Below are positions 1 to 64,000 of a stretch of DNA of 64,000 nt, in pieces. The notes below the pieces were generated by a model. It was not told where the DNA came from. It saw only the letters and a program-made list of their open reading frames with translations, and did no database searches. Position numbers and translations under genes: made by a program. Position 1 is the stretch's first letter. Each line of letters opens with the position of its first letter. Source of the DNA: Thamnidium elegans (Eukaryota > Mucoromycota > Mucoromycetes > Mucorales > Mucoraceae); the NCBI GenBank assembly GCA_025201345.1, contig JAIXMG010000037.1, positions 62,001-126,000 of the forward strand. Reading direction: 5' to 3'.

Positions 1-31
1 AGGGTCGAACATCTGTCTCGAAGGAGGGTGA
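1..31 (+). CDS. 3' end of a retrotransposon pol ORF (partial)
   Basis: Frame 2 reads GSNICLEGG followed by a stop at 29-31. The stop codon abuts a purine-rich stretch (20-30) and then an LTR start at 32. A pol ORF that ends in the polypurine tract against the 3' LTR is normal for Ty3/gypsy and related elements. Everything upstream is outside the window, so the class cannot be fixed from this sequence. The 72-codon ORF that starts at 28 in another frame lies inside the LTR and is not regarded as a gene. Confidence 0.45.
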   Translation, partial: GSNICLEGG

Positions 32-764
32 TGTCGGACTCGACAGTGCTTTCAGCACTGAAGAAGATATGGAAGTTAGTAAGAACTGGAATAAGAACAA
101 GCGTAAGCAGTTCAAGCCGGTTACACCAAAACGTGATAAGAAACGTAGAATATTCTACGTCATTGAAATATACAATAGAAAATAAGTCCTTTAAAGTATT
201 GATAAAAGTCTTAGTTGTGATTGTTTTTATTTTAGATGAAAAATAAGATTGTATTTATACTAAAGGGGTTATACAATTAGCCATTCTAATTGTAGAGTAA
301 TAAAAGTCAGTTTTAAATATCATAAGGATTATGGTTAATCCTTATTGATAATCCGATTGGTTTAAGCATTTATGCATTGTGTTTAATTGGTAGTTCTTAT
401 TATTAAATGGCAGTTGCCCTGTCATTGATAATAATAGTGGATGATTGTTTAGGATAATTCTATATTGTATTATTAATCGTCTATGATTAATAATGTTTAG
501 TTTTGATGTGCTATATCGTAATAATATCGAAGGTGAAGAGGGATATATAGTCTGTATATATCAGTCATAACTCAGTCTATAATTAATAGACTGACTTCTA
601 AATTAGATAAATAACTTCTCTTCTCAAAGAAAACATATTATATATAAAATAAAAACATTGTTTTAACATCTCAACATCTGAAGACATCCTTAACACTACA
701 ACCTCGTATACTCTCATCAGACTATACATACTATATTACTATTAGGTAAATTAGTTTGTCGACA
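32..764 (+). repeat. 3' LTR of a retrotransposon entering from the left edge
   Basis: The segment starts TGTCGGAC and ends GTCGACA, giving short inverted termini (TGTCG/CGACA) of the TG...CA type. It follows the polypurine tract and stop codon of the preceding pol end. The 733 bp length is ordinary for an LTR. Only one copy is in the window, so the boundaries rest on the termini and the PPT, not on a repeat comparison. It is unrelated by eye to the LTRs at 2813 and 8859. Confidence 0.6.
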
Positions 765-1696
765 ATTTTTCCTTACTTATTTCAAAACAAGTACGTATAC
801 AATAAAATTTAAAATTGTCATTACTCCAGAAGAAAACGTCACAGTAGTGTCAAAAGCTTTTACTTCCGTAGGTATTTACTGCTGTACGCTATAATATTTT
901 CACGAAAAGATATGTCAACTCTTACATATTTGTGGTATTTAACCATAAAAACTAACGCAAGTTATCACTCCAAATATATCTGAGGTGGTTACACAACAAC
1001 CTCAGTTAGGTATCGCTTACTACCCTGGTTCTTAAACCTAAATTATTCCTACTATAAAAAGGATATTTTACGAGGCAACCTTTTGTTCCCTCTCTTGTTT
1101 TTTAGAAGTCATTTTTTAATTAATAAAGATCCAAAAGAAGTTTCATCTTATTTACTGCTGTCTCTTTTTATTTTATAATTCGATACTAAATATCTCAATA
1201 TTACCGATTTAAAGAATAACTGAGCTGTAAAAATTGGAAATAAAAGCTACAATTATTTGTAATCTAATGTTTTCTATTACCTACCTTATTTTTGTAACGA
1301 TAAGATTAGTACTGATGAAGTTATTTCCGTATTCGTCAGTTTTTACTATTTAAACTTCCGCAATTTTGATCTCCGGTGCATGAAACTTAATTCCCAATTA
1401 GATAAAAATTTTTAAACGCTATTCCCAAAATTTCAGACCTCTACTACCTTTGGTTCGGCCGTGGTTTTGTGGGACCTATCTTAAATGGTGGCCAAAATTT
1501 CGCATATCTTCTATTTCTAATTGAATCTCCGATTTAAACACAAACATCTTACTGGAATTAATTTAGAGCTTGAAGACGTAACATATTTTTAAATTTGAGC
1601 TATCTAACTTTATTCAATCAAAAGATACGCTAAAAACAAGTTTTGTGGGTCAATTTATGTACCCACTGTAAATAAAAGCCTCCTTTTTTTAACCGC

Positions 1697-1906
1697 GCAA
1701 AACTGTTACAATGTACTACATAACTTTGATGACTGATAGAGTTACCATTTAAAGTAACCTACAAAAAATTATAATTTAGTTTTTGTAGCCAATGAGCTAG
1801 GCTTTCAAATGGTATATATATTGTAGGATATTATATTGCTCGTTTTGATTTAGGGTCGTATTTAGTGGGAAATTATAAAACATTGTAACAGTTTTGCTTG
1901 ACACTG
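1697..1906. mobile_element. Tc1/mariner-type MITE (one clear end)
   Basis: An exact 18-bp inverted repeat, GCAAAACTGTTACAATGT, occurs at 1697-1714 and, inverted, at 1880-1897. On the right the repeat continues to ...TTGACACTG at 1906 followed by TA, the expected target duplication for Tc1/mariner elements whose termini start CAGTG. The outermost left bases have diverged, so the left boundary is approximate. No ORF lies inside, which fits a short non-autonomous element. Confidence 0.45.
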
Positions 1907-1925
1907 TAAGTAGAAATAGTCTAAT

Positions 1926-2021
1926 TGTATATAGATTATGTAAGTGACTATATGAGAATATGAGTACTTGTATAATCTATGTCTAATTCGATATTGTTAC
2001 ATATATTACGTAGATACAACA
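1926..2021 (-). repeat. decayed LTR end related to the 2813/8859 LTRs
   Basis: About 95 bp resemble, in the same orientation as the intact element, the outer LTR segment at 3262-3358: both carry TATGTAAGTGAC, an ACTTGTATAA block and a terminal TACGTAGATA-AACA. Identity is patchy and the rest of the LTR is not recognisable. It indicates an older insertion of the same chromovirus family. Confidence 0.35.
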
Positions 2022-2439
2022 AGGGCTTTGCTTGTAGAATACCAATAATACGAGAGAGAAACTTGCACCAATAAGAATATAGAATTATATTCTATATTCT
2101 TTAACCAATCAGAAATAGCCCAACCTATTACAGATCAATCACAATAGTGTGACCACTATTGCAAAAGACTATAAATAAGAAATCATAGTTAGCAATCCCT
2201 TTTACCGGGATTGACTTCTACAATTAAAATAAGAAATAAACGTTATTAGACATTTAATCTTATTCACCTGTTTTTATTAATTTTTCTGTGTTAAATCAAA
2301 GTATTTCTCCACACTTACTCTTCATTTTTGTTCCGAAATGCATGAAGTCTATCTATATATTTTTTTTTCTCTCCTCTCTCTATATTTCTTTATTTTCAAT
2401 CTACCGGTTTAAATGCTTATATAATCTAGCAGGGGGTAA

Positions 2440-2812
2440 TGTTGTACTTACGTAGTATATTCAATGATACAAATTTATACATAACTTATACAAGTATATG
2501 TTCTCACATATTGCTTACATAAATTATACACAAATGTTGTATATTACATATATCTACTCAGACACCTTCTATTGTTCTCTTTTATCGATTATATAAGCAT
2601 TAGACTGTTTTAATTCTTATCAAGGACAGATAACTGGTTCATAAATAATGCCCCAATTACTTTGAATGAACAAGCCTCTATCCTGGATCTTTTATTTAGA
2701 AAAGCCAATTAGAAAGATAATAAGCATTACCGCTGTTACAATTGACCTTCTAAAGAAACTATTTATATTTCCAAATTGCTCATCCACTATTAGATGGTTA
2801 ACATTGCCCATG
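2440..2812 (+). repeat. older LTR, left part (interrupted)
   Basis: It starts TGTTGTACTTACGTAG immediately after a GGGGGTAA polypurine tract (2433-2439), closely matching the start TGTTATATCTACGTAT of the intact element read on its own strand. It runs on the plus strand and is cut at 2812 by the insertion of the intact chromovirus. It resumes at 9410 and ends at about 9577. It is a diverged member of the same family in the opposite orientation. The small ORF at 2666-2869 lies in it and is not a gene. Confidence 0.7.
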
Positions 2813-3358
2813 TGTGATATTAACGGTTATAAAATAAAAGTTATATCAAAAAATAAAATAAAAAAGTAAAATAACTAGATAATTATCAGACTAAGAATAG
2901 ATTGTTATTTTTATTAATGAAAAAGTGTGTGCCTTATATACATATTATGGGTTGAATAAGCGCTTACCATTAATGTGAAACTTGGACAGTTTCAACGAGA
3001 CATTAATGAATGAGCAATTTGGAAAGATAAATAGATTCTTTAGAAGGTCAATTACAATAGCAGCGATGCGTATTATGCTTCTAATTGGCTTCTTTAACAA
3101 AAGACGTAAGATAGAGGCTTGTTGATTATAAATAATGTGACAATTATTTATGTAAACCAGTTATCTTCTGTTTGTCAAGAGTTTAAGCAGTCTTCTAGTT
3201 TTATGATCAAAGCGATAGAACAATAGAATATATCTGAGATTAATTTGTAAATAAATACTGTGATTTGTGTATAGCTTATGTAAGTGACATATGAGGATAT
3301 GACTTGTATAAGTATATATAAATTAGTATTTATTGAAATATAATACGTAGATATAACA
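2813..3358 (-). repeat. 3' LTR of the chromovirus
   Basis: It matches 8859-9404 base for base at an offset of 6046 as far as compared by eye. The left edge carries the target duplication CCATG at 2808-2812. The ORF predicted at 3175-3369 is LTR sequence and recurs at 9221-9415. Confidence 0.92.
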
Positions 3359-3453
3359 TTACCCCCCACCAGCTTTGATATAAGTTAAAAAAGGGTGACC
3401 CCGTTTAAAAAGGATCAAGAAAGAAATGAAGGAAGAGAAAAAGGAAGAGAGAG

Positions 3454-3512
<59 letters not shown>

Positions 3513-3635
3513 AAAGTATAAGCTAAATAATAATGAACCGTAGTAAAACATATATGAGACCAGTAAAAACCCTTAAAACCTTCATGAGGAAAAAAAAAAA
3601 ATATAATAGGGAAAAGGTTCATGTTTTATCTAAAG
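3359..3635 (-). other. chromovirus 3' untranslated region with PPT and homopolymer
   Basis: This lies between the gag-pol stop (3636) and the 3' LTR. It contains the polypurine tract (reads as CCCCCC on the plus strand, 3361-3371) and a run of about 50 A on the plus strand (3458-3510). The 87-codon ORF predicted across it is a translated poly-T and is not a gene. Confidence 0.75.
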
Positions 3636-6600
3636 TTACTTCTGTTGCGTAGCATCAAGAAGTCTTTGAGATCGAGTAATAATTCGAGCATTCTCGTTAG
3701 AATGCTTATCACGATTGGCTTTCTTACGAATAGTAGTATTGACAGTATTGGCTAAAGGTGCTGCCTTTGTAGTCATGCCGTTTCTACGTTGCCAATAGAG
3801 TTCTATATGTAAAGTAGAATCAAAATCAGATGCATTTTGCCATGTATGATCAGCTTCATTATTGTATCCTAACCAATGAACAAGATATTCGTAATCAATA
3901 GGTCCACCTCGGTGTGCAACAATGGCTTGTACCTCGTAATGTTGGTCTTTTACTTCATTTTGAGAAGCAGCACTGGATTGAATTAATTTAATTTGTTGCG
4001 TAGGGATATCACGGCTTAAAAGATTGTCAAGTCTGTCAGTTAGAATGTAAGATTTGTTTTTGGTGTAACCTTTGATAGTAAAAGGACCAGAATATCTTTC
4101 ATCCAACTTAGACTTACGATGTACATTAACTATCATAACCTTACTACCAACTGGATACATGTCTTTTAAAACCTTGTGTGTTTTTTCAAAACGAGCATGA
4201 TCATTGTCTTGTGTAGTTTTAATTAATAAAGCGATTTGTGGTATAACAACTTCTTGAGCAAAGACAAGTCTGTCATGTATCTTTTTCGTATCGGCTTTCA
4301 TTAAAGATAAAGTAGGTACTACTTTAGAATAGTCTTTGAAATCGTTTGGTTGTCTATTAAATACAATACTATAAGGTCTGGACTTGTGTAGTTTAGAATA
4401 TTTAATATTCATGGCTAATTGCGTAGGATTAAGGTATAAGTCCCAATCAGCATGTTTTCCTTTCAGTGATTTAACAATAACAGATTTTGCAATGCCTACG
4501 AATCTTTCTGTAACGCTATTACCAGTAGGAGTATATGGTAAAGATAATCGTCTGTCAATGCCACTCATTAAGATTAACTGTGATACGATTTCGTTAACAA
4601 ATTCAGATCCATTGTCAGAAGTTAATACTTTAGGAAAAGAAAAGAGACAGAAAACGTTAAGTAATTCTTTAGCTATAGTGAGACTAGATTTATCTGTGAT
4701 TGCGCGAAGAATCGTAAATCGGCTGAAATGATCAACTAAAATAAGCATATAATTATTTCCACTAGTTGAAGTAATATTGAACGTAGCCAAATCCATTGAC
4801 CAGTGATCAAACACTTGTGTAGGTGAAGTAGAACGAAAAGGGTGGTACCCCACTTTTCCTATAGAATAGTGACAACATTGCTCACAATTGGAAATAATAC
4901 GTTGAATGTCTTTATGAATATTAGTCCAATGTAGATTATAGTCATTATGAATAGTTTTCAGGACACTATTCTGTCCCCAGTGTCCCAATATGTGAGCGCG
5001 ATTAATAATATCGTCTCTTTCTGCAGGAGGAGGTGTAATGTAATCTCGGTATTGCATAGCTCGCATGACTAATTGAGTACTGTATTTACTGGTTGTCTTT
5101 TTCTCAGACGCGTCAGTAGTATTAGTATCAGGAATATGTCTAACTTGTTTATGAAAGTTGTTTATGTTTAACTGAGGAGTTAACTTCTGTTGCTTTCGTC
5201 TGTATTTTAAAAGTTTAACAGGGACACTTGATTGTGACTCGCCTAAAGCAGTCTCAAAAGTACGTTTCTCTTTTTTCAAAATAAAACCGCTATTGTTTTC
5301 ATTTATTATTTCCCCACCTTGCAGTTTATACCCTTCTGTGTACATGCGACTTCCAGCATCAGCAATAACATTTAGGATACCAGGAATATGAATAACAGTA
5401 TATGAAAGACTAAATAACGTTTCGTAATAAGTCAATAGTAAATGATTAGGTACTAGACTTGTTTGAATATATAAAAGTGAACGATGGTCGGTATGTAAGG
5501 TAAAGTGCTTCTGTACCAGCCATTTATTAAAACGTTGAAAACAATAAACTATAGCTAATAGTTCACGTCTTGTAGTTGAGTAACATCTCTCCACGCTAGT
5601 TAACCCGCGACTTGCCATGGCAACATACTTCTTTTTATCGCCAACTTGCATGTATAAAACACCACAAATAGCTGTATTGCTAGCGTCTGTAGCAACATGA
5701 AGAGGGTAATTGTAATCAATGGGATAAATAAGAGGTGCGGAAGCTAATGCCACTTTCAATTTGTTAAATGCGTCAGTATGTTCTTGTTTCCATACTTCCT
5801 GTAAATTAGCCACGTTTCGTAATTGGTCTAAAGGAGCACTAATATGAGCATATAACAATATGTTAGAACGAAAATAGTTCATGTAGCCCAAATAACTCTG
5901 AAGCTGTTTTGTACTATGTGGAAGTTCGAATTCATGTGCTGTATTGACTTTACGATAGTCCGGAACCATAGCACCGTCCTGAATTGTCCAACCAAGGATA
6001 AAGATCGATTTTTGGCCGAAGACCATTTTCTCGGTAGCGATCATTAAATTGTGGCTAGTTAATCGACGTATAACCTCAGCTACACACTCTGTATGATGAA
6101 GAAGAGTATCACTTGTGCTAATAGTTAAGTCATCAACGTAGACTTGAATATATTCTAAATCGCTAAAAAGATCTTGTAGGACTCTTTGAACAAGATTACC
6201 TATGAAGGAGATCCCAAATGGTGCTTTTTTATATTGCCATTGTTTATTCGTAAAGACGTCTGTAAAAGCTAGTTTATGTCTGTGTTCTTTTGCTATTTTG
6301 AAACTGTTGAAACAAGCTTTAATATCAAGTACAGTATGAATTTTTGCCATTCCCAATTTCTGATGAATTTCTGAAATTAAAGGAAATCGTTGTGTATCAG
6401 TTTCAGTAAGTAAAGCATTAAGATTTCTGACATCTGTAACTAACCTAATTTTTTCTTTAGATATCTTGCCTGAAGTATCTTTTTTGCCAACTACCAATAA
6501 AGGAGAATTGAAACCATTGTAAGTTGAAACCGGTTCAATTACGTTATCATCTTGCCAAATTTGTAATTGCTCAGCTACTTTGTCCTTGTATGCTAAAGGA

Positions 6601-8783
6601 AGACTATAACTTTTACGATAAGCAATACAACCAGGTTTTGTTTCAAGATATACAATAGCTCCAGGTAGTGTACAATAAGTGTTTTTAACATCAATGTTTT
6701 TATTAGCAACAAGTACAGGTTCTAATAATTTTTCCATTTCTTTTCTTTCAGCCATAGTACCATAAGGACTGTTATTGGGTTCGGAAGGAGAAGGATCGAT
6801 AGGAGGATCAGAAAAAGGATTATTAGCTGCAAGTTCATTATGACTAAGTGCTAAACCAGTAATACCGATGTTAAGTTTACTTATTAAATCAAGTCCAATT
6901 AGTATAGGAATAGTATTATTATTTTTAGTAGTATAAAACGGAAAGATCTCGAATTTATGTTTTAATAATTTTTTATTGTAAAATATATCTAATGTGGTAG
7001 AGCTTGATCGTTCAACCGTTGATGCAGAATGGCCTAGTTGTATGGTACCAGTAGAAGGAATAATCTTAATTTTGTTGCCAAGAAAAGAAGAGAAAAGAGG
7101 TGATACCATACTAAACGTTGCACCAGTGTCTATGATAGCATAGGTTTTGATTGATTCTATAATGATAGGAATGATGATCATGTTAGATTTGTTTTCTGGT
7201 AAAAGACTAAATACGTTATGATACTTACATTCTTGTGCTTGGAAAGCGGCGTGTGCATCATCGTCAGAGATCTCCATGTGGGCGATCTCATTGGTAGCAT
7301 CCGCAAGACCAGCATTGTAGGCGGCCTGCAACTCAGCACGAGTAGTCGTAACCGAGGAAGAAGGACCAACAGAAGAAACAACAGAGGGAGTAGCAGAAGC
7401 AGAAGCAGTCAAAGCACTAGAACCAACAATGCTGCTAGTTTGGCTTAGGTTCATGGCACCAAAGTTATATTCTTGAGTGGTAGTAGGAGCAGTAGTACGT
7501 TGGGCAGTGGCACACCTGTGCTTGTGTGTCCATCCAGTAGCACCACACTGATAACACGTACGGTCGTTCACAACAGATCCCTTGGTAAGTGCAGCACGAC
7601 ATTCACTGGTATTATGGGTAGTAGTCTTATGATAATCGCAGAACTTGCCAGTAGGTTTATTAACTGAGGAAGCAGGACCCAAAGAGGATTCACCAGCAGA
7701 AATACCAGTAGGTACTGTAGCACGAGCCAAGTTGGTAGCATGTCTCGATCTGTTGGAAGATTTATGGACTACATCATTATGGTCAATGCTAGCAGCAGTA
7801 CGCTTAGGAGCACGAGGAGCCACCAAAGAAGAACTACTGTTGTTGTTTCGAACATTGAACAAAGTACTGTTATTTAAACGACGAGCCAAGTCAGTCAAAA
7901 CATCGATGTCTTGTTGTTTGTACATTGGGAAACTGACCATTGCAACATTGATGTATTCAGCTACCTTTTGAGGAACAGCAATGAGGAACCTTTCAATTAA
8001 TAAGGAGTTTGGAAGAACTTGATCCACAGCGCGGCGTCTCAAACTGTTAAACCTATCAATGAAAGTGTCAAGACTCTCACCATCAAACATGACGATACTG
8101 TTGAGTTCCCTAGCACAATTATTTCTGGCTTCTTGCGCATTAAGGCCGTAACGCTCTTGCATAGCAGTAGAAAATTGAATCCATGAAGGGTCTTGTTGAT
8201 ATACAGTACGGAACTGCGTAACAAAGTCTTCAAACCAGAGTCGAATTGTTCCAGCAAGGAGAGGAGGCAACACACGGAGATAGTTGGAGTCAAGATCCAA
8301 GTTATGACTGATCATAACGTCCGTAAAGTTCATGATACAAGTGTTTATATCAACGAACACAGGAGCCCCAGGTACTGATACCTGGTTTTCCCACTGAAAC
8401 AAAGGAAGATTGCGAGGAACTACGCTAGATAACTTGGCACCTGCAAGTGTATTATCCGTTGTAGCCTGAATCAACTTGAATGCTTTGCTCAGCAATTCCA
8501 AATCCCCAACCCTTTTACTTAACTTAGCACGAAGATTTTTCAAATCATCGACGGTACCATTGCTTGAAGCAATAAAAGCAGACAGAGAGACAATTTCTTC
8601 GTGGGCCAAAGAGATACTAACTTGTAAACCAGTAGCAGGATCAGAACCAGTACCTCGAGGAAGACAGCTAGGCGTAGCATTAGAAGCGGAATATTCTACT
8701 TCTTCCATAGCATTAGAAGGACGATTGGCAGGACCAATGGGAGTGTTGACAGAACCAATAGGAGAGTTGACAGGAGCGGACAT
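3636..8783 (-). CDS. gag-pol polyprotein, Ty3/gypsy chromovirus
   Basis: This single ORF of 1715 codons has the start at 8783, 75 bp inside the 5' LTR. Order of domains: gag-like N-terminus with a capsid-type region (about residues 120-300); zinc knuckle CYQCGATGWTHKHRC (about 411-425); aspartic protease AIIDTGATFSMVS (DTG near 553); reverse transcriptase with YVDD (near 881); RNase H with TDAS (near 1031); integrase HHCC (about 1263-1304) and DDE residues in WSMDL, SDNGSEF and VTERF (about 1329-1427); C-terminal chromodomain (about 1619-1665, YEYLVHWLGY and the TWQN block). The RT-RNaseH-IN order defines Ty3/gypsy and the chromodomain defines a chromovirus. No frameshift separates gag and pol. 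Chromodomains of this kind are known to steer integration to chromatin marks. Confidence 0.95.
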   Translation of the reverse strand: MSAPVNSPIGSVNTPIGPANRPSNAMEEVEYSASNATPSCLPRGTGSDPATGLQVSISLAHEEIVSLSAFIASSNGTVDDLKNLRAKLSKRVGDLELLSKAFKLIQATTDNTLAGAKLSSVVPRNLPLFQWENQVSVPGAPVFVDINTCIMNFTDVMISHNLDLDSNYLRVLPPLLAGTIRLWFEDFVTQFRTVYQQDPSWIQFSTAMQERYGLNAQEARNNCARELNSIVMFDGESLDTFIDRFNSLRRRAVDQVLPNSLLIERFLIAVPQKVAEYINVAMVSFPMYKQQDIDVLTDLARRLNNSTLFNVRNNNSSSSLVAPRAPKRTAASIDHNDVVHKSSNRSRHATNLARATVPTGISAGESSLGPASSVNKPTGKFCDYHKTTTHNTSECRAALTKGSVVNDRTCYQCGATGWTHKHRCATAQRTTAPTTTQEYNFGAMNLSQTSSIVGSSALTASASATPSVVSSVGPSSSVTTTRAELQAAYNAGLADATNEIAHMEISDDDAHAAFQAQECKYHNVFSLLPENKSNMIIIPIIIESIKTYAIIDTGATFSMVSPLFSSFLGNKIKIIPSTGTIQLGHSASTVERSSSTTLDIFYNKKLLKHKFEIFPFYTTKNNNTIPILIGLDLISKLNIGITGLALSHNELAANNPFSDPPIDPSPSEPNNSPYGTMAERKEMEKLLEPVLVANKNIDVKNTYCTLPGAIVYLETKPGCIAYRKSYSLPLAYKDKVAEQLQIWQDDNVIEPVSTYNGFNSPLLVVGKKDTSGKISKEKIRLVTDVRNLNALLTETDTQRFPLISEIHQKLGMAKIHTVLDIKACFNSFKIAKEHRHKLAFTDVFTNKQWQYKKAPFGISFIGNLVQRVLQDLFSDLEYIQVYVDDLTISTSDTLLHHTECVAEVIRRLTSHNLMIATEKMVFGQKSIFILGWTIQDGAMVPDYRKVNTAHEFELPHSTKQLQSYLGYMNYFRSNILLYAHISAPLDQLRNVANLQEVWKQEHTDAFNKLKVALASAPLIYPIDYNYPLHVATDASNTAICGVLYMQVGDKKKYVAMASRGLTSVERCYSTTRRELLAIVYCFQRFNKWLVQKHFTLHTDHRSLLYIQTSLVPNHLLLTYYETLFSLSYTVIHIPGILNVIADAGSRMYTEGYKLQGGEIINENNSGFILKKEKRTFETALGESQSSVPVKLLKYRRKQQKLTPQLNINNFHKQVRHIPDTNTTDASEKKTTSKYSTQLVMRAMQYRDYITPPPAERDDIINRAHILGHWGQNSVLKTIHNDYNLHWTNIHKDIQRIISNCEQCCHYSIGKVGYHPFRSTSPTQVFDHWSMDLATFNITSTSGNNYMLILVDHFSRFTILRAITDKSSLTIAKELLNVFCLFSFPKVLTSDNGSEFVNEIVSQLILMSGIDRRLSLPYTPTGNSVTERFVGIAKSVIVKSLKGKHADWDLYLNPTQLAMNIKYSKLHKSRPYSIVFNRQPNDFKDYSKVVPTLSLMKADTKKIHDRLVFAQEVVIPQIALLIKTTQDNDHARFEKTHKVLKDMYPVGSKVMIVNVHRKSKLDERYSGPFTIKGYTKNKSYILTDRLDNLLSRDIPTQQIKLIQSSAASQNEVKDQHYEVQAIVAHRGGPIDYEYLVHWLGYNNEADHTWQNASDFDSTLHIELYWQRRNGMTTKAAPLANTVNTTIRKKANRDKHSNENARIITRSQRLLDATQQK

Positions 8784-8858
8784 TTGGTAAGTAAAAAATA
8801 AAATAAAGGGGAATTTTTCAAAAATAAAAATGACAGAAATTAGAATTGATAAAAAAAA
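8784..8858 (-). other. chromovirus 5' leader
   Basis: Seventy-five bases lie between the 5' LTR and the gag start. On the element strand the leader opens with T8 and ATCAATTC, not with the TGG expected of a tRNA-primed site. Self-priming, as in the Tf1/sushi group, is a possibility but was not demonstrated. Confidence 0.5.
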
Positions 8859-9404
8859 TGTGATATTAACGGTTATAAAATAAAAGTTATATCAAAAAAT
8901 AAAATAAAAAAGTAAAATAACTAGATAATTATCAGACTAAGAATAGATTGTTATTTTTATTAATGAAAAAGTGTGTGCCTTATATACATATTATGGGTTG
9001 AATAAGCGCTTACCATTAATGTGAAACTTGGACAGTTTCAACGAGACATTAATGAATGAGCAATTTGGAAAGATAAATAGATTCTTTAGAAGGTCAATTA
9101 CAATAGCAGCGATGCGTATTATGCTTCTAATTGGCTTCTTTAACAAAAGACGTAAGATAGAGGCTTGTTGATTATAAATAATGTGACAATTATTTATGTA
9201 AACCAGTTATCTTCTGTTTGTCAAGAGTTTAAGCAGTCTTCTAGTTTTATGATCAAAGCGATAGAACAATAGAATATATCTGAGATTAATTTGTAAATAA
9301 ATACTGTGATTTGTGTATAGCTTATGTAAGTGACATATGAGGATATGACTTGTATAAGTATATATAAATTAGTATTTATTGAAATATAATACGTAGATAT
9401 AACA
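8859..9404 (-). repeat. 5' LTR of the chromovirus
   Basis: This is the promoter-proximal LTR for the minus-strand element, identical by eye to 2813-3358. It is followed at 9405-9409 by the second CCATG target duplication. Confidence 0.92.
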
Positions 9405-9409
9405 CCATG

Positions 9410-9577
9410 TTTCATATTAAGTGGATAAGCGCTTATTTAACTTATTTTGTATATAAGGCACACATTATTTCATTAATAAAAACAACAATTCCTTTTTAAA
9501 GTCTGATAAATTCTACGTTTATTTTCTTTATTTTTCTTTTTTGATATTTACTCTTATTAACATAATCGTCAATATCA
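9410..9577 (+). repeat. older LTR, right part
   Basis: This continues the LTR interrupted at 2812. The order of blocks matches the intact LTR read on the plus strand: AAGCGCTTAT, ATATAAGGCACACA, CATTAATAAAAA, TTTTTTGATAT and a final GTCAATATCA. It ends near 9577. Together with 2440-2812 it makes an LTR of about 540 bp, comparable to the intact 546 bp. Confidence 0.65.
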
Positions 9578-10926
9578 TATATATGTTAAAAGGAAAATGG
9601 ATCCGTTAAAAGGCAATGGATCCGTTGAAAGGAAAACGGTGTAATGGTAAGGTAACTTTAAAAGAGAATAAAGCTAAATTAACATTGAGAAATAAGATTG
9701 TGGTATATCTAATCCGAATTAAACAAAATAAATACCTTTGGCTTACAAACGAAAATGTAAAGGTAATTACAGAGGTAGAAAACAAGAACAGATAGAATAT
9801 AAGTTTATTAAAAGAGAATAATAAAAGTATAAAAAGAATAATATGGATATTAAACAGATAAAAACACTGAAGTGGTATTTATATCTATTGTGTGGTATTT
9901 ATACGTTGTCGGGAATTAATGATAAAATTAGTAAGGTATTTGAATATTTAAATAAGGGTAGGTTGTAATGGATTAAAGTCCTAAGGATTGTTATCGTAAT
10001 AACTGAATCTATGTAATGGTCTTAAATCATTACAAATGGTTCCACTAAAAAAAACGAGTACGCCTCATCCATCCAAACATTCGCTCAGAAATGGATTCGT
10101 TAACTGCTCGCTGAATCTCAGTGGATAGAGTAAATTTTTTTGGCTTAGGTGAATTGCATATTGCTTGGATACCATTTTGCTTATAATAGTAACTTATAAA
10201 ATATACTGCGAAAAAGAAAAAGTATATTTTTAACAGTAGAGATATTCATAAATTATGGTTTAACGCTCGTACAGTCATCCCTCTTTGATTTTAACTTTTT
10301 TTAATTTCAATCCTCAATAATTTTAACTCTACAATTTTGAAGCTTAAAGAACTCCAATGGTCTCAATATTATCAAGCGATTACTGTATATCAGATAATAA
10401 TAAAAAATCATGCGGAATATGTCGAATTTCACTTATTTATTGTAGTATTACTTTTACTATACTGAATTAAATCCTTGTATAAGGATATATTGTTGGAACT
10501 ACAAGGACCTTAATAATTTACTTTTGACTTTAACTTTAACTTTAACTTGGCAAGTTTGTATGCCTTTCTCCAACTAAATAGCTGGTGCAAGACTAAAAAC
10601 AAATAAAAAGGCTGAGTGCCTGAAAAAAAAAAGACGCTGACAAAAAGAAAAGCGCTCGTATAAAAAGTCGCTTCAAAAAAAAAAAAAAAGTCGCCCGAAA
10701 AAAATGGCTCACAAAAAAAAAATGGCTGAGAAAAAAATGGCGAGAAAAAAAAATTGGGGGAGGAGGGTAAAAAGTGACTATTTTTTATTTAAACGTCAGG
10801 TGGGAGTATGTCAAGAATTGCCCTAAGAATAATTGTACTCACGTGACCTTTTCTTTTTTTTTCTATTTTTTTTTAGTCCTCCTTTCTTTTTTTCTTTTTC
10901 TTTTTTTCATATAAAGAAGTACTAAT
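9578..10926. other. gene-free stretch with simple repeats
   Basis: No credible ORF was found. It contains three close copies of GGATCCGTT (9599-9640), a TTTAAC run (10522-10549), and at 10620-10757 a purine-rich array of A-runs separated by TGGCTSA or GTCGC units. The last 100 bp are pyrimidine-rich and lead into the UBC6-type gene, consistent with its promoter. Confidence 0.5.
10620..10757. repeat. imperfect A-run/TGGCT repeat
   Basis: Short units made of 7-15 A followed by AGTCGC or ATGGCTGA recur about eight times. This looks like local expansion of low-complexity sequence without coding potential. Confidence 0.5.
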
Positions 10927-11893
10927 ATGGCTACGAAAGGTGCATATAAACGATTAACAAAAGAATATATGGCTCTTCAAAAGAAGTAAATATTTTCTAA
11001 ATCCCTGAACAAACAACTGATGAAATGAAGAGATGAAATCTAACCCTTTTTTAATTGTATTAGTCCACCTCCTTATATTACTGCAAAACCATTAGAAAGT
11101 AATATTCTTGACTGGTAAAAAAAAAAAAAAAAGTGGATAATAGAAAATTCAAGGAAAAGAAAAGAGCCTCATTACATATATTTAGGCATTATGTTATTCA
11201 AGGTCCACCTGAAACACCGTACGAAGGTGGAGAATACTATGGCAGAATTACTTTTCCAGCCGAATACCCTTTTAAACCACCTACCATCAGAATGACAACT
11301 CCTTCAGGAAGATTTCAACCAGATACTAGACTTTGTTTAACCATGAGTGATTTTCATCCTAGTTCTTGGAACCCTAGTTGGTCAGTTTCTACTATATTAA
11401 ACGGTTTACTAAGCTTTATGGTAGAATATATACAAATATATTTTAATTTATCAAATACTTACTCTTTTTTTTGCGTAGGTTGGCGATGAAGCTACTACGG
11501 GCAGTATAAAGACAGGTATCAATGAAAAGAAAATGTATGCCGCAAGATCTCACTTGTGGAATATTAGAAATCAAAAGTTTCGAGGTAAAAATAAAATAAA
11601 AATAAAAATGATGTCAAAATAGTGTTAACCATTTTGGATTATATATATATAAAGAGGTGTTTCCGGAATTATGTACAGTAAAACTAAGTCAAATCCCACC
11701 CGATACTTTTAAAACAACAAAACAAACACCACAGGAACCGCAAGAACAACAACAACAACAACAACAACAACATCAACCAATTCAACATCCCATTGCCCGT
11801 ACAGTCACTCGAGGAAAACGTTGGTTATTTTTATTTGTAGTATTCGTCTACTTGATTTTATCAAAAATAATAGCTCGTTCATCTACCAATTAA
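10927..11893 (+). CDS. UBC6: ER-anchored ubiquitin-conjugating enzyme E2, Ubc6/UBE2J type
   Basis: There are five exons: 10927-10985, 11064-11114, 11186-11420, 11479-11584 and 11655-11893 (229 aa). Ubc6-type E2s accept ubiquitin from E1 and serve ER-associated degradation with Doa10/Hrd1-type ligases. The N-terminus [18 protein letters not shown] and the following NPPPYI match the Ubc6 opening. The UBC fold runs to about residue 150 and includes [19 protein letters not shown] and the [12 protein letters not shown] active-site segment. The catalytic cysteine is residue 87, as in yeast Ubc6. A Gln-rich linker (CAA repeats) precedes a C-terminal hydrophobic segment ([17 protein letters not shown]), a tail anchor with the catalytic domain on the cytosolic side. 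The gene converges on the zinc-finger gene, with 57 bp between stops. Confidence 0.93.
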
Positions 11894-11950
11894 ATAAACT
11901 CAATACTTTTTTTTCGGTTTTTTTTTTTGGGGGGGGGGTTTATTTTTTTA

Positions 11951-13212
11951 TTAGCAAATATCCTTATGTGTTTTCAAATGCCTTGTCACTTGATCAGGCC
12001 TGGAAAAGGCTTTACCACATGGTTTCACTGTACACCTGAACGGTCTTTCGCCTGAATGAACTCTCATCTAGAAAATACGCATTTAAATAAATCATACAAA
12101 TAAAATAAAAAAATAAAAATACTTACGTGTTTAGTTAAATTACTACTTTCTGAAAACCTTTTATTACAGTCTTGATATTTACAAGCAAATGGTTTTTCAC
12201 CTGAATGAACTCTTTTATGAATGGTAAGAGAAGCAGATACCGAAAACTGTCTATCACATTGATCACACTTGTAAGGTTTTTCACCTGTATGAGTTCTCAT
12301 ATGTTGTGTCATAATATTTGATTCGGAAAAATGCTTTTGGCATATTTGACATTGAAATGGTTTGGCGCCTGTATGGGTTTGAATATGTCGCATAATCTTT
12401 TGTCTCTGTGTAAATATCTTTCCGTTCCGTTGACAAGGTACCCATTGGCAACTATATTCACTTTTACCTGACCCAACATGTACTTTAGATAAATGAATTG
12501 TAAGTTTATCAAAAGCTTCAAATCTTTCAGTACAATCTAACCATCGACACGCATGTAGTAGCGCTCGCTTCAAGTGTTGACTGGTTAAATGGTTTAACAA
12601 ATCTTGTGAAGTACCATCCAACAATGCTCCTTCAGCACATGATTCCCAAAAGCACGCATTACTTTGTTGTGCCTTTCGATTATTTAAATGCGTCTTGTAC
12701 AAGTGAGGAGTTAAATCTTCCATGGTATTAAACTTGGCTACACAACTAGACCATTTACATCGTGTTTCTTCTTGTCGTTCAGTTTCTGGACCAGTTGGGT
12801 GGTTACCGACGACTTGGTCTATGATATCTGTTCTCGGTAAAGGCGATACAACTGTTTCGGTTGATAAGGATATTTGCTTGTTTTCAGCTGCAATTACTGG
12901 ACAACATTTGTTACAACAATCATCTACAGCTGCTACAGCAATAGGTTGTGAAGAATTAGGTAACAGTGTAGCTAAATTGGACTTTGATTTAAGTTTCGAT
13001 CGTGTATTTATTAAAGATGGTGTAGGAAATAAAAAAGGTGGTTGTGGATAAGTCAGTCTAGATAACGAGAGTATAGAAGGATCGGTTAAAAAATATAATA
13101 AGCGACTGTGGTGGTGATGATCTGTACTGTGATCCGTCAGTAAATTAGCACCATGTCTACCATGTTGATGAGTAACTTGACTACTAGAGGTAGATTGTTC
13201 TTTTTCTGTCAT
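11951..13212 (-). CDS. C2H2 zinc-finger transcription factor, Zap1-like
   Basis: There are two exons, 12127-13212 and 11951-12067 (400 aa). The N-terminal 140 residues are Ser/His-rich and unstructured. Then come several C2H2 fingers: two with long CX4C or CX8C-like spacing (CKWSSC..., CFWESC...), one CRWLDC, one CQWVPC leading to [10 protein letters not shown], and canonical fingers joined by TGEKPY-type linkers. The final finger (CTVKPC ... HLKTH) is in exon 2. The series of Trp-containing CxW fingers followed by FTQRQK and SESSNLTKH resembles the zinc-responsive activator Zap1 of yeast, so a role in zinc homeostasis is inferred. Other GLI/Zic-like fungal factors are possible. It is divergent from USB1, with 328 bp between start codons. 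No ACCTTNAAGGT zinc-response element was noticed there. Confidence 0.8.
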
Positions 13213-13540
13213 TTTCTTCTGGAATAAAAGGGATGTTCTTTTTTTTTGGGCTGAATAAAAAATATAGTCAGATTTCCCACCGTTTTTGAAACTGTGCTCC
13301 GGAATTTAGATATCTTACCAGAAGCGTAAATATCTAAAGTCTCTACGAGACAACGGTTATATTCTAATAAAGGGTAATTGTCTTCCTTCTCCTTTTCAAA
13401 TTGATACTGGAATAGCCATCGTATTTTTGAATGTGTTTATATCCCTTTGCCAAATAACTTTGCAACACAAAGTGACTGCCGCTTGTTCGTTCCTAAAACT
13501 GTGTTGAAGTCTTTTTCTTTTTCTTCTCTTCGACAAAAAA
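13213..13540. promoter_or_regulatory. divergent intergenic promoter region, Zap1-like/USB1
   Basis: The start codons of two head-to-head genes are 328 bp apart, so both promoters must lie here or extend into the neighbours. There are pyrimidine-rich tracts next to both starts. I recognise no specific regulatory motif. Confidence 0.4.
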
Positions 13541-14425
13541 ATGAAAAATATAGTCGATTATCCTTCTTCTTCGGACGAAGAAACGGAAAACCCAACTTTA
13601 AAACGCAAGCTTATTCCGGAACTAAAACAAACGTACGCGATTTATATTTACGATTCGAATAAAGAAAGTAAACTTTTTTTTTCAGTAGCAGCAGTAAAAA
13701 AATGCCAAAATTACCTTCTTTCTTTGGCGATAGTACTAAACCAGAATCAAGTGATGGTACTGGGAAGAAGCGTACGGTACCCCATGCAAGTAATAGCTGG
13801 GCTACATATGTTTATTTCCAAGGTTTGAATTTTACTACTTTTAACAAAAAAAAAGTTTACTGACTGATTTTTTGAAGTCGATTTTACAGATGAAAAGGAA
13901 AAATTAGTGAATTACTGTACAGGTTTAGAGCCAATACAAGAACAACATATCAGCTTAAGTAGAACTGTTTATCTGAAGCATCATCAATTAGATATGTTTG
14001 TTACATCCGTACGAAATGCAATTCAAAATATGAAATCATTTGATATTTCGTTTGCTCAAACTGCTTGCTTAACAAATGATGAAAATACTCGATCATTTTT
14101 AACCTTAGAAATAGGAAATGGGTATATCCAGGTAAGATAGAGAGAGATAGTAATAGAGATATAATTAGTAAGTAACATACATTTGGTGTTCTAGTTGTTG
14201 GACTATATGAAGCAAATTAACAAAGTAATGAAAGAATACAAACAACCAATATTCTATAATCCACCGAGATTTCATACCAGTATTGGTTGGGCACTTAATA
14301 AGGATACTGTGACTTCAATTGAAATACCTCAGCCGTGTCTAAACCCTATTACTTCTCGTTTGTTCTATCTCTCTCGACTTTATATTAAACAAGGACATTA
14401 TATACACCATATTGATTTACAATAA
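13541..14425 (+). CDS. USB1: U6 snRNA phosphodiesterase USB1/Mpn1
   Basis: There are four exons: 13541-13632, 13686-13822, 13878-14131 and 14195-14425 (237 aa). USB1 is a 2H-family 3'-5' exonuclease that trims the oligo-U tail of U6 snRNA and leaves a protective cyclic phosphate. Both catalytic HxS motifs are present: HISLSR near residue 97 and HTSIGW near residue 192. The SWATYVYF segment and NDENTRSFLTLEI fit family positions. The short acidic Ser-rich N-terminus (DYPSSSDEE) is also typical. The start chosen is the first ATG in frame, just after a T/C-rich leader. The gene is head-to-head with the Zap1-like factor. Confidence 0.92.
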
Positions 14426-14595
14426 AGTCCGCATCCTCTTTTTCCGTGACGCTTTTTTTAGTCTATCTTGAACCCTTTTTTTTTTTCATATTTCAAAATG
14501 TGGTATTGAACAACACAAGGGTGTCCTGCGAAAAATTTAATTTTTTCTTTTTTTCTTTTTTTCACTCTTTTTTTATTTGAAAAAGAGAAGTAAAA

Positions 14596-15441
14596 ATGGA
14601 TCCTTACGAATTTACTCAAACAGTTAGTGAAGAACCTCATCAAGAAGATCAAAGCGACCTTAAAAAACTTGAGCAAGATTTAGCTCCTACTGCTGCTGAT
14701 TACTATGGTGTATTAAATATCTCTAGAAAGGTAAAAATAAAAACCTGGTTTCCTTCAAAGATATCAGGTTAAAATATCTTCTTTTTTTTCTTTTTAGGCT
14801 ACAGAAGATGAAATTAAAGAAGCTTATAAAAAATTATGTCGATTCTTTCATCCTGACAAGGTAAGAAAAACATATGAAAAAATACAATCATATCAATAAA
14901 TTGTATATTATCATAGCATACGGATGAATTAAAAAAGAAAATGGCAGAATCAAGATTCCAAGTAATTCAAAATGCTTATGAAGGTAAATAATAATAATTA
15001 TAATAATATGCATGTATCCTTAATAATAATGTTACACTTAGTTTTGTGCGATCCTGCGAAAAGAGTAATTTACGATACATACGGTGAAGAAGGATTAAAT
15101 GCATCTTGGGATGTAGGACCACGTTACAAGACACCAGAAGAGGTATATATATAATGTAGGTCTATACAGAAAAAAACTTAATGATATTTTTTATTTAGTT
15201 GAGAGAAGAATACGAAAAAAAAGCTCGTCAAAAACGTGAATTAGATTTAGAGAATTTAGTTCGTTCTAAAGCTGAATTCCAAATCACAATGGATGCAACT
15301 CAAGTATTTGATCCTTATGAGCCACCTGTGTTTGTCGGATTTGGACAAACTGCTGCACCTAAAAAGAAGGGTCCTTTTCATGCTATTTCTAAAGCACAAG
15401 TACAGCAACTGTTTATGCGCTCTTCATTCGAGGTAAACACA

Positions 15442-15477
<36 letters not shown>

Positions 15478-17198
15478 AAGAGTTATATTGTGCTAAATCT
15501 ACTCTTGTACATAAAAAAAAAAAGACTCAAATTGGACCCCAGACTCATGCAGTTATTGGTGGGTCAATGGTATCTAGATCCGGTATGGGTGGTGGAAATA
15601 TTCTGGGCACTGTTCGTCATACAGTATCTCCTAAATTATGGGGTGAGGTAAGATTTATACACTAAAAGAGAGAGAGAGAGGAACTTATATAATTATTATA
15701 GGTGACGGCAACTTTATTAAAACCAAGAATGCTTACATTAAAGACTTATTATTCATTATCAACAGATAGGTAAATTATATATACAAATATACGTATACAT
15801 ATATTTATAAAAATTTAGTTTTGTAAATACAACAGTTCAATTGAATTCCATGTACGACCCACCTGTACTTGCTGTCACTGCTGGTAGAAGAATTTTCTCG
15901 GCTACAACAGGTTATATGACTTATCGTACTGGAGAATGGTCCTTGTTTGGATGGGGTGATGCATCTAATAAAATGGATAAATCTTCTGTTTCACTTGGTA
16001 TGGCTGGTATGAATAAACACGGTAATTATAGTGGTGAATTACAAGTAAGTTTTTTTTTTCCTTGCCTTCTATTTGTATAACATTGCACTAAAAAAAAAAA
16101 AGACTGGTATCATGTCGTCGCACATTGCTGGAGAATATTCTTATAAATTAGCCAATCAAGCTCGTTTGCGAATGTCTTGTTCATTATCATCTGAAGGTGG
16201 TTTAAATGCTAGTATCGGTAGTGATCATAAAATAACGGAACACACAAGAGTTGGTATGACGATGGAATGTGGTTTACCTTTAGGTGTTATTGTTAAATTT
16301 AGGTAAGGGGGTTTTTCTTTTTTTTATAATATATATAAATTTATATATTTTAAAAAAAAGGGGGGAGGGAATAATAGTTATTGATATTATTATTTTAGGG
16401 TCTCACGTCTTGGACAAAAAGCGGTAGTACCCATCATCCTTGCATCCGAGTTTGACCTTAAATTAGCGTTCTTCGGTGCAGTGGTTCCAGCTTCCGTAGC
16501 TGTTGCCCTTGATCAATTGGTATTAAAGCCCCGCCGAAAAAGATTAATCAAAGAGTAATGTATTGTTTACATATTGTATTGTACAGCCGCATTAACGTAC
16601 TTTTTCTTTTGTAGAAAAATAAATGAATTAAGAGAAGAGCATGCTGAATACCTTGCTAATCGTAAACAAGAAGCATTAGATGCTCAATTACTTATGTCAG
16701 ATATTGCAGAAAGAAAGAGAAAACAGGAAGAAAATAAAGCTGATGGTATAATAATTTTAAGGGGTAAAAAAGAACAATTTGATTGAATACTCAATAATAT
16801 ATATAGGATTGGTTATTGTTCAAGCGTGGTATGGTAACTTGGAAAATTTGGACAATGATAAAGACGAAGGAGTGATCGACGTTACGATTGTTATTCAGAC
16901 ACTAGTTCATGAGTCGAGACTAACAATTCCAAGCGGGCATTCAAAGGTAAAATACATAATACAATTTTATAAATGGCGAACTAAATTTTTTTTTTGATAA
17001 TAGACAAATATTCTCGGATTTTATGATCCTTGTTTAGGTGAAAAAAAGAAACTTCGTGTACAATATAGATTTAGACATAGACTTCATCAAGTAACAGTAG
17101 AAGATACAGCTGCTCTTATTAGTCCTGTTCAAGGTAAGAAAATAAATAAACAACAACAACATTTTGATTAATTGGTTTGTTTAGCACACGTTGTTTGA
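14596..17198 (+). CDS. DNAJC11-like J-domain protein (DUF3395)
   Basis: There are fourteen exons between 14596 and 17198 (595 aa): 14596-14730, 14798-14860, 14917-14983, 15042-15142, 15199-15432, 15525-15647, 15702-15769, 15819-16044, 16103-16302, 16399-16554, 16615-16745, 16807-16946, 17004-17133 and 17185-17198. An N-terminal J domain (about residues 38-100) carries HPD at 63-65 for Hsp70 stimulation. A glycine- and beta-rich middle (about 130-420) resembles a porin-like barrel as in DNAJC11. A charged helix (KINELREEHAEYLANRKQ) then leads into the DUF3395 C-terminus (VQAWYGNLENL ... KLRVQYRFRHRLHQVTV). Animal DNAJC11 sits at the mitochondrial outer membrane with MICOS/SAM; that location is inferred here. 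The last exon is uncertain: splicing 17133 to 17281 instead gives an in-frame 614-aa form ending at 17351. Confidence 0.9.
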
Positions 17199-17487
17199 TT
17201 GTGTCCTAATATGTAAAAAATATAAAAATAAATTGTTACACTATACTGGTGGCAAAATATAATAAAATATCTATTTCCAGGGGCCACACACAATTACCCA
17301 ATAAAGATTTCGTATTCCTATAAAGATGAAAATAGTAACAAATTGCTATAAATTCATTTTTTACAATAAAATCTCCCTTTTTTCCCTTTTTTTTTTTTTT
17401 TTAATTTTCTTTTTTTTTAAATACCTTTTTTTTCTTTCCTTTTTCTTTTTTCTTTTTTTTTCTTGTAAATAAAAAAAAATTCTATAG
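17199..17487 (+). other. 3' UTR of the J-protein and chitin synthase promoter
   Basis: It contains the alternative terminal exon 17281-17351, a polyadenylation-type AATAAA at 17366 and long T-rich tracts (17385-17465) that end 25 bp before the chitin synthase start. The T-rich tract is probably core promoter or leader. Confidence 0.45.
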
Positions 17488-19801
17488 ATGTCAAATCCAA
17501 ATAACCGATCTGGTTATAGAGGTAATCCATCCGATCCGCGATTATCTCAACAACAACAATATCCCAACAGACCTGGTTCGCAACATATGCAATCACCTAG
17601 ACAGCCACAAGGACAACGTATTCAGTCATACGGTATGGATCAACTAAACCGTCCACGTCCTCCACCTCATAATCGTCCTCAACAACAAAATATACAGCAG
17701 CAACAGCAAAGATCTTCTCGTCAACAAGGTGTTCCTCAACTAAGTTCACAACAACGTGGTTCTCGTGAACATCTCTATCAGTCGTCAAGACAACCACAAC
17801 AACCGGGTGGGCCTAGACCTATGCGACCACCTGGTAACTATGGTGCAAACCCTGCTATGGTTCCCCCTAATAGTGGTCAGGGTCCATACCGTCGTGTCAG
17901 TATGAACCGATCTCGATCTCTTTCTCGTCCTGAACGACAGAGACCAAGAACAGGTATGATTCGATCTCCTTCACAGCAACAACGTATGAACCAGCAACAA
18001 CAACAACAACAACAAGGTCGTTATGGTCCACCTGGTCCTGCTGGTCCTCATGGCGGTATGAGACCAAGACCAAATAATTATCCAATGCCTAATCGCTTAC
18101 AACATCAATTACAACAACAAAAGATATATCAACAAGAAGCTTTATTAGATCAACCTAATCAAAATAATAATAATAAAAAACCTCCGCCTGAAGAAGAAAT
18201 AAAGGTTTTAACTAATTGGTGGGCTTGGATTGCTTTTCTTTTAACTTGTTGTATTCCAAATTGGTTTCTTCGTGTTTGTTTAAAAAAGAATAATGCTATG
18301 GTGCAGCAAGCTTGGAGAGAAAAAGTATGTAAAAAATGAGAAAAAAAAATGAAACAAACTAACCAGGCTAAATTTTTATAATAATAGCTTTCTTTATGTT
18401 ATATTATCTTTTTACTTTGTGGTTCACTTGCATTTATTACATATGGTTTAAATCAAACATTATGTCCTGTAGCAGGTAGTAATTCTGCTTACTCTAGTAT
18501 GAACCAAGGTGTACGTATGCCTGTTTATTATAACCATATGAGAGTATTTGGTCACATCTACCCTAGTGATACAATGAAGAGTTTCTTTGCTACAAAAGGA
18601 ATGAATTTGACAAACGATTATGAAAATACAGATTTAGGTTCCATATTTAATGGAGATGTTAATAACGCTTGTTCTCAATATAATCTTCGTTTAGCTTGTG
18701 CTTTGGTTAATCCTTATGGCGGTGGTATGGTAACTCCAGATAATTCTTGTTTATCACTTGCCGAACTTCAAAGATTCTCTAAATCCGATAGTATTCTTGG
18801 TTATGATTGGGCTGATTTAAATAAAAAATCGATTACGGGCCGTAGTCTAACTTTAGTAGGTGATTCAGGTAAATATAAAAGAGGCTGAAGAAAAAGGAAA
18901 AAAAAAAACAATATATACTCAATACATATACATATATATAGTATTGAATTTAACTAGATACCTTAACTTTGCTACACCACCTTTTGGAGCGCAAGTAGAT
19001 CATGCTATTCGTAACAATCTTGCTACAGATATTTCATACGCCTTATTAAATTCTCCTGGTGGAAGAGACGTTCGTAAATGTTTAGCATCGCGTTATAAGA
19101 TTGGTATTATGGAAACTGAAACAGGTGGATGTATTGCAGATAAAATGATTATGACATTAATGTTGGTAGTTATTATTGCCATGATTATTATCCGTTACTC
19201 TATGGCTCTTTTATTTCAATGGTTTATTTCACGTAGATTAACCAAACCTGGTGGAAGATCCAATTGGTTAGCTTGGCGTTCTATTAAGGGCGGTAATGAT
19301 GACCCTGCAAACCATATTCCAGGCCCTTACAATAACTATGGTCCGATGAATACCAACAATGCTGGTTCAACTACTTCTTTAGGTTCTGGTTCCTCCTCTC
19401 GTGGTACTCCGGTCTTTAGTGAACAAAGTTCGGCTGTTGGATTGGGTGGTGCTCGTTCCGATATTGTTACAACTGAATTGTACACCGTACTTTTAGTTAC
19501 TTGTTACTCAGAAGGTGAAGAGGGTCTTCGCATCACTATGGATAGTTTGGCTGAAACTACTTACTCTAAAAAGCACAAGGTATTATTATATATTGTTTGT
19601 TTTTTTTTCATAGTGTTAAATTCTTTTATTAGATTTTCTTTGTTATTGCTGATGGTATGATTACTGGTGCCGGTGAATCAAAATCAACTCCCGATATTGT
19701 TGTCAGTATGATGGACCTTGATCCTACCATGATTAATCCTAAACCTTCATCTTATCTTGCTATTGCAGATGGCGAAAAGCAGTTAAATATGGCTAAAGTG
19801 G

Positions 19802-19832
<31 letters not shown>

Positions 19833-21509
19833 AATTTTGGAATCTAATGTTATTCTTTATATTCTTTAAATAGTATGCTGGTCACTATAAAGGTGTTCCA
19901 TGTATTACAATTGTAAAGTCAGGTACAGAAGAAGAAGCAGATGGTGCAAAGGCAGGTAATCGTGGTAAACGTGATTCTCAGGTAAATTAGAAAGATATAT
20001 ATGTTTATATATATATATATAAAAGAGCACTAACTTATATATTTTTTAGCTTATTCTTATGAGTTATTTCCAACGTGTTTTGTTTAACGATCGTTTATCG
20101 GAACTTGATTATGAAATCTTTTGGAAGATGACATGGTTAATGAAAGGTGTCACACCTGATAAATTTGAATTAGTTTTAATGGTAATAATGACGATAATAT
20201 TCACACAAGTTTTATTTTATATTTTAACACTATTTTTGTTTAGGTTGATGCTGATACTAAAGTCTTACCTGACGCTTTAACTTATATGGTTGCTGCAATG
20301 GCAAACGATATTACTATTATGGGCTTATGTGGTGAAACTAGAATTGCCAACAAGAAAGCGTCATGTAAATACTTGTAACACAAAAACCTTTTTCTTTTTA
20401 TTAACTTTATATACATATATATATATATATATATAGGGGTAACTGCTATTCAAGTATTCGAATACTATATTTCTCATCATTATGCAAAATCATTTGAATC
20501 GTTATTTGGCATTGTTACATGTTTACCTGGTTGTTTCAGTATGTATCGTATCAAATCACCTAAAAATGGGGCTTGGGTTCCTATTTTAGCCAACCCTGAT
20601 ATTATTCTTGAATACAATCAAAATATTGTTACAACACTTCACGAAAAGAATTTATTGTTATTAGGAGAAGATCGTTTCCTATCCACTTTGATGCTTCGTA
20701 CTTTCCCTAGACGTCAAATGATGTTTGTTCCTCAAGCTCGTTGTAAAACTGTAGTTCCCGACGAATTTAAGGTTTTGTTATCTCAACGTCGTCGTTGGAT
20801 TAATTCAACTGTTCATAACTTGATGGAATTAGTATTAGTTTCTGATCTTTGTGGCATTGCTTGTTTATCTATGCAGTTCTCTGTCTTTATTGATTTGATC
20901 GGTACTTTGGTTCTTCCTGCTGCTATTGTAATGACAGTTTATTTAATTGTAAATACCGCTATTTCAAGTAATCCTCAGTGGCAGTCACTTGCATTACTTA
21001 TTGCTATTCTTGGTCTTCCTGCAGTTTTGATCGCAATCACAACATTCAAGCTTGTTTATATTTTATGGATGCTTGGTAAAGAAAAAAAAACAAAAAAAAA
21101 ACAAAAAAAGAACTAACCCAAATCCCATTTTTTAGTGTATCTTTTGGCTTTACCTATTTGGAATTTTGTTTTACCATTATATTCTTTCTGGCATTTTGAT
21201 GATTTCTCTTGGGGAGCAACTCGTGTTGTTCAAGGAGAAAAGAAGGATAAAGGTCACGGTGATGCAGAAGGTAAATTTGATCCTACTCGTTTGGTTATGA
21301 AGAAATGGGAGGATTGGGAAACAGAAAGAACTGGTCAACGCTTCAATAAAAAGATGACTCTCAAGACCCCTCTCGATTCCCCTGCCGCCTTTGACGGTAA
21401 AAATACAATTACACCTGCAACCCCATCTTCTTTTGGTACTATATTTAATGATAGAAAGATGTTTAATTCTTCCCCTGCACCTTCAACTACATCTCCATCC
21501 CCACCATAA
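17488..21509 (+). CDS. chitin synthase, class IV (Chs3-like)
   Basis: There are nine exons: 17488-18324, 18388-18868, 18942-19579, 19633-19800, 19874-19981, 20050-20181, 20244-20364, 20437-21075 and 21136-21509 (1165 aa). The enzyme polymerises UDP-GlcNAc into chitin at the plasma membrane. The N-terminal 240 residues are Gln/Pro/Arg-rich and disordered. Two membrane segments follow ([17 protein letters not shown]; about residues 285-305), then a luminal region, then another membrane segment ([19 protein letters not shown]). Catalytic motifs: [65 protein letters not shown] and QRRRWINST. Three or more terminal membrane helices (about 920-1050) precede a short Pro/Ser tail. The TPDIV and SWxTxxQVFEYY patterns fit class IV enzymes, which usually need Chs4/Chs5-type trafficking partners. 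Confidence 0.95.
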
Positions 21510-21669
21510 TTTTAATCTATTATATACATATATATATATTTCCTTCTATCTATCTTTCGTTCTTTTATATCCTCTTTTTTTTTTCGTTTTTATTTTTTTA
21601 AAAAAAAAATCACTTATAAACAATATACACATTTTTATAATATATAATGGCCCTTTTATTTTACACTAT
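21510..21669. other. convergent 3' region
   Basis: A short T- and TA-rich spacer (about 160 bp) lies between the stop of the chitin synthase and the stop of the Dabb gene. It must hold both polyadenylation sites; several TATATA and A/T runs are present. Confidence 0.4.
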
Positions 21670-22157
21670 TTAGAATTCATAATCAAAGGCAAGTATATCT
21701 TCAAAAGTAGACTTATAGTTTGATAAAAAGTCAAGATGACTTTGATGATTAGCATAAATAGGAAGGTCCTGTATAAATACATATTAAAGTCAGAAACATT
21801 GTAATATGCACATATTGATCCCTTTTTTGTTTTACCTCCTTCTTTTCTAATTCGACAACCCAACCTATGTAATAATTCATACATTAAAAAAAAAATTAAG
21901 TTATTTGTATTTTTTCCTACGTATACTATACCATATTCATATCCTTTTGCTCTATCCGTAAAATTCTTTCCTGCACTAGCAATAGTAATTTCGGGAATAG
22001 TATCCTTTAAAGCCAATACATCCTTAATAGTTTGTTGTTTAGCTTCTTCAGTTATCTCGGGTTTAAACTTGACAAGAACTTTTTTATCTGGTTAGCCTTT
22101 TCTTTTTATTTTTCTTTATATACTATATTATACTATACCAATATGAATGACCTTCAT
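21670..22157 (-). CDS. stress-responsive alpha/beta-barrel (Dabb) domain protein
   Basis: There are four exons: 22139-22157, 21932-22087, 21836-21864 and 21670-21768 (100 aa). The 19-nt first exon encodes MKVIHI and is too short for ORF finding. The spliced protein reads VLVKFKPEITEEAKQQ, then LALKDTIPEI, AGKNFTDRAKGYEYGWVVEL and YANHQSHLDF, which matches the dimeric alpha/beta-barrel (PF07876) pattern, including the GKNF block and the conserved His in HQSH. Dabb proteins are small ferredoxin-like dimers; many are stress-induced and the substrate is usually unknown. It is head-to-head with SMG9, with 171 bp between starts. Confidence 0.88.
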
Positions 22158-22328
22158 CTCTTAATAATAAAAAACGTGTTTTTGAAAAAAGAAACAAAAA
22201 CAAAAAAAAATACAAAAAAGTTCGCAACGACATACCTAACTCTCCCACAAGTCACATTGGACGGGTACTTAATATAATTACTCGCTTTTGTTAACATACA
22301 GGGAAAAAAAAATCCTTTTTTGTTTCGT
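22158..22328. promoter_or_regulatory. divergent promoter, Dabb/SMG9
   Basis: Only 171 bp separate the two start codons, so transcription of the pair probably shares elements. There is a long A/T-rich tract (22170-22220) and no motif that I can name. Confidence 0.35.
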
Positions 22329-23674
22329 ATGTCCGATAAACGTTCAAGAGACCCCAACAAAAGAAGAGATCGTCGTAAGGTACGCATAATTCAAAATAAA
22401 ACTCAATACGAGAAAGTCTATAAAAATATATACATTTAGAATGAATCTACTGGAAGACCATTTCTTCAAGCACCCATCATTCTAGATCGTCGTGAACGGC
22501 CTGCAGATAACGTTAATACAGTACAAGAAGCCTCTGCGAAACAAGAAGAATTATCTACCATAATTTCTTCTTCTTCTTCGACACCTTTTATGAGAAAACC
22601 AAACAAGTTTAACTCGGAAACAATTTTAAAAGTACGTTTTATAAATATATGATAAAACCAGCGAGAAGACTTATTTTTTACTGGTTTAGAATTTAACAGA
22701 TCATCCAGGTCATTTTGTTATTGGTATTATTGGAAAACAAGGTGTTGGAAAGTCGACCATTTTATCTCATTTTACACAAAATCCAGAACACGTAAGTATA
22801 TAATTAAGTACTCTTTACAAAGAAAAAAAAATAACTTTTTTTCCTATTAGACATTTTCAACACAACCCAATGACGAATTTCTTTTCCAAGGACATAAAAC
22901 AGACGGTATCGATATGTATATTACACCAGAACGTGCTATTTTATTAGACACAGAACCACTTTCTTGCTGGACCGTACTAGATCAAGTATTACAAACTGGT
23001 ACAACCAACGGTCTTCATCCTGACCAATGGTTAGAAATGGAAACTCTTTATAATATTATATTTATGTTTTCGATCTGTAACGTGGTTCTTATTGTAAACG
23101 ATGGTCCTGATATCGACATGGATTTATTACAACTTATACAAAGAGCTGAAATGTTGAAATTTTGTATACCCGATTTTCCTCTATTGGCAAGAGAGCAACA
23201 AGACATGCATTATTATCCTGATATTGCGTTTGTTTGTAATAAATGCACTAGCGGTGAATTCACTTATAAAAAATATAGCGATTTACAAATTATATTACAA
23301 TCTTTTTTTGAGAAATCTCAACTTAAAACTCGAGGTTACTTTTACCATTACTTTTTTCTTTAAATGTAAAATTAATACGATTTACCATTTTAGGTCTTGT
23401 CAATTTAGGTGATGTTTTACCATTATTTCAATACCAAGGTTCAAACTTATTCTTTTTATCAGAAATACAAGATCAAGATACCAATATCGAATCATTTCCT
23501 ATTCTTATGTCTGCATTAAGAGATCAAGTATTGGCAACTCCTAGAAAGTCTGGTAGAAAAGGTCAAGTATCTGAAAAAGATTGGTATAGAAATGCAGTCA
23601 AGACCTTTGAAAATATTAGAAAATCTGAATATATTAATGAATACCTTCAAGTTGTTCGTAAATTAAGAGATTAA
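22329..23674 (+). CDS. SMG9: SMG9-like nonsense-mediated decay factor
   Basis: There are five exons: 22329-22379, 22440-22631, 22690-22791, 22851-23334 and 23394-23674 (369 aa). SMG9 is a G-fold protein that, with SMG8, binds and regulates the SMG1 kinase that phosphorylates UPF1. The N-terminus is basic and disordered (MSDKRSRDPNKRRDRRK) with a PIILDRR block. A P-loop GKQGVGKST lies near residues 96-104. HKTDGIDMYITPERAILLDTEP is the switch-like region. VVLIVNDGPDIDMDLLQLIQ and the C-terminal VLATPRK ... DWYRNAVKTFENI fit SMG9. The donor at 23335 (GTTACT) is weak but gives the only join that keeps the frame. Presence of SMG9 implies an animal-like SMG1 complex, which yeasts have lost. Confidence 0.9.
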
Positions 23675-24337
23675 TTTGCATTTACTTGATTGCCAGTTTG
23701 GTCCCTAAAATACAGCTGTTACACTGCCCAGTTTAAAGATTTAGTGAGGAACGTAAAAAACTATTTTTGTAGTTTTTTTACAAAATAAAATTCCAGGTTA
23801 ATGTTTTGAGCAAGTACGAGTATCTCAAAGAGGTTTTATTTTTATCGTGGATAATGCTACCTTTTTTCGTACCAATTAATGAGCAATTGAGCAATTCTGG
23901 GTTCCAGTTAAAAGCTTGAAGCAAACAGCAAAAATTACAAGATACACAGAAACACTTGAAGCTAGGATAATTCAAGCTTCATACGGATATTCTTGCGAAG
24001 CATCTTCTGGGAATTAAGCCTTTTTTGGGTCAAGAGAGCAAGATTGTATTTGATTTCAGTAGCGATCAAGATACAATAAAACTAACAACAATAATATGAC
24101 TATTAATAAACTGAAAAATCTTCATATGAAAACATTTACTATAAAGCTGATAGAGAGTAAAAGTTTCATCATTCACTGTCTAGTTGAGTCTTTTATAAAT
24201 TTCAACGGTAAGGCGTTTTTTTTTTTTTTTTTTTTTTTTTGTATTCTCACTCATATTTCACAATAAGCTTATCTAATTACTGATAAAAAAAGAATAACTT
24301 TATTTCTTTCTTAATTAAAAAAAACCAAGTCTATCTT
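23675..24337. repeat. convergent spacer containing a dispersed repeat
   Basis: The stops of SMG9 and SRP receptor beta are 660 bp apart. There is no gene. Positions 23976-24105 share blocks (AGCATCTTCTGGG, an ACAACAATAAT block and a CATACG-GATATT-like start) with 31995-32060 downstream of PDI, so this is a dispersed repeat. A 26-T tract lies at about 24215-24240. The 65-codon minus ORF at 23778-23975 has no family features. Confidence 0.45.
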
Positions 24338-25272
24338 TTAATACACTGACACAATCCAATTTTTTACTGTGTCCAATTCCTTATTTTCGACTGAGCAAGT
24401 CACAAATTCAACCGAATTATCAACATGATCGAATTTGAAATCTTCTCCTTCATACCCTAAAAATGCTTCTTGTTCATCACTCTCTTGTTGCTCTACTCTA
24501 GCAGTACGTGTACCACGCAAGCGATTACTTTTTTTTTAAAAAAAAAATGAAAATGTATTAAAAAAAAAAACCCTTTCCGTATAACCTTTTTACTTACATT
24601 TCAGTCTCGAACATAGCCTTAATTTTCTCAATAGGTAAAGCAGTAATCATATCAGATTTATTACAAGCAATTAAAACCGGCGTGCGTTGACTTTGGACAA
24701 TGGTCTTTGCTAAAACATCATAAAGGTATTCTGCAGCAGGTCGAATTTGTCTACTAATGGTTGTACTATCCACTACAAACACAATGGATTGTGTGACAAG
24801 TAAGAAATCAGCATATCGGAAACGAATACGATCATGGCCTGGCATGTCAACAAGTTCAAACATCTAATTTTAGTTTATAAGTTGATACATTCTAACCGAG
24901 CATTGGATGCTTTGAAAAGCTACCTTGTTTGCAATAGTTACTTGCCCTTCATTCTCCTTCATGGAAGAAACAGTAGGACGGAGTTGTCCATTTTTTAACT
25001 AAAAAAAGAAAGAAAGATGATGAGCATGATCTGCTGTCAATATCAAATCGTGTCTTACCAAAAGATACATTGCTGTTTTACCGGCATCACTTATACCTAA
25101 TAATAATACTGTATTTTTATTTTGCTTCTTTGTAAAAAGCGAAAGTCCAATCACTATATAACTAAATTAGCAACTTTGCTTTATATGATAACAATAGAAA
25201 TAATAATATACCTGTGAGTAAAAGAAGTACACCAACGGCAATAGCTGCCTTTATCAGTAATGTATTATCCAT
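24338..25272 (-). CDS. SRP102: signal recognition particle receptor, beta subunit
   Basis: There are five exons: 25212-25272, 25059-25153, 24924-24998, 24598-24863 and 24338-24527 (228 aa). SRP receptor beta is an Arf-like GTPase with an N-terminal membrane anchor that holds the alpha subunit at the ER. The first 28 residues form the anchor (LLIKAAIAVGVLLLLTVIG). The G1 loop is GISDAGKTA (about 41-49), G3 is DMPGHDRIR (about 88), and G4 is NKSD (about 142). ATTXSS-type effector sequence is represented by RPTVSSMKENEG. The C-terminal helix KELDTVKNWIVSVY is standard. The gene is tail-to-tail with SMG9. Confidence 0.93.
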
Positions 25273-25394
25273 TTGTAATAAATGTATGTATATATTGTAA
25301 AGAAAAGAAAGAAGGGAAATAAAAAAACTATTTAAAAAGGACTGTATTTGTTGAGTCACACAAGAAAAAAGATTAAAGATTTTATTGTTGTATT

Positions 25395-26356
25395 TTACAA
25401 TTTGGAAGGGTTAATCCATACTGCCTTTCTCTTCATAGCAAAAGCCATTAAACCTTCTGTAAGATTATCGCCTGATTTCCAAGCACCAGCTTCCGGAGTA
25501 CCAAGCCATTCATATGTAGCATCAGTCATGGAAGGACGTTCAAGAGCCAATAAAAGACCTTGTTTTGTCAACAAAACAGCATCAGGGGAACTTTTTTTAC
25601 TATATGTCAGTCAATTCATATTTTTAAACAGTACAATCTACTTACTTTGCAGTAATTTTCTTTGCCCAAACAATAGCAGCATCAACTACATTAGCATCAT
25701 TTGAGATAATTTCGTTAATAAGACCATATGATTTTGCTTCATCAGCTTTCATAAAACGGCCAGTTAAGACCAAATCCGAAGCAACTTGGTAGCTTACATA
25801 ACGAGCTAAACGAGCTAACCCACCAGCAGCAATTACAACACCTTGCTTAACTTCAGGTAAACCAAATTGAGACTTCTCTGTAGCAACAACAATGTTACAT
25901 GATAATACCATTTCCATACCACCTCCTAAAGCAAAACCATTGACAGCTGCAATAATTGGTTTACGTGATGCACGACGATTACTTAAACCACCAAAACCAT
26001 TAAGAGGAAGAGATTTACTAATATCAATGACGCCTTCTTCTCTTGTCTCATGGGCACTAACAAGGTCCATACCAGTACAAAATGCTTTATTACCTGCACC
26101 AGTAATCTAAGATTTATATTATATATAATTGTTAGTCACGCGTCTTTTATCAATTGAGTTAATTATTATTACTTACAACAATAGTCCAAATAGAATCTTC
26201 TTGCTCAGCCCAGTTAATAATATTATCTAATTCATAATTAGCGGCAGAGTTTAAAGCATTGTATTGCTTTGGTCTGTTAATGGTGATTAAAAGAATATTT
26301 TTTTCGGGAATGGTAAGAAGAAAGTGTTCTGTTTTTGGGAATGTAACTGAAGACAT
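25395..26356 (-). CDS. enoyl-CoA hydratase/isomerase with peroxisomal SKL signal
   Basis: There are three exons: 26177-26356, 25646-26106 and 25395-25590 (278 aa). It is a crotonase-fold enzyme acting on enoyl-CoA esters. Oxyanion-hole motifs are present: the first is NRPKQYNALN (about 28-37), the second AVNGFALGGGMEM (about 115). A GLPEV block follows (about 140), with the acidic residue at the usual catalytic position. The C-terminus ends PSKL, a perfect type 1 peroxisomal targeting signal, and no N-terminal presequence is visible, so a peroxisomal rather than mitochondrial role is inferred. Substrate (short chain, branched or other) cannot be told from sequence. It lies 122 bp upstream of SRP receptor beta in the same orientation. 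Confidence 0.92.
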
Positions 26357-26718
26357 TTTTATATATATATATATATACGTAAAGTAAGTAAGATAACAAA
26401 TAACAAAAAGGAGTAGAAAGGGATAATTATTTATATACTTTATCCTATTCCAAAAGCTGTTACTTTTAACTTAGTCATATGTTTTACCCACACGATGGTA
26501 AAAAAATGGGTGCGGTAATCAAATTGTATTTTTTTTTCCCCACACACTTTTTTATGCAAAAAAAAAAAATGTTGTCCCGAAATCATTAACTATTGAATTT
26601 TGATTCATAACATTAATCTGCAATTTTATTTGTAAAGAGTTTACGAATTTAAGTTTTCACTAAATCCCCCATTAATATTTGTATGCAAGAAAAATAATGT
26701 GTTTATTTATTTAAGAAA
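26357..26718. other. spacer between hydratase and BTG genes
   Basis: About 360 bp without ORF. It has a (TA) run (26361-26378) upstream of the hydratase start and several A- or T-runs, and presumably holds the hydratase promoter and the BTG 3' end. No named motif was seen. Confidence 0.35.
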
Positions 26719-27388
26719 CTAGTTTGCTAAAACTAAGTTATCATTTTCGGTTTGCTTTTTAGTTACAGTGGAAGAGAGTGGTGAAGGTTGATGCAAATGA
26801 GGTTTGGTTAACTTTTTGTTCTCAGGACTAGCCGGTGGAGAAATACGAATGGGTGTAAAAGTAGGTTGTATATACTGTAATCGAGGAGACTGAGAGGGAC
26901 TAATGATACCAGTATTTCCTGGGTCCATCTTTAAAGATACTTTACCACGAGAACGATCTTCATATAATGTCATAATATTGCCATGGTCACCCACTCTATA
27001 CGAAACAGAATAAGGATCAATCCATAATACAAAGTCACGAGGTAAATGTGTGTGAATCAATTTTGAAGAACAGGAAGCTTTATCGCAAGCTAATTTTTAT
27101 TAGGGAGAGAAATATATTCTATTTTTTTTTTTTATCTGTATTTTTTTTAAAAAACTTGTTTTTGTTTTTATTACCTGTTAATATAATGGGATCTAACTCG
27201 CCATTAAAGTTCGAAATTGCTCTATATCCGTTACCTTTAAAAGGTTGTTGTGAATCCCAGTGGTCTGTAAATCTTTGCTTTAACAACTCTCCAAGTCTCT
27301 CCTTAAAAGTTGATATAACGTTCAGGTCTACTTTACTTTGTAATAGTCTACCCAAAAATTCTACTGCTTGGGCTATTTCAATATGCAT
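26719..27388 (-). CDS. BTG/Tob family anti-proliferative protein
   Basis: There are two exons, 27175-27388 and 26719-27089 (194 aa). BTG/Tob proteins bind Caf1/Pop2 of the CCR4-NOT deadenylase and promote mRNA decay, restraining proliferation. The N-terminal BTG domain (about residues 1-115) is clear: MHIEIAQAVEFLGRLL, FKERLGELLKQRF, HWDSQQPFKGNGYRAI, DPIILTACDKA, LPRDFVLWIDPYSVSYRVGD and IMTLYED. The C-terminal 80 residues are Pro/Ser-rich and without a domain. BTG proteins are absent from ascomycete model yeasts but occur in early-diverging fungi, which supports the taxonomic reading. Confidence 0.92.
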
Positions 27389-27506
27389 TTTATTTTATTT
27401 TTTGTAATGGGAAAAGAAAGATGAAAAAAAAAATCGGGCCTTTTTTTTTTTTTTTTTTTTTGCTCCCTTTTTTGTGTGTATGACGTACAAAAGAAAAAGC
27501 GGAATG

Positions 27507-29247
27507 TTAAATCAGTTTTAATCGTTTAGCAAATGTCAATGAGAGTATGGCAAATACAGCTAAACTTAATACGATCCAAAAGAAATATATCAAATTATCA
27601 TAATCTTTACCAGGTACTTTTACGTTCATACCTTTTTTTTAAAGAAAAAGAATTAAATCACATGACGAATATCTAATGATATAATAATAAACTCACCCCA
27701 TAAACCTGTAACTAAATTCATTGGTAACAAGACAGTTGCGAATATAGTTAATCTACCAATAACATGATTTGTTGAATTTGAAGTTTGAGTTAGTTCTATA
27801 GATATTCTTGCTAAATAATTGGATTCTGATCTTGCCAATACAGTTTCATAATGATTTAAATTTTGCAGCATGGTTAATATATGATCTTGTACATCACCTA
27901 AATATAATCCAACATCTGGATATATCTTTGATATATTAGGGTCATTAGATAATTCTTGTTCTATTGACCTTTCTTCTATTCGCTTCATTAAACCTCTCAC
28001 TACTTCTACTTTGGTACCCAATAATCGAACCATTTGAATCACTTTTTTTCTACATGTACCTATACGTAAAACCATATCTGATTGATCTGATTTATACAAT
28101 AACACTAAATCATCAATAGAATCTACTTCTGACTCAATCTGCTGAATCATGGGCGCAAAACTATCTGTAATTTCATCCATAATGGCATAATTTATCCAAT
28201 CAGGCACAACTTCAATGTAATCTTGTAATTGATTGACACGTTGTTGTACATGTCTTACGTGTGGAACATGATCAAAATGAAACTATTAAAAATATTTATA
28301 AGTTTTTTTTTTGCTTTCGTTTTAGAGAATAATACAAGTTGCTTTACAGTTAAAATATGTCGCTTAGTAACTATATTATAAAATGTTACTGGTCTTAACT
28401 GATGGTTATCGTGTACAAATGCTCTATAACAAACAAACATATAGTGTCTAAATACATCACATTTTTCTCGAATTTCATGTGACATGATATCTTCTGTAGT
28501 TAATGGATGAATATGAAATACCTTTAAAAATGTGTATATATGAATGCATTATTCGTAAATGACTATACTTTTACTCCTTACTTTGCTAATCGCCTTCATC
28601 TCTTCATTTGATGGACACGTAATATCAATCCAGTAATTTTCTTTCAGTAATAAATCTTCTAAAGTCAGGTGTGGCAATTTCAATTCGGACAGACTCTTTC
28701 CTTTTATACAACCTGTATCTAAATGGTAATAAATAAATCTATCATCCTGTCGTTGTTGTAACATGGGGAATTGTTTACTGTTATTGTGATTAACAGTATC
28801 CCTGCTGTTATCTCCATAGAGACTAAATAATTTTTTGTTTTTCTCGTTTCCATAGTAATGCTTTGGTTGTGGTGAATGAATAGGACTATGGATGGTACTA
28901 AATAATGAAAGTGCGCTTAAATCAACTCCATCAAAGCTTGAACTACTACTACTATTACTATGTCTCGATGTAATTTTATCATGTATTTTTATTTCGTCTT
29001 CTATTCTAGCGTCGTGCATTGTACTGCTAGTAGATGGTCTACCATTACTATTAGGTGGAAAACAAATATCTCGTTCTAAAGACCTTGCTGTATCAAACAA
29101 TTTATCCAAATCTTTAGGTTCTGTAATTAATAATAAACTATTTCTCTTTTCTTTTTCTTGAGATATAGTTTGTAAAGAGTGCATGTCATTATTATTTGAT
29201 GATTCTGTGTAATGAGGTGGGAAATATGGATAATTATTTGGTTCCAT
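27507..29247 (-). CDS. CorA-family divalent cation (Mg2+) transporter
   Basis: There are four exons: 28582-29247, 28348-28521, 27697-28282 and 27507-27631 (516 aa). The N-terminal 180 residues are Ser/Asn-rich and low in complexity. The CorA cytoplasmic funnel follows (YWIDITCPSNEEM, FHIHPLTTEDIM, EKCDVFRHYMFVCYRAF, HFDHVPHVRHVQQRV, PDWINYAIMDEITDSF). Long helices lead to the first membrane segment (LTIFATVLLPMNLVTGLWG), ending in the selectivity motif GMN split across the last intron (TGLWG/MNVKVPG). A second membrane segment (NLIYFFWIVLSLAVFAILSL) and a basic tail end the protein. The long N-terminus resembles fungal Alr/Mnr-type members. Localisation (plasma membrane or vacuole) is not decided. 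Confidence 0.93.
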
Positions 29248-30199
29248 TGGCCAAATAAAAGAAGAATGAAGGGAATAAAAAGAACCAGGTTAAATAAAAT
29301 AAAATCATTTATATATGAAATTTTAAGGAGTGTATCTTTCTCTTTTTCTTTATCATTTACGGGATAAATGTATAGGAGAAAATAATATATTATTACAAAA
29401 AAGAAAATCGTCTCCCCTTTGCATAATTTATCTTTTTTCATTAGGTCTTGTGCCTCTAAGCGTGACACTGTGTATGTACAAAATATCACGCAGTTGTAAC
29501 CGCACCAATTCATGTAAATAACCTGTTTTTCGCTTTTCTGCTACAAAAAGATATTCTGCCATACCAAAAGCTTGATAATATACACAGTAATTGAAGCTAT
29601 ATTTTAAAAGTGAGCTGGCAAGGGGAAAGTAAAGATATGTCCAATGCATAAGTATAAATGGGACAGCTTAATTTTCGAAGTCAAAGACGCCACTCAAAGT
29701 ATTTTGTAAGCCTGTACGCAGTAAAAATCATTGATTATGTATTTTTTCTATTGTGAAATATGAATCGAAATAACGAGGAAAAAAGATAAAAAAGTATAAT
29801 CAAATAAACACCCTGAAGTGCTCTGCCAAGAGATATCCCAATATACGGAGATTATTTTTTCTTTTATTGACTGTTAAATACTTTAGTAAGTATATATTTA
29901 AACTATTTACATTTGATTATATTGCTTACGAATTATTGTTTCTTAACCAAAACCAAAGTGTGTAGAAAAATATATTCTGAAATAGTATATGCTATGTATG
30001 AGTAATTAATCCCAAAAAAAAAAGAAACTATCGATCACCGTACCACACTCAATTTAAAAGTATTAATTTTTTGACACGTCCTTAATAACTAAAAAGCACC
30101 CAATCATATTCCAACACAAATCGGTGCTTTTAACATTAAATACCAACTTTTTCTTTTTTCCTTCTCCTTTTTTTATTACTTTTAACTCAATTAAAAAAA
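29248..30199. other. divergent intergenic region, CorA/PDI
   Basis: About 950 bp between head-to-head genes. Small ORFs here (29330-29649) show no family features. A candidate ER-stress site lies at 30072-30082. The last 60 bp before PDI are T/C-rich (TTTTTCTTTTTTCCTTC), as in highly expressed fungal promoters. Confidence 0.4.
30072..30082 (-). promoter_or_regulatory. candidate unfolded-protein-response element
   Basis: On the minus strand the site reads GGACGTGTCAA. It contains the ACGTGTC core recognised by XBP1/Hac1-type bZIP factors and resembles yeast UPRE halves. It lies about 118 bp upstream of the PDI start, where such a site would make sense. A single short match could be chance. 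Confidence 0.35.
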
Positions 30200-31841
30200 A
30201 TGGTTAGAAAAACCTTTTTATTCACTGCTATCGCTGCCACTTTTGCTGCTCTTACTCATTCTGTTTTAGCTGAAGAGGCCAGTGATGTCCTTAGTTTGAC
30301 CGAGAAGACTTTTGACCAACAAGTTCTTGACCAAGACTTGATGTTGGTTGAGTTCTTCGCTCCTTGGTGTGGACATTGTAAAGCTCTCGGTAAAGTATAA
30401 AATTAAACTTGTCACAAGTATATATATTAACCATTTTTATAGCTCCTGAGTACGAAGTAGCTGCTACTACTCTCAAGGAAAAGAACATCAAGATTGCCAA
30501 GGTTGATTGTACAGAAAATCAAGACCTCTGTCAGAAGTATGAAGTTCGTGGTTATCCTACTCTCAAGATTTTCCGTAACGGTGAAACATCTGAATATAAG
30601 GGTGCTCGTAAGGCTGATGGTATTGTCAGTTATATGCAAAAGTAAGTAAAGAAAAAAAAAACGTCTGTGTGTGTGTGTATTATTTTCGAAAAAAAAATAT
30701 ACTTATCCCTTTTTTTTTATATAGGCAAGCTTCTCCTGCTGTTACGGAATTAGACGCCACCAACTTTGGTGAATTCCATACTTCCGACCGTGTAGTTGTT
30801 GTTGGTTACGCCAAAGACGAAGCCTCCAAGGAAGCCTTTAAGGCTGCTGCTAACAAACTTCGTGACGATTTCTTATTTGGTATTGTTACTGACGAAGCCT
30901 TAGCCAAGGAACACAAGGTAACTGAATTCCCTACACTTGTTGTTTACAAGCAATTTGATGAAGGCCGTAACGATAAGATTGGTGAATTTGATGCTGCCAA
31001 GATTGAAGAGTTTGTCAAGACCAATTCTTTCCCTCTTTTGGATGCTATTGATGCCTCTAACTTCCAATCTTATGCTGAAGCTGGTCTTCCTCTTGCTTAT
31101 CTCTTCCACGATAATGACGAACTCGCTGAAAAGTTGATTGAGATGGCTACACCTTTAGCTCAAAAGTATAAGGGCAAGATTAATTTTGTTCATATTGATG
31201 CTAATAAGTTTGGTGGTCATGCTGCTAACCTTGCTTTAAAGAATGAATGGCCCGCTTTCGGTATTCAACATTTGGATACTGGGGCCAAGTTCCCTCTTGA
31301 TCAAACCAAAGAACTTAATGCTGAAGCTCTTGAAGCCTTCCTTGAACAATATGATTCTGGTAAACTTAAGCCTACCATCAAGTCTGCTGAAGCTCCTGTT
31401 GACAATAGCGGTCCTGTTAAAGTTGTTGTTGCTAACGAATTCAATGATATTGTTCTTGACAAGTCCAAGGATGTATTTGTTGAAGTTTATGCTCCCTGGT
31501 GTGGTCATTGTAAGAACTTGGAACCTATTTGGGCCAAACTTGGTGAAGCTGCTGCTATTCAAGATAGTGATATTGTTATTGCCAAGATGGATGGTACTGA
31601 GAACGATATTCCTGAAGAAGCTGGTTTCGATGTCTCTGGTTTCCCTACTCTCAAGTTCTTTAAGGCTGATACTAATGAAATGATTGATTACGATGGTGAC
31701 CGCTCTTTTGATGATCTTACTGAATTTATCTCTAAGCACAGCACCAAGAACACAAAGATTGATGCTGTTCCTGAGGCCGAAGAAGCAGAAGAAGAGAAGG
31801 TTCAAGAAAAGGAACCTATCAACACCCACGATGAATTGTAA
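30200..31841 (+). CDS. PDI1: protein disulfide isomerase, ER-retained
   Basis: There are three exons: 30200-30389, 30443-30641 and 30725-31841 (501 aa). PDI oxidises and isomerises disulfides of secretory proteins in the ER lumen. A signal peptide covers about residues 1-24 (ends SVLAEE). The a domain has WCGHC at 56-60, the b and b' domains lack the cysteines, and the a' domain has a second [10 protein letters not shown] near residue 390. The C-terminus is acidic ([14 protein letters not shown]) and ends HDEL, the retrieval signal. Domain order a-b-b'-a' and length are standard. C-rich synonymous codons are commoner than in neighbouring genes, consistent with high expression. The 197-codon antisense ORF is a shadow. 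Confidence 0.97.
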
Positions 31842-32329
31842 ATTTTTTCACTATCTTATTTCCCACTCTCACATACGTACATTTTAAATAAAATAAAAAA
31901 ATATAATAACAGATAAAATCTGTTACCATGACCATTTAAGCTTATTTAAATTTGTTGTACATACTTGATTATTACAGTGATTCCACAAAACTAGATACCG
32001 CATACGATATTTCTGCCAAGCATCTTCTGGGTCTAATATAATGAGACTGACGACAATAATGTTAATATAAAAAAAATGTTGTCCCCCTTTTTTTTTCTTT
32101 TTCTTCATGCATTATTATTTATAATTATATATGGTAAGAATATATAATGTGTTATGCTTTAACTTATGGTCTTTACACTAATACATACGTAGTAGATTGT
32201 ATGATGATTATTTATGTGTGGTACTTCCGTATTAAATGGTTACTTTCTACTGAAGTTGGGTTATATTATAGTATACTTGAATTAATGACTGGTCCTTGAT
32301 AACTTTTTTCTTACTGCTAAATACATTTT

Positions 32330-32530
32330 CTTGTTTGGTAAGTATCCTCGCTTGTATAGTTGTGTATCTTCTTGATGGTAATGGCGTCACTTGTACGGTA
32401 ATGTATTTCCTTGCTGGTAATGTCGTTACTTGTTTGGTATTGTCCTCTCTTGATGGTAAAAAGTCTTTCTTTGCTGGTAAAAGCCCCCCTTTGTTTGGTA
32501 TTGTCCTCCCTTGTTGGTATTGCCTTTACT
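32330..32530 (+). repeat. minisatellite with units of about 20 bp
   Basis: About ten imperfect head-to-tail units of 19-21 bp share the core CTTG(A/C/T)TGGTAATG and differ in the remaining half. The array translates without a stop in one frame (32296-32535) only because the unit is near 21 bp; the peptide has no family resemblance. Confidence 0.65.
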
Positions 32531-32754
32531 CTTGAAATATTTTCCTTTCTTTGCCTATTTTTTTTTCTACAAGGTTTTTCAAAGCAAAGACAAGGGGGTT
32601 GTTACTGACGCTTGAGTTTAGTACATGTAAACACGATGGTTTAACTTCCCAAAAATGCCTTATGCTTGTAACGTATGTATGTTAAAGATAAGTAATCATA
32701 TGCATACATATAATATATATTTTTGAGTTGTTTGGCTAACTGTTTAAACATTTA

Positions 32755-32965
32755 TTCATACGGCAGCATCAGTCTCAGGGAGGTGGAAAGCCCTTGGCGG
32801 AAAGCCCATCTGGGGGTGAGGCTTCTTCGAGCGGCTTCCTTCTTAGTGTGTGTCTTTAAGGTTAGTTACATACGGAATTATAGCTGGAAGAGGTTATTCC
32901 AGTATGCGAACCCTTATTTCTCTACATCGCGGTCTCATACACAGTTTCTCTTTTCTGAAGAGATT
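32755..32965. other. G+C-rich island, possible structured RNA
   Basis: In an A+T-rich spacer this 200-bp patch is markedly richer in G and C, with two GGAAAGCCC copies (32783-32808 region) and a facing GGCTT that could pair with AAGCC. A splice-like CAGGTAAG lies at its right end (32977-32984). No known RNA family could be assigned: snRNA, RNase P/MRP and SRP signatures were considered and not matched. Confidence 0.25.
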
Positions 32966-33244
32966 TAGATTTTTACAGGTAAGAAAAAAAAAGTTTCTTC
33001 TCATTGGTCTTTTATTATTTTTCACTAAATTCTTAAATTGGTAGTGGAATCACTGTATATGAGCGTTTTCTTTATTAAGGAACAAAAAAAAAAAAGAACT
33101 AGATTGATTAAGGAATAAAAAACGTGGTCTGCTTGCTTTTGTAGTTGTTACATAATAAAACTACACAAAAAACATCACTGGACTACACAATTAAAAAAGT
33201 TTTTTTTTTTTTTTCAGCTGTACTACTATCAAAAGTTGAAGATT

Positions 33245-34162
33245 TTATTTGCTACCAGCAGTAACTGATTTAGACTTTTTGGTGGACTTCTTGGTTGACT
33301 TCTTGGTAGTCTTCTTGGTAGTCTTCTTGGTAGTCTTCTTGGTAGTCTTCTTGATAGTCTTCTTGGTAGTCTTCTTGGTAGTCTTTTTGAACCTTTTGTC
33401 AGATTTTTTACCTTGGGCATCAGCTTTAGGAACAGAATGACAACGAACTGAGCCTTCAACGCCTTCACCACGAGTAGGATATCCAACGCAAACGGCAGAA
33501 GGTCTCTTGGTGCTAGTCTTTACTACTTTCTTGGTCGTACTATTCTTTTTCGTAGTCTTTTTCGTAGTCTTTTTCGTAGTCTTTTTGGTGGTCTTTTTGG
33601 TGGGCTTTTTAATGGTAATGTAACCTAAAATTAATTGAATTTTTTAGTTTTAATTCCGTTCAAAAAAAAAAACGAGGGAATACCTGCAAAGGAAAGATCT
33701 TTATCGCTAGGTCCTGCTTCGATTACACTATAAAAAAAATATGGTTATTAAGAATTATATTAATTAAAAAAAAAAACGTGATTCGTACTATTTCTTTGCC
33801 TTGATACTGGAAGGAATCGTCCAAGAATAAGTTCCCAAAGAAGGGTCGACATTATCAGCAATTAAACCATTGACGGTTAAAGATTGCGGTGGACCTGAAG
33901 CATATAAAAGTCTAATAGAGCTATTGGTAACTTCGTTTACGTCCCTATATATATATAAAGTAAGTTTCAATATACTTTTTTTTTTTTTTTTTTTTTTTTT
34001 TATTAAAAAAAAAAGTCGTATGATATACCATTTAATTTGAACAGTAGATCCGATTTCCCAAGTATCCTTGGGTTCGGGTGTAGTGATTGAAACGGAACTG
34101 GCAAAGACTAATTCTAATGCTGCAGTAAGAGTCAAAAAGATAGCTGAAGATTTAAACATCAT
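33245..34162 (-). CDS. secreted Kre9/Knh1-like wall protein with Lys-Thr repeats
   Basis: There are four exons: 34029-34162, 33789-33944, 33684-33727 and 33245-33624 (237 aa). A signal peptide (FKSSAIFLTLTAALELVFA) precedes a beta-sandwich domain of the Ser-Thr-rich GPI-anchored/Kre9-Knh1 family (PF10342): ITTPEPKDTWEIGSTVQIKW, IRLLYASG, LGTYSWTIPSSI and FAGYITI. The C-terminal half consists of KTTKK repeats in two blocks around a Cys-containing segment (AVCVGYPTRGEGVEGSVRCH). There is no C-terminal hydrophobic GPI signal. The very basic repeats are unusual for this family and may bind anionic wall polymers or have grown by tandem expansion of 12- and 15-bp DNA units. Confidence 0.8.
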
Positions 34163-34263
34163 ATTTGGAATAATAGTAATAAAAAGGAATGTTTGGAGAG
34201 AGAGAAAAAGAGTGTGCGGGAAGGGAAGAAAAGAAAGGAACAGAGAAGAAAAAGAAATAATGA

Positions 34264-34294
<31 letters not shown>

Positions 34295-34550
34295 TTTAAA
34301 TGAAAAAAAACATACAATAGAAGTGCACGAATATATACAGTGCGGCTGGTAAATTTTGTTCTTAAAAAATAAATGTCAATTATCTAAAAATAAATGGCGC
34401 TACCTAGAAAATGATTGGCCGTTTGTCAGCAAATGATTATCGTTTTCGAAATTTTACTTTGTCGGTTTCATTGTAAGCTTGTATGCGGTTGGCCTCAGTC
34501 TACACATAAGTGGCTTCAGCTTGTATCTTTCTTGTTTACATATGTAGCTG
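34163..34550. other. upstream region of the Kre9-like gene
   Basis: It holds purine-rich and poly-A sequence (34264-34291) and no gene. The ORF at 34068-34352 on the plus strand overlaps the antisense of exon 1 and is a shadow. Confidence 0.35.
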
Positions 34551-36043
34551 TTACCGCAAGACGTTTTTGAATTCATCAAATAACTTAGGCTGATAGGTAC
34601 TCTCTTGCTTGGCAGTCTCTAGGGTAATGCATATATCTTTGTTAACTTTTTTGAGTGATTTATTAAGTGCAGTTTCTGTTCCTGTTTTTACAGAGAAGGT
34701 ACTCATATTATCACTGGATATATCTACTCCAAAGTTTTTTTTTGCCCTGTTCTTGCACATTCACTTTTCGCTCGTAGCATTTACTTCATTCATCTGAATG
34801 AGAAGTATTCACATTCAAAGCACATCATTAAGGAATTTGCCAATTCAACGAAAATGAATCTCTTGTTTTCAAAATCGTTCTAACCATTAATGGTAGCAGC
34901 AGCTCTTGTCTTTTTCTATCATATCAAGAAAGTCATTTATTCAAGTCTCGGCTGTTGTTAGATCAATAAGACTAACACTTTTTTCCGGCAATACAGAGAA
35001 CAAATATTCTTCAAAAATAGACAGTTTGAACACCTTCTATAATTAAGAGGTGTCCAATTTCAAAAAGAGGGGGTATTCAAACTGTTCAGTAGCTCTTAAC
35101 TTTTTTAATTAGAGATGAAGTTTTTTATTCAAATTGCTAATACCACTAATTGTTTTTTTTTGTCTTTGTCAGGTAAACATTGGGAGAACCTGCTTCGTTA
35201 TTCCCATCGTCTGTATTATTAACGTTAATGTCAGAAAAAAGTTTAGTGATTGCTGCTGGAAGAACTATCTCTTCGAGCTGTATTTGGCGGCAGCTCCAGG
35301 AATACAATGCGTCAAGTGTTTCTAGAAAATCGGGCAACTGAAACAAATATTCTGGCATTGAGAGGGACAGCAATCTTTTTTACGGCGAAGGCGTATCCTT
35401 TGGGTCCTATATATGACACGTATTTGCTTACTATATAATTAAAATAGTTTGCAATAAGCTATTTACCAGCCCAATATATGCTCATTGTGCACAAATGCTT
35501 TGCATCTCTTTCTAGCAAAGGTAATTCGTGGAGCTTGCTCAAGATTGCGTTATTCATTCTTATATTCTTGGTCTGCTGAGCGATCAACTGTTCAAGGGTG
35601 TTTTTTTTTGCGTTTCCATTCATTTGTGGACAACTCAATGTTTTTGGATGATAACAAAAGATCAATGAGGCGCCCAAAACCGCCGTTGAGTGGGATGGTA
35701 TCTCCATAGATATTTTCATGATTATTTGCTATTACTTTACTTGTTTTGCAAGTTGTTTCACCGCTATGTTTGATTCATCAAAAAGTGAGAAATCATAACT
35801 ATATTGTTTTTATTGCTTACTCTATCAGATCAATACTTAAGTTGTTCAACATCAAGTCCAGTACCATGGCAACTTTGCGATAAGAAGTCATCTCAGACTC
35901 GTTGCTCTTTGCTGCTGTCCTGGCATCAACAATCACGTTTCTAGCCACTGTCTCTAGTATATCGAGTAGGACGATTTTTTTTTTCATCTTCTGCATTTAT
36001 TGCCTTTAGCTTCTCGGTTGTTATGTTGACTCTAAGTTGTTAA
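34551..36043 (-). pseudogene. relic of an unknown multicopy protein family (C-terminal half)
   Basis: Minus-strand fragments in several frames are separated by stops and frameshifts: VARNVIVDARTAAKSNESE with SYRKVAMVLDLMLNN (about 35830-35980), SLIFCYHPKTLSCPQMNGN leading to QQTKNIRMNNAILSKL (35459-35719), a GYAFAVKKI block (about 35390) and DFLETLDALYSWSCRQIQ (35146-35373). From memory, this order resembles a large family of uncharacterised proteins expanded in Mucoromycota; I cannot verify that here and no function is known to me. The piece at 34551-34760 may belong to the same relic. A MITE sits at its 5' side (36048). Confidence 0.5.
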
Positions 36044-36047
36044 TTAA

Positions 36048-36481
36048 TTCTTGGTACACCACCATTTACACCACCAGCGCCAATTTAGCGAAATTCCTGC
36101 ATCGACACCACCATATCATAAGGAAATATTTAGATATTTGATAATATAAAAGGTATTTGCTTGTATATGAATTCATTGTTAAAAAAAAAGGCGGAATAAA
36201 TAAGTGATTTTAATCATGATAAAAAGGGGTTTATTTAACTATGATAAAATGGGGTTTATTCAACTATGATAAAAAGGATTTATTTAATCATCGTGATATT
36301 TATATTACAATTTCCTTTCTCGCGATATTAAAGTCGTTTTTACATGTAAAGTACCTGTTATTGTAAATGGTGGTGCATAAAAAAAATAAAAAACTTGTTT
36401 TTTACCTGTCATTTGTTGTAGGTGCACCAAAAATTACGTCATAAATTGGCGCTGGTGGTGTAAATGGTGGTGTACCAAGAA
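36048..36481. mobile_element. TTAA-flanked MITE, copy 1
   Basis: This 434-bp element has near-perfect terminal inverted repeats of about 40 bp: TTCTTGGTACACCACCATT at the left and its complement at 36440-36481. It is flanked by TTAA at 36044-36047 and 36482-36485. Inside are three tandem units of about 23 bp built on ATGATAAAAAGGGGTTTATT (36220-36290). A partial internal copy of the terminus lies at 36365-36385. It has no ORF. A diverged copy lies at 53666-54011 in the opposite orientation. TTAA flanks suggest a piggyBac-like mobiliser, but the ends do not start with CCY, so the superfamily is open. Confidence 0.75.
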
Positions 36482-36485
36482 TTAA

Positions 36486-37577
36486 AAAAGAAAGTGTTTT
36501 CGGGTCTCGTCCGGATCAAATGTTACTTATATTTGGCTACTGATTGTTGAATAATATAAGTCCTCTATTATAGAAGACAAATTATATAGATCAACCTGAA
36601 TTAAGTAGGGAGAGATCATCCACTGGGACAAGTATTATTTTAATGGGTAAAGAGATCATCGGTGCGTCTTTGTTTGCTACTTTATTCAGTGCTAAAATGA
36701 CTATGTTGCTAGTTGATTCCCGCATTAATTTGTAGTTTTTCTTGATAAAATTATCGGCTATATTTGCAGTTCACCGTCATTTATTCGAATTATCGATATT
36801 TGGATAAAAAGACGACTTCATTACATCTCGCTTCTGAATGCTGAATCAGTTTTAGGCTCAATTCAATTTGTAACTTGTGCAAGTTTGAATGGAGGAGTTC
36901 GCCATGTATGCTTATTGTCGTATTTGAGGATTACTGAGAGAAGATCACATATAAAAGTTACCTTACAAACACTTGAACAAAAATGTAAAGCAGTTCATAT
37001 TCCAACATATGTCAAAATATTAATTATAATATGATCACACAGCAGAAGTAATAACAATTACTAAATAAAACCTACGAAATAACTACTAGTGATATAGAAA
37101 GTAGCTTACTTATTTAAGACCTAGTCATATAATTATTACTCGACGTTATATTTTTATTCTATTTGGTGAATAAATTAGTATATGTTATTAGAATAATAGC
37201 TGTATGACAATAAAGGGTATACAAATAATATTATAGCAGGGTGTATTATTCCACCACCAGATTATTGAGTTAGGAGACAGTATGTCTAAAGCTAGTAACT
37301 GATTATGTGGGAATTGACAGAAATGATTACTTTTATACTATGTCGATCAATGCTCAATTGTGTGATAAACTAAACAATGTTATACATTTCTAAACAGGGA
37401 TTATACCCATTTAATATATTCAGAACTTCTGAGAACGCAATAACTACTTGATAGCTTATAGTAAAAAGGTAACCTGATGTTAAGGCACACAAAAGAGAAA
37501 TCCAACAGCCTATCGGATGACCAGATAAAATAAAGTATTGGGCAGGACTTCTCTGGATATGCAGAATTAGGAAAGTA
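36486..37577. other. degraded spacer
   Basis: About 1.1 kb of A+T-rich sequence without ORF above 60 codons. It may include remains of a second copy of the unknown family, because the 245-bp repeat that follows a coding relic at 54856 also occurs just downstream (37878), but no coding could be read. Confidence 0.35.
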
Positions 37578-37750
37578 CAGTAGCGGCTCTATTTAAGAAT
37601 GGCCAAAATTCTCAGAAAAACCACCCTTAAATCAATTATTAGCGATAATAGTGGTATTAAAGCGGGGGACAGAAGAAGGTGTCCTGGAGAAATCCACCCT
37701 TAAATAAAGCCTACCCTTAAATCGAACACCCTTAAATAGAGCCGCTACTG
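37578..37750. mobile_element. short pogo/Tc1-like MITE
   Basis: This 173-bp element has 20-bp terminal inverted repeats starting CAGTAGCGGCTCTATTT and is flanked by TA on both sides (37576-37577 and 37751-37752). The CAGT start and TA duplication fit the Tc1/mariner/pogo group. CCCTTAAAT (complement ATTTAAGGG) recurs at least five times inside, next to both ends. Confidence 0.8.
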
Positions 37751-37877
37751 TATAGGATTAAAAATCAGATTGTTTGTAATACTACTCTCAATTACCCTGT
37801 ATGACAGGTAAATAAGAGATAAAATATATAAATACCATTAGAATTGTAGCAGTAGATGAGAGATCATATTTTTCTTA

Positions 37878-38123
37878 ACAAATGAATAGATTTTAGAAAA
37901 AATAATGATACAAATGAGATGAGAATGCTCATACCTTACTAAAATTCAGAACACACGGAAGAAGAAACTGCTTTTAAAAAGGAGACAATATATTAGAGTG
38001 TATGAATAGATAAAAACAATTTTACAAAGACGCGTGAATATTACCATACTGAAAACCACACTACACGTGGTGATACATGCATTTCATGGCCTGTTGATTA
38101 AAGAATAGTTAATAAAGTGTTAT
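37878..38123 (+). repeat. 245-bp dispersed repeat, copy 1
   Basis: It starts ACAAATGAATAGATTTTAG and ends AATAAAGTGT. It matches 54856-55095 over the whole length with scattered substitutions and small gaps. In copy 2 it begins exactly at the stop codon of a coding relic, so it is probably a 3' UTR or adjacent intron of the unknown family. Confidence 0.75.
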
Positions 38124-38423
38124 GTTTAATAGTTGAAAAAAAAAAGATAATATATAAAAAAGAAGGTAAAAAAAAAGTGGTAAAAAAATAAAAATATGCG
38201 AAATGAGTAGATAATAATGAATATCTTTAGTTTTTCGTTTGTGGGTAGCACTTGACGCGCCCGGTTGTTATTATCAGACATAATACTTGAAGAAAGTAAA
38301 ACCTGATGTATTCAAGTAATATTAAAGTAATATAATTTATACATAATTTTATACAAGTGTGATACCTGTTATCAACTTACATAAAAGTATATACAGATAT
38401 AATGTTAGCTACATATTACTTTA

Positions 38424-39401
38424 ACGGTTTTCTTAGGGACCACGGCGCAAATCATTTGGACCAAGGCGGTGTGTACATAAGGTGTCTTGGATCGAGTACC
38501 CCACGTTGCGAAAATAACTGCGTGCACTTCCGTGGCCCGAGAAAGTTTTGGTTCCTGAACTGCGTCAAAACAAAAGTTTAAAAGCTCAATGAAGATAGGT
38601 ATAGGAATGTAAAGAAAGATATGCTCGTAGAATGTGAATCCAACAAGAACATGTATGTAAAGATTTTGGTTTCGACGTTGTCAGCCTAGAAAGGAGCATA
38701 AAATTAGATATGTATGAGTATAGAAGAACGATCATGTCTATTTGGTTTGACTATCCTGACTGTGTTCAAGTTGTTGCGGATACTTACAGCATACCTATAT
38801 GTACATATCCCGACGCCGGGAATAAAAGACGTCTTTATGAACCACTCACTTCAGGTTCCTGTAGAACCAAAAGTAAAAGTACGGCCATACCGCCTTCAAA
38901 ATATAAAAAATGCACTCTGGTTGACTGTCGAGTTCGGCCATAGACGTATATCATATCCTTCTGTTAGCCATATGTACTTCCGCGTAGACGAATCCTATGC
39001 TACGTTGCTTAAATCGACATGGAATCTCTTTTGGCAATTTACCAAACATACAGAAGATAAGCCTTTTGACGCAGAAAAAGACGAGCTTGTTGTAATCGAA
39101 TCTTCCGATGAAGAATAATAATTTTTTTTCTCTTAATAAACTATATTTTATTTACCTTATTTCCTTTATATTTTCAGAGAAAGATAATAAAATACGAAGT
39201 ATAGTATGAATACGAGACATAAAAAATGGTTTTAAATATTTTATGGTGTGTATAAGTAATATAAAATAACAAAAATAACAAACAACTCTAAAGTTTTAGT
39301 TTTCTTTGTTAACGGGAGTGCACGTAGTTATTTTTCGCAACGCGGGGTGCGCGATCTAAGGCACCTTATGTACACACCGTCGTGGTCCCTAAGAAAACCG
39401 T
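38424..39401. mobile_element. TIR element A, CTTAGGGACCAC family
   Basis: This 978-bp element is flanked by TA (38422-38423 and 39402-39403). The termini ACGGTTTTCTTAGGGACCAC are inverted at both ends, and homology between the two ends extends about 110 bp inward (GTGTGTACATAAGGTG, TTGCGAAAA and GTGCAC blocks), with about 20 extra bases in the left arm. One 134-codon ORF (38714-39118) occupies the centre. The same termini delimit a second element at 46597-47298. TA duplication suggests the Tc1/mariner group, but the terminal sequence is not one I can place. Confidence 0.8.
38714..39118 (+). CDS. hypothetical protein carried by TIR element A
   Basis: This is an ORF of 134 codons, starting MSIEERSC and ending in an acidic tail, VVIESSDEE. 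It lies entirely between the terminal repeats and reads outward through the middle of the element. It has no transposase hallmarks (no DDE/D pattern, no helix-turn-helix I can see). A second overlapping frame (38710-38943) is probably a shadow. It could be a captured host gene fragment or an accessory protein. Confidence 0.4.
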   Translation: MSIEERSCLFGLTILTVFKLLRILTAYLYVHIPTPGIKDVFMNHSLQVPVEPKVKVRPYRLQNIKNALWLTVEFGHRRISYPSVSHMYFRVDESYATLLKSTWNLFWQFTKHTEDKPFDAEKDELVVIESSDEE

Positions 39402-39480
39402 TACTTTAATCCCTCTGTACTACGTTATAACGATTGATAAATATGTGTATAACAAAGCATGTCGTAACAGTTAAAAGTGG

Positions 39481-41251
39481 TACAATGCACTTGCTTCTCT
39501 TGCCAATATTTCTGCTCAAAATTTAGTTCACCATGTTTCTGAAAATTATACAAATACACTTCGAAACTATATAGAAATCGGATTAAAAGAAGTCTTCGTA
39601 AGCATCATACATTAACAGAAAAGAGAAAAAGAGAAGAAAAAAAAACTAACCTTTTCATTTTTATGGCTCTAGAATTTGAATGCAAGTGATATTAATACAT
39701 TCTGCCAATATGTTTTTAATAATTCTGTTAACTCATCCATCGGTGTAACATGGCTAGAAACCTTACAAAACACACCTGATAATATCACTTTAGTCTACAC
39801 TATTATCGGTGCAAGTAGAATTACAAACGAACCTGTCGCCATGACTTTGATAGCTACTAATCCGGGAATTCTTCTGCAACACATGTATCAAATGTTGCTC
39901 TATTTTGAAGCATTCAATAATGACAATATCCGAACTTTCAACGAGGTCCAGACAGAAGCATCGTACGCATAGATGAAGCAAGTCTTGAGCAGAAATGATC
40001 TTTTTAAAGTATTGAACAGAAAAAAAAAGAAACAGGTTGTCATTCTTGGCTTTTATATCTATAGGTGATAACGTTAACTTTGAAAATGCCTTAAGATCGG
40101 ACGTTGCTCAATATGAATACATTGTGGATCTAATACAAACAATACGCAACCAAATTCTTAATTCCAAAATTTACCTAGACGACAATAATGAGAATCGTTT
40201 AAGTATAAGAATTCAAGATTGTTTCAGACCTGATATCGTGCTATCTATAAAACAATACAAGCTTTTCTTTCTCGTTCTAATATATTCATTCACTCGCAAA
40301 TATGTAGAAATAGATATTGCGCATTTAAGATCTTTATTGCTTAAAATTCAAAGAGAAACCCAAATACCAATGGATATATTAAATTGAAATTGAAATCGAA
40401 ATAATGACGAAAATGAGCTGAATATTACACTCGCGCAGGGTTCAAAAAAAACAAACCTACATATTCTAAATTACAAAACGCGAATCTCCAATTTCAAGAA
40501 GCAGAACAACGAATTACAACTCATAAAACTGCTAATTTAGAAAGATTCATGGAATATGTTCATTCCGTTTAAAACAATTTAGATATCCTTCTTCAATTTT
40601 ATGACCATTGTTTTACTGCGTTAAGGTTTTTAAATTACATAGGTAGACAACGTGCCAATGCAGAAATGGTGAATATATTCGTGAATGGAGATAAAAAGTA
40701 CTTGAGGCGGGAATTCAAACAGACTGGTAGAGACAAAAAGAGAGGAAATCCCAAGAAGAAAAGAAAAAAACGAAGACCAGTAAAAAAAGAAAAGGGAAAG
40801 GGGAAGGCAAAACTAAAGAAAAGAAAACTGAGACCGTTTGAACCAGATAACCGAATACCTTTGGTAGCCCTTGGGGATGCTGTTTTTCCTACGAGTATGA
40901 AAGGAACAATTCCTGGTTTGGCACGTCGTTTGGTGACGGTATTGAAAAAAGCTAAGGATGAAGGTCTTTTGGTGACTGTCTCAGTTACATAGTACATGAC
41001 TTCTAAGGTAAGCGAACATAACTTAAGTAATTATTTTCTACATAATATTTAAATAGACTTGTTCCAATTGCTCTGGAAACAATACAGAGAATGTCAGAAT
41101 CGACGGTGCTTCTTTGTTTGATGTGTTGCATTACTTAAATCAATCCTGCAATACCTTATGGCAAAGGGATATCAACGCTTCCCGAAACATGCATTCCATT
41201 TCCTGGAATGTAATTATAAATCACGAAGTTTCTTCAAGATTCCCAAGATAA
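39481..41251 (+). pseudogene. Fanzor (TnpB-like RNA-guided nuclease) relic, copy 1
   Basis: It is recognised from its C-terminal half: ANLERFMEYVHSV (about 40535), LLQFYDHCFTALRFLNYIG and QRANAEMVNIFVNGDKKY (40580-40705), a Lys/Arg-rich linker, ALGDAVFPTSMKG (40868-40905), VTVSV-stop-YMTSK (40970-41007), an intron 41008-41056, then TCSNC, SCNTLWQRDINASRNM and a stop at 41249. In Fanzors the segment before YMTSK should read DEY; here the aspartate and glutamate are lost and a stop (40990-40992) stands in their place. Another stop interrupts VHSV-NNLD (40570-40572). The upstream reading frames (39481-40387, with an intron-like 39599-39675) are weaker and no RuvC-I motif was found. It is inactive by inspection. 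Confidence 0.8.
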
Positions 41252-41730
41252 TAATACCCTTCTCAAGTCCTAGTATCAAAAATTAGTTGACGTTTACAAT
41301 GTAAGTTTACATTTTTAGAATATCTGATACTGAAAACAAAAAACTGACTTGCCTATTTTATAACATTAATGCCTAGGCGTGTACAATGCCTTAAAAACTC
41401 TAAACTAAATCAAGTCCATTTCAGTTTTTTGGTCGATCTTTGTATATTACTGTGTAACATGCAATATTCAATTCTCGGTTCTATCACCGACAAGAAGCGG
41501 GTAAAAAGTAGGTTCTTTTTTTCACTTAAAAATAAATCTATTAAATTCACAGTTACTAGTTTAAATAAGAACTTTATAATGTAATAAATGTGATTTTTAA
41601 TTATTCAATAGCGTCATTAAGTACTCCTTATTATTGTTCGATATATATTTTTATATAAAAAAAAAAAACTACATCTTTTCTTCTTTTTTTTTTTTATTGT
41701 TTTCTTAATTATATTGGGTCAGACAATAGA
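41252..41730. other. spacer before the GPI-type protein gene
   Basis: No credible gene. The ORF at 41369-41584 has no family features. T-rich tracts at 41660-41710 probably belong to the promoter of the next gene. Confidence 0.35.
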
Positions 41731-42609
41731 ATGCGTGGTGATAGTATAATCATTTTATTAGTTGTAGTCACGATGGTTGCCCAGGTCGCTTGGGCCCGTT
41801 GTATCTGTGACCCTGCGGATACGCTGTGCTTGGATAGTTGTGGTAGGTTAATTGTGATACAAGAAATATATGTATATAATATAAATAGATTTTGTATTTA
41901 ATATTTTCTCCATGTGTTAAATTATCTAAATTTGAATAAAAAAGTGAACAGTGCTAGAGACTGTATAGAAGGATGTGATGGAAAAAGTGGTGATTCTTGC
42001 TTTACTAGTTGCATTAATGTTCACTGGCCTGGTGCTACTTTTGAAGATGCCGGTATTGTTGAACCAGTCACTTCACAAATCATTAGTAAAAAAACAGAGA
42101 GAACTCCTACTACAAACCATATGGTTTCATTCCCTACTACGACAAATGCGGTAGGTCCATTACCAACTGCAGCAGCTGCTACTACTGGCCCTGCAGATGA
42201 TTTAATTCCTTTTTTAATGTCAATATTTGGCGGTTTATCCGGCCCCTCTTCAAGTTTAGTTGCTGCTGTACCATCTGCTTTACCTAGTGTTTTAACTTTA
42301 GATAGTAGCGGTATACTAAATGTATCTTCAATTACTAGTCAGTTTTCTATAAGTACATTAATTCCATCTTTTACCACTAGTAAGTTTGGATGTATTTTTT
42401 TTTTTTTTTTTTTTTTTTTGCCGAGTTAAATTGACAATATTTATAATATAGCTCATACAACCGTAACTAGTCTAGTTACAGTTACTCCGAACCCAATCTC
42501 CGTTTCAGCTACCAATAATAACAATACTTCACATGGTATCAAAAACCGCATTGATCCATGGGCTCTCATTATTACTTTTTTTTTCTCTTATTTACAACAT
42601 TTAGTTTAG
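41731..42609 (+). CDS. secreted Cys-rich, Ser/Thr-rich protein, probably GPI-anchored
   Basis: There are three exons: 41731-41846, 41952-42379 and 42452-42609 (233 aa). A signal peptide (MRGDSIIILLVVVTMVAQVAWA) is followed by a compact Cys-rich region (about residues 23-62; eleven or so cysteines, CICDPADTLCLDSCG and CIEGCDGKSGDSCFTSC). A long Ser/Thr/Pro/Ala stretch (70-205) would be heavily O-mannosylated. The C-terminal hydrophobic segment (PWALIITFFFSYLQHLV) after a hydrophilic spacer resembles a GPI-attachment signal. The first splice uses GTTAAT at 41847, chosen because it keeps the frame into SARDCIEG. The family is unknown to me; a cell-surface role is inferred from the architecture. 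Confidence 0.75.
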
Positions 42610-42723
42610 TATAAAATTGTAAGAAAGTCTTTATTATGTATGTCGAGAATATAAAAGAAGGAAGGGGAGAAATAAAGTGATAAAAAAAAAGGTATTATAT
42701 ACATTAGAGAGAAGAGTTAAGCT

Positions 42724-44123
<1,400 letters not shown>

Positions 44124-44391
44124 ATTATATATAATGTATTTGTTGTTGTTTTTTTATAAAAAGAAAGAACAAGCAGCAAAGAAGAAGAAGAAAAAACGGA
44201 AAAGGTTTGATTTTAAATACAAAGGTTACCCATAACCATTTTCACGTGCAGAACTATTGTGCTACAACGTACCTGAAAGCCCAACAAAAACTTTAAAAAA
44301 AAAGAAGATGAAATATATAATCATGATTAAATACAAATCAAAATATAGTATCGTCACCAGGCAATACTGTGAAATCATGAGATACTTTTTC

Positions 44392-44423
<32 letters not shown>

Positions 44424-45263
44424 GATAATCAAATTTTATATAATACAAATGACACAAACCACGGTACACTTTCTTTTAACGCTATTAAAAAAAAAAAGAT
44501 GACCGGAAGATCAATATCAGAACCCCATTCATGAACGTACTTTAAACTGATTGGACACGCGGTTCCTTACAATCACATACCCTAAGACGGAAGATAAAAA
44601 ATAGAATAACAAAGTAAATAAAAAAGATATTAACATTGTAAAGTTCGGCTGATAATTAAACCATTTTTGTTAAATGTAGCGCCATCCACCCTCACTGAGA
44701 TACTCGACGGATTGGGTTTAAAAGTTTTAGGCTGTTCTCAAGCACAGAGTTGTCTTTTTTTATTTTCTTTGAAGCAGAGTATAATCAAGAGCCTCAAACA
44801 GATTCATACTCATTCTTGCCAATGGCTTTTCCTTGTCCGTCTTTAAAAAAGTACAAACTCATATTATTTCGCTATAAAAAAATGATATAAACTCTAGTAA
44901 AGTAAAAATGCTTACCTATAAATAGTAAATATTATTAGTTCTTAGAGTAAGAAAATGATACGTACCTTTAGAAGTATATAGAGCGGAGATGAAGTAGACA
45001 GAAAACATATAAGTATCTAAATCAGAATAATTAGTATTCCATTTGAAGTGCGCATTTCATTTTACCTTTTTATATATTTAATAGAGCTTATTAGATAACG
45101 GTAGCAATAAGAAAAAAGTTAGCTATTTTTATAAAAGATATACATAAAAAAGTGAGAAAACAAGCCTAAAGTTTTAAAATTAGTAATTCGTATTTAAAAA
45201 CATTTCGGCATATCTACTTATTTGACGTATCTTTAAGCTAACTATATACTTATTTTATAAACT
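44124..45263. other. gene-free interval
   Basis: About 1.1 kb without a recognisable gene; the start is the ECT1 promoter side. A 24-T run lies at 44400-44423. I see no repeat shared with other parts of the window. Confidence 0.4.
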
Positions 45264-45700
45264 ATGTCTAACCAAAGCACATCTAACAATAGCACCCCTT
45301 CCCTTCACTGTTAATAACTGGAGAACGGTACTCAACGGTAGCCAAAGAGCTCTTAACTATCCTTGTGGAGGAAACAAGAAATATTACACTGAAGTAAGAA
45401 ATGTATTAATACATTACAGCATAAATCATCCAGATCAATAACGCGATTAATTAAAAAAAGTGTTATAACCAACAAAACTATAGAAGACATTGTTAGATAT
45501 ATCTAAACGTAAATTATATAAAGATTAATCCAGTGGTATTAGTAGTATAATGTTAACTGTTCCTTTGGATGGCACTATCTCTGAAGTGGACGTTTCCAGT
45601 GGGATCGATTGGTATTCTTCTGACGTGCAAGTCATTATGGAAGATCCTTCATCAGTTGCCGATGTCGAAGTTGATGAAGACTTGGATGAAAGGTAGTATA
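45264..45700 (+). pseudogene. degraded coding relic of unknown family
   Basis: In plus-strand frames interrupted by stops one can read MSNQSTSNNSTPS, then VLNGSQRALNYPCGGNKKYY with VRNVLIHYSINHPDQ (about 45335-45440), and after stops SSIMLTVPLDGTISEVDVS leading to an acidic end VADVEVDEDLDER (45540-45696). Composition is protein-like and unlike the surrounding spacer. I do not recognise the family. It lies 530 bp upstream of Fanzor copy 3 and could be part of the same mobile unit or unrelated debris. Confidence 0.35.
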
Positions 45701-46223
45701 AAACCAAGTTATTTCTATTAAGACCAGGTAATGAGTAGAAGTACCTGTCGAGCAATTGGGTCGCTCTATATATAAAACTAGTAGCGAACGTTGCTCCGTC
45801 AAATTGACAAACGAATGAACGCAATTACAGATAATGCGCAGGACCAAATCAAAACGATTGCCTAAAAATGATATATGTGAGTGATTCGCGCAATACATAT
45901 ATATAAATACCTTAAAAAAATGACAACCAGATAAATCAGCATATCAATGGGACCACAATAGAACCGTTTTCGTTAGTATGTATTTCCAAGTTTATATTGA
46001 CGCTTACTTACTTGTGTTTGATTTCATTTTCTAACTAAAACTGTATGGATTTATCTTTTCATAAACCCTAGTAAATAAAAAACACTAAAACCAAAGGACT
46101 CTCAAAAAAAAAGGGGGGAGTTCTCAATAAATCAATAGTATAAATTCTATAAATCGTTTTTTCTTTCATAACAGTGCACAATATACTTTTTCTTTACGTT
46201 TTCGATACCGATATTACTCTTAG

Positions 46224-46582
46224 ATGCCCAGAATAGTCTTATATCCTGAGCAAGAAGCTGTAATTTTTGGTGATTGAATGTTTTTTATAATGATGGTGTT
46301 CCCTTCATGGCATTACCTATATTGTGTATAAAAACCTGAGACGAAGAGAACGGTTCGGGGGAGCTATGTTTAATAGACATAAATGAGTTTCGAACTTCTG
46401 TAGTAAGTGAACATCATTCAATTGATATAAAATAGAGAATTTATAAATTAATCGCTTTAACATAAGTTTGCAGTCAATGTAAAAATAAGACGAACGCTGC
46501 TCGAAACATGTGGCATATATCCTCGTTGATCTGGGCAGGACATGGAAGGCCTGGAGTATTTTGCAGGCAACAGCAAAAATAA
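46224..46582 (+). pseudogene. Fanzor relic, copy 3: internally deleted derivative
   Basis: It begins MPRIVLYPEQEA, matching the first residues of copy 2 (MPRLILYPEPEA at 55890), and jumps directly to VIFGD-stop-MF, the GDGMF block that lies about 2.6 kb downstream in copy 2. It then keeps the frame-shifted LIDINEFRTS block (46370-46395) and ends with NAARNMWHISSLIWAGHGRP (46476-46540). About 75 bp holding the zinc-ribbon cysteines of copy 2 are also missing. Roughly 85% of the gene has been deleted while both ends remain, as in MITEs derived from autonomous transposons. A TIR element lies 15 bp further on. Confidence 0.7.
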
Positions 46583-46596
46583 CTAGTTTTTTTTTA

Positions 46597-47298
46597 TCGG
46601 GTTTCTTAGGGACCACCGAGTTAATTCTTAGGGACCACAGGGGTGTACATAGGGTAGCTCGGGATTTTTTTTTTGTATAAAATTACGTGATTTTATTGAA
46701 ATTAGATAAACGTATAAATTTGTCGTTTAGAGTTTCGAAAAAAGTAATAAAAAGTGAAGAAAGGGGGTGGGTGGGTGGGTGGGTGGGTGGATGGGTAGGT
46801 TAGAGTTCTATGACTAAACATTCCGTTTTTACTCGGTTGTGATATCATTGGTCTTGTCTATCGAAATGAGTGAACGGGATATTGACATCTCAAAAAGGGT
46901 TATCGCCTGCTGATCTATCCAGAAAGACTGGTCGAATATACACCGCCAATGGTAATGCCAAATAATTTCAAGAACGGTACCAAGTGACAGAAGGATGTCC
47001 TCAGGTATCTGTTGACAGGTCTTGTCATGCAAAGTAAAGAGCGCAATCCATACCGTTTCTGGAGAAGGAAACGTGTCCTTAAGATTCATATCTTCTATTG
47101 CTTTTTTCCAAAGAGTCCATTTATGAAAGCAGGAAACAAAGAAGTGTTCATTAGTTTCGGATTCTGATCGACATATACCACATAGGGAGTTAGTACAAGA
47201 ACTGTTTCTTAGGGACCACTGGGTACCCGATCCTGAGCTACCCTATGTACACCCCTGTGGTTCCTAAGAATTAACTCGGTGGTCCCTAAGAAAAACGT
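46597..47298. mobile_element. TIR element B, CTTAGGGACCAC family
   Basis: The ends TTTCTTAGGGACCACCGAG (46601 on) and its complement (to 47298) continue as an inverted repeat of about 65 bp containing GGGGTGTACATAGGGTAGC. Each arm has the CTTAGGGACCAC motif twice, and a further copy in plus orientation at 47209-47221 makes the right arm a hairpin of its own. TA precedes the left end; the right flank is diverged. The interior holds a G-rich GGGT array (46763-46800) and a fragment of LINE coding (46829-47205, minus). It is related to element A at 38424-39401 by termini and by the GTGTACATA-type second block. Confidence 0.75.
46829..47205 (-). pseudogene. LINE ORF2 C-terminal fragment (zf-RVT) inside TIR element B
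   Basis: The minus-strand frame, open through the element, reads CGICRSESETNEHFFVSC and then HKWTLWKKAI, the zinc-binding segment (CxxC-x8-H-x4-C, followed by LW) found at the C-terminus of non-LTR retrotransposon polymerases. The following 95 residues (VWIALFTLHDK, LEIIWHYHWRCIFD) match the usual helical tail. No reverse transcriptase core is present. It was probably captured or inserted and then trimmed. Confidence 0.65.
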
Positions 47299-47379
47299 TT
47301 AAACTTTCCCAAATATTCACTTACTCTTTCTTAATAACCTGTAAAATAATTCCTTCCAAAAATAGATCTTTTCCCCATC

Positions 47380-47447
47380 ACGCGTGCAAGTAGATTGCAG
47401 TCACAAATAAACCGAAGTATTGTAAATGTTTGCCCGATTTAACGCGA
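47380..47447. promoter_or_regulatory. MCB-like cell-cycle elements upstream of CDC6
   Basis: ACGCGT, the MluI cell-cycle box, lies at 47380-47385, 117 bp before the CDC6 start. A variant, TTTAACGCGA, which also resembles an E2F half-site, lies at about 47438-47447. Fission yeast cdc18 and budding yeast S-phase genes use such sites for G1/S transcription by MBF. Confidence 0.45.
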
Positions 47448-47501
47448 CTAACAAAATTTTTACTTCCTCTTTTTTTAATTGTCCCACTAAAAATAAATAA
47501 A

Positions 47502-49318
47502 ATGTTAAGACAAACCAGATCAAATAAAGTTACTTCATCTTTAAAAGAATCCTCTGGTAAAAAAAAAAACTCCCTTCATCTCTTTATAATTCAACAATAA
47601 CACCTTTTTTTTTATTTATATAGGAACAAAAAGAAAAAACATTGATTTAGAAAACTTGCCTTCTCCACCATCTTCTCCTAGAAGAAAGACAATTAAACCA
47701 GCCTTACCCGAAACACCTAAAAACGTTCGAAATATCACTAGAGAACTTCAGCTTGCTCAACGTAAATTCATTATAGTATATAGGTCTAAATAAACCACAC
47801 TAATTATTTATTTTTCTTTTAATTAGTTAAATCACCTAGTAATTCCTCAATATACTTAAAGACCAAGTCAATAAATGAAAAGGAAAATTTATACCAAAAA
47901 GCAAAGACCGTATTTCGACGTACAGCTATTCCTTCTCGATTAATTGGTAGAGAAAATGAGCGAACACAAATGATGAATTTTTGGAAGACTCATGTATTGC
48001 AAAACCAAGCTGGTTGTTTATATATTTCTGGTATGCCAGGTACAGGTAAAACTGCCATGTTAACCGAAGTAATGCGGCTGGTAGAAGATGATGTGATGGC
48101 TTTACGTACACATACTGTAAAGACTGTTGTTGTCAATTGTATGAGTGTAAAAGAACCTAAACAAATCTATGCTAAATTGGTAGAGGAATTAAGACCTACT
48201 GCAAAGACTCCCATTCAATCAGATGTTGTCAAACAAGCTGAGGAACTTATGAATGCTAAAAAGAATGTACTAAAGTGAGTTTTATTACACCACAAAAAAA
48301 AAAAGAGAGAGAGAATACTCATTTAATTAATGTAAATATATATAGTGTTGTTATATTAGATGAAATTGATTCTTTAATCACCAAAGACCAAGACGTTCTT
48401 TACAAGATCTTTGAATGGGCTTCATTACCTACATCACAACTTGTACTTATCGGTATTGCTAACGCATTGGATTTAACTGACCGTATCTTACCTCGTTTAA
48501 GAGCAAAGAACTGTGAACCACAATTATTAAATTTCAACCCATATCAAGTTTCGGAAATTTCTAGCATTATTAAGGATCGTCTATTCTCACTTGTAGAGGA
48601 TCCGCAAAATCCATTCGGTCCTGCACCTAAACCAACACAAGGTACAACACCACCCTTAATTATGCCTATGGCCATTGAATTCTGTGCCAGAAAAGTTGCT
48701 TCTTCCATGGGCGACCTAAGAACTGCTTTAGATGTTTGTAGACAAGCTATCGAATTAGCTGAAATGGATTATAAAAAAAAAAATAGTAGTACTTCTGTAC
48801 TTGGTGAACAAAAGTCCAATACTTCGTCTGTAGTAACTCCTGTTCCTATTGTTACAGTTGCGCATGTATCAAGGGTATTAAATATTGTATTTGGTAATTC
48901 AAATGTACAAAGATTAAAAGAGTTAAACTTGCAACAAAAGATTGTATTGGGAGTTATTCTGATTATGATTCGTTCTTCTACTACCAAAGCAAACAAGAAG
49001 GATGTATTAACTGTTGGCAAAGTGAGTATTAAAAATATCTACTTTTCTTTTTTACTTAAATTTATATAGTTTCGTGAGCAATATAGTGCTTTATGCTCAG
49101 ATAAAAGTACAGCTATCACTGCAGTCTCTAGAACTGAGTTAAGTGATTTATTATCCTTGTTGGAAACACAAAGTATTCTTACTTTAGGAAAGAGTAAAGA
49201 AGATCGAACTAGAAAGATTCAATTGAATGTACAAGAATCCGAAATTATTCAAATGATTAACAGTATGCCCTTCTTAAAGGACTGGATGGATGGAGTCGTT
49301 GAAAAATCTGGCTTTTAA
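47502..49318 (+). CDS. CDC6: replication licensing ATPase Cdc6/Cdc18
   Basis: There are five exons: 47502-47556, 47624-47761, 47827-48274, 48346-49021 and 49070-49318 (521 aa). Cdc6 joins ORC at origins and loads MCM with Cdt1. The N-terminus is basic and Ser/Pro-rich with CDK-type sites (LPSPPSSPRRK, PALPETPK). Walker A GMPGTGKT is at about 133-140, Walker B VVILDEID at 215-222, sensor 1 LIGIANALDL (about 245), the Arg-finger region LPRLRAKN, and sensor 2 MGDLRTALDVCRQA (about 340). A C-terminal winged helix follows (LNLQQKIVLGVIL ... SRTELSDLLSLLETQSIL). The length and the SRLIGRE opening of the AAA+ domain favour Cdc6 over Orc1, which is longer and carries a BAH domain. Confidence 0.94.
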
Positions 49319-50010
49319 AAAAAAACTTCTCCTTCATCTCTTTGTTCCATTTATATACAATATACCATTATTTCTGTTATCACTTTTTTTTTTTCTAGTT
49401 GTATATCTGCTATCAATTTTTATAATAATTAAATACTTATTTGTTCAAAAGTTTCTTTTCTTACACTAAATTCAATAAATATGATCCCAACTACCGGAAT
49501 ATGCATAGAAGATTCAATTTTATTACAAAAAAGAAAAAGAAAAATAAACTCTGTCGCAACTTGTTGAAGATTGTTCTTTAAATAAAAAAAGTTATCTCCC
49601 TTGCATCGTTTGTCATTTACATTTAGTTGCCCGCGCCGATTCCAAGCACTTTTTTCATGTGTGTATTGATATCAAATGTAAATATAGGGCTTTATCAATG
49701 TGCGTACATGGTACCGAAACCTGTTTTTATTATTATCACAAATCGCATTTACATACATTTGTACTCGGATCGTGTCCCGCTAGCATTAAAATCTGACACT
49801 CTCAAATTTTTGTTTGTTTATATTTTATACAAAAAAAAAAAAAAAAAAAAAAACCATAAGCTATAAAACATTATGGTATAAATAAATAAAAAAACGTAAT
49901 ACATACATATAATACAAAAATGTATACGCAATAAAAGGATGTAGATAGTATAGACAATATATATATAAAGGAGATAGAAAACAAAAACAAAAAAATATTA
50001 GAAAAAAAAT
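49319..50010. other. convergent spacer, CDC6/LAMMER kinase
   Basis: About 690 bp between two stops. It has A/T-rich sequence, an A22 run (49831-49852) and no convincing gene; the 79-codon ORF ending in poly-Lys is an artefact of that run. Confidence 0.4.
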
Positions 50011-50912
50011 CTAAGTATCTTCATCGTAAATCATATGAAAGAAAGGATGACGAAGTGCATCACGAGCAGAAATACGTTGACTTGGTTCATATACCAACAA
50101 CTTTTTCAATAAATCTATCAAATAAGTATTATGTTCGTTTGTAGGCGGAATCATTTCCTAAAGATACAAAAAAAGTTAGTACACTTGTAACAAGCAATAA
50201 TAATAATATACTTACAGCAAGTGGTTTTAATGCACTGACATATTTTTTACTTTGTCTCGTAGTCTTTGCAACAGGATATTTTAGTTTTTTACTTTCCTTA
50301 TAAAAAAACTTTTGACCTTCCTTGTTAGCAGATAAAACCATTGGTACGGGAACAGAACCCAAGACCGAATCCATCATAGCCAAATGTTCAAGATTATCGT
50401 GTGTTTGAAACAAGGCATCACCAGTAAAGAATTCGACCAGGATACAACCAATAGACCAAATATCACAAGGATAGGACCAGCCTAAGCCTAAAATGATTTC
50501 AGGTGCACGATAATGACGCGTAGACACAACGGCTGAATGATAATCTTTTTCAAATGTAGCTGAGCCAAAATCAATTAATCGTATATCGCTACTTTTTAGT
50601 AATTGTTCATCTGGGGGATTCACGAACAAGATATTCTCGGGTTTTAAATCGGTATGAACCAATTTTAAGTCATGTAAGACTAAATAAAATGTTACAAAAC
50701 AAAAACAAAAACAAAACAAAAACAGAACTAAAAAAACTTACATGCCACACTGGTAAATAACTGCTTTGCAAGTTGTTGAATTTGACTATGAGGAAATGGT
50801 TTAAACTGATTTGATTTTAAGAAATCAAATACAGATTGACCTAACAATTCAAATACCATACATATATGATTACGATGATCAAACCATTCCACCAAATGAA
50901 TACACTTACTAA

Positions 50913-50952
<40 letters not shown>

Positions 50953-51862
50953 GCTTTTTTTTTAGTATAGCATAATAAATAAAATTAAAAAAAAAGCCTT
51001 ACTTGAGGTTTAAAGGATCGTGCTGTTTCAAAGTATTTAATACCCTAATTTCAATCTTACTTGCGTCCCTGTATTTGGGTATAGCTCGAATAATTTTAAT
51101 AGCACAAAATGTTCGTCTAACCCGATCAAAGCATTCAACTACTTTACCAAAAGTTCCTTGACCTAACAATCTCATAATTTTATCTACAAAATTGATATAA
51201 TAGTTTTTTTTTTTAAAAAAAACATGATAAAAGGGGAAGGGGAGGGGCTCTAGATAACTTACATTGTGGCGTTAAAGATTCATTAGGTCGGACAAGGTAG
51301 TGCCCATCTTTATCATCGTAAACCTATTTATACCATTCGTTATATTATTCCTTTATTTATTTTTATCTTTATTTACCTCTGTAGTAGATACAGTTCTATT
51401 AGTGGTAGTAGCGGCAGTTGTTGTAGCTGTGGTGGTTATGGTATTATTATATGTATGATTAATTTTATTTGGTAATTTATTGGATATATGCTGCTGCTGT
51501 TGATTATATATTTGGCTTGGAAATAAATGAAATGCCAGTATACCTTTAAAAAAAACTTGTTAATATAATAAATTTTATTTTACTCAGAGAAAAAACTTAC
51601 TTTGGTTCATTATATTATTGGCATTGTTATTATTATTCCATTTTTGTCTCTTCAAGTCTGGTTGAAATTGGTCGGGATGATGAAGAATTCGTTTTTTAGG
51701 ATTGTAAGTTGCATAATCAACAGATAAAGATGATGGAGGTGGAGGCGTAGGACTATCTGAAATCACAATAACTTCCTTTGGATAACCATTCTTATAATAG
51801 TCTTTTTCCCAACCTATGTTTTTCCTTTTCTTTTGAACTTGTCGTACTTGTTGTGGTTCCAT
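50011..51862 (-). CDS. LAMMER (CLK-type) dual-specificity protein kinase
   Basis: There are seven exons: 51601-51862, 51377-51543, 51263-51323, 51003-51183, 50742-50908, 50216-50679 and 50011-50157 (482 aa). The family (fission yeast Lkh1, yeast Kns1, animal CLK) phosphorylates SR proteins and regulates splicing, adhesion and stress responses. The N-terminal 160 residues are Pro/Asn/Thr-rich. The kinase domain (about 165-478) has [21 protein letters not shown] (HTD instead of HRD, typical for the family), [34 protein letters not shown] and the hallmark [11 protein letters not shown]. The intron 50909-51002 contains long homopolymers and a strong A/T hairpin. It converges on CDC6. Confidence 0.94.
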
Positions 51863-52324
51863 TGTTAAAAAAAATTAGATAGAAAAAAAAATAGGTGAGT
51901 TTTAAAAAAAAAGAGATTTTTTTTTGGTTTCGTAGAATGGAATGTAGTAGCGATTAAGTAGAACTAGTTGATTAGTATACTATGTAAAAGAAGAAGACAA
52001 AAGAAGAAGAAGAGGGAGTTGGAGTCAATACAAAAAATAAAAAACAAAAAAAAATGTATAAAGTGGAGAATTAAACTTATTTGGGCAGTCCAACGTCGAA
52101 CCAACCAAAGAAACGCACCCGCCAAAAAAATAAAAATAACAAGGATATGTATGCTCCAGACTCCTAATTTAGTTTTTTTTAGAGAAAAAAAGGATTGATA
52201 CAATGAATGAAAGTGGATATTAGCTTTGAATTCAGCCACATTCATTATCTTATCGTTACTTGAATTACATCTTAAAACAAATATCGTCATTTTAAAAAAT
52301 ATCTTTTTTATCCCTTTTTTTGTT

Positions 52325-52369
52325 GTTGTTACTAGGTAACAACTGTCAATAGACAGTTGCCATAGCAAT
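52325..52369. promoter_or_regulatory. paired RFX X-box-like palindromes upstream of the LAMMER kinase
   Basis: GTTGTTAC-TAG-GTAACAAC (52325-52343) is a perfect palindrome around TAG, and GTTGCCATAGCAAT (52356-52369) is a near-consensus X-box; they are separated by 12 bp. RFX factors bind GTNRCC-N(0-3)-RGYAAC. They lie about 460-510 bp upstream of the kinase start, in otherwise featureless DNA. An ORF at 51964-52380 overlaps them but has no family resemblance. Confidence 0.45.
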
Positions 52370-52763
52370 TTTGATATCACAGGAATATCAGTGGTTTAAA
52401 TGATTCAAAGTTTCCCTCCTTAGTTTAAAGAATAAAAAAAAAAATCCTCTTACAAAAAAATCCTGTCAATTTTTTTTTACAAGTTTCATGAACAAAACTT
52501 GTGACATAAAAAGAATACTTCGAATAAGCTGGGTTAAAAAGAGTTGTTTTGTATGTTATTAAATATGTTTTGAATGTTTTGTAGAGATTGAAGTTCGTAA
52601 ACTGTCAATGGATGAGGGTTTTGCAAGCATGCGGTAATAGTGTTTTGAATATCTACAGTCACGTGTAATAAATGTTTGAACGACTTCATTTTTTTTAAAA
52701 AAAATAAAATACTTAGCTTATCTTTCTTTCGATATATATCTACTTTTTGATAAATAACATAAA

Positions 52764-53485
52764 ATGGTACTTTTTGATACTACTAATAAAACTAATGAGA
52801 AGCGAAATGAACTTTCAAATTTCGAAAAAGGCCAGATTATTGGCCTACATCAGCATACCGAATACTCATTGGGCAAAATCAGTAAGCTTTTGGGTATCCC
52901 TAAGTCTACAGCCGCTAGCATCGTAACCCGCTAGAAAAACAAAGGAAGAGTTACAAACAAATCTCGACCTAGAAGACCTGAAAACTTTCAGAATCGGATA
53001 AACGTCTTCTGTCCAGAAATATTCGTCAAGAGACCTTTCAACCTTACAATCACTTTATTGGAAATTTGAACGACGCTGATATTTGCATTTACAGGAAGAC
53101 TTTCGCTTCGTATTTGAAGGAAATGGGTTTCGGTTCGTTTTCTCCTGCTAGGAAGTCCGGAATGGCACCTACACATATGGAACAAAGCGCTTCCTGTCAT
53201 ACTGGCAAGTATGTGACCTGGTGGAAGTCAACCCATCAAATAAAGGGCTTTGACTCTTGGCCTGCGCAAAGTCCGGATTTAAACCTTATTGAGCACCTTT
53301 GGACTGCTCTGGGAAAGCGTATTGAGCATGTTAGACACCGTATACTTAATACCGAGTAGCTCAAGGCGCGTCTTCAAAATGAGTGGCGAAACTTAGACAG
53401 CGACTTATGGTCGAATTTAGTGGCAAGTATGTCTAAAAGATGTCAGTCTATAAAAGACAATAATAGTGGCTGCTCAAAATACTAA
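52764..53485 (+). pseudogene. Tc1/mariner transposase relic
   Basis: It begins MVLFDTTNKTNEKRNELSNF and continues EKGQIIGLHQHTEYSLGKIS, KLLGIPKSTAASIVTR, a helix-turn-helix of the Tc1 type, followed by a stop at 52933 and KGRVTNKSRPRRP. Later frames give YNHFIGNLNDADICIYRK and a C-terminus with WPAQSPDLNLIEHLW (about 53255-53305), the segment of the third catalytic acidic residue, then LKARLQNEWRNLDSDLW. The part with the first two catalytic Asp residues is missing, and several stops and frame changes are present. Terminal repeats could not be identified. Confidence 0.85.
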
Positions 53486-53665
53486 AAAATAAAATAAATT
53501 ATTTTTTGTAAAAATAATACTCTTTTCTTTAAGGGTTTAAAATTTGGTAGTGTTTGAAAGACTTTTTATTAACTAGCTTTACTGTTTGAATTTGGATGTA
53601 TATAACACTTTACAAAAATTAATTAAAAAAATTAAATTCGTCCGGATACTTATTACTCATGACTG

Positions 53666-54011
53666 TAACAGGTACTTTACATGTAAAAACGACTTTTTTT
53701 AAAGGAAATTGTAATATAAATATCACGATGATTAAATAAATCCTTTTTATCATAGCCGAATAAACCTCGTTTTATTATAGTTGAATAAACCTCATTTTAT
53801 CATAGTTAACTAAACCCCTTTTTATCATGATTAAAATCACTTATTTATTCCATCTTTTTTTTCTTTCCTTTTTTTTTTAACAATGAATTCATATACAAGA
53901 AAGTACCTTTTATATTATCAAATGTCTAAATATTTCCTTATGATATGGTGGTGTCGATGTAGGAGTTTCGCTAAATCGGCACTGGTGGTGTAAATGGTGG
54001 TGTACCAGGAA
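53666..54011. mobile_element. TTAA-flanked MITE, copy 2 (truncated)
   Basis: In reverse orientation it matches 36048-36370 of copy 1 at roughly 85-90% by eye. The right terminus (complement TTCCTGGTACACCACC) is followed by TTAA at 54012-54015. The other end stops at the internal ACCTGTTA block, so the second terminus is missing. It has four tandem ATGATAAAA-GTTTATT units against three in copy 1. Confidence 0.7.
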
Positions 54012-54015
54012 TTAA

Positions 54016-54865
54016 CCTTAACAAATTGGGCGCCGGGCACAACATTCCAAGCACTAGCTTTTGAAAAACATACTAAATGTGAAAACCTTGCTTCTTGTTT
54101 AAACGCTCTGGAAAGTGCTTTGAATGATATCGGTAACTTGGACTTGAAAAAGAATACCAACAGTAATGTCATTCTGTGGGCTAGAAAAAAAAAAAAAAAA
54201 AGCACAATTAGTACGCGTATTTGAACGTTTTTTGTTTGCTTTTTTTTCTCGTCTATTGCATTGAATAGGCTATTAATAGTATCTTTTTTAGCTTTTAGAT
54301 ACATCATTGATCAAACAATACTTTTACTTACAGACTTGGAAAAAGCTTATGGTTGACAATAAGTACCTTAAAATGACTCTCAAAAATAACCAGATTAGAA
54401 ACGAAATCGCAGTGGCTGAGGATTTAGCTGAAGTAAATAATGATACCCTCCGACATGCCAATAGCAATTACGAAGGTGCAGATAATCAAGAGAGTCAAAG
54501 CACTTATAATGTAAGGAAATAGGTTATTGACCTCGAAGATAGAAACTAACTATTTTATAAAGGATGAACTTGACGAACGTAACTTCGTGTTCAGCATGCT
54601 AAAATCAGGAGAAAAATGGTATCTTTCCAATGGCAAATACGTTGACGACGAATTGTTTATATTTGGATTGCAGTGCGAATCCGGTCACCCAAGTAGATCG
54701 TTTATTATTGATCCTTACGACAGCAATTATACTACTTATAACGTCTTCAGCCAAAAAGAGTTACAAGAAATCATCAATTATCAGAAGAAAAGCCTCCTTA
54801 CAGCTCCAGATTCGTTGAAGCTTTTTTTAAACAAATACAATAAAAAAATACTAACAAATGAATAG
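54016..54865 (+). pseudogene. relic of an unknown multicopy protein family (N-terminal half)
   Basis: Plus-strand fragments in two or more frames: LTNWAPGTTFQALAFEKHTK and NLASCLNALESALNDIG (54018-54190), LMVDNKYLKMTLKNNQIRNE (54345-54520) and a 112-codon ORF (54527-54865) with KDELDERNFVFSMLKSGEKW, YLSNGKYVDDELFIFGLQC and HPSRSFIIDPYDSNYTTYNV, and QKELQEIINYQKK. From memory such blocks recur in a large uncharacterised Mucoromycota family that also includes the C-terminal blocks at 34551-36043; this is unverified. A poly-A insertion (54184-54200) and stops break the frame. Confidence 0.5.
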
Positions 54866-55095
54866 ATTTTAGAAAAAATAATGATACAAATGAGATGAGA
54901 ATGCCCATACCTTGCTAGAATTCAGAGCACAAGGAAGAATAAACTGCTTTAAAAAAGATACAATATGTTAGACTGTATGAATAGATAAAAACAATTTTAC
55001 AAAGACGCGTGAATATTACCATACTGAAAACCACACTACACGTGATGATACATGCATTTTATGACCTGTTGATTAAAGAATAGTTAATAAAGTGT
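54856..55095 (+). repeat. 245-bp dispersed repeat, copy 2
   Basis: It is homologous to 37878-38123 and starts at the stop codon of the preceding ORF. The order of blocks is kept (GATACAAATGAGATGAGAAT, ACAATTTTACAAAGACGCGT, ACCATACTGAAAACC, AGTTAATAAAGTG). Confidence 0.75.
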
Positions 55096-55109
55096 ATATT
55101 AATTACGTT

Positions 55110-55373
55110 ATGCTGCGAGTTTTGCCCAAGAAATAAAACGCAAGTTAATCTTCGAAAAAGAAAGAAAGAAAGAAAGAAGAGAGAAAAATGGAAAAAAAAT
55201 GGCTTTAAAGCCGCAGCAGTTTGTTACACTACATGAGACCAAATCTATAAATGAAGAAGTTAAAAGATCCTGCCTCACCAGCTTGGGAAACATGTGGTGT
55301 TAACTTTCCACGTTCGTTTGATGCAACATTGTATCAAAGTGAACTTGAATTACCGGACAACAATAATAGCCGG

Positions 55374-55410
<37 letters not shown>

Positions 55411-55889
55411 GGCTGTTGGTATTACTGGCGTGTTCTCTAACGTGAATAGTTCCAAGTCAAGTGGCCTTACCCTCGGCAGAGCGGCCTTCTTCTTTTATTT
55501 CTTGCTTTGGCTGTGTGATCTCATAAAATTTATTGCCTAACCATTTAACATTTTATTTTAACGTATCTGATAATACCCTCTTCCATTATTTTACCTGTTG
55601 AACTGTTCATCCATTACAAATCATTCGTTCGAGTACCTCTTTTGTATTGACTCATAAACATGTATTCCTGTTCGTATTGGAATGCTTTTCCTTTACCGTG
55701 TTCTATAAATAATAGAGACACTATTTTTATAGCTAGTGATCTTTAGGGATTGCAGCTTAAGAAAAATGTTTTATAAACCAGATAAATAATCACGCTGAAT
55801 AAACTTTATATAAACCCTTCTTCCTTTAAATTCTTTTTTTATCTGCTTTTGTTCTTCTTAACTTTTCTTTTCCATGTATGCTATTGTAA
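55110..55889 (+). other. spacer with short coding debris
   Basis: An ATG at 55201 opens MALKPQQFVTLHETKS, running to a stop at 55302, and an overlapping frame reads CGVNFPRSFDATLYQSELEL before a 28-bp A run (55374-55406). The pieces look protein-like but are unassigned. The rest, to the Fanzor start at 55890, is A+T-rich and featureless. Confidence 0.35.
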
Positions 55890-58800
55890 ATGCCTCGATT
55901 AATTCTATATCCTGAGCCAGAAGCTTCACTCCGAAGAAAAAGACAGCAAAAGTACGATGAACTTGCAGATGAGGAGGATACAGAGCAAACATATAAGGGT
56001 AAATGTTACCAGAATTTAATCATATACTTTAAATAAATCTCTAATATTGTTTTCTTTCTAAAGGAAAAAAAAAAAAAGAATACTCCTGAAGAACTATAGG
56101 CTAAAAAAAAAAGTAGACGGGAAAGAGATAAAGAAACAGCCGAGAGTTCTTCTACAGGAAACAAAAGATCTGTAACTAATAAAACTATGATTCAAAAACT
56201 GAACAGAATATTCGATGGCAGTTTCGAATACTACACCATATATATTCCCTTTAACATGGTAGTTAGACCGAGATTTAAAACTAGGTTCGTGGCCAAGATA
56301 CAAGAAATATTGCCCTTCATAAGAGAAATAATCGTAAAAACCCAATTGTTCGTGAACTACTATATTATGATTAACTGTCATCAAACTATCCCGAATGATA
56401 TATTCACATAAACTTTTTGGTACAGTCTGTGTCTGGTTATTGGCTGTAGACTAGCCCCGACGGCTTGCCAAGAGAGATATAGGTCTGTTCCTAATTTAGT
56501 AAATACTTATAATGACTTTCTCTCCCGGTTTCTGACTTCAATTAAACCTATTGGGGCTGTAAGAGGGTATGCACAATGTCTGTCTGCTGCTTGTATTACA
56601 ATCAGCTCAACATATAACAATTACTACGTAGAAACATATAAAGGAAAATTACAAAAGTATTTGATTTATAAACTATCTGTAGATTTTTCTGAAATTGCTT
56701 CTTACATCATTAAAAGGATTATGAATGATTATGCATTACTTTTAATTACCAACATAGAAGAGCCCCACGAAGATGTTTTTGATATAATTGAAAATGAACA
56801 ACTTCGAATGAGATTGAGGATTTTTATTGATAATGGTTCGCTGATTAATAATATAAAGGATAAATTGCCTATATCTACTAGACGTAATCCATTAACTAAA
56901 GCAACAATTTAAAGCAATCCAGGCTCGGTAATACCATTATTCAGCGAAATAATTAATGAATATGAACAATTGCAAGAAAGATTTAATGTAACTGTTTCCG
57001 AAAACATCCTTCAGGTGACAGAAAAGCTATCGAGTCTAGGAACAGACCTCTTACAAGCAATACAAGCAAATATTGCCGCAGTAGAATCTACAATCAGTAG
57101 CACGAGAGTCCTTGTAAATTCCATTGAAATAGCTGTTGCGGCGTCTCGATCACATTATGAAGATGAGGACTCGAAATTATTATTAACTACAAGCATTAGA
57201 AACGTACGGGAAGCATCAATGACCTCAAACGTCGTGTCATTCAATTCCAATATAAATATAGATGTCATTTTGCGTCCTTCAAGAGTTATCACAGTCAATT
57301 GATAATTCTTCTACTAATATACTTGCTACTATGCAAATTACTCTAACTCAAGCAAGGGATAATGTCGCTGTTAGCGGAGCCGTCATTCTTCAAGCTGAAG
57401 CTTGCCGGAACGCTTAGGAAAGAATGTTACAAATATTTCAAGATTTGTCTGACTCCGTAAAATTACACCATCAAATTTTTTCAGGCGTTGAATCTAATAC
57501 TCGTACAAGACCCATCCGATTGCAAAAGTTATTTTCTTTATTTCCAACGTCTGGGCTGCAATGGAGGTTTATAAAAATAGATGGCAATAATTTAAATTCT
57601 TTTACGCCTCAAGGCAATACAGCTGCAACTGATTATGATAGCACTCTTACCAACTTCTATGAAGCTTTCGATTTCCGTAAACTACCTAATTTGAAGATAA
57701 GATCGTAAGTAACACTAAATACTGCATAGAAAAAGCAATGTGTCTAATATCACTTGATAATAATAGGGTTCAAGATTTGTGTAGTTTGCCTAATACAATG
57801 AACAAGATCTTCATCAATGAAGTCAAGACAGACAGATATACTTGCCAATTTACCTTTGTTAGACGCAGAAAGGAAAACCCCATGATAAACGCGGGAATGA
57901 AACTTGAGTTGCAAGATTTTACACAAGAGGAAATCGATCTTTACTTTAGGCCTTGTACCATAGATCCAGGCAAAAGTCAAGTTTTTACCAGTTACCATGG
58001 GAATGGACAAATACGTAGAACGTCTACTAAAGAGTATTACTCGTTTGGAGGTACACTTTCAAGAATGGGATCACAAGATCGGATTAAAATAAGAACAGGA
58101 ATAAAAACTGTTGAGAACAACATACCATCGCCAAAGACAATCAATATGACAAAATACCAAGATCACGTAGTTTACTTGCTTTTAATAATGAGTATCTTGC
58201 TCGAATTCTATGGTTTCGATACTTGTGAAAATAGATGGTTGGAAACAAAAAGCAAAGAAAGAAGCTGTTAATATTCTTATAAATGGGGGCAAGAAATACA
58301 ACAGCAACAAAAGAAAGAAGAAGAAAACGGCGAAGAATAAGAGTCGTATAAGAGATAGTAAACTAAACAAGCAACCTTCTTCAATTCCTTCAGCCACTAA
58401 TCCCGTTGAAAGCTCTTTCACCAGGTAATTTTACTTGAATAATACTGTATTAATCACATCCTGCATTTTTAAAAACATAGAAATCTTTGCCGGAAAAACA
58501 ATTTTAATGAAGGTGATAAAACCAAAATGCCCTTGGTAATCTTTGGTGACGGAATGTTTAATAAAGACGGTGATCCTATTAGAAGTAATCTCCATGGTAT
58601 TACCTCCATAGTATATAAAAATCTAAGACGAAAAGAGTAACACGGGGAATTATGTTTAATAGACATCAATGAGTTTCGAACTTCTGTAGTAAATGGACAT
58701 CATTCAGTTGGTATAAAATAGGGAATTTATAAATTAATTGCTTTAATATAGGTTTGTAATAATTGCAAAAATAAGACGAACAGTTCTCTTCCAAGAAGTT

Positions 58801-58945
58801 TTAAAGTCCTCCGTTGCACACATTGCGAAACACTCTTATGGAATCGTGGTACAAATGCTGCTCGAAATATGTGGGATATATCCTCATCAATCTGGGCAGG
58901 ACGTGGAAGACCTGAAATATTTCGCAGGCAACAGCAATATTTATT
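55890..58945 (+). pseudogene. Fanzor (TnpB-like RNA-guided nuclease) relic, copy 2, the longest
   Basis: It starts MPRLILYPEPEASLRRKRQQ. Fragments follow in changing frames: VVRPRFKTRFVAKIQEILPF (56250-56310), GKLQKYLIYKLSVDF (56643-56690), RPIRLQKLFSLFPTSGLQWR and FIKIDGNNLNSF (57500-57605), DFTQEEIDLYFRPCTIDPGK (57915-57975, the RuvC-I aspartate in IDPG), STKEYYSFGGTLSRMGSQDR (58024-58085), NILINGGKKY (58270-58300), VIFGDGMFNKDGDPIRSNL (58536-58592), LIDINEFRTS (58654-58683), an intron 58684-58752, then VCNNC, RCTHCETLLWNRGTNAARNM and IWAGRGRPEIFRRQ. The zinc ribbon CNNC/CTHC is complete. Stops (for example 58638-58640) and frameshifts make it nonfunctional. The section 56970-57302, a coiled-coil-like ORF, fits the family least. 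Confidence 0.82.
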
Positions 58946-59394
58946 ACTTTTTATGCTGCCACTTTGAATGTGGTGTGCCCAGCACTTAATGGTTTTACAC
59001 AACAAAGGTAAGCTAAAAAAAAATAGTTGGCTTTTAAAATATTTTCTAAATTTGTATCAGTTTTCTTTGGGAGTGTAGGCACCTTACCCTACGAAACTGT
59101 AAAAGTACTGAGTATAAAATATAAGACTGTGATTACTAAATAAATATTATTGTATAATAATATTTATATAATAAAAATAATAAAGTAAAAGGAATAAGTC
59201 AAAATAGGATAATGTTTATTTAGTAAAAAGATAGAGACATTTATATAGTTGTAAATGTTATTGCTCTTGTTATAGTTATAGAATATAGTTGAAAGAGGAA
59301 ATGCTAGAATGGAAATCTACAGTGGTACCAAGATTAGCCAGCTTTATCGGAGTACCACAAGAAACTCACTTTCTTGTGACTTTCATAGGACAAG

Positions 59395-59438
<44 letters not shown>

Positions 59439-59469
59439 TCTTTTCCTCACCCGAAAAAGAAAAAAAGGA
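58946..59469. other. spacer before the ABC ATPase gene
   Basis: No gene. It follows the Fanzor relic and may hold its right end, which could not be defined. A 37-T tract (59401-59437) lies 33 bp upstream of the ATPase start. Confidence 0.35.
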
Positions 59470-60353
59470 ATGTCGGTTTTTGAAGCAAGTGGTGTTTCTA
59501 TGCAATTAGGCGACAGTCGTTGGTTATTTAAAGATGTTTGTTTAAATTTAGAGAAAGGAGATACACTCGTATTAAGAGGACCTAGTGGTGCAGGGTATAC
59601 ATAGAAAAGAGAAAGAGAAAGAGAAAGAGAAAGAGAAAGAGAAAGAGAGAGAGAAAGAGAGGACTAACATATAATAATAGAAAAACAACATTGTTAAAAT
59701 GTTTGGCAGAGTTAATACCTTATTCTGCTGGGCAATCCACTTTAAATGGTAAATCACCAGCACACTTTGGTATTCCTATTTGGCGATCTCGAGTGATGTA
59801 TGTACCACAACGACCATCTATTCATCCTGGTACCCCAATGGATTTATTCAATATGGCTAAAAAGTATGTTTCCCAAAAAGGAAAATATTTTGATGATCCC
59901 GTAAGTTAATATTATACCTATATAATAAAAACTAAACAGTAAAAACTGAAATAGATTAAAATTGGTAATGATTGGAACTTGTCTGAATCACATTTTCATG
60001 AGAGTTGGAGTTATTTATCTGGAGGGGAGATGCAGCGAGTATCACTAGCTATTGCGTTGGCATTAAATCCCGAAGTATTACTTTTGGATGGTGAGTTTAT
60101 AATAAAATATATTTTTTAAGGGTGAAAACTAATTTATAATGTAGAACCTACCGCTGCTTTGGATCCGGAATCAACTTTATTAGTTGAAAAAACTTTGAAA
60201 GGGAGAACTTGTATTTGGATCACTCATAGTCCTCAACAAGAAACTAGAGTTGCTACCAAGTCTTTAGTTTTACCTAGACTGTCTTCTAATGCAAGTGTAA
60301 GCGATGATGAATCCGATGGTACTGCAACTGAATTATCATTATCACTTCAATAG
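59470..60353 (+). CDS. ABC ATPase subunit, FetA/YbbL/STAR1-like
   Basis: There are four exons: 59470-59594, 59681-59900, 59955-60090 and 60145-60353 (229 aa). It is a stand-alone nucleotide-binding domain without membrane segments. Walker A RGPSGAGKTT is split by the first intron (about 36-45), Q-loop YVPQRPSIHPGTP (about 86), signature YLSGGEMQRVSLAIALAL (about 140), Walker B VLLLDEPTAALDPES and H-loop ITHSPQQETR. The WRSRVMYVPQ and the WITHSPQQ patterns match bacterial FetA/YbbL and plant STAR1, which work with a FetB/STAR2-type permease in metal export or UDP-glucose transport. No partner permease is in the window. Intron 1 contains a GAAAGA microsatellite (59604-59660). Confidence 0.88.
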
Positions 60354-60768
60354 AAATTTTTATACATATACTTTTATTACCACCCTCCCCAACTCTACAT
60401 ACAAATATAAAAAAAAATTGCATTATTATCATTACACAAAATCGATTGTTATTCTCGTTATTATAAACGATTTATATGAATAACATGTTAACCTAACAAT
60501 GAGGAGAAATGTTGTACAATTTGTCAAATTATAATAGACTTTTTGATTAGAAGATCCAGAATAGCCTTTTTATTTATATGCATTTATTCCCGAAACTTTA
60601 TAATATCAAGGGGTTTTAGAAGCAAAATATACTTGTTATATATAAACAAATAATAATTTAAAATGAAGACAGTTCCATCATATGATAATGTGCTTATATG
60701 TGTTCAATCTATATTTTTATTTGTTGTTGTACTACTATGAAGCAAGTTGAGAGAAAAAGGTATTGACG

Positions 60769-60799
<31 letters not shown>

Positions 60800-61020
60800 A
60801 TAATAATAATAATAGCATATACATATAAACATATTTAAAAAAATAAGGTAAATAACATATATAAAAAAAGTAATCAAAGTAAAATTTACTGTCAACAGCC
60901 CCTTTTTTGATCATGTAAAAAAAAAAAAAAAAAATGAATATGTATGAAGGAAATGTATATATAAAGTATAAAGAGAGGTAAGGGTTTGGGGGAGTTTTTG
61001 TTTTCTTAAGAGGATGCAAA
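60354..61020. other. convergent spacer, ABC ATPase/C2H2 factor
   Basis: About 670 bp of A/T-rich sequence with an (AAT)n/(TA)n stretch at 60784-60815 and A-runs. Two overlapping ORFs on the minus strand are low-complexity artefacts. Confidence 0.4.
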
Positions 61021-61668
61021 TTATGTGGTATGAATTTTTAAATTTCTAAAATGTCTTCCGCCATTTTTTTTCATATTCAAAACTTCATGACTAGTACGAC
61101 AATGTTCTTCCATGCGTAAATGTCTTTTTAATGCGTCAGTACGAGCAAAGGCCTTTTTGCAGCAAGGACATGAGTACGGTTTATCGCCTGTATGAACACG
61201 GATATGACGTTGTAAATCATGTTTACGCGCAAATGCACGTCTACAGAGATGACATGGATAAGGTCTAACATCGTTTGTTTTGGTTACGGGTTCTGTTGGT
61301 AATAAGGAATCCAATATCCATTCTTCATTTTTAAATATGCTGTCTGTTGGAAAAAAGTGATCATCCATAAACTGAGGATAGAAATCATAGGCTGTTGAAT
61401 CAGTAGGCGAAAGGCTAGAATTTGAAGTAGATGAAGGTGAATAAGTAGCACAATCATACGTGTAATTATGTCGCGAATGTGAAGCGTTACTAGTATTTGG
61501 TAACTGATGGTTGTTGGGATAGTAAAATGAAGTTAAAAGTAAACCTTGATTGAATGAATAATCTTGTTCTTTCTTGATTATCATATTTGGTGTTGTGTCA
61601 TGTATATTATTATTATTATCCCGTACAGAATAATAGTCATTCGTAAAAGTAGTAATAGGATGATACAT
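61021..61668 (-). CDS. C2H2 zinc-finger transcription factor, two fingers, Crz1-like
   Basis: This is a single exon of 215 aa. The start is taken at MYHP (61668), because the upstream in-frame ATG (61731) would add a poly-Phe stretch encoded by an A/T run. Residues 1-140 are Asn/Ser/Tyr-rich with acidic and aromatic clusters suitable for activation. Two adjacent fingers follow (about 146-195): YPCHLCRRAFARKHDLQRHIRVH, given here as CHLC...HIRVH, and CPCC...RHLRMEEHC, joined by TGDKPY. FARKHDLQRH and FARTDALKRH resemble the calcineurin-responsive Crz1 family, although short two-finger fungal factors of other classes are possible. No PxIxIT docking motif was noted. Confidence 0.8.
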   Translation of the reverse strand: MYHPITTFTNDYYSVRDNNNNIHDTTPNMIIKKEQDYSFNQGLLLTSFYYPNNHQLPNTSNASHSRHNYTYDCATYSPSSTSNSSLSPTDSTAYDFYPQFMDDHFFPTDSIFKNEEWILDSLLPTEPVTKTNDVRPYPCHLCRRAFARKHDLQRHIRVHTGDKPYSCPCCKKAFARTDALKRHLRMEEHCRTSHEVLNMKKNGGRHFRNLKIHTT

Positions 61669-62096
61669 TTTATAGCTTAAGAAGAAGAAGAAAAAAAAAA
61701 AAAAAAAGAAAAGAAATGTTAAACAAAACAAAAAAAAAAAAAAACCGAAAATGGTATTCAGGACTTTTATAGAATTTTACCCCACCTCCACCTCCTAACC
61801 TCCCTTTTTTTTCTATACTTTTTTCCCCCTTTTTCTTTACCTAAAAACATAATTTTGACAAGAAAAAGTTATAGAAAGCTATAAAGTTCATTCTCCTTCT
61901 TTTTTTGACTTTTTTTTAGGGGTTTCTTTTTTGGACACTTTTTTGTTTTTGAGGGAGGTAAGTCGAAGCGTAAATGGAATGTATTTATAATGAGTTAATA
62001 GAAATATATTTATATTTGTATATAAAGGCATGTGTATAAATCGATCAACTTTTTCTTAATGTCGATCAATGGGAGCAAAAATTATATCCCAGAACA

Positions 62097-62138
<42 letters not shown>

Positions 62139-63454
62139 GTATAGAAAGTAATGTAATACATATGCTACAATTGAAATCTTAATTTTACCTTGTTGATATA
62201 CTGCATCTCTTTATTCTTTATTCTTGTTTTTTTTAGGAGACGGTATGTTTCTCCTTGTACATGTAATAATAACAAAAAAAAAAAAAAAAAAAAAAGTAAT
62301 AAAGTAACAGTATTGTACAAGAAGGTTGTTTATTTATTAACGTCGTAGCACAAACAAGCATCGTTGTATAACCTATAATGTATTTAAGCTTTTTATTTTT
62401 TAATTCCACGTGAACACGAATGGTTATAACGTTTATAAAAAAAATATCCCTGAACCCTTTTAATATATCATTATCATCATGACGTGAACCAAAAGGCTAG
62501 TTGATTTCACAAGAGCGAAAAAAGAAAAAGAATTTACGCGATAAATAAATAAACAAGTACTAAACATAGCATGATTATTTTAATAAATAACCGATTCTGC
62601 AGAGTCATAAGAATATCACAAAAAGCATGGTTTAAACGAGAATCGAACTTTTTCGTTTTTTGTTACCTTAGAAAAAAAAAAGCGAATAACATCAACTGAC
62701 GAATCAAATATATATATATAGCTTGCCAATCCACCCCCAATTATTACCCCCTTTATTTTTTTTATCTTAGTACTTTAAACGTTTTATTAAATGAATTCAC
62801 TAAAATAAAACAGAAGCATATCGTCATTATTTATCAAAAAGTGACTATATCTTTTAAAACACTGCATACTGACATACTTATCACGGCACTGTAATAAAAT
62901 AACCAAGGCACTGAAAAAAAAAGAAGGAGGCGTTTTAGGAAACATCTAATTTAAACATATTATTAGAGGGGTGTTACATATTTATCAACATACACTATAT
63001 ATACACACACATATATATATGTATATATATGTATATACAGCTCAAATATATATATATATTTATACGTATATCAAGACCACTACACCTAGATTGATTAGTA
63101 GTAGTGAAGGGGAATATTTATTCCCCGCATCTATGTATTACTATGATTACTGACGTTACCTCTTAGCAACACTCCTTAACCAATTAAAACGTTGGAGCTA
63201 TCAGTATACATATAAAAAGGATGTCAGTTATAATTCATCGATTCAATTAGCACAAATCGAGTTGTTCCGTCTTTACTATTCGGAATAAAAGAATAAATTT
63301 GTACAACCCCTTATACACACACAATATGACTCCATCCATTTTAAGGTCAAGGCCGTCTTTATTTAAACGCATTGTAAAGCCTTTTTTTCTAACCTTCTCC
63401 TTTTTTTTTATTCTCCTCTCTGTAAAAACCAAAAATCGGTGATCTTATTACTCC

Positions 63455-63485
<31 letters not shown>

Positions 63486-64000
63486 ATAAAATAATAATGT
63501 TTTGAAGAAAGAAAGAAGAGAGAGAGAGAAAGAAAATTAATAGAAACAAAAAACTGGTTTTTATACTTGTATTTATATGCTTGGTTGTGATAGCAAAAAA
63601 GCAACAATAAAAAACACTGTTTAAAGAAGGTGCACGGATGATATCTTACTCCACCCCACTTTTTAATCGACATGCATCACAAACAGCTTAGTATTAGAGA
63701 ATTCTTTCTATCGAATCATTTAGAACTAGTAAGAAAAAAAAAATTTCGTTATCGTTCTTTTTATTTCTTTTGAATAGTACAAAGCATGTCCAAGTGGCGT
63801 CATAATAGTAACAAGAGTAATCCCCTCTACATTCGCATATTTTTACATTCCAATAAGGGATATATAACTACAGTTTGTTTCCACTGTAAAACTTAATATG
63901 TCAAAAAGTTTATTTGTGGTTCCACTACCAATTTAAGGATTTAGTAAAATAATTGAAGATAAAAAAATACCTTTTTCTGCAGAAAAAAAAATTAGTAAAA
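61669..64000. other. gene-free right end of the window
   Basis: There is no convincing gene. It contains pyrimidine- and purine-rich promoter-like DNA next to the C2H2 start (61680-61970), an (AAT)n microsatellite (62097-62137), TA-rich tracts around 62990-63070, a T22 tract (63453-63480) and a GA-rich stretch (63505-63535). Scattered ORFs of about 60-95 codons are low complexity. Confidence 0.45.
62097..62137. repeat. (AAT)n microsatellite
   Basis: About 13 uninterrupted AAT units lie upstream of the C2H2 factor. Confidence 0.9.

Follow-up and report, generated by a model that had tools for sequence, protein, structure and literature searches.

Mobile elements of eukaryotes carry RNA-guided nucleases known as Fanzors. 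In the Fanzor1 group, an alternative catalytic glutamate six residues ahead of the first zinc-binding cysteine serves as a fingerprint (as described in PMC10711439). The structure of SpuFz1 from Spizellomyces punctatus has been solved (PDB 8GKH), and Saito et al. (PMC10432273) describe many inverted-end copies of its element as well as many short copies without the gene. Within the Mucorales, structures have been solved for PpFz1 of Parasitella parasitica, a Fanzor1 with a cyclophilin-binding insertion (PMC11423790). Bao and Jurka (2013; PMC3627910) describe Fanzor1 families from Mucor circinelloides, Rhizopus and Phycomyces (MCi, ROr and PBl) that lie in DNA transposons, some without a transposase, and in which one part of the element is common and another differs between families. 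Their account includes PUl-4, a mariner-borne element that encodes only Fanzor1 and has mariner terminal inverted repeats (TIRs) and TA duplications.

We analysed a stretch of 64,000 nucleotides of the Thamnidium elegans genome (the window), which very probably holds the remnants of three dead transposons that carried Fanzor1 genes (copies 1–3). A first-pass annotation of this DNA had claimed three decayed Fanzor copies in a DNA-transposon setting. Remnants are indeed present at all three places, as judged from family tblastn matches, matches of PF07282 below its cut-off and a profile match to SpuFz1; all three are decayed (lost motifs, stops, a frameshift and deletions) and the transposon setting is borne out. 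The elements are, however, longer than the extents given then (39481–41251, 46224–46582 and 55890–58945). Copy 3 comprises the following features (window positions):

54842–59077, + strand: copy 3, a lineage A Fanzor1 transposon without its 5′ tip; 3′ end ...CTTTGGGAGTGTA at 59077
55890–58964, + strand: Fanzor1 gene, from the start codon (MPRLILYPEPEA...) through the zinc-ribbon exon, broken by stops and frameshifts
57963–57971, + strand: RuvC-I DPG motif, a Fanzor fingerprint
58671–58673, + strand: alternative catalytic Glu, six residues ahead of the first zinc Cys once the intron is removed
58689–58751, + strand: predicted GT-AG intron of 63 nt, at the same place in copy 2 and locus L042
58752–58964, + strand: zinc-ribbon exon (CNNC...CTHC...WNRG)

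When the window was searched by tblastn with 13 family queries, all 30 matches fell within 40417–40734, 46306–46567 and 56067–58928, and 26 shuffled or reversed family queries gave none in the whole window at E 0.01. Twelve of the 13 queries trace back to copy 3 through the searches that yielded them. D_C, the one independent query, derives from locus L003, which PF07282 had found; it matches copy 1 at E 2.8e-7 and copy 3 at E 0.002. PF07282, the Pfam model of the TnpB/Cas12f zinc ribbon, has a curated cut-off of 26.3 bits and matches both the copy 1 ORF at 41057–41248 (E 3.3e-4, 21.2 bits) and the copy 3 ORF at 58752–58964 (E 0.0044, 17.6 bits) below it. The corresponding piece of copy 2 (46466–46579) has no PF07282 match.

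Copy 3 shows DPG, the alternative Glu and a C4 zinc ribbon in the expected order. Its N-terminus is, by eye, like those of P0028 and P0035, and the ORF with DPG (57690–58268) is 73, 63 and 68% identical to Helicostylum P0001, P0003 and P0008 over 85, 76 and 48% of its length, respectively. Two supposed breaks in this copy are the GT-AG intron, inside which both apparent stops lie; the predicted protein P0008 reads straight through this position. Some interruptions of the gene may be introns. A stop, a frameshift and a Gly in place of the third catalytic Asp (which L044, L049 and P0008 keep) indicate that copy 3 is dead. Changes relative to L039 number 21, 26 and 22 by codon position (dN 0.14, dS 0.24), suggesting mostly relaxed decay. 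A Csn2 match of ORF 54527–54862 (E 0.0019, below cut-off) was taken as chance.

Copies 1 and 2 have lost the RuvC-I DPG motif, which is present in copy 3, L010–L023, L062 and L072:

37876–41383, + strand: copy 1, a Fanzor1 transposon remnant of lineage A-prime without its 5′ tip; 3′ end ...GGCGTGTA at 41383
38425–39400, no strand assigned: MULE-like insert of 976 bp nested in copy 1, with TIRs CGGTTTTCTTAGGGACCACG and a 9-bp target duplication TTACTTTAA
40417–40734, + strand: copy 1 RuvC remnant (tblastn with P0002, E 4.7e-10), beginning directly past the lost DPG motif
40990–40992, + strand: in copy 1, a stop codon where the alternative catalytic Glu would be (x-Y-M-TS context)
41057–41248, + strand: copy 1 zinc-ribbon remnant with WQRD
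about 44901–46597, + strand: copy 2, a lineage A element with an internal deletion; its 5′ part matches L039 and L044, and 46260–46597 matches most A elements
46224–46582, + strand: copy 2 Fanzor gene, its start (MPRIVLYPE) joined to the C-terminal part by a large deletion

Copy 1 is collinear with the related elements L058, L062, L063, L066, L067 and L070–L072. Compared with L062 and L072, whose translations retain GVDPG/GIDPG, copy 1 lacks about 390 bp at 40416, and the 976-bp insert is missing from L058, L067, L070 and L072, in which 38422 joins 39400/39401. The 3′ end is common to L066, with flanks that diverge beyond. Copy 1 retains the third catalytic Asp (41168–41170), and one Cys of its zinc ribbon is substituted relative to L058 and L066. 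With the RuvC-I motif lost and a stop at the catalytic Glu, it reads as a dead gene. Copy 2 retains the Glu of INEFRTS at 46385, but the second zinc CxxC and RD are deleted and the 3′ splice site of the intron is altered; to judge by its sequence it is dead, most of the gene being gone. The C4 ribbon followed by RD is present in the families and complete in none of the three window copies. Of the landmarks named in the first-pass annotation, IDPG is in copy 3 and not in copy 2, which lost that part, and the Glu of the x-EF/Y-x-TS landmark is found in copies 2 and 3, whereas in copy 1 the stop replaces it.

From the sequences, copies 2 and 3 group in lineage A and copy 1, with about 30% identity to the proteins of that lineage, in A-prime. 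Despite this distance between the genes, copies 1 and 3 have a 5′ segment in common:

37876–38120, + strand: 5′ segment common to copies 1 and 3, 94% identical over 245 bp (blastn against 54852–55095, E 1e-106)

The 5′ part of copy 3 is also common to L040, L042 and L045. One internal deletion is common to L040 and L041 and another to L058, L066, L071 and L072, as expected of derivatives moved in trans; segmental duplication could also account for these.

The 5′ end (TACACACCCAGAG...) occurs at 14 genome places, 11 with TA and three beginning CA, and the 3′ end (...CTTTGGGAGTGTA) at eight, all with TA; the flanks are dissimilar wherever read, which for the 3′ end means seven of the eight places. 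Searches for a perfect inverted counterpart of the 3′ end found none, and the imperfect 5′ end was recovered from other copies. Both ends are seen in L042 alone; each carries TA, and the DNA outside shows no duplication of greater length, although the TA could be part of the repeat rather than a target duplication. These TACAC...GTGTA ends make a non-autonomous Tc1/mariner-type carrier likely. It is rather improbable, but a reading to be taken seriously, that the carrier belongs to another DNA transposon superfamily, e.g., MuDR, Harbinger or Crypton-like, since MuDR-type (9-bp duplication), Crypton-related and Harbinger-associated Fanzor1 elements are described for Mucorales (PMC3627910), the subset of ORFs submitted from inside the elements has no Pfam transposase match, and three of the 14 5′ ends are without the T of TA. 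Against this stand the dissimilar flanks of the TACAC/GTGTA ends, the lack of a longer duplication at L042, a published survey that ranks Tc1/mariner as the most common group in Mucorales (PMC7928374) and a DDE_3 transposase remnant at 53066–53356 (E 3.7e-6, just under cut-off). Scans of the genome for the end sequences identified no autonomous partner for the presumed Tc1/mariner-type carrier.

A RuvC profile built from families A and B has a sole match in the PDB, the solved SpuFz1 (E 2.5e-7), and a single-sequence match to SpuFz1 (E 0.28) covers the same residues. P0008 gave no PDB match at E 1, the PpFz1 chain is absent from the PDB matches of a searched set that possibly lacks it, and PHROGs gave none for the three window pieces submitted. 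That these are copies of Fanzor2 or bacterial-type TnpB (IS607-like) genes, or bacterial contamination, is very unlikely: NCBIfam IS200_TnpB matches the zinc ribbon weakly (E 0.015) and L003 is slightly closer to a TnpB chain (E 0.036) than to the Fanzor1 chain GtFz1 (E 0.068), but the gene has a spliceosomal-type intron, the profile match is to SpuFz1, relatives occur in Helicostylum, Pilaira and Mucor, and the ends are inverted, unlike those of IS607 elements (as described in PMC3627910).

The genome holds 67 merged Fanzor-like places. A protein search finds 50 related places, copy 3 included, and PF07282 finds 21, 19 of them above cut-off. Intact relatives elsewhere had been predicted; a less damaged family B was found, and none of the loci that were read was recognised as an intact member of the lineages present in the window (A and A-prime). 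Family B, which has no copy in the window, consists of 13 young, near-identical loci, six of them open across the 160-codon RuvC block, and some are apparently intact. Two of its loci, L012 and L016, show the alternative Glu, its spacing across the intron being putative. Family B also has an N-terminal CCHC zinc knuckle, a feature for which the literature searched describes no Fanzor example. The CCHC pattern is present in eight of 21 hits, several of the other 13 being fragments without that region; it is altered or partial in P0029, P0041 and P0043, and one predicted Mucor flavus protein combines the knuckle with the DPG RuvC motif. Tentatively, and with somewhat more doubt than belief, we propose that Mucorales have a Fanzor1 clade with this nucleic-acid-binding module, and that unlike Fanzor1 genes have been shuffled behind a common 5′ transposon end, the cassettes moving between carriers.

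Family D (L001–L008) has good zinc ribbons, L003 scoring above the PF07282 cut-off, and in all eight loci the alternative Glu precedes the first zinc Cys by six residues, without an intron. We rejected it as a second intact lineage, the DP motif being found in none of the eight; four have an RDVF context, where the frame opens at a stop beside a possible splice acceptor, and a DP exon may lie outside the DNA read. A maintained nuclease-dead Fanzor is not supported either, changes over 28 pairs numbering 245, 245 and 251 by codon position, without bias (pN/pS 0.65). Of the three catalytic residues copy 3 retains two, along with the zinc ribbon, and family D multiplied without a DP motif found, but with a stop and frameshift in copy 3 and no third-position bias there (against L039) or in family D, a domesticated Fanzor still serving the host, e.g., by binding without cleavage, is scarcely credible.

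A past wave of activity had also been read from the local cluster. The clustering is borderline: when 67 places are scattered randomly over 34.1 Mb, 5.5% of 5,000 simulations contain a triple within 21.5 kb, and the test is tilted towards significance since copies 1 and 2 entered the count only as a result of the close reading given to this window. The merged set comprises protein and PF07282 places (with E values up to 0.001, weak matches among them) together with copies 1 and 2, with DNA-only places left out and contig ends ignored. Genome-wide, 0.16 windows of 64 kb holding at least three places are expected. The three copies span two lineages, and the young family B is absent.

For the mode of life of these elements, we infer RNA guidance, cleavage and a homing role from the published biochemistry of Fanzor and from TnpB biology. 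A Tc1/mariner-type transposase probably acted in trans on the short inverted ends, cutting and pasting the element at TA. The Fanzor protein would carry a guide RNA transcribed from the right end of the element and adjoining host DNA, and would cleave the emptied donor site; repair from a filled copy would then restore the element and sustain copy number. The window copies are now inert. One block near the right end is a candidate guide-RNA scaffold or transposase site:

58958–59000, + strand: 43-nt block 3′ of the copy 3 gene, well conserved across seven aligned 3′ ends

Its first 28 bases occur at six genome places with at most three mismatches, and the reversed-pattern control at none. The 3′ end gave no sign of guide-RNA structure on folding (z +0.85, with folds as good in 160 of 200 shuffles) or of covariation (two-sided change in one of 15 predicted pairs, the covariation term being unfavourable).

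One genome presents several stages: dead lineages, internally deleted passengers, a multiplied family without RuvC-I found and a young zinc-knuckle lineage, together with two unlike Fanzor genes behind a common 5′ end. Family B offers candidates with which to ask whether Fanzor aids homing of its transposon.

Since younger, less damaged relatives lie elsewhere in the genome, the window Fanzors are not a new system and belong to already known Fanzor1 transposons. They resemble SpuFz1 in the RuvC-I DP motif and its spacing to IPSxKT, and in the inverted-end and gene-less copies of its element; they differ in being dead, in having at least one intron and in their low similarity to it. PpFz1 resembles them as a Fanzor1 of the Mucorales. 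The mariner-borne Fanzor1 elements PUl-4 and PGv-1, likened here by published description, come from an oomycete and an algal virus. The MCi, ROr and PBl families are from the same order and likewise lie in DNA transposons with a common and a differing part, but those for which duplications are described have 9-bp, 11–12 bp or 6-bp ones (PMC3627910), whereas the elements described here have TA ends and the common part is the 5′ end.

TnpB-like gene pieces lie at three places in the window, in two lineages of elements:

37876-41383: copy 1, lineage A-prime
about 44901-46597: copy 2, lineage A
54842-59077: copy 3, lineage A

We searched the 64 kb by tblastn (threshold E 0.01) with 13 family proteins or ORF pieces and obtained 30 matches, all confined to 40417-40734, 46306-46567 and 56067-58928. 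The 26 control queries (one shuffled and one reversed version of each) gave no match in the same 64 kb. Since 12 of the 13 queries had originally been retrieved with copy 3, the matches to that copy are partly circular; the independent query, derived from L003, a Fanzor-related locus elsewhere in the genome, matches copy 1 with E 2.8e-7 and copy 3 with E 0.002. The TnpB/Cas12f zinc-ribbon profile PF07282, a model of the kind proposed as a check in the first-pass annotation, recognises 21 places in the genome, 19 of them above the cut-off (L003 with 42.2 versus 26.3 bits). Both of its matches to window pieces (E 3.3e-4 and 0.0044) fall under the curated cut-off. RuvC profile A1, built from nine sequences (a window piece, six public proteins and two genome copies), has a single match in the PDB, Spizellomyces punctatus Fanzor1 (SpuFz1; E 2.5e-7), with the alignment at the DPG motif. 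According to PMC10711439, Fanzors are told from most TnpBs by DPG together with a Glu six residues ahead of the first zinc Cys, and copy 3 shows this fingerprint if its intron is excised.

Copy 1 lacks approximately 390 bp at 40416, and the corresponding DNA of genome loci L062 and L072 encodes the DPG motif. It also has a stop codon at the Glu site and a substitution of one zinc Cys, and is interrupted by a MULE-like insert of 976 bp that is flanked by a 9-bp duplication. In copy 2, the gene start is joined to the last part of the gene, the zinc ribbon is without its second half and the splice acceptor is changed. Copy 3 contains an in-frame stop (58638-58640) and a frameshift at about 58240, lacks 160-180 bp at about 57290 compared with L039-L041, and has Gly at the third catalytic position, which is Asp in L044, L049 and the public protein P0008; its additional upstream stops may be introns or lesions. 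Over 155 codons, copy 3 and L039 differ by 21, 26 and 22 changes by codon position (dN 0.14, dS 0.24), an even distribution that fits mostly neutral decay. The earlier reading of three broken Fanzor copies holds: they are real, correctly identified and all dead, and their type is already known.

The MULE-like insert of copy 1 recurs in A-prime element L066 (95% identity) and contains a 134-aa ORF (38714-39118) with no Pfam match. A possible second MULE-like insert, about 46600-47297, adjoins the 3' side of copy 2, and its ends resemble those of the first (GGTTTCTTAGGGACCAC). The remnant of a Tc1-type element at 52654-53667, ending ATGACTGTA, preserves part of a DDE_3 transposase at 53066-53356 (E 3.7e-6; 27.3 bits versus a cut-off of 28.6). 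Two copies of a miniature element of about 350-450 bp, with dozens of genome matches, occupy 53666-54018 and 36044-36491.

The last part of copy 2 is 78-83% identical to copy 3 at the DNA level, and both belong to lineage A; copy 1 has approximately 30% identity to lineage A proteins. Positions 37876-38120 of copy 1 are 94% identical to 54852-55095 of copy 3. At its 5' tip, over about 230 bp, A element L042 shares 75-86% identity with A-prime carriers, which include L061, L062, L063, L066, L067, L070 and L072. Two unlike Fanzor genes therefore stand behind one 5' end, which raises the find in this window above routine annotation. The 3' end is ...CTTTGGGAGTGTA in lineage A and ...GCCTAGGCGTGTA in A-prime, the latter observed in copy 1 and L066.

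The 5' end TACACACCCAGAGGTTTT occurs at 14 genome places with up to two mismatches (reversed-pattern control, 2), beginning with TA in 11 and CA in three. The A-type 3' end was found at eight places under the same limit (control, 1), with TA in all eight. Flanks are unlike wherever read (7/14 5' ends and 7/8 3' ends). Judged from these sequences, the TA-ended inverted repeats point to a Tc1/mariner carrier, although the TA may instead belong to the repeat itself. Those intra-element ORFs that were submitted to Pfam gave no transposase match. L042 is internally deleted with both ends retained; the same internal deletion is present in L040 and L041, and another is common to L058, L066, L071 and L072, at separate places. 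This suggests that deleted forms multiplied and therefore that the mobilising enzyme acted in trans. Among the transposons of Mucorales, Tc1/mariner forms the largest group according to the survey that sequenced T. elegans (PMC7928374); neither "Fanzor" nor "TnpB" occurs in the main text of that survey.

The RuvC piece of copy 3 matches 50 genome places, itself among them; merged with the PF07282 places, these give 65 loci, or 67 including copies 1 and 2. One family is young:

Family B, 13 loci (L011-L023): genome G000, contigs C1, C32, C11, C21, C56, C2, C10, C26, C19, C63, C33, C3, C31

Its pieces are 95.6-98.7% identical to member L012. DPG is found in 13/13 loci, and L016 carries, in order, DPG, INEFRTS and CPNC...CNDC...WNRD. 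The 160-codon RuvC block is open in six loci, contains a stop in one and is frame-shifted in a T run in six. All 3' termini have TA (CTGTA in 12, CTATA in one); the 5' ends lie at or past the limit of the DNA read. Mean pairwise dN and dS of 0.010 and 0.015 (78 pairs), rough values that include frame-shifted copies, fit a recent burst.

In six of the eight family B loci with ORFs read, the N-terminal part contains CKSCGQPGHTTSASRLCPN, a CX2CX4HX7C motif with weak hits to zinc-knuckle models of Pfam (E 0.035 and E 0.07, under cut-off). A zinc-knuckle-type motif and a DPG RuvC segment are joined in single predicted proteins of Mucor flavus (P0028) and T. elegans (P0035); copy 3 is without the knuckle, showing a gap in the alignment. 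Family B, a Fanzor1 family with an N-terminal CCHC zinc knuckle, is thus also represented among Mucor flavus predicted proteins. In the literature searched, with subscription titles mostly outside it, we found no Fanzor with a zinc knuckle or CCHC. A recently spread zinc-knuckle Fanzor lineage likewise lifts the find beyond routine annotation.

Family D (L001-L008) retains Glu and a zinc ribbon in 8/8 loci, some ribbons with stops or changes. The RuvC-I DP motif was found in none of the eight; LDPG is present in P0012 and P0017, relatives from elsewhere. Because changes are even across the three codon positions (245/245/251; pN/pS 0.65), these copies look like multiplied, decaying passengers. 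A scrap of about 50 bp in the window (47298-47348) is 96-100% identical to the family D 5' end (7/8 loci; 38 bp in L003).

By analogy with TnpB biology, Fanzors may have a homing role, in which the enzyme would cut the donor site and repair would restore the element. SpuFz1 and other Fanzor1s are RNA-guided nucleases whose guide RNA sits at the element's end, as stated in PMC10432273 and PMC11423790. Chimeric Fanzor elements of a comparable kind are known in other hosts from Bao and Jurka (PMC3627910). In the Mucor family described there, the 3' part is alike and the 5' part different, whereas in A and A-prime of T. elegans the 5' end is common and the Fanzor genes and 3' ends differ.
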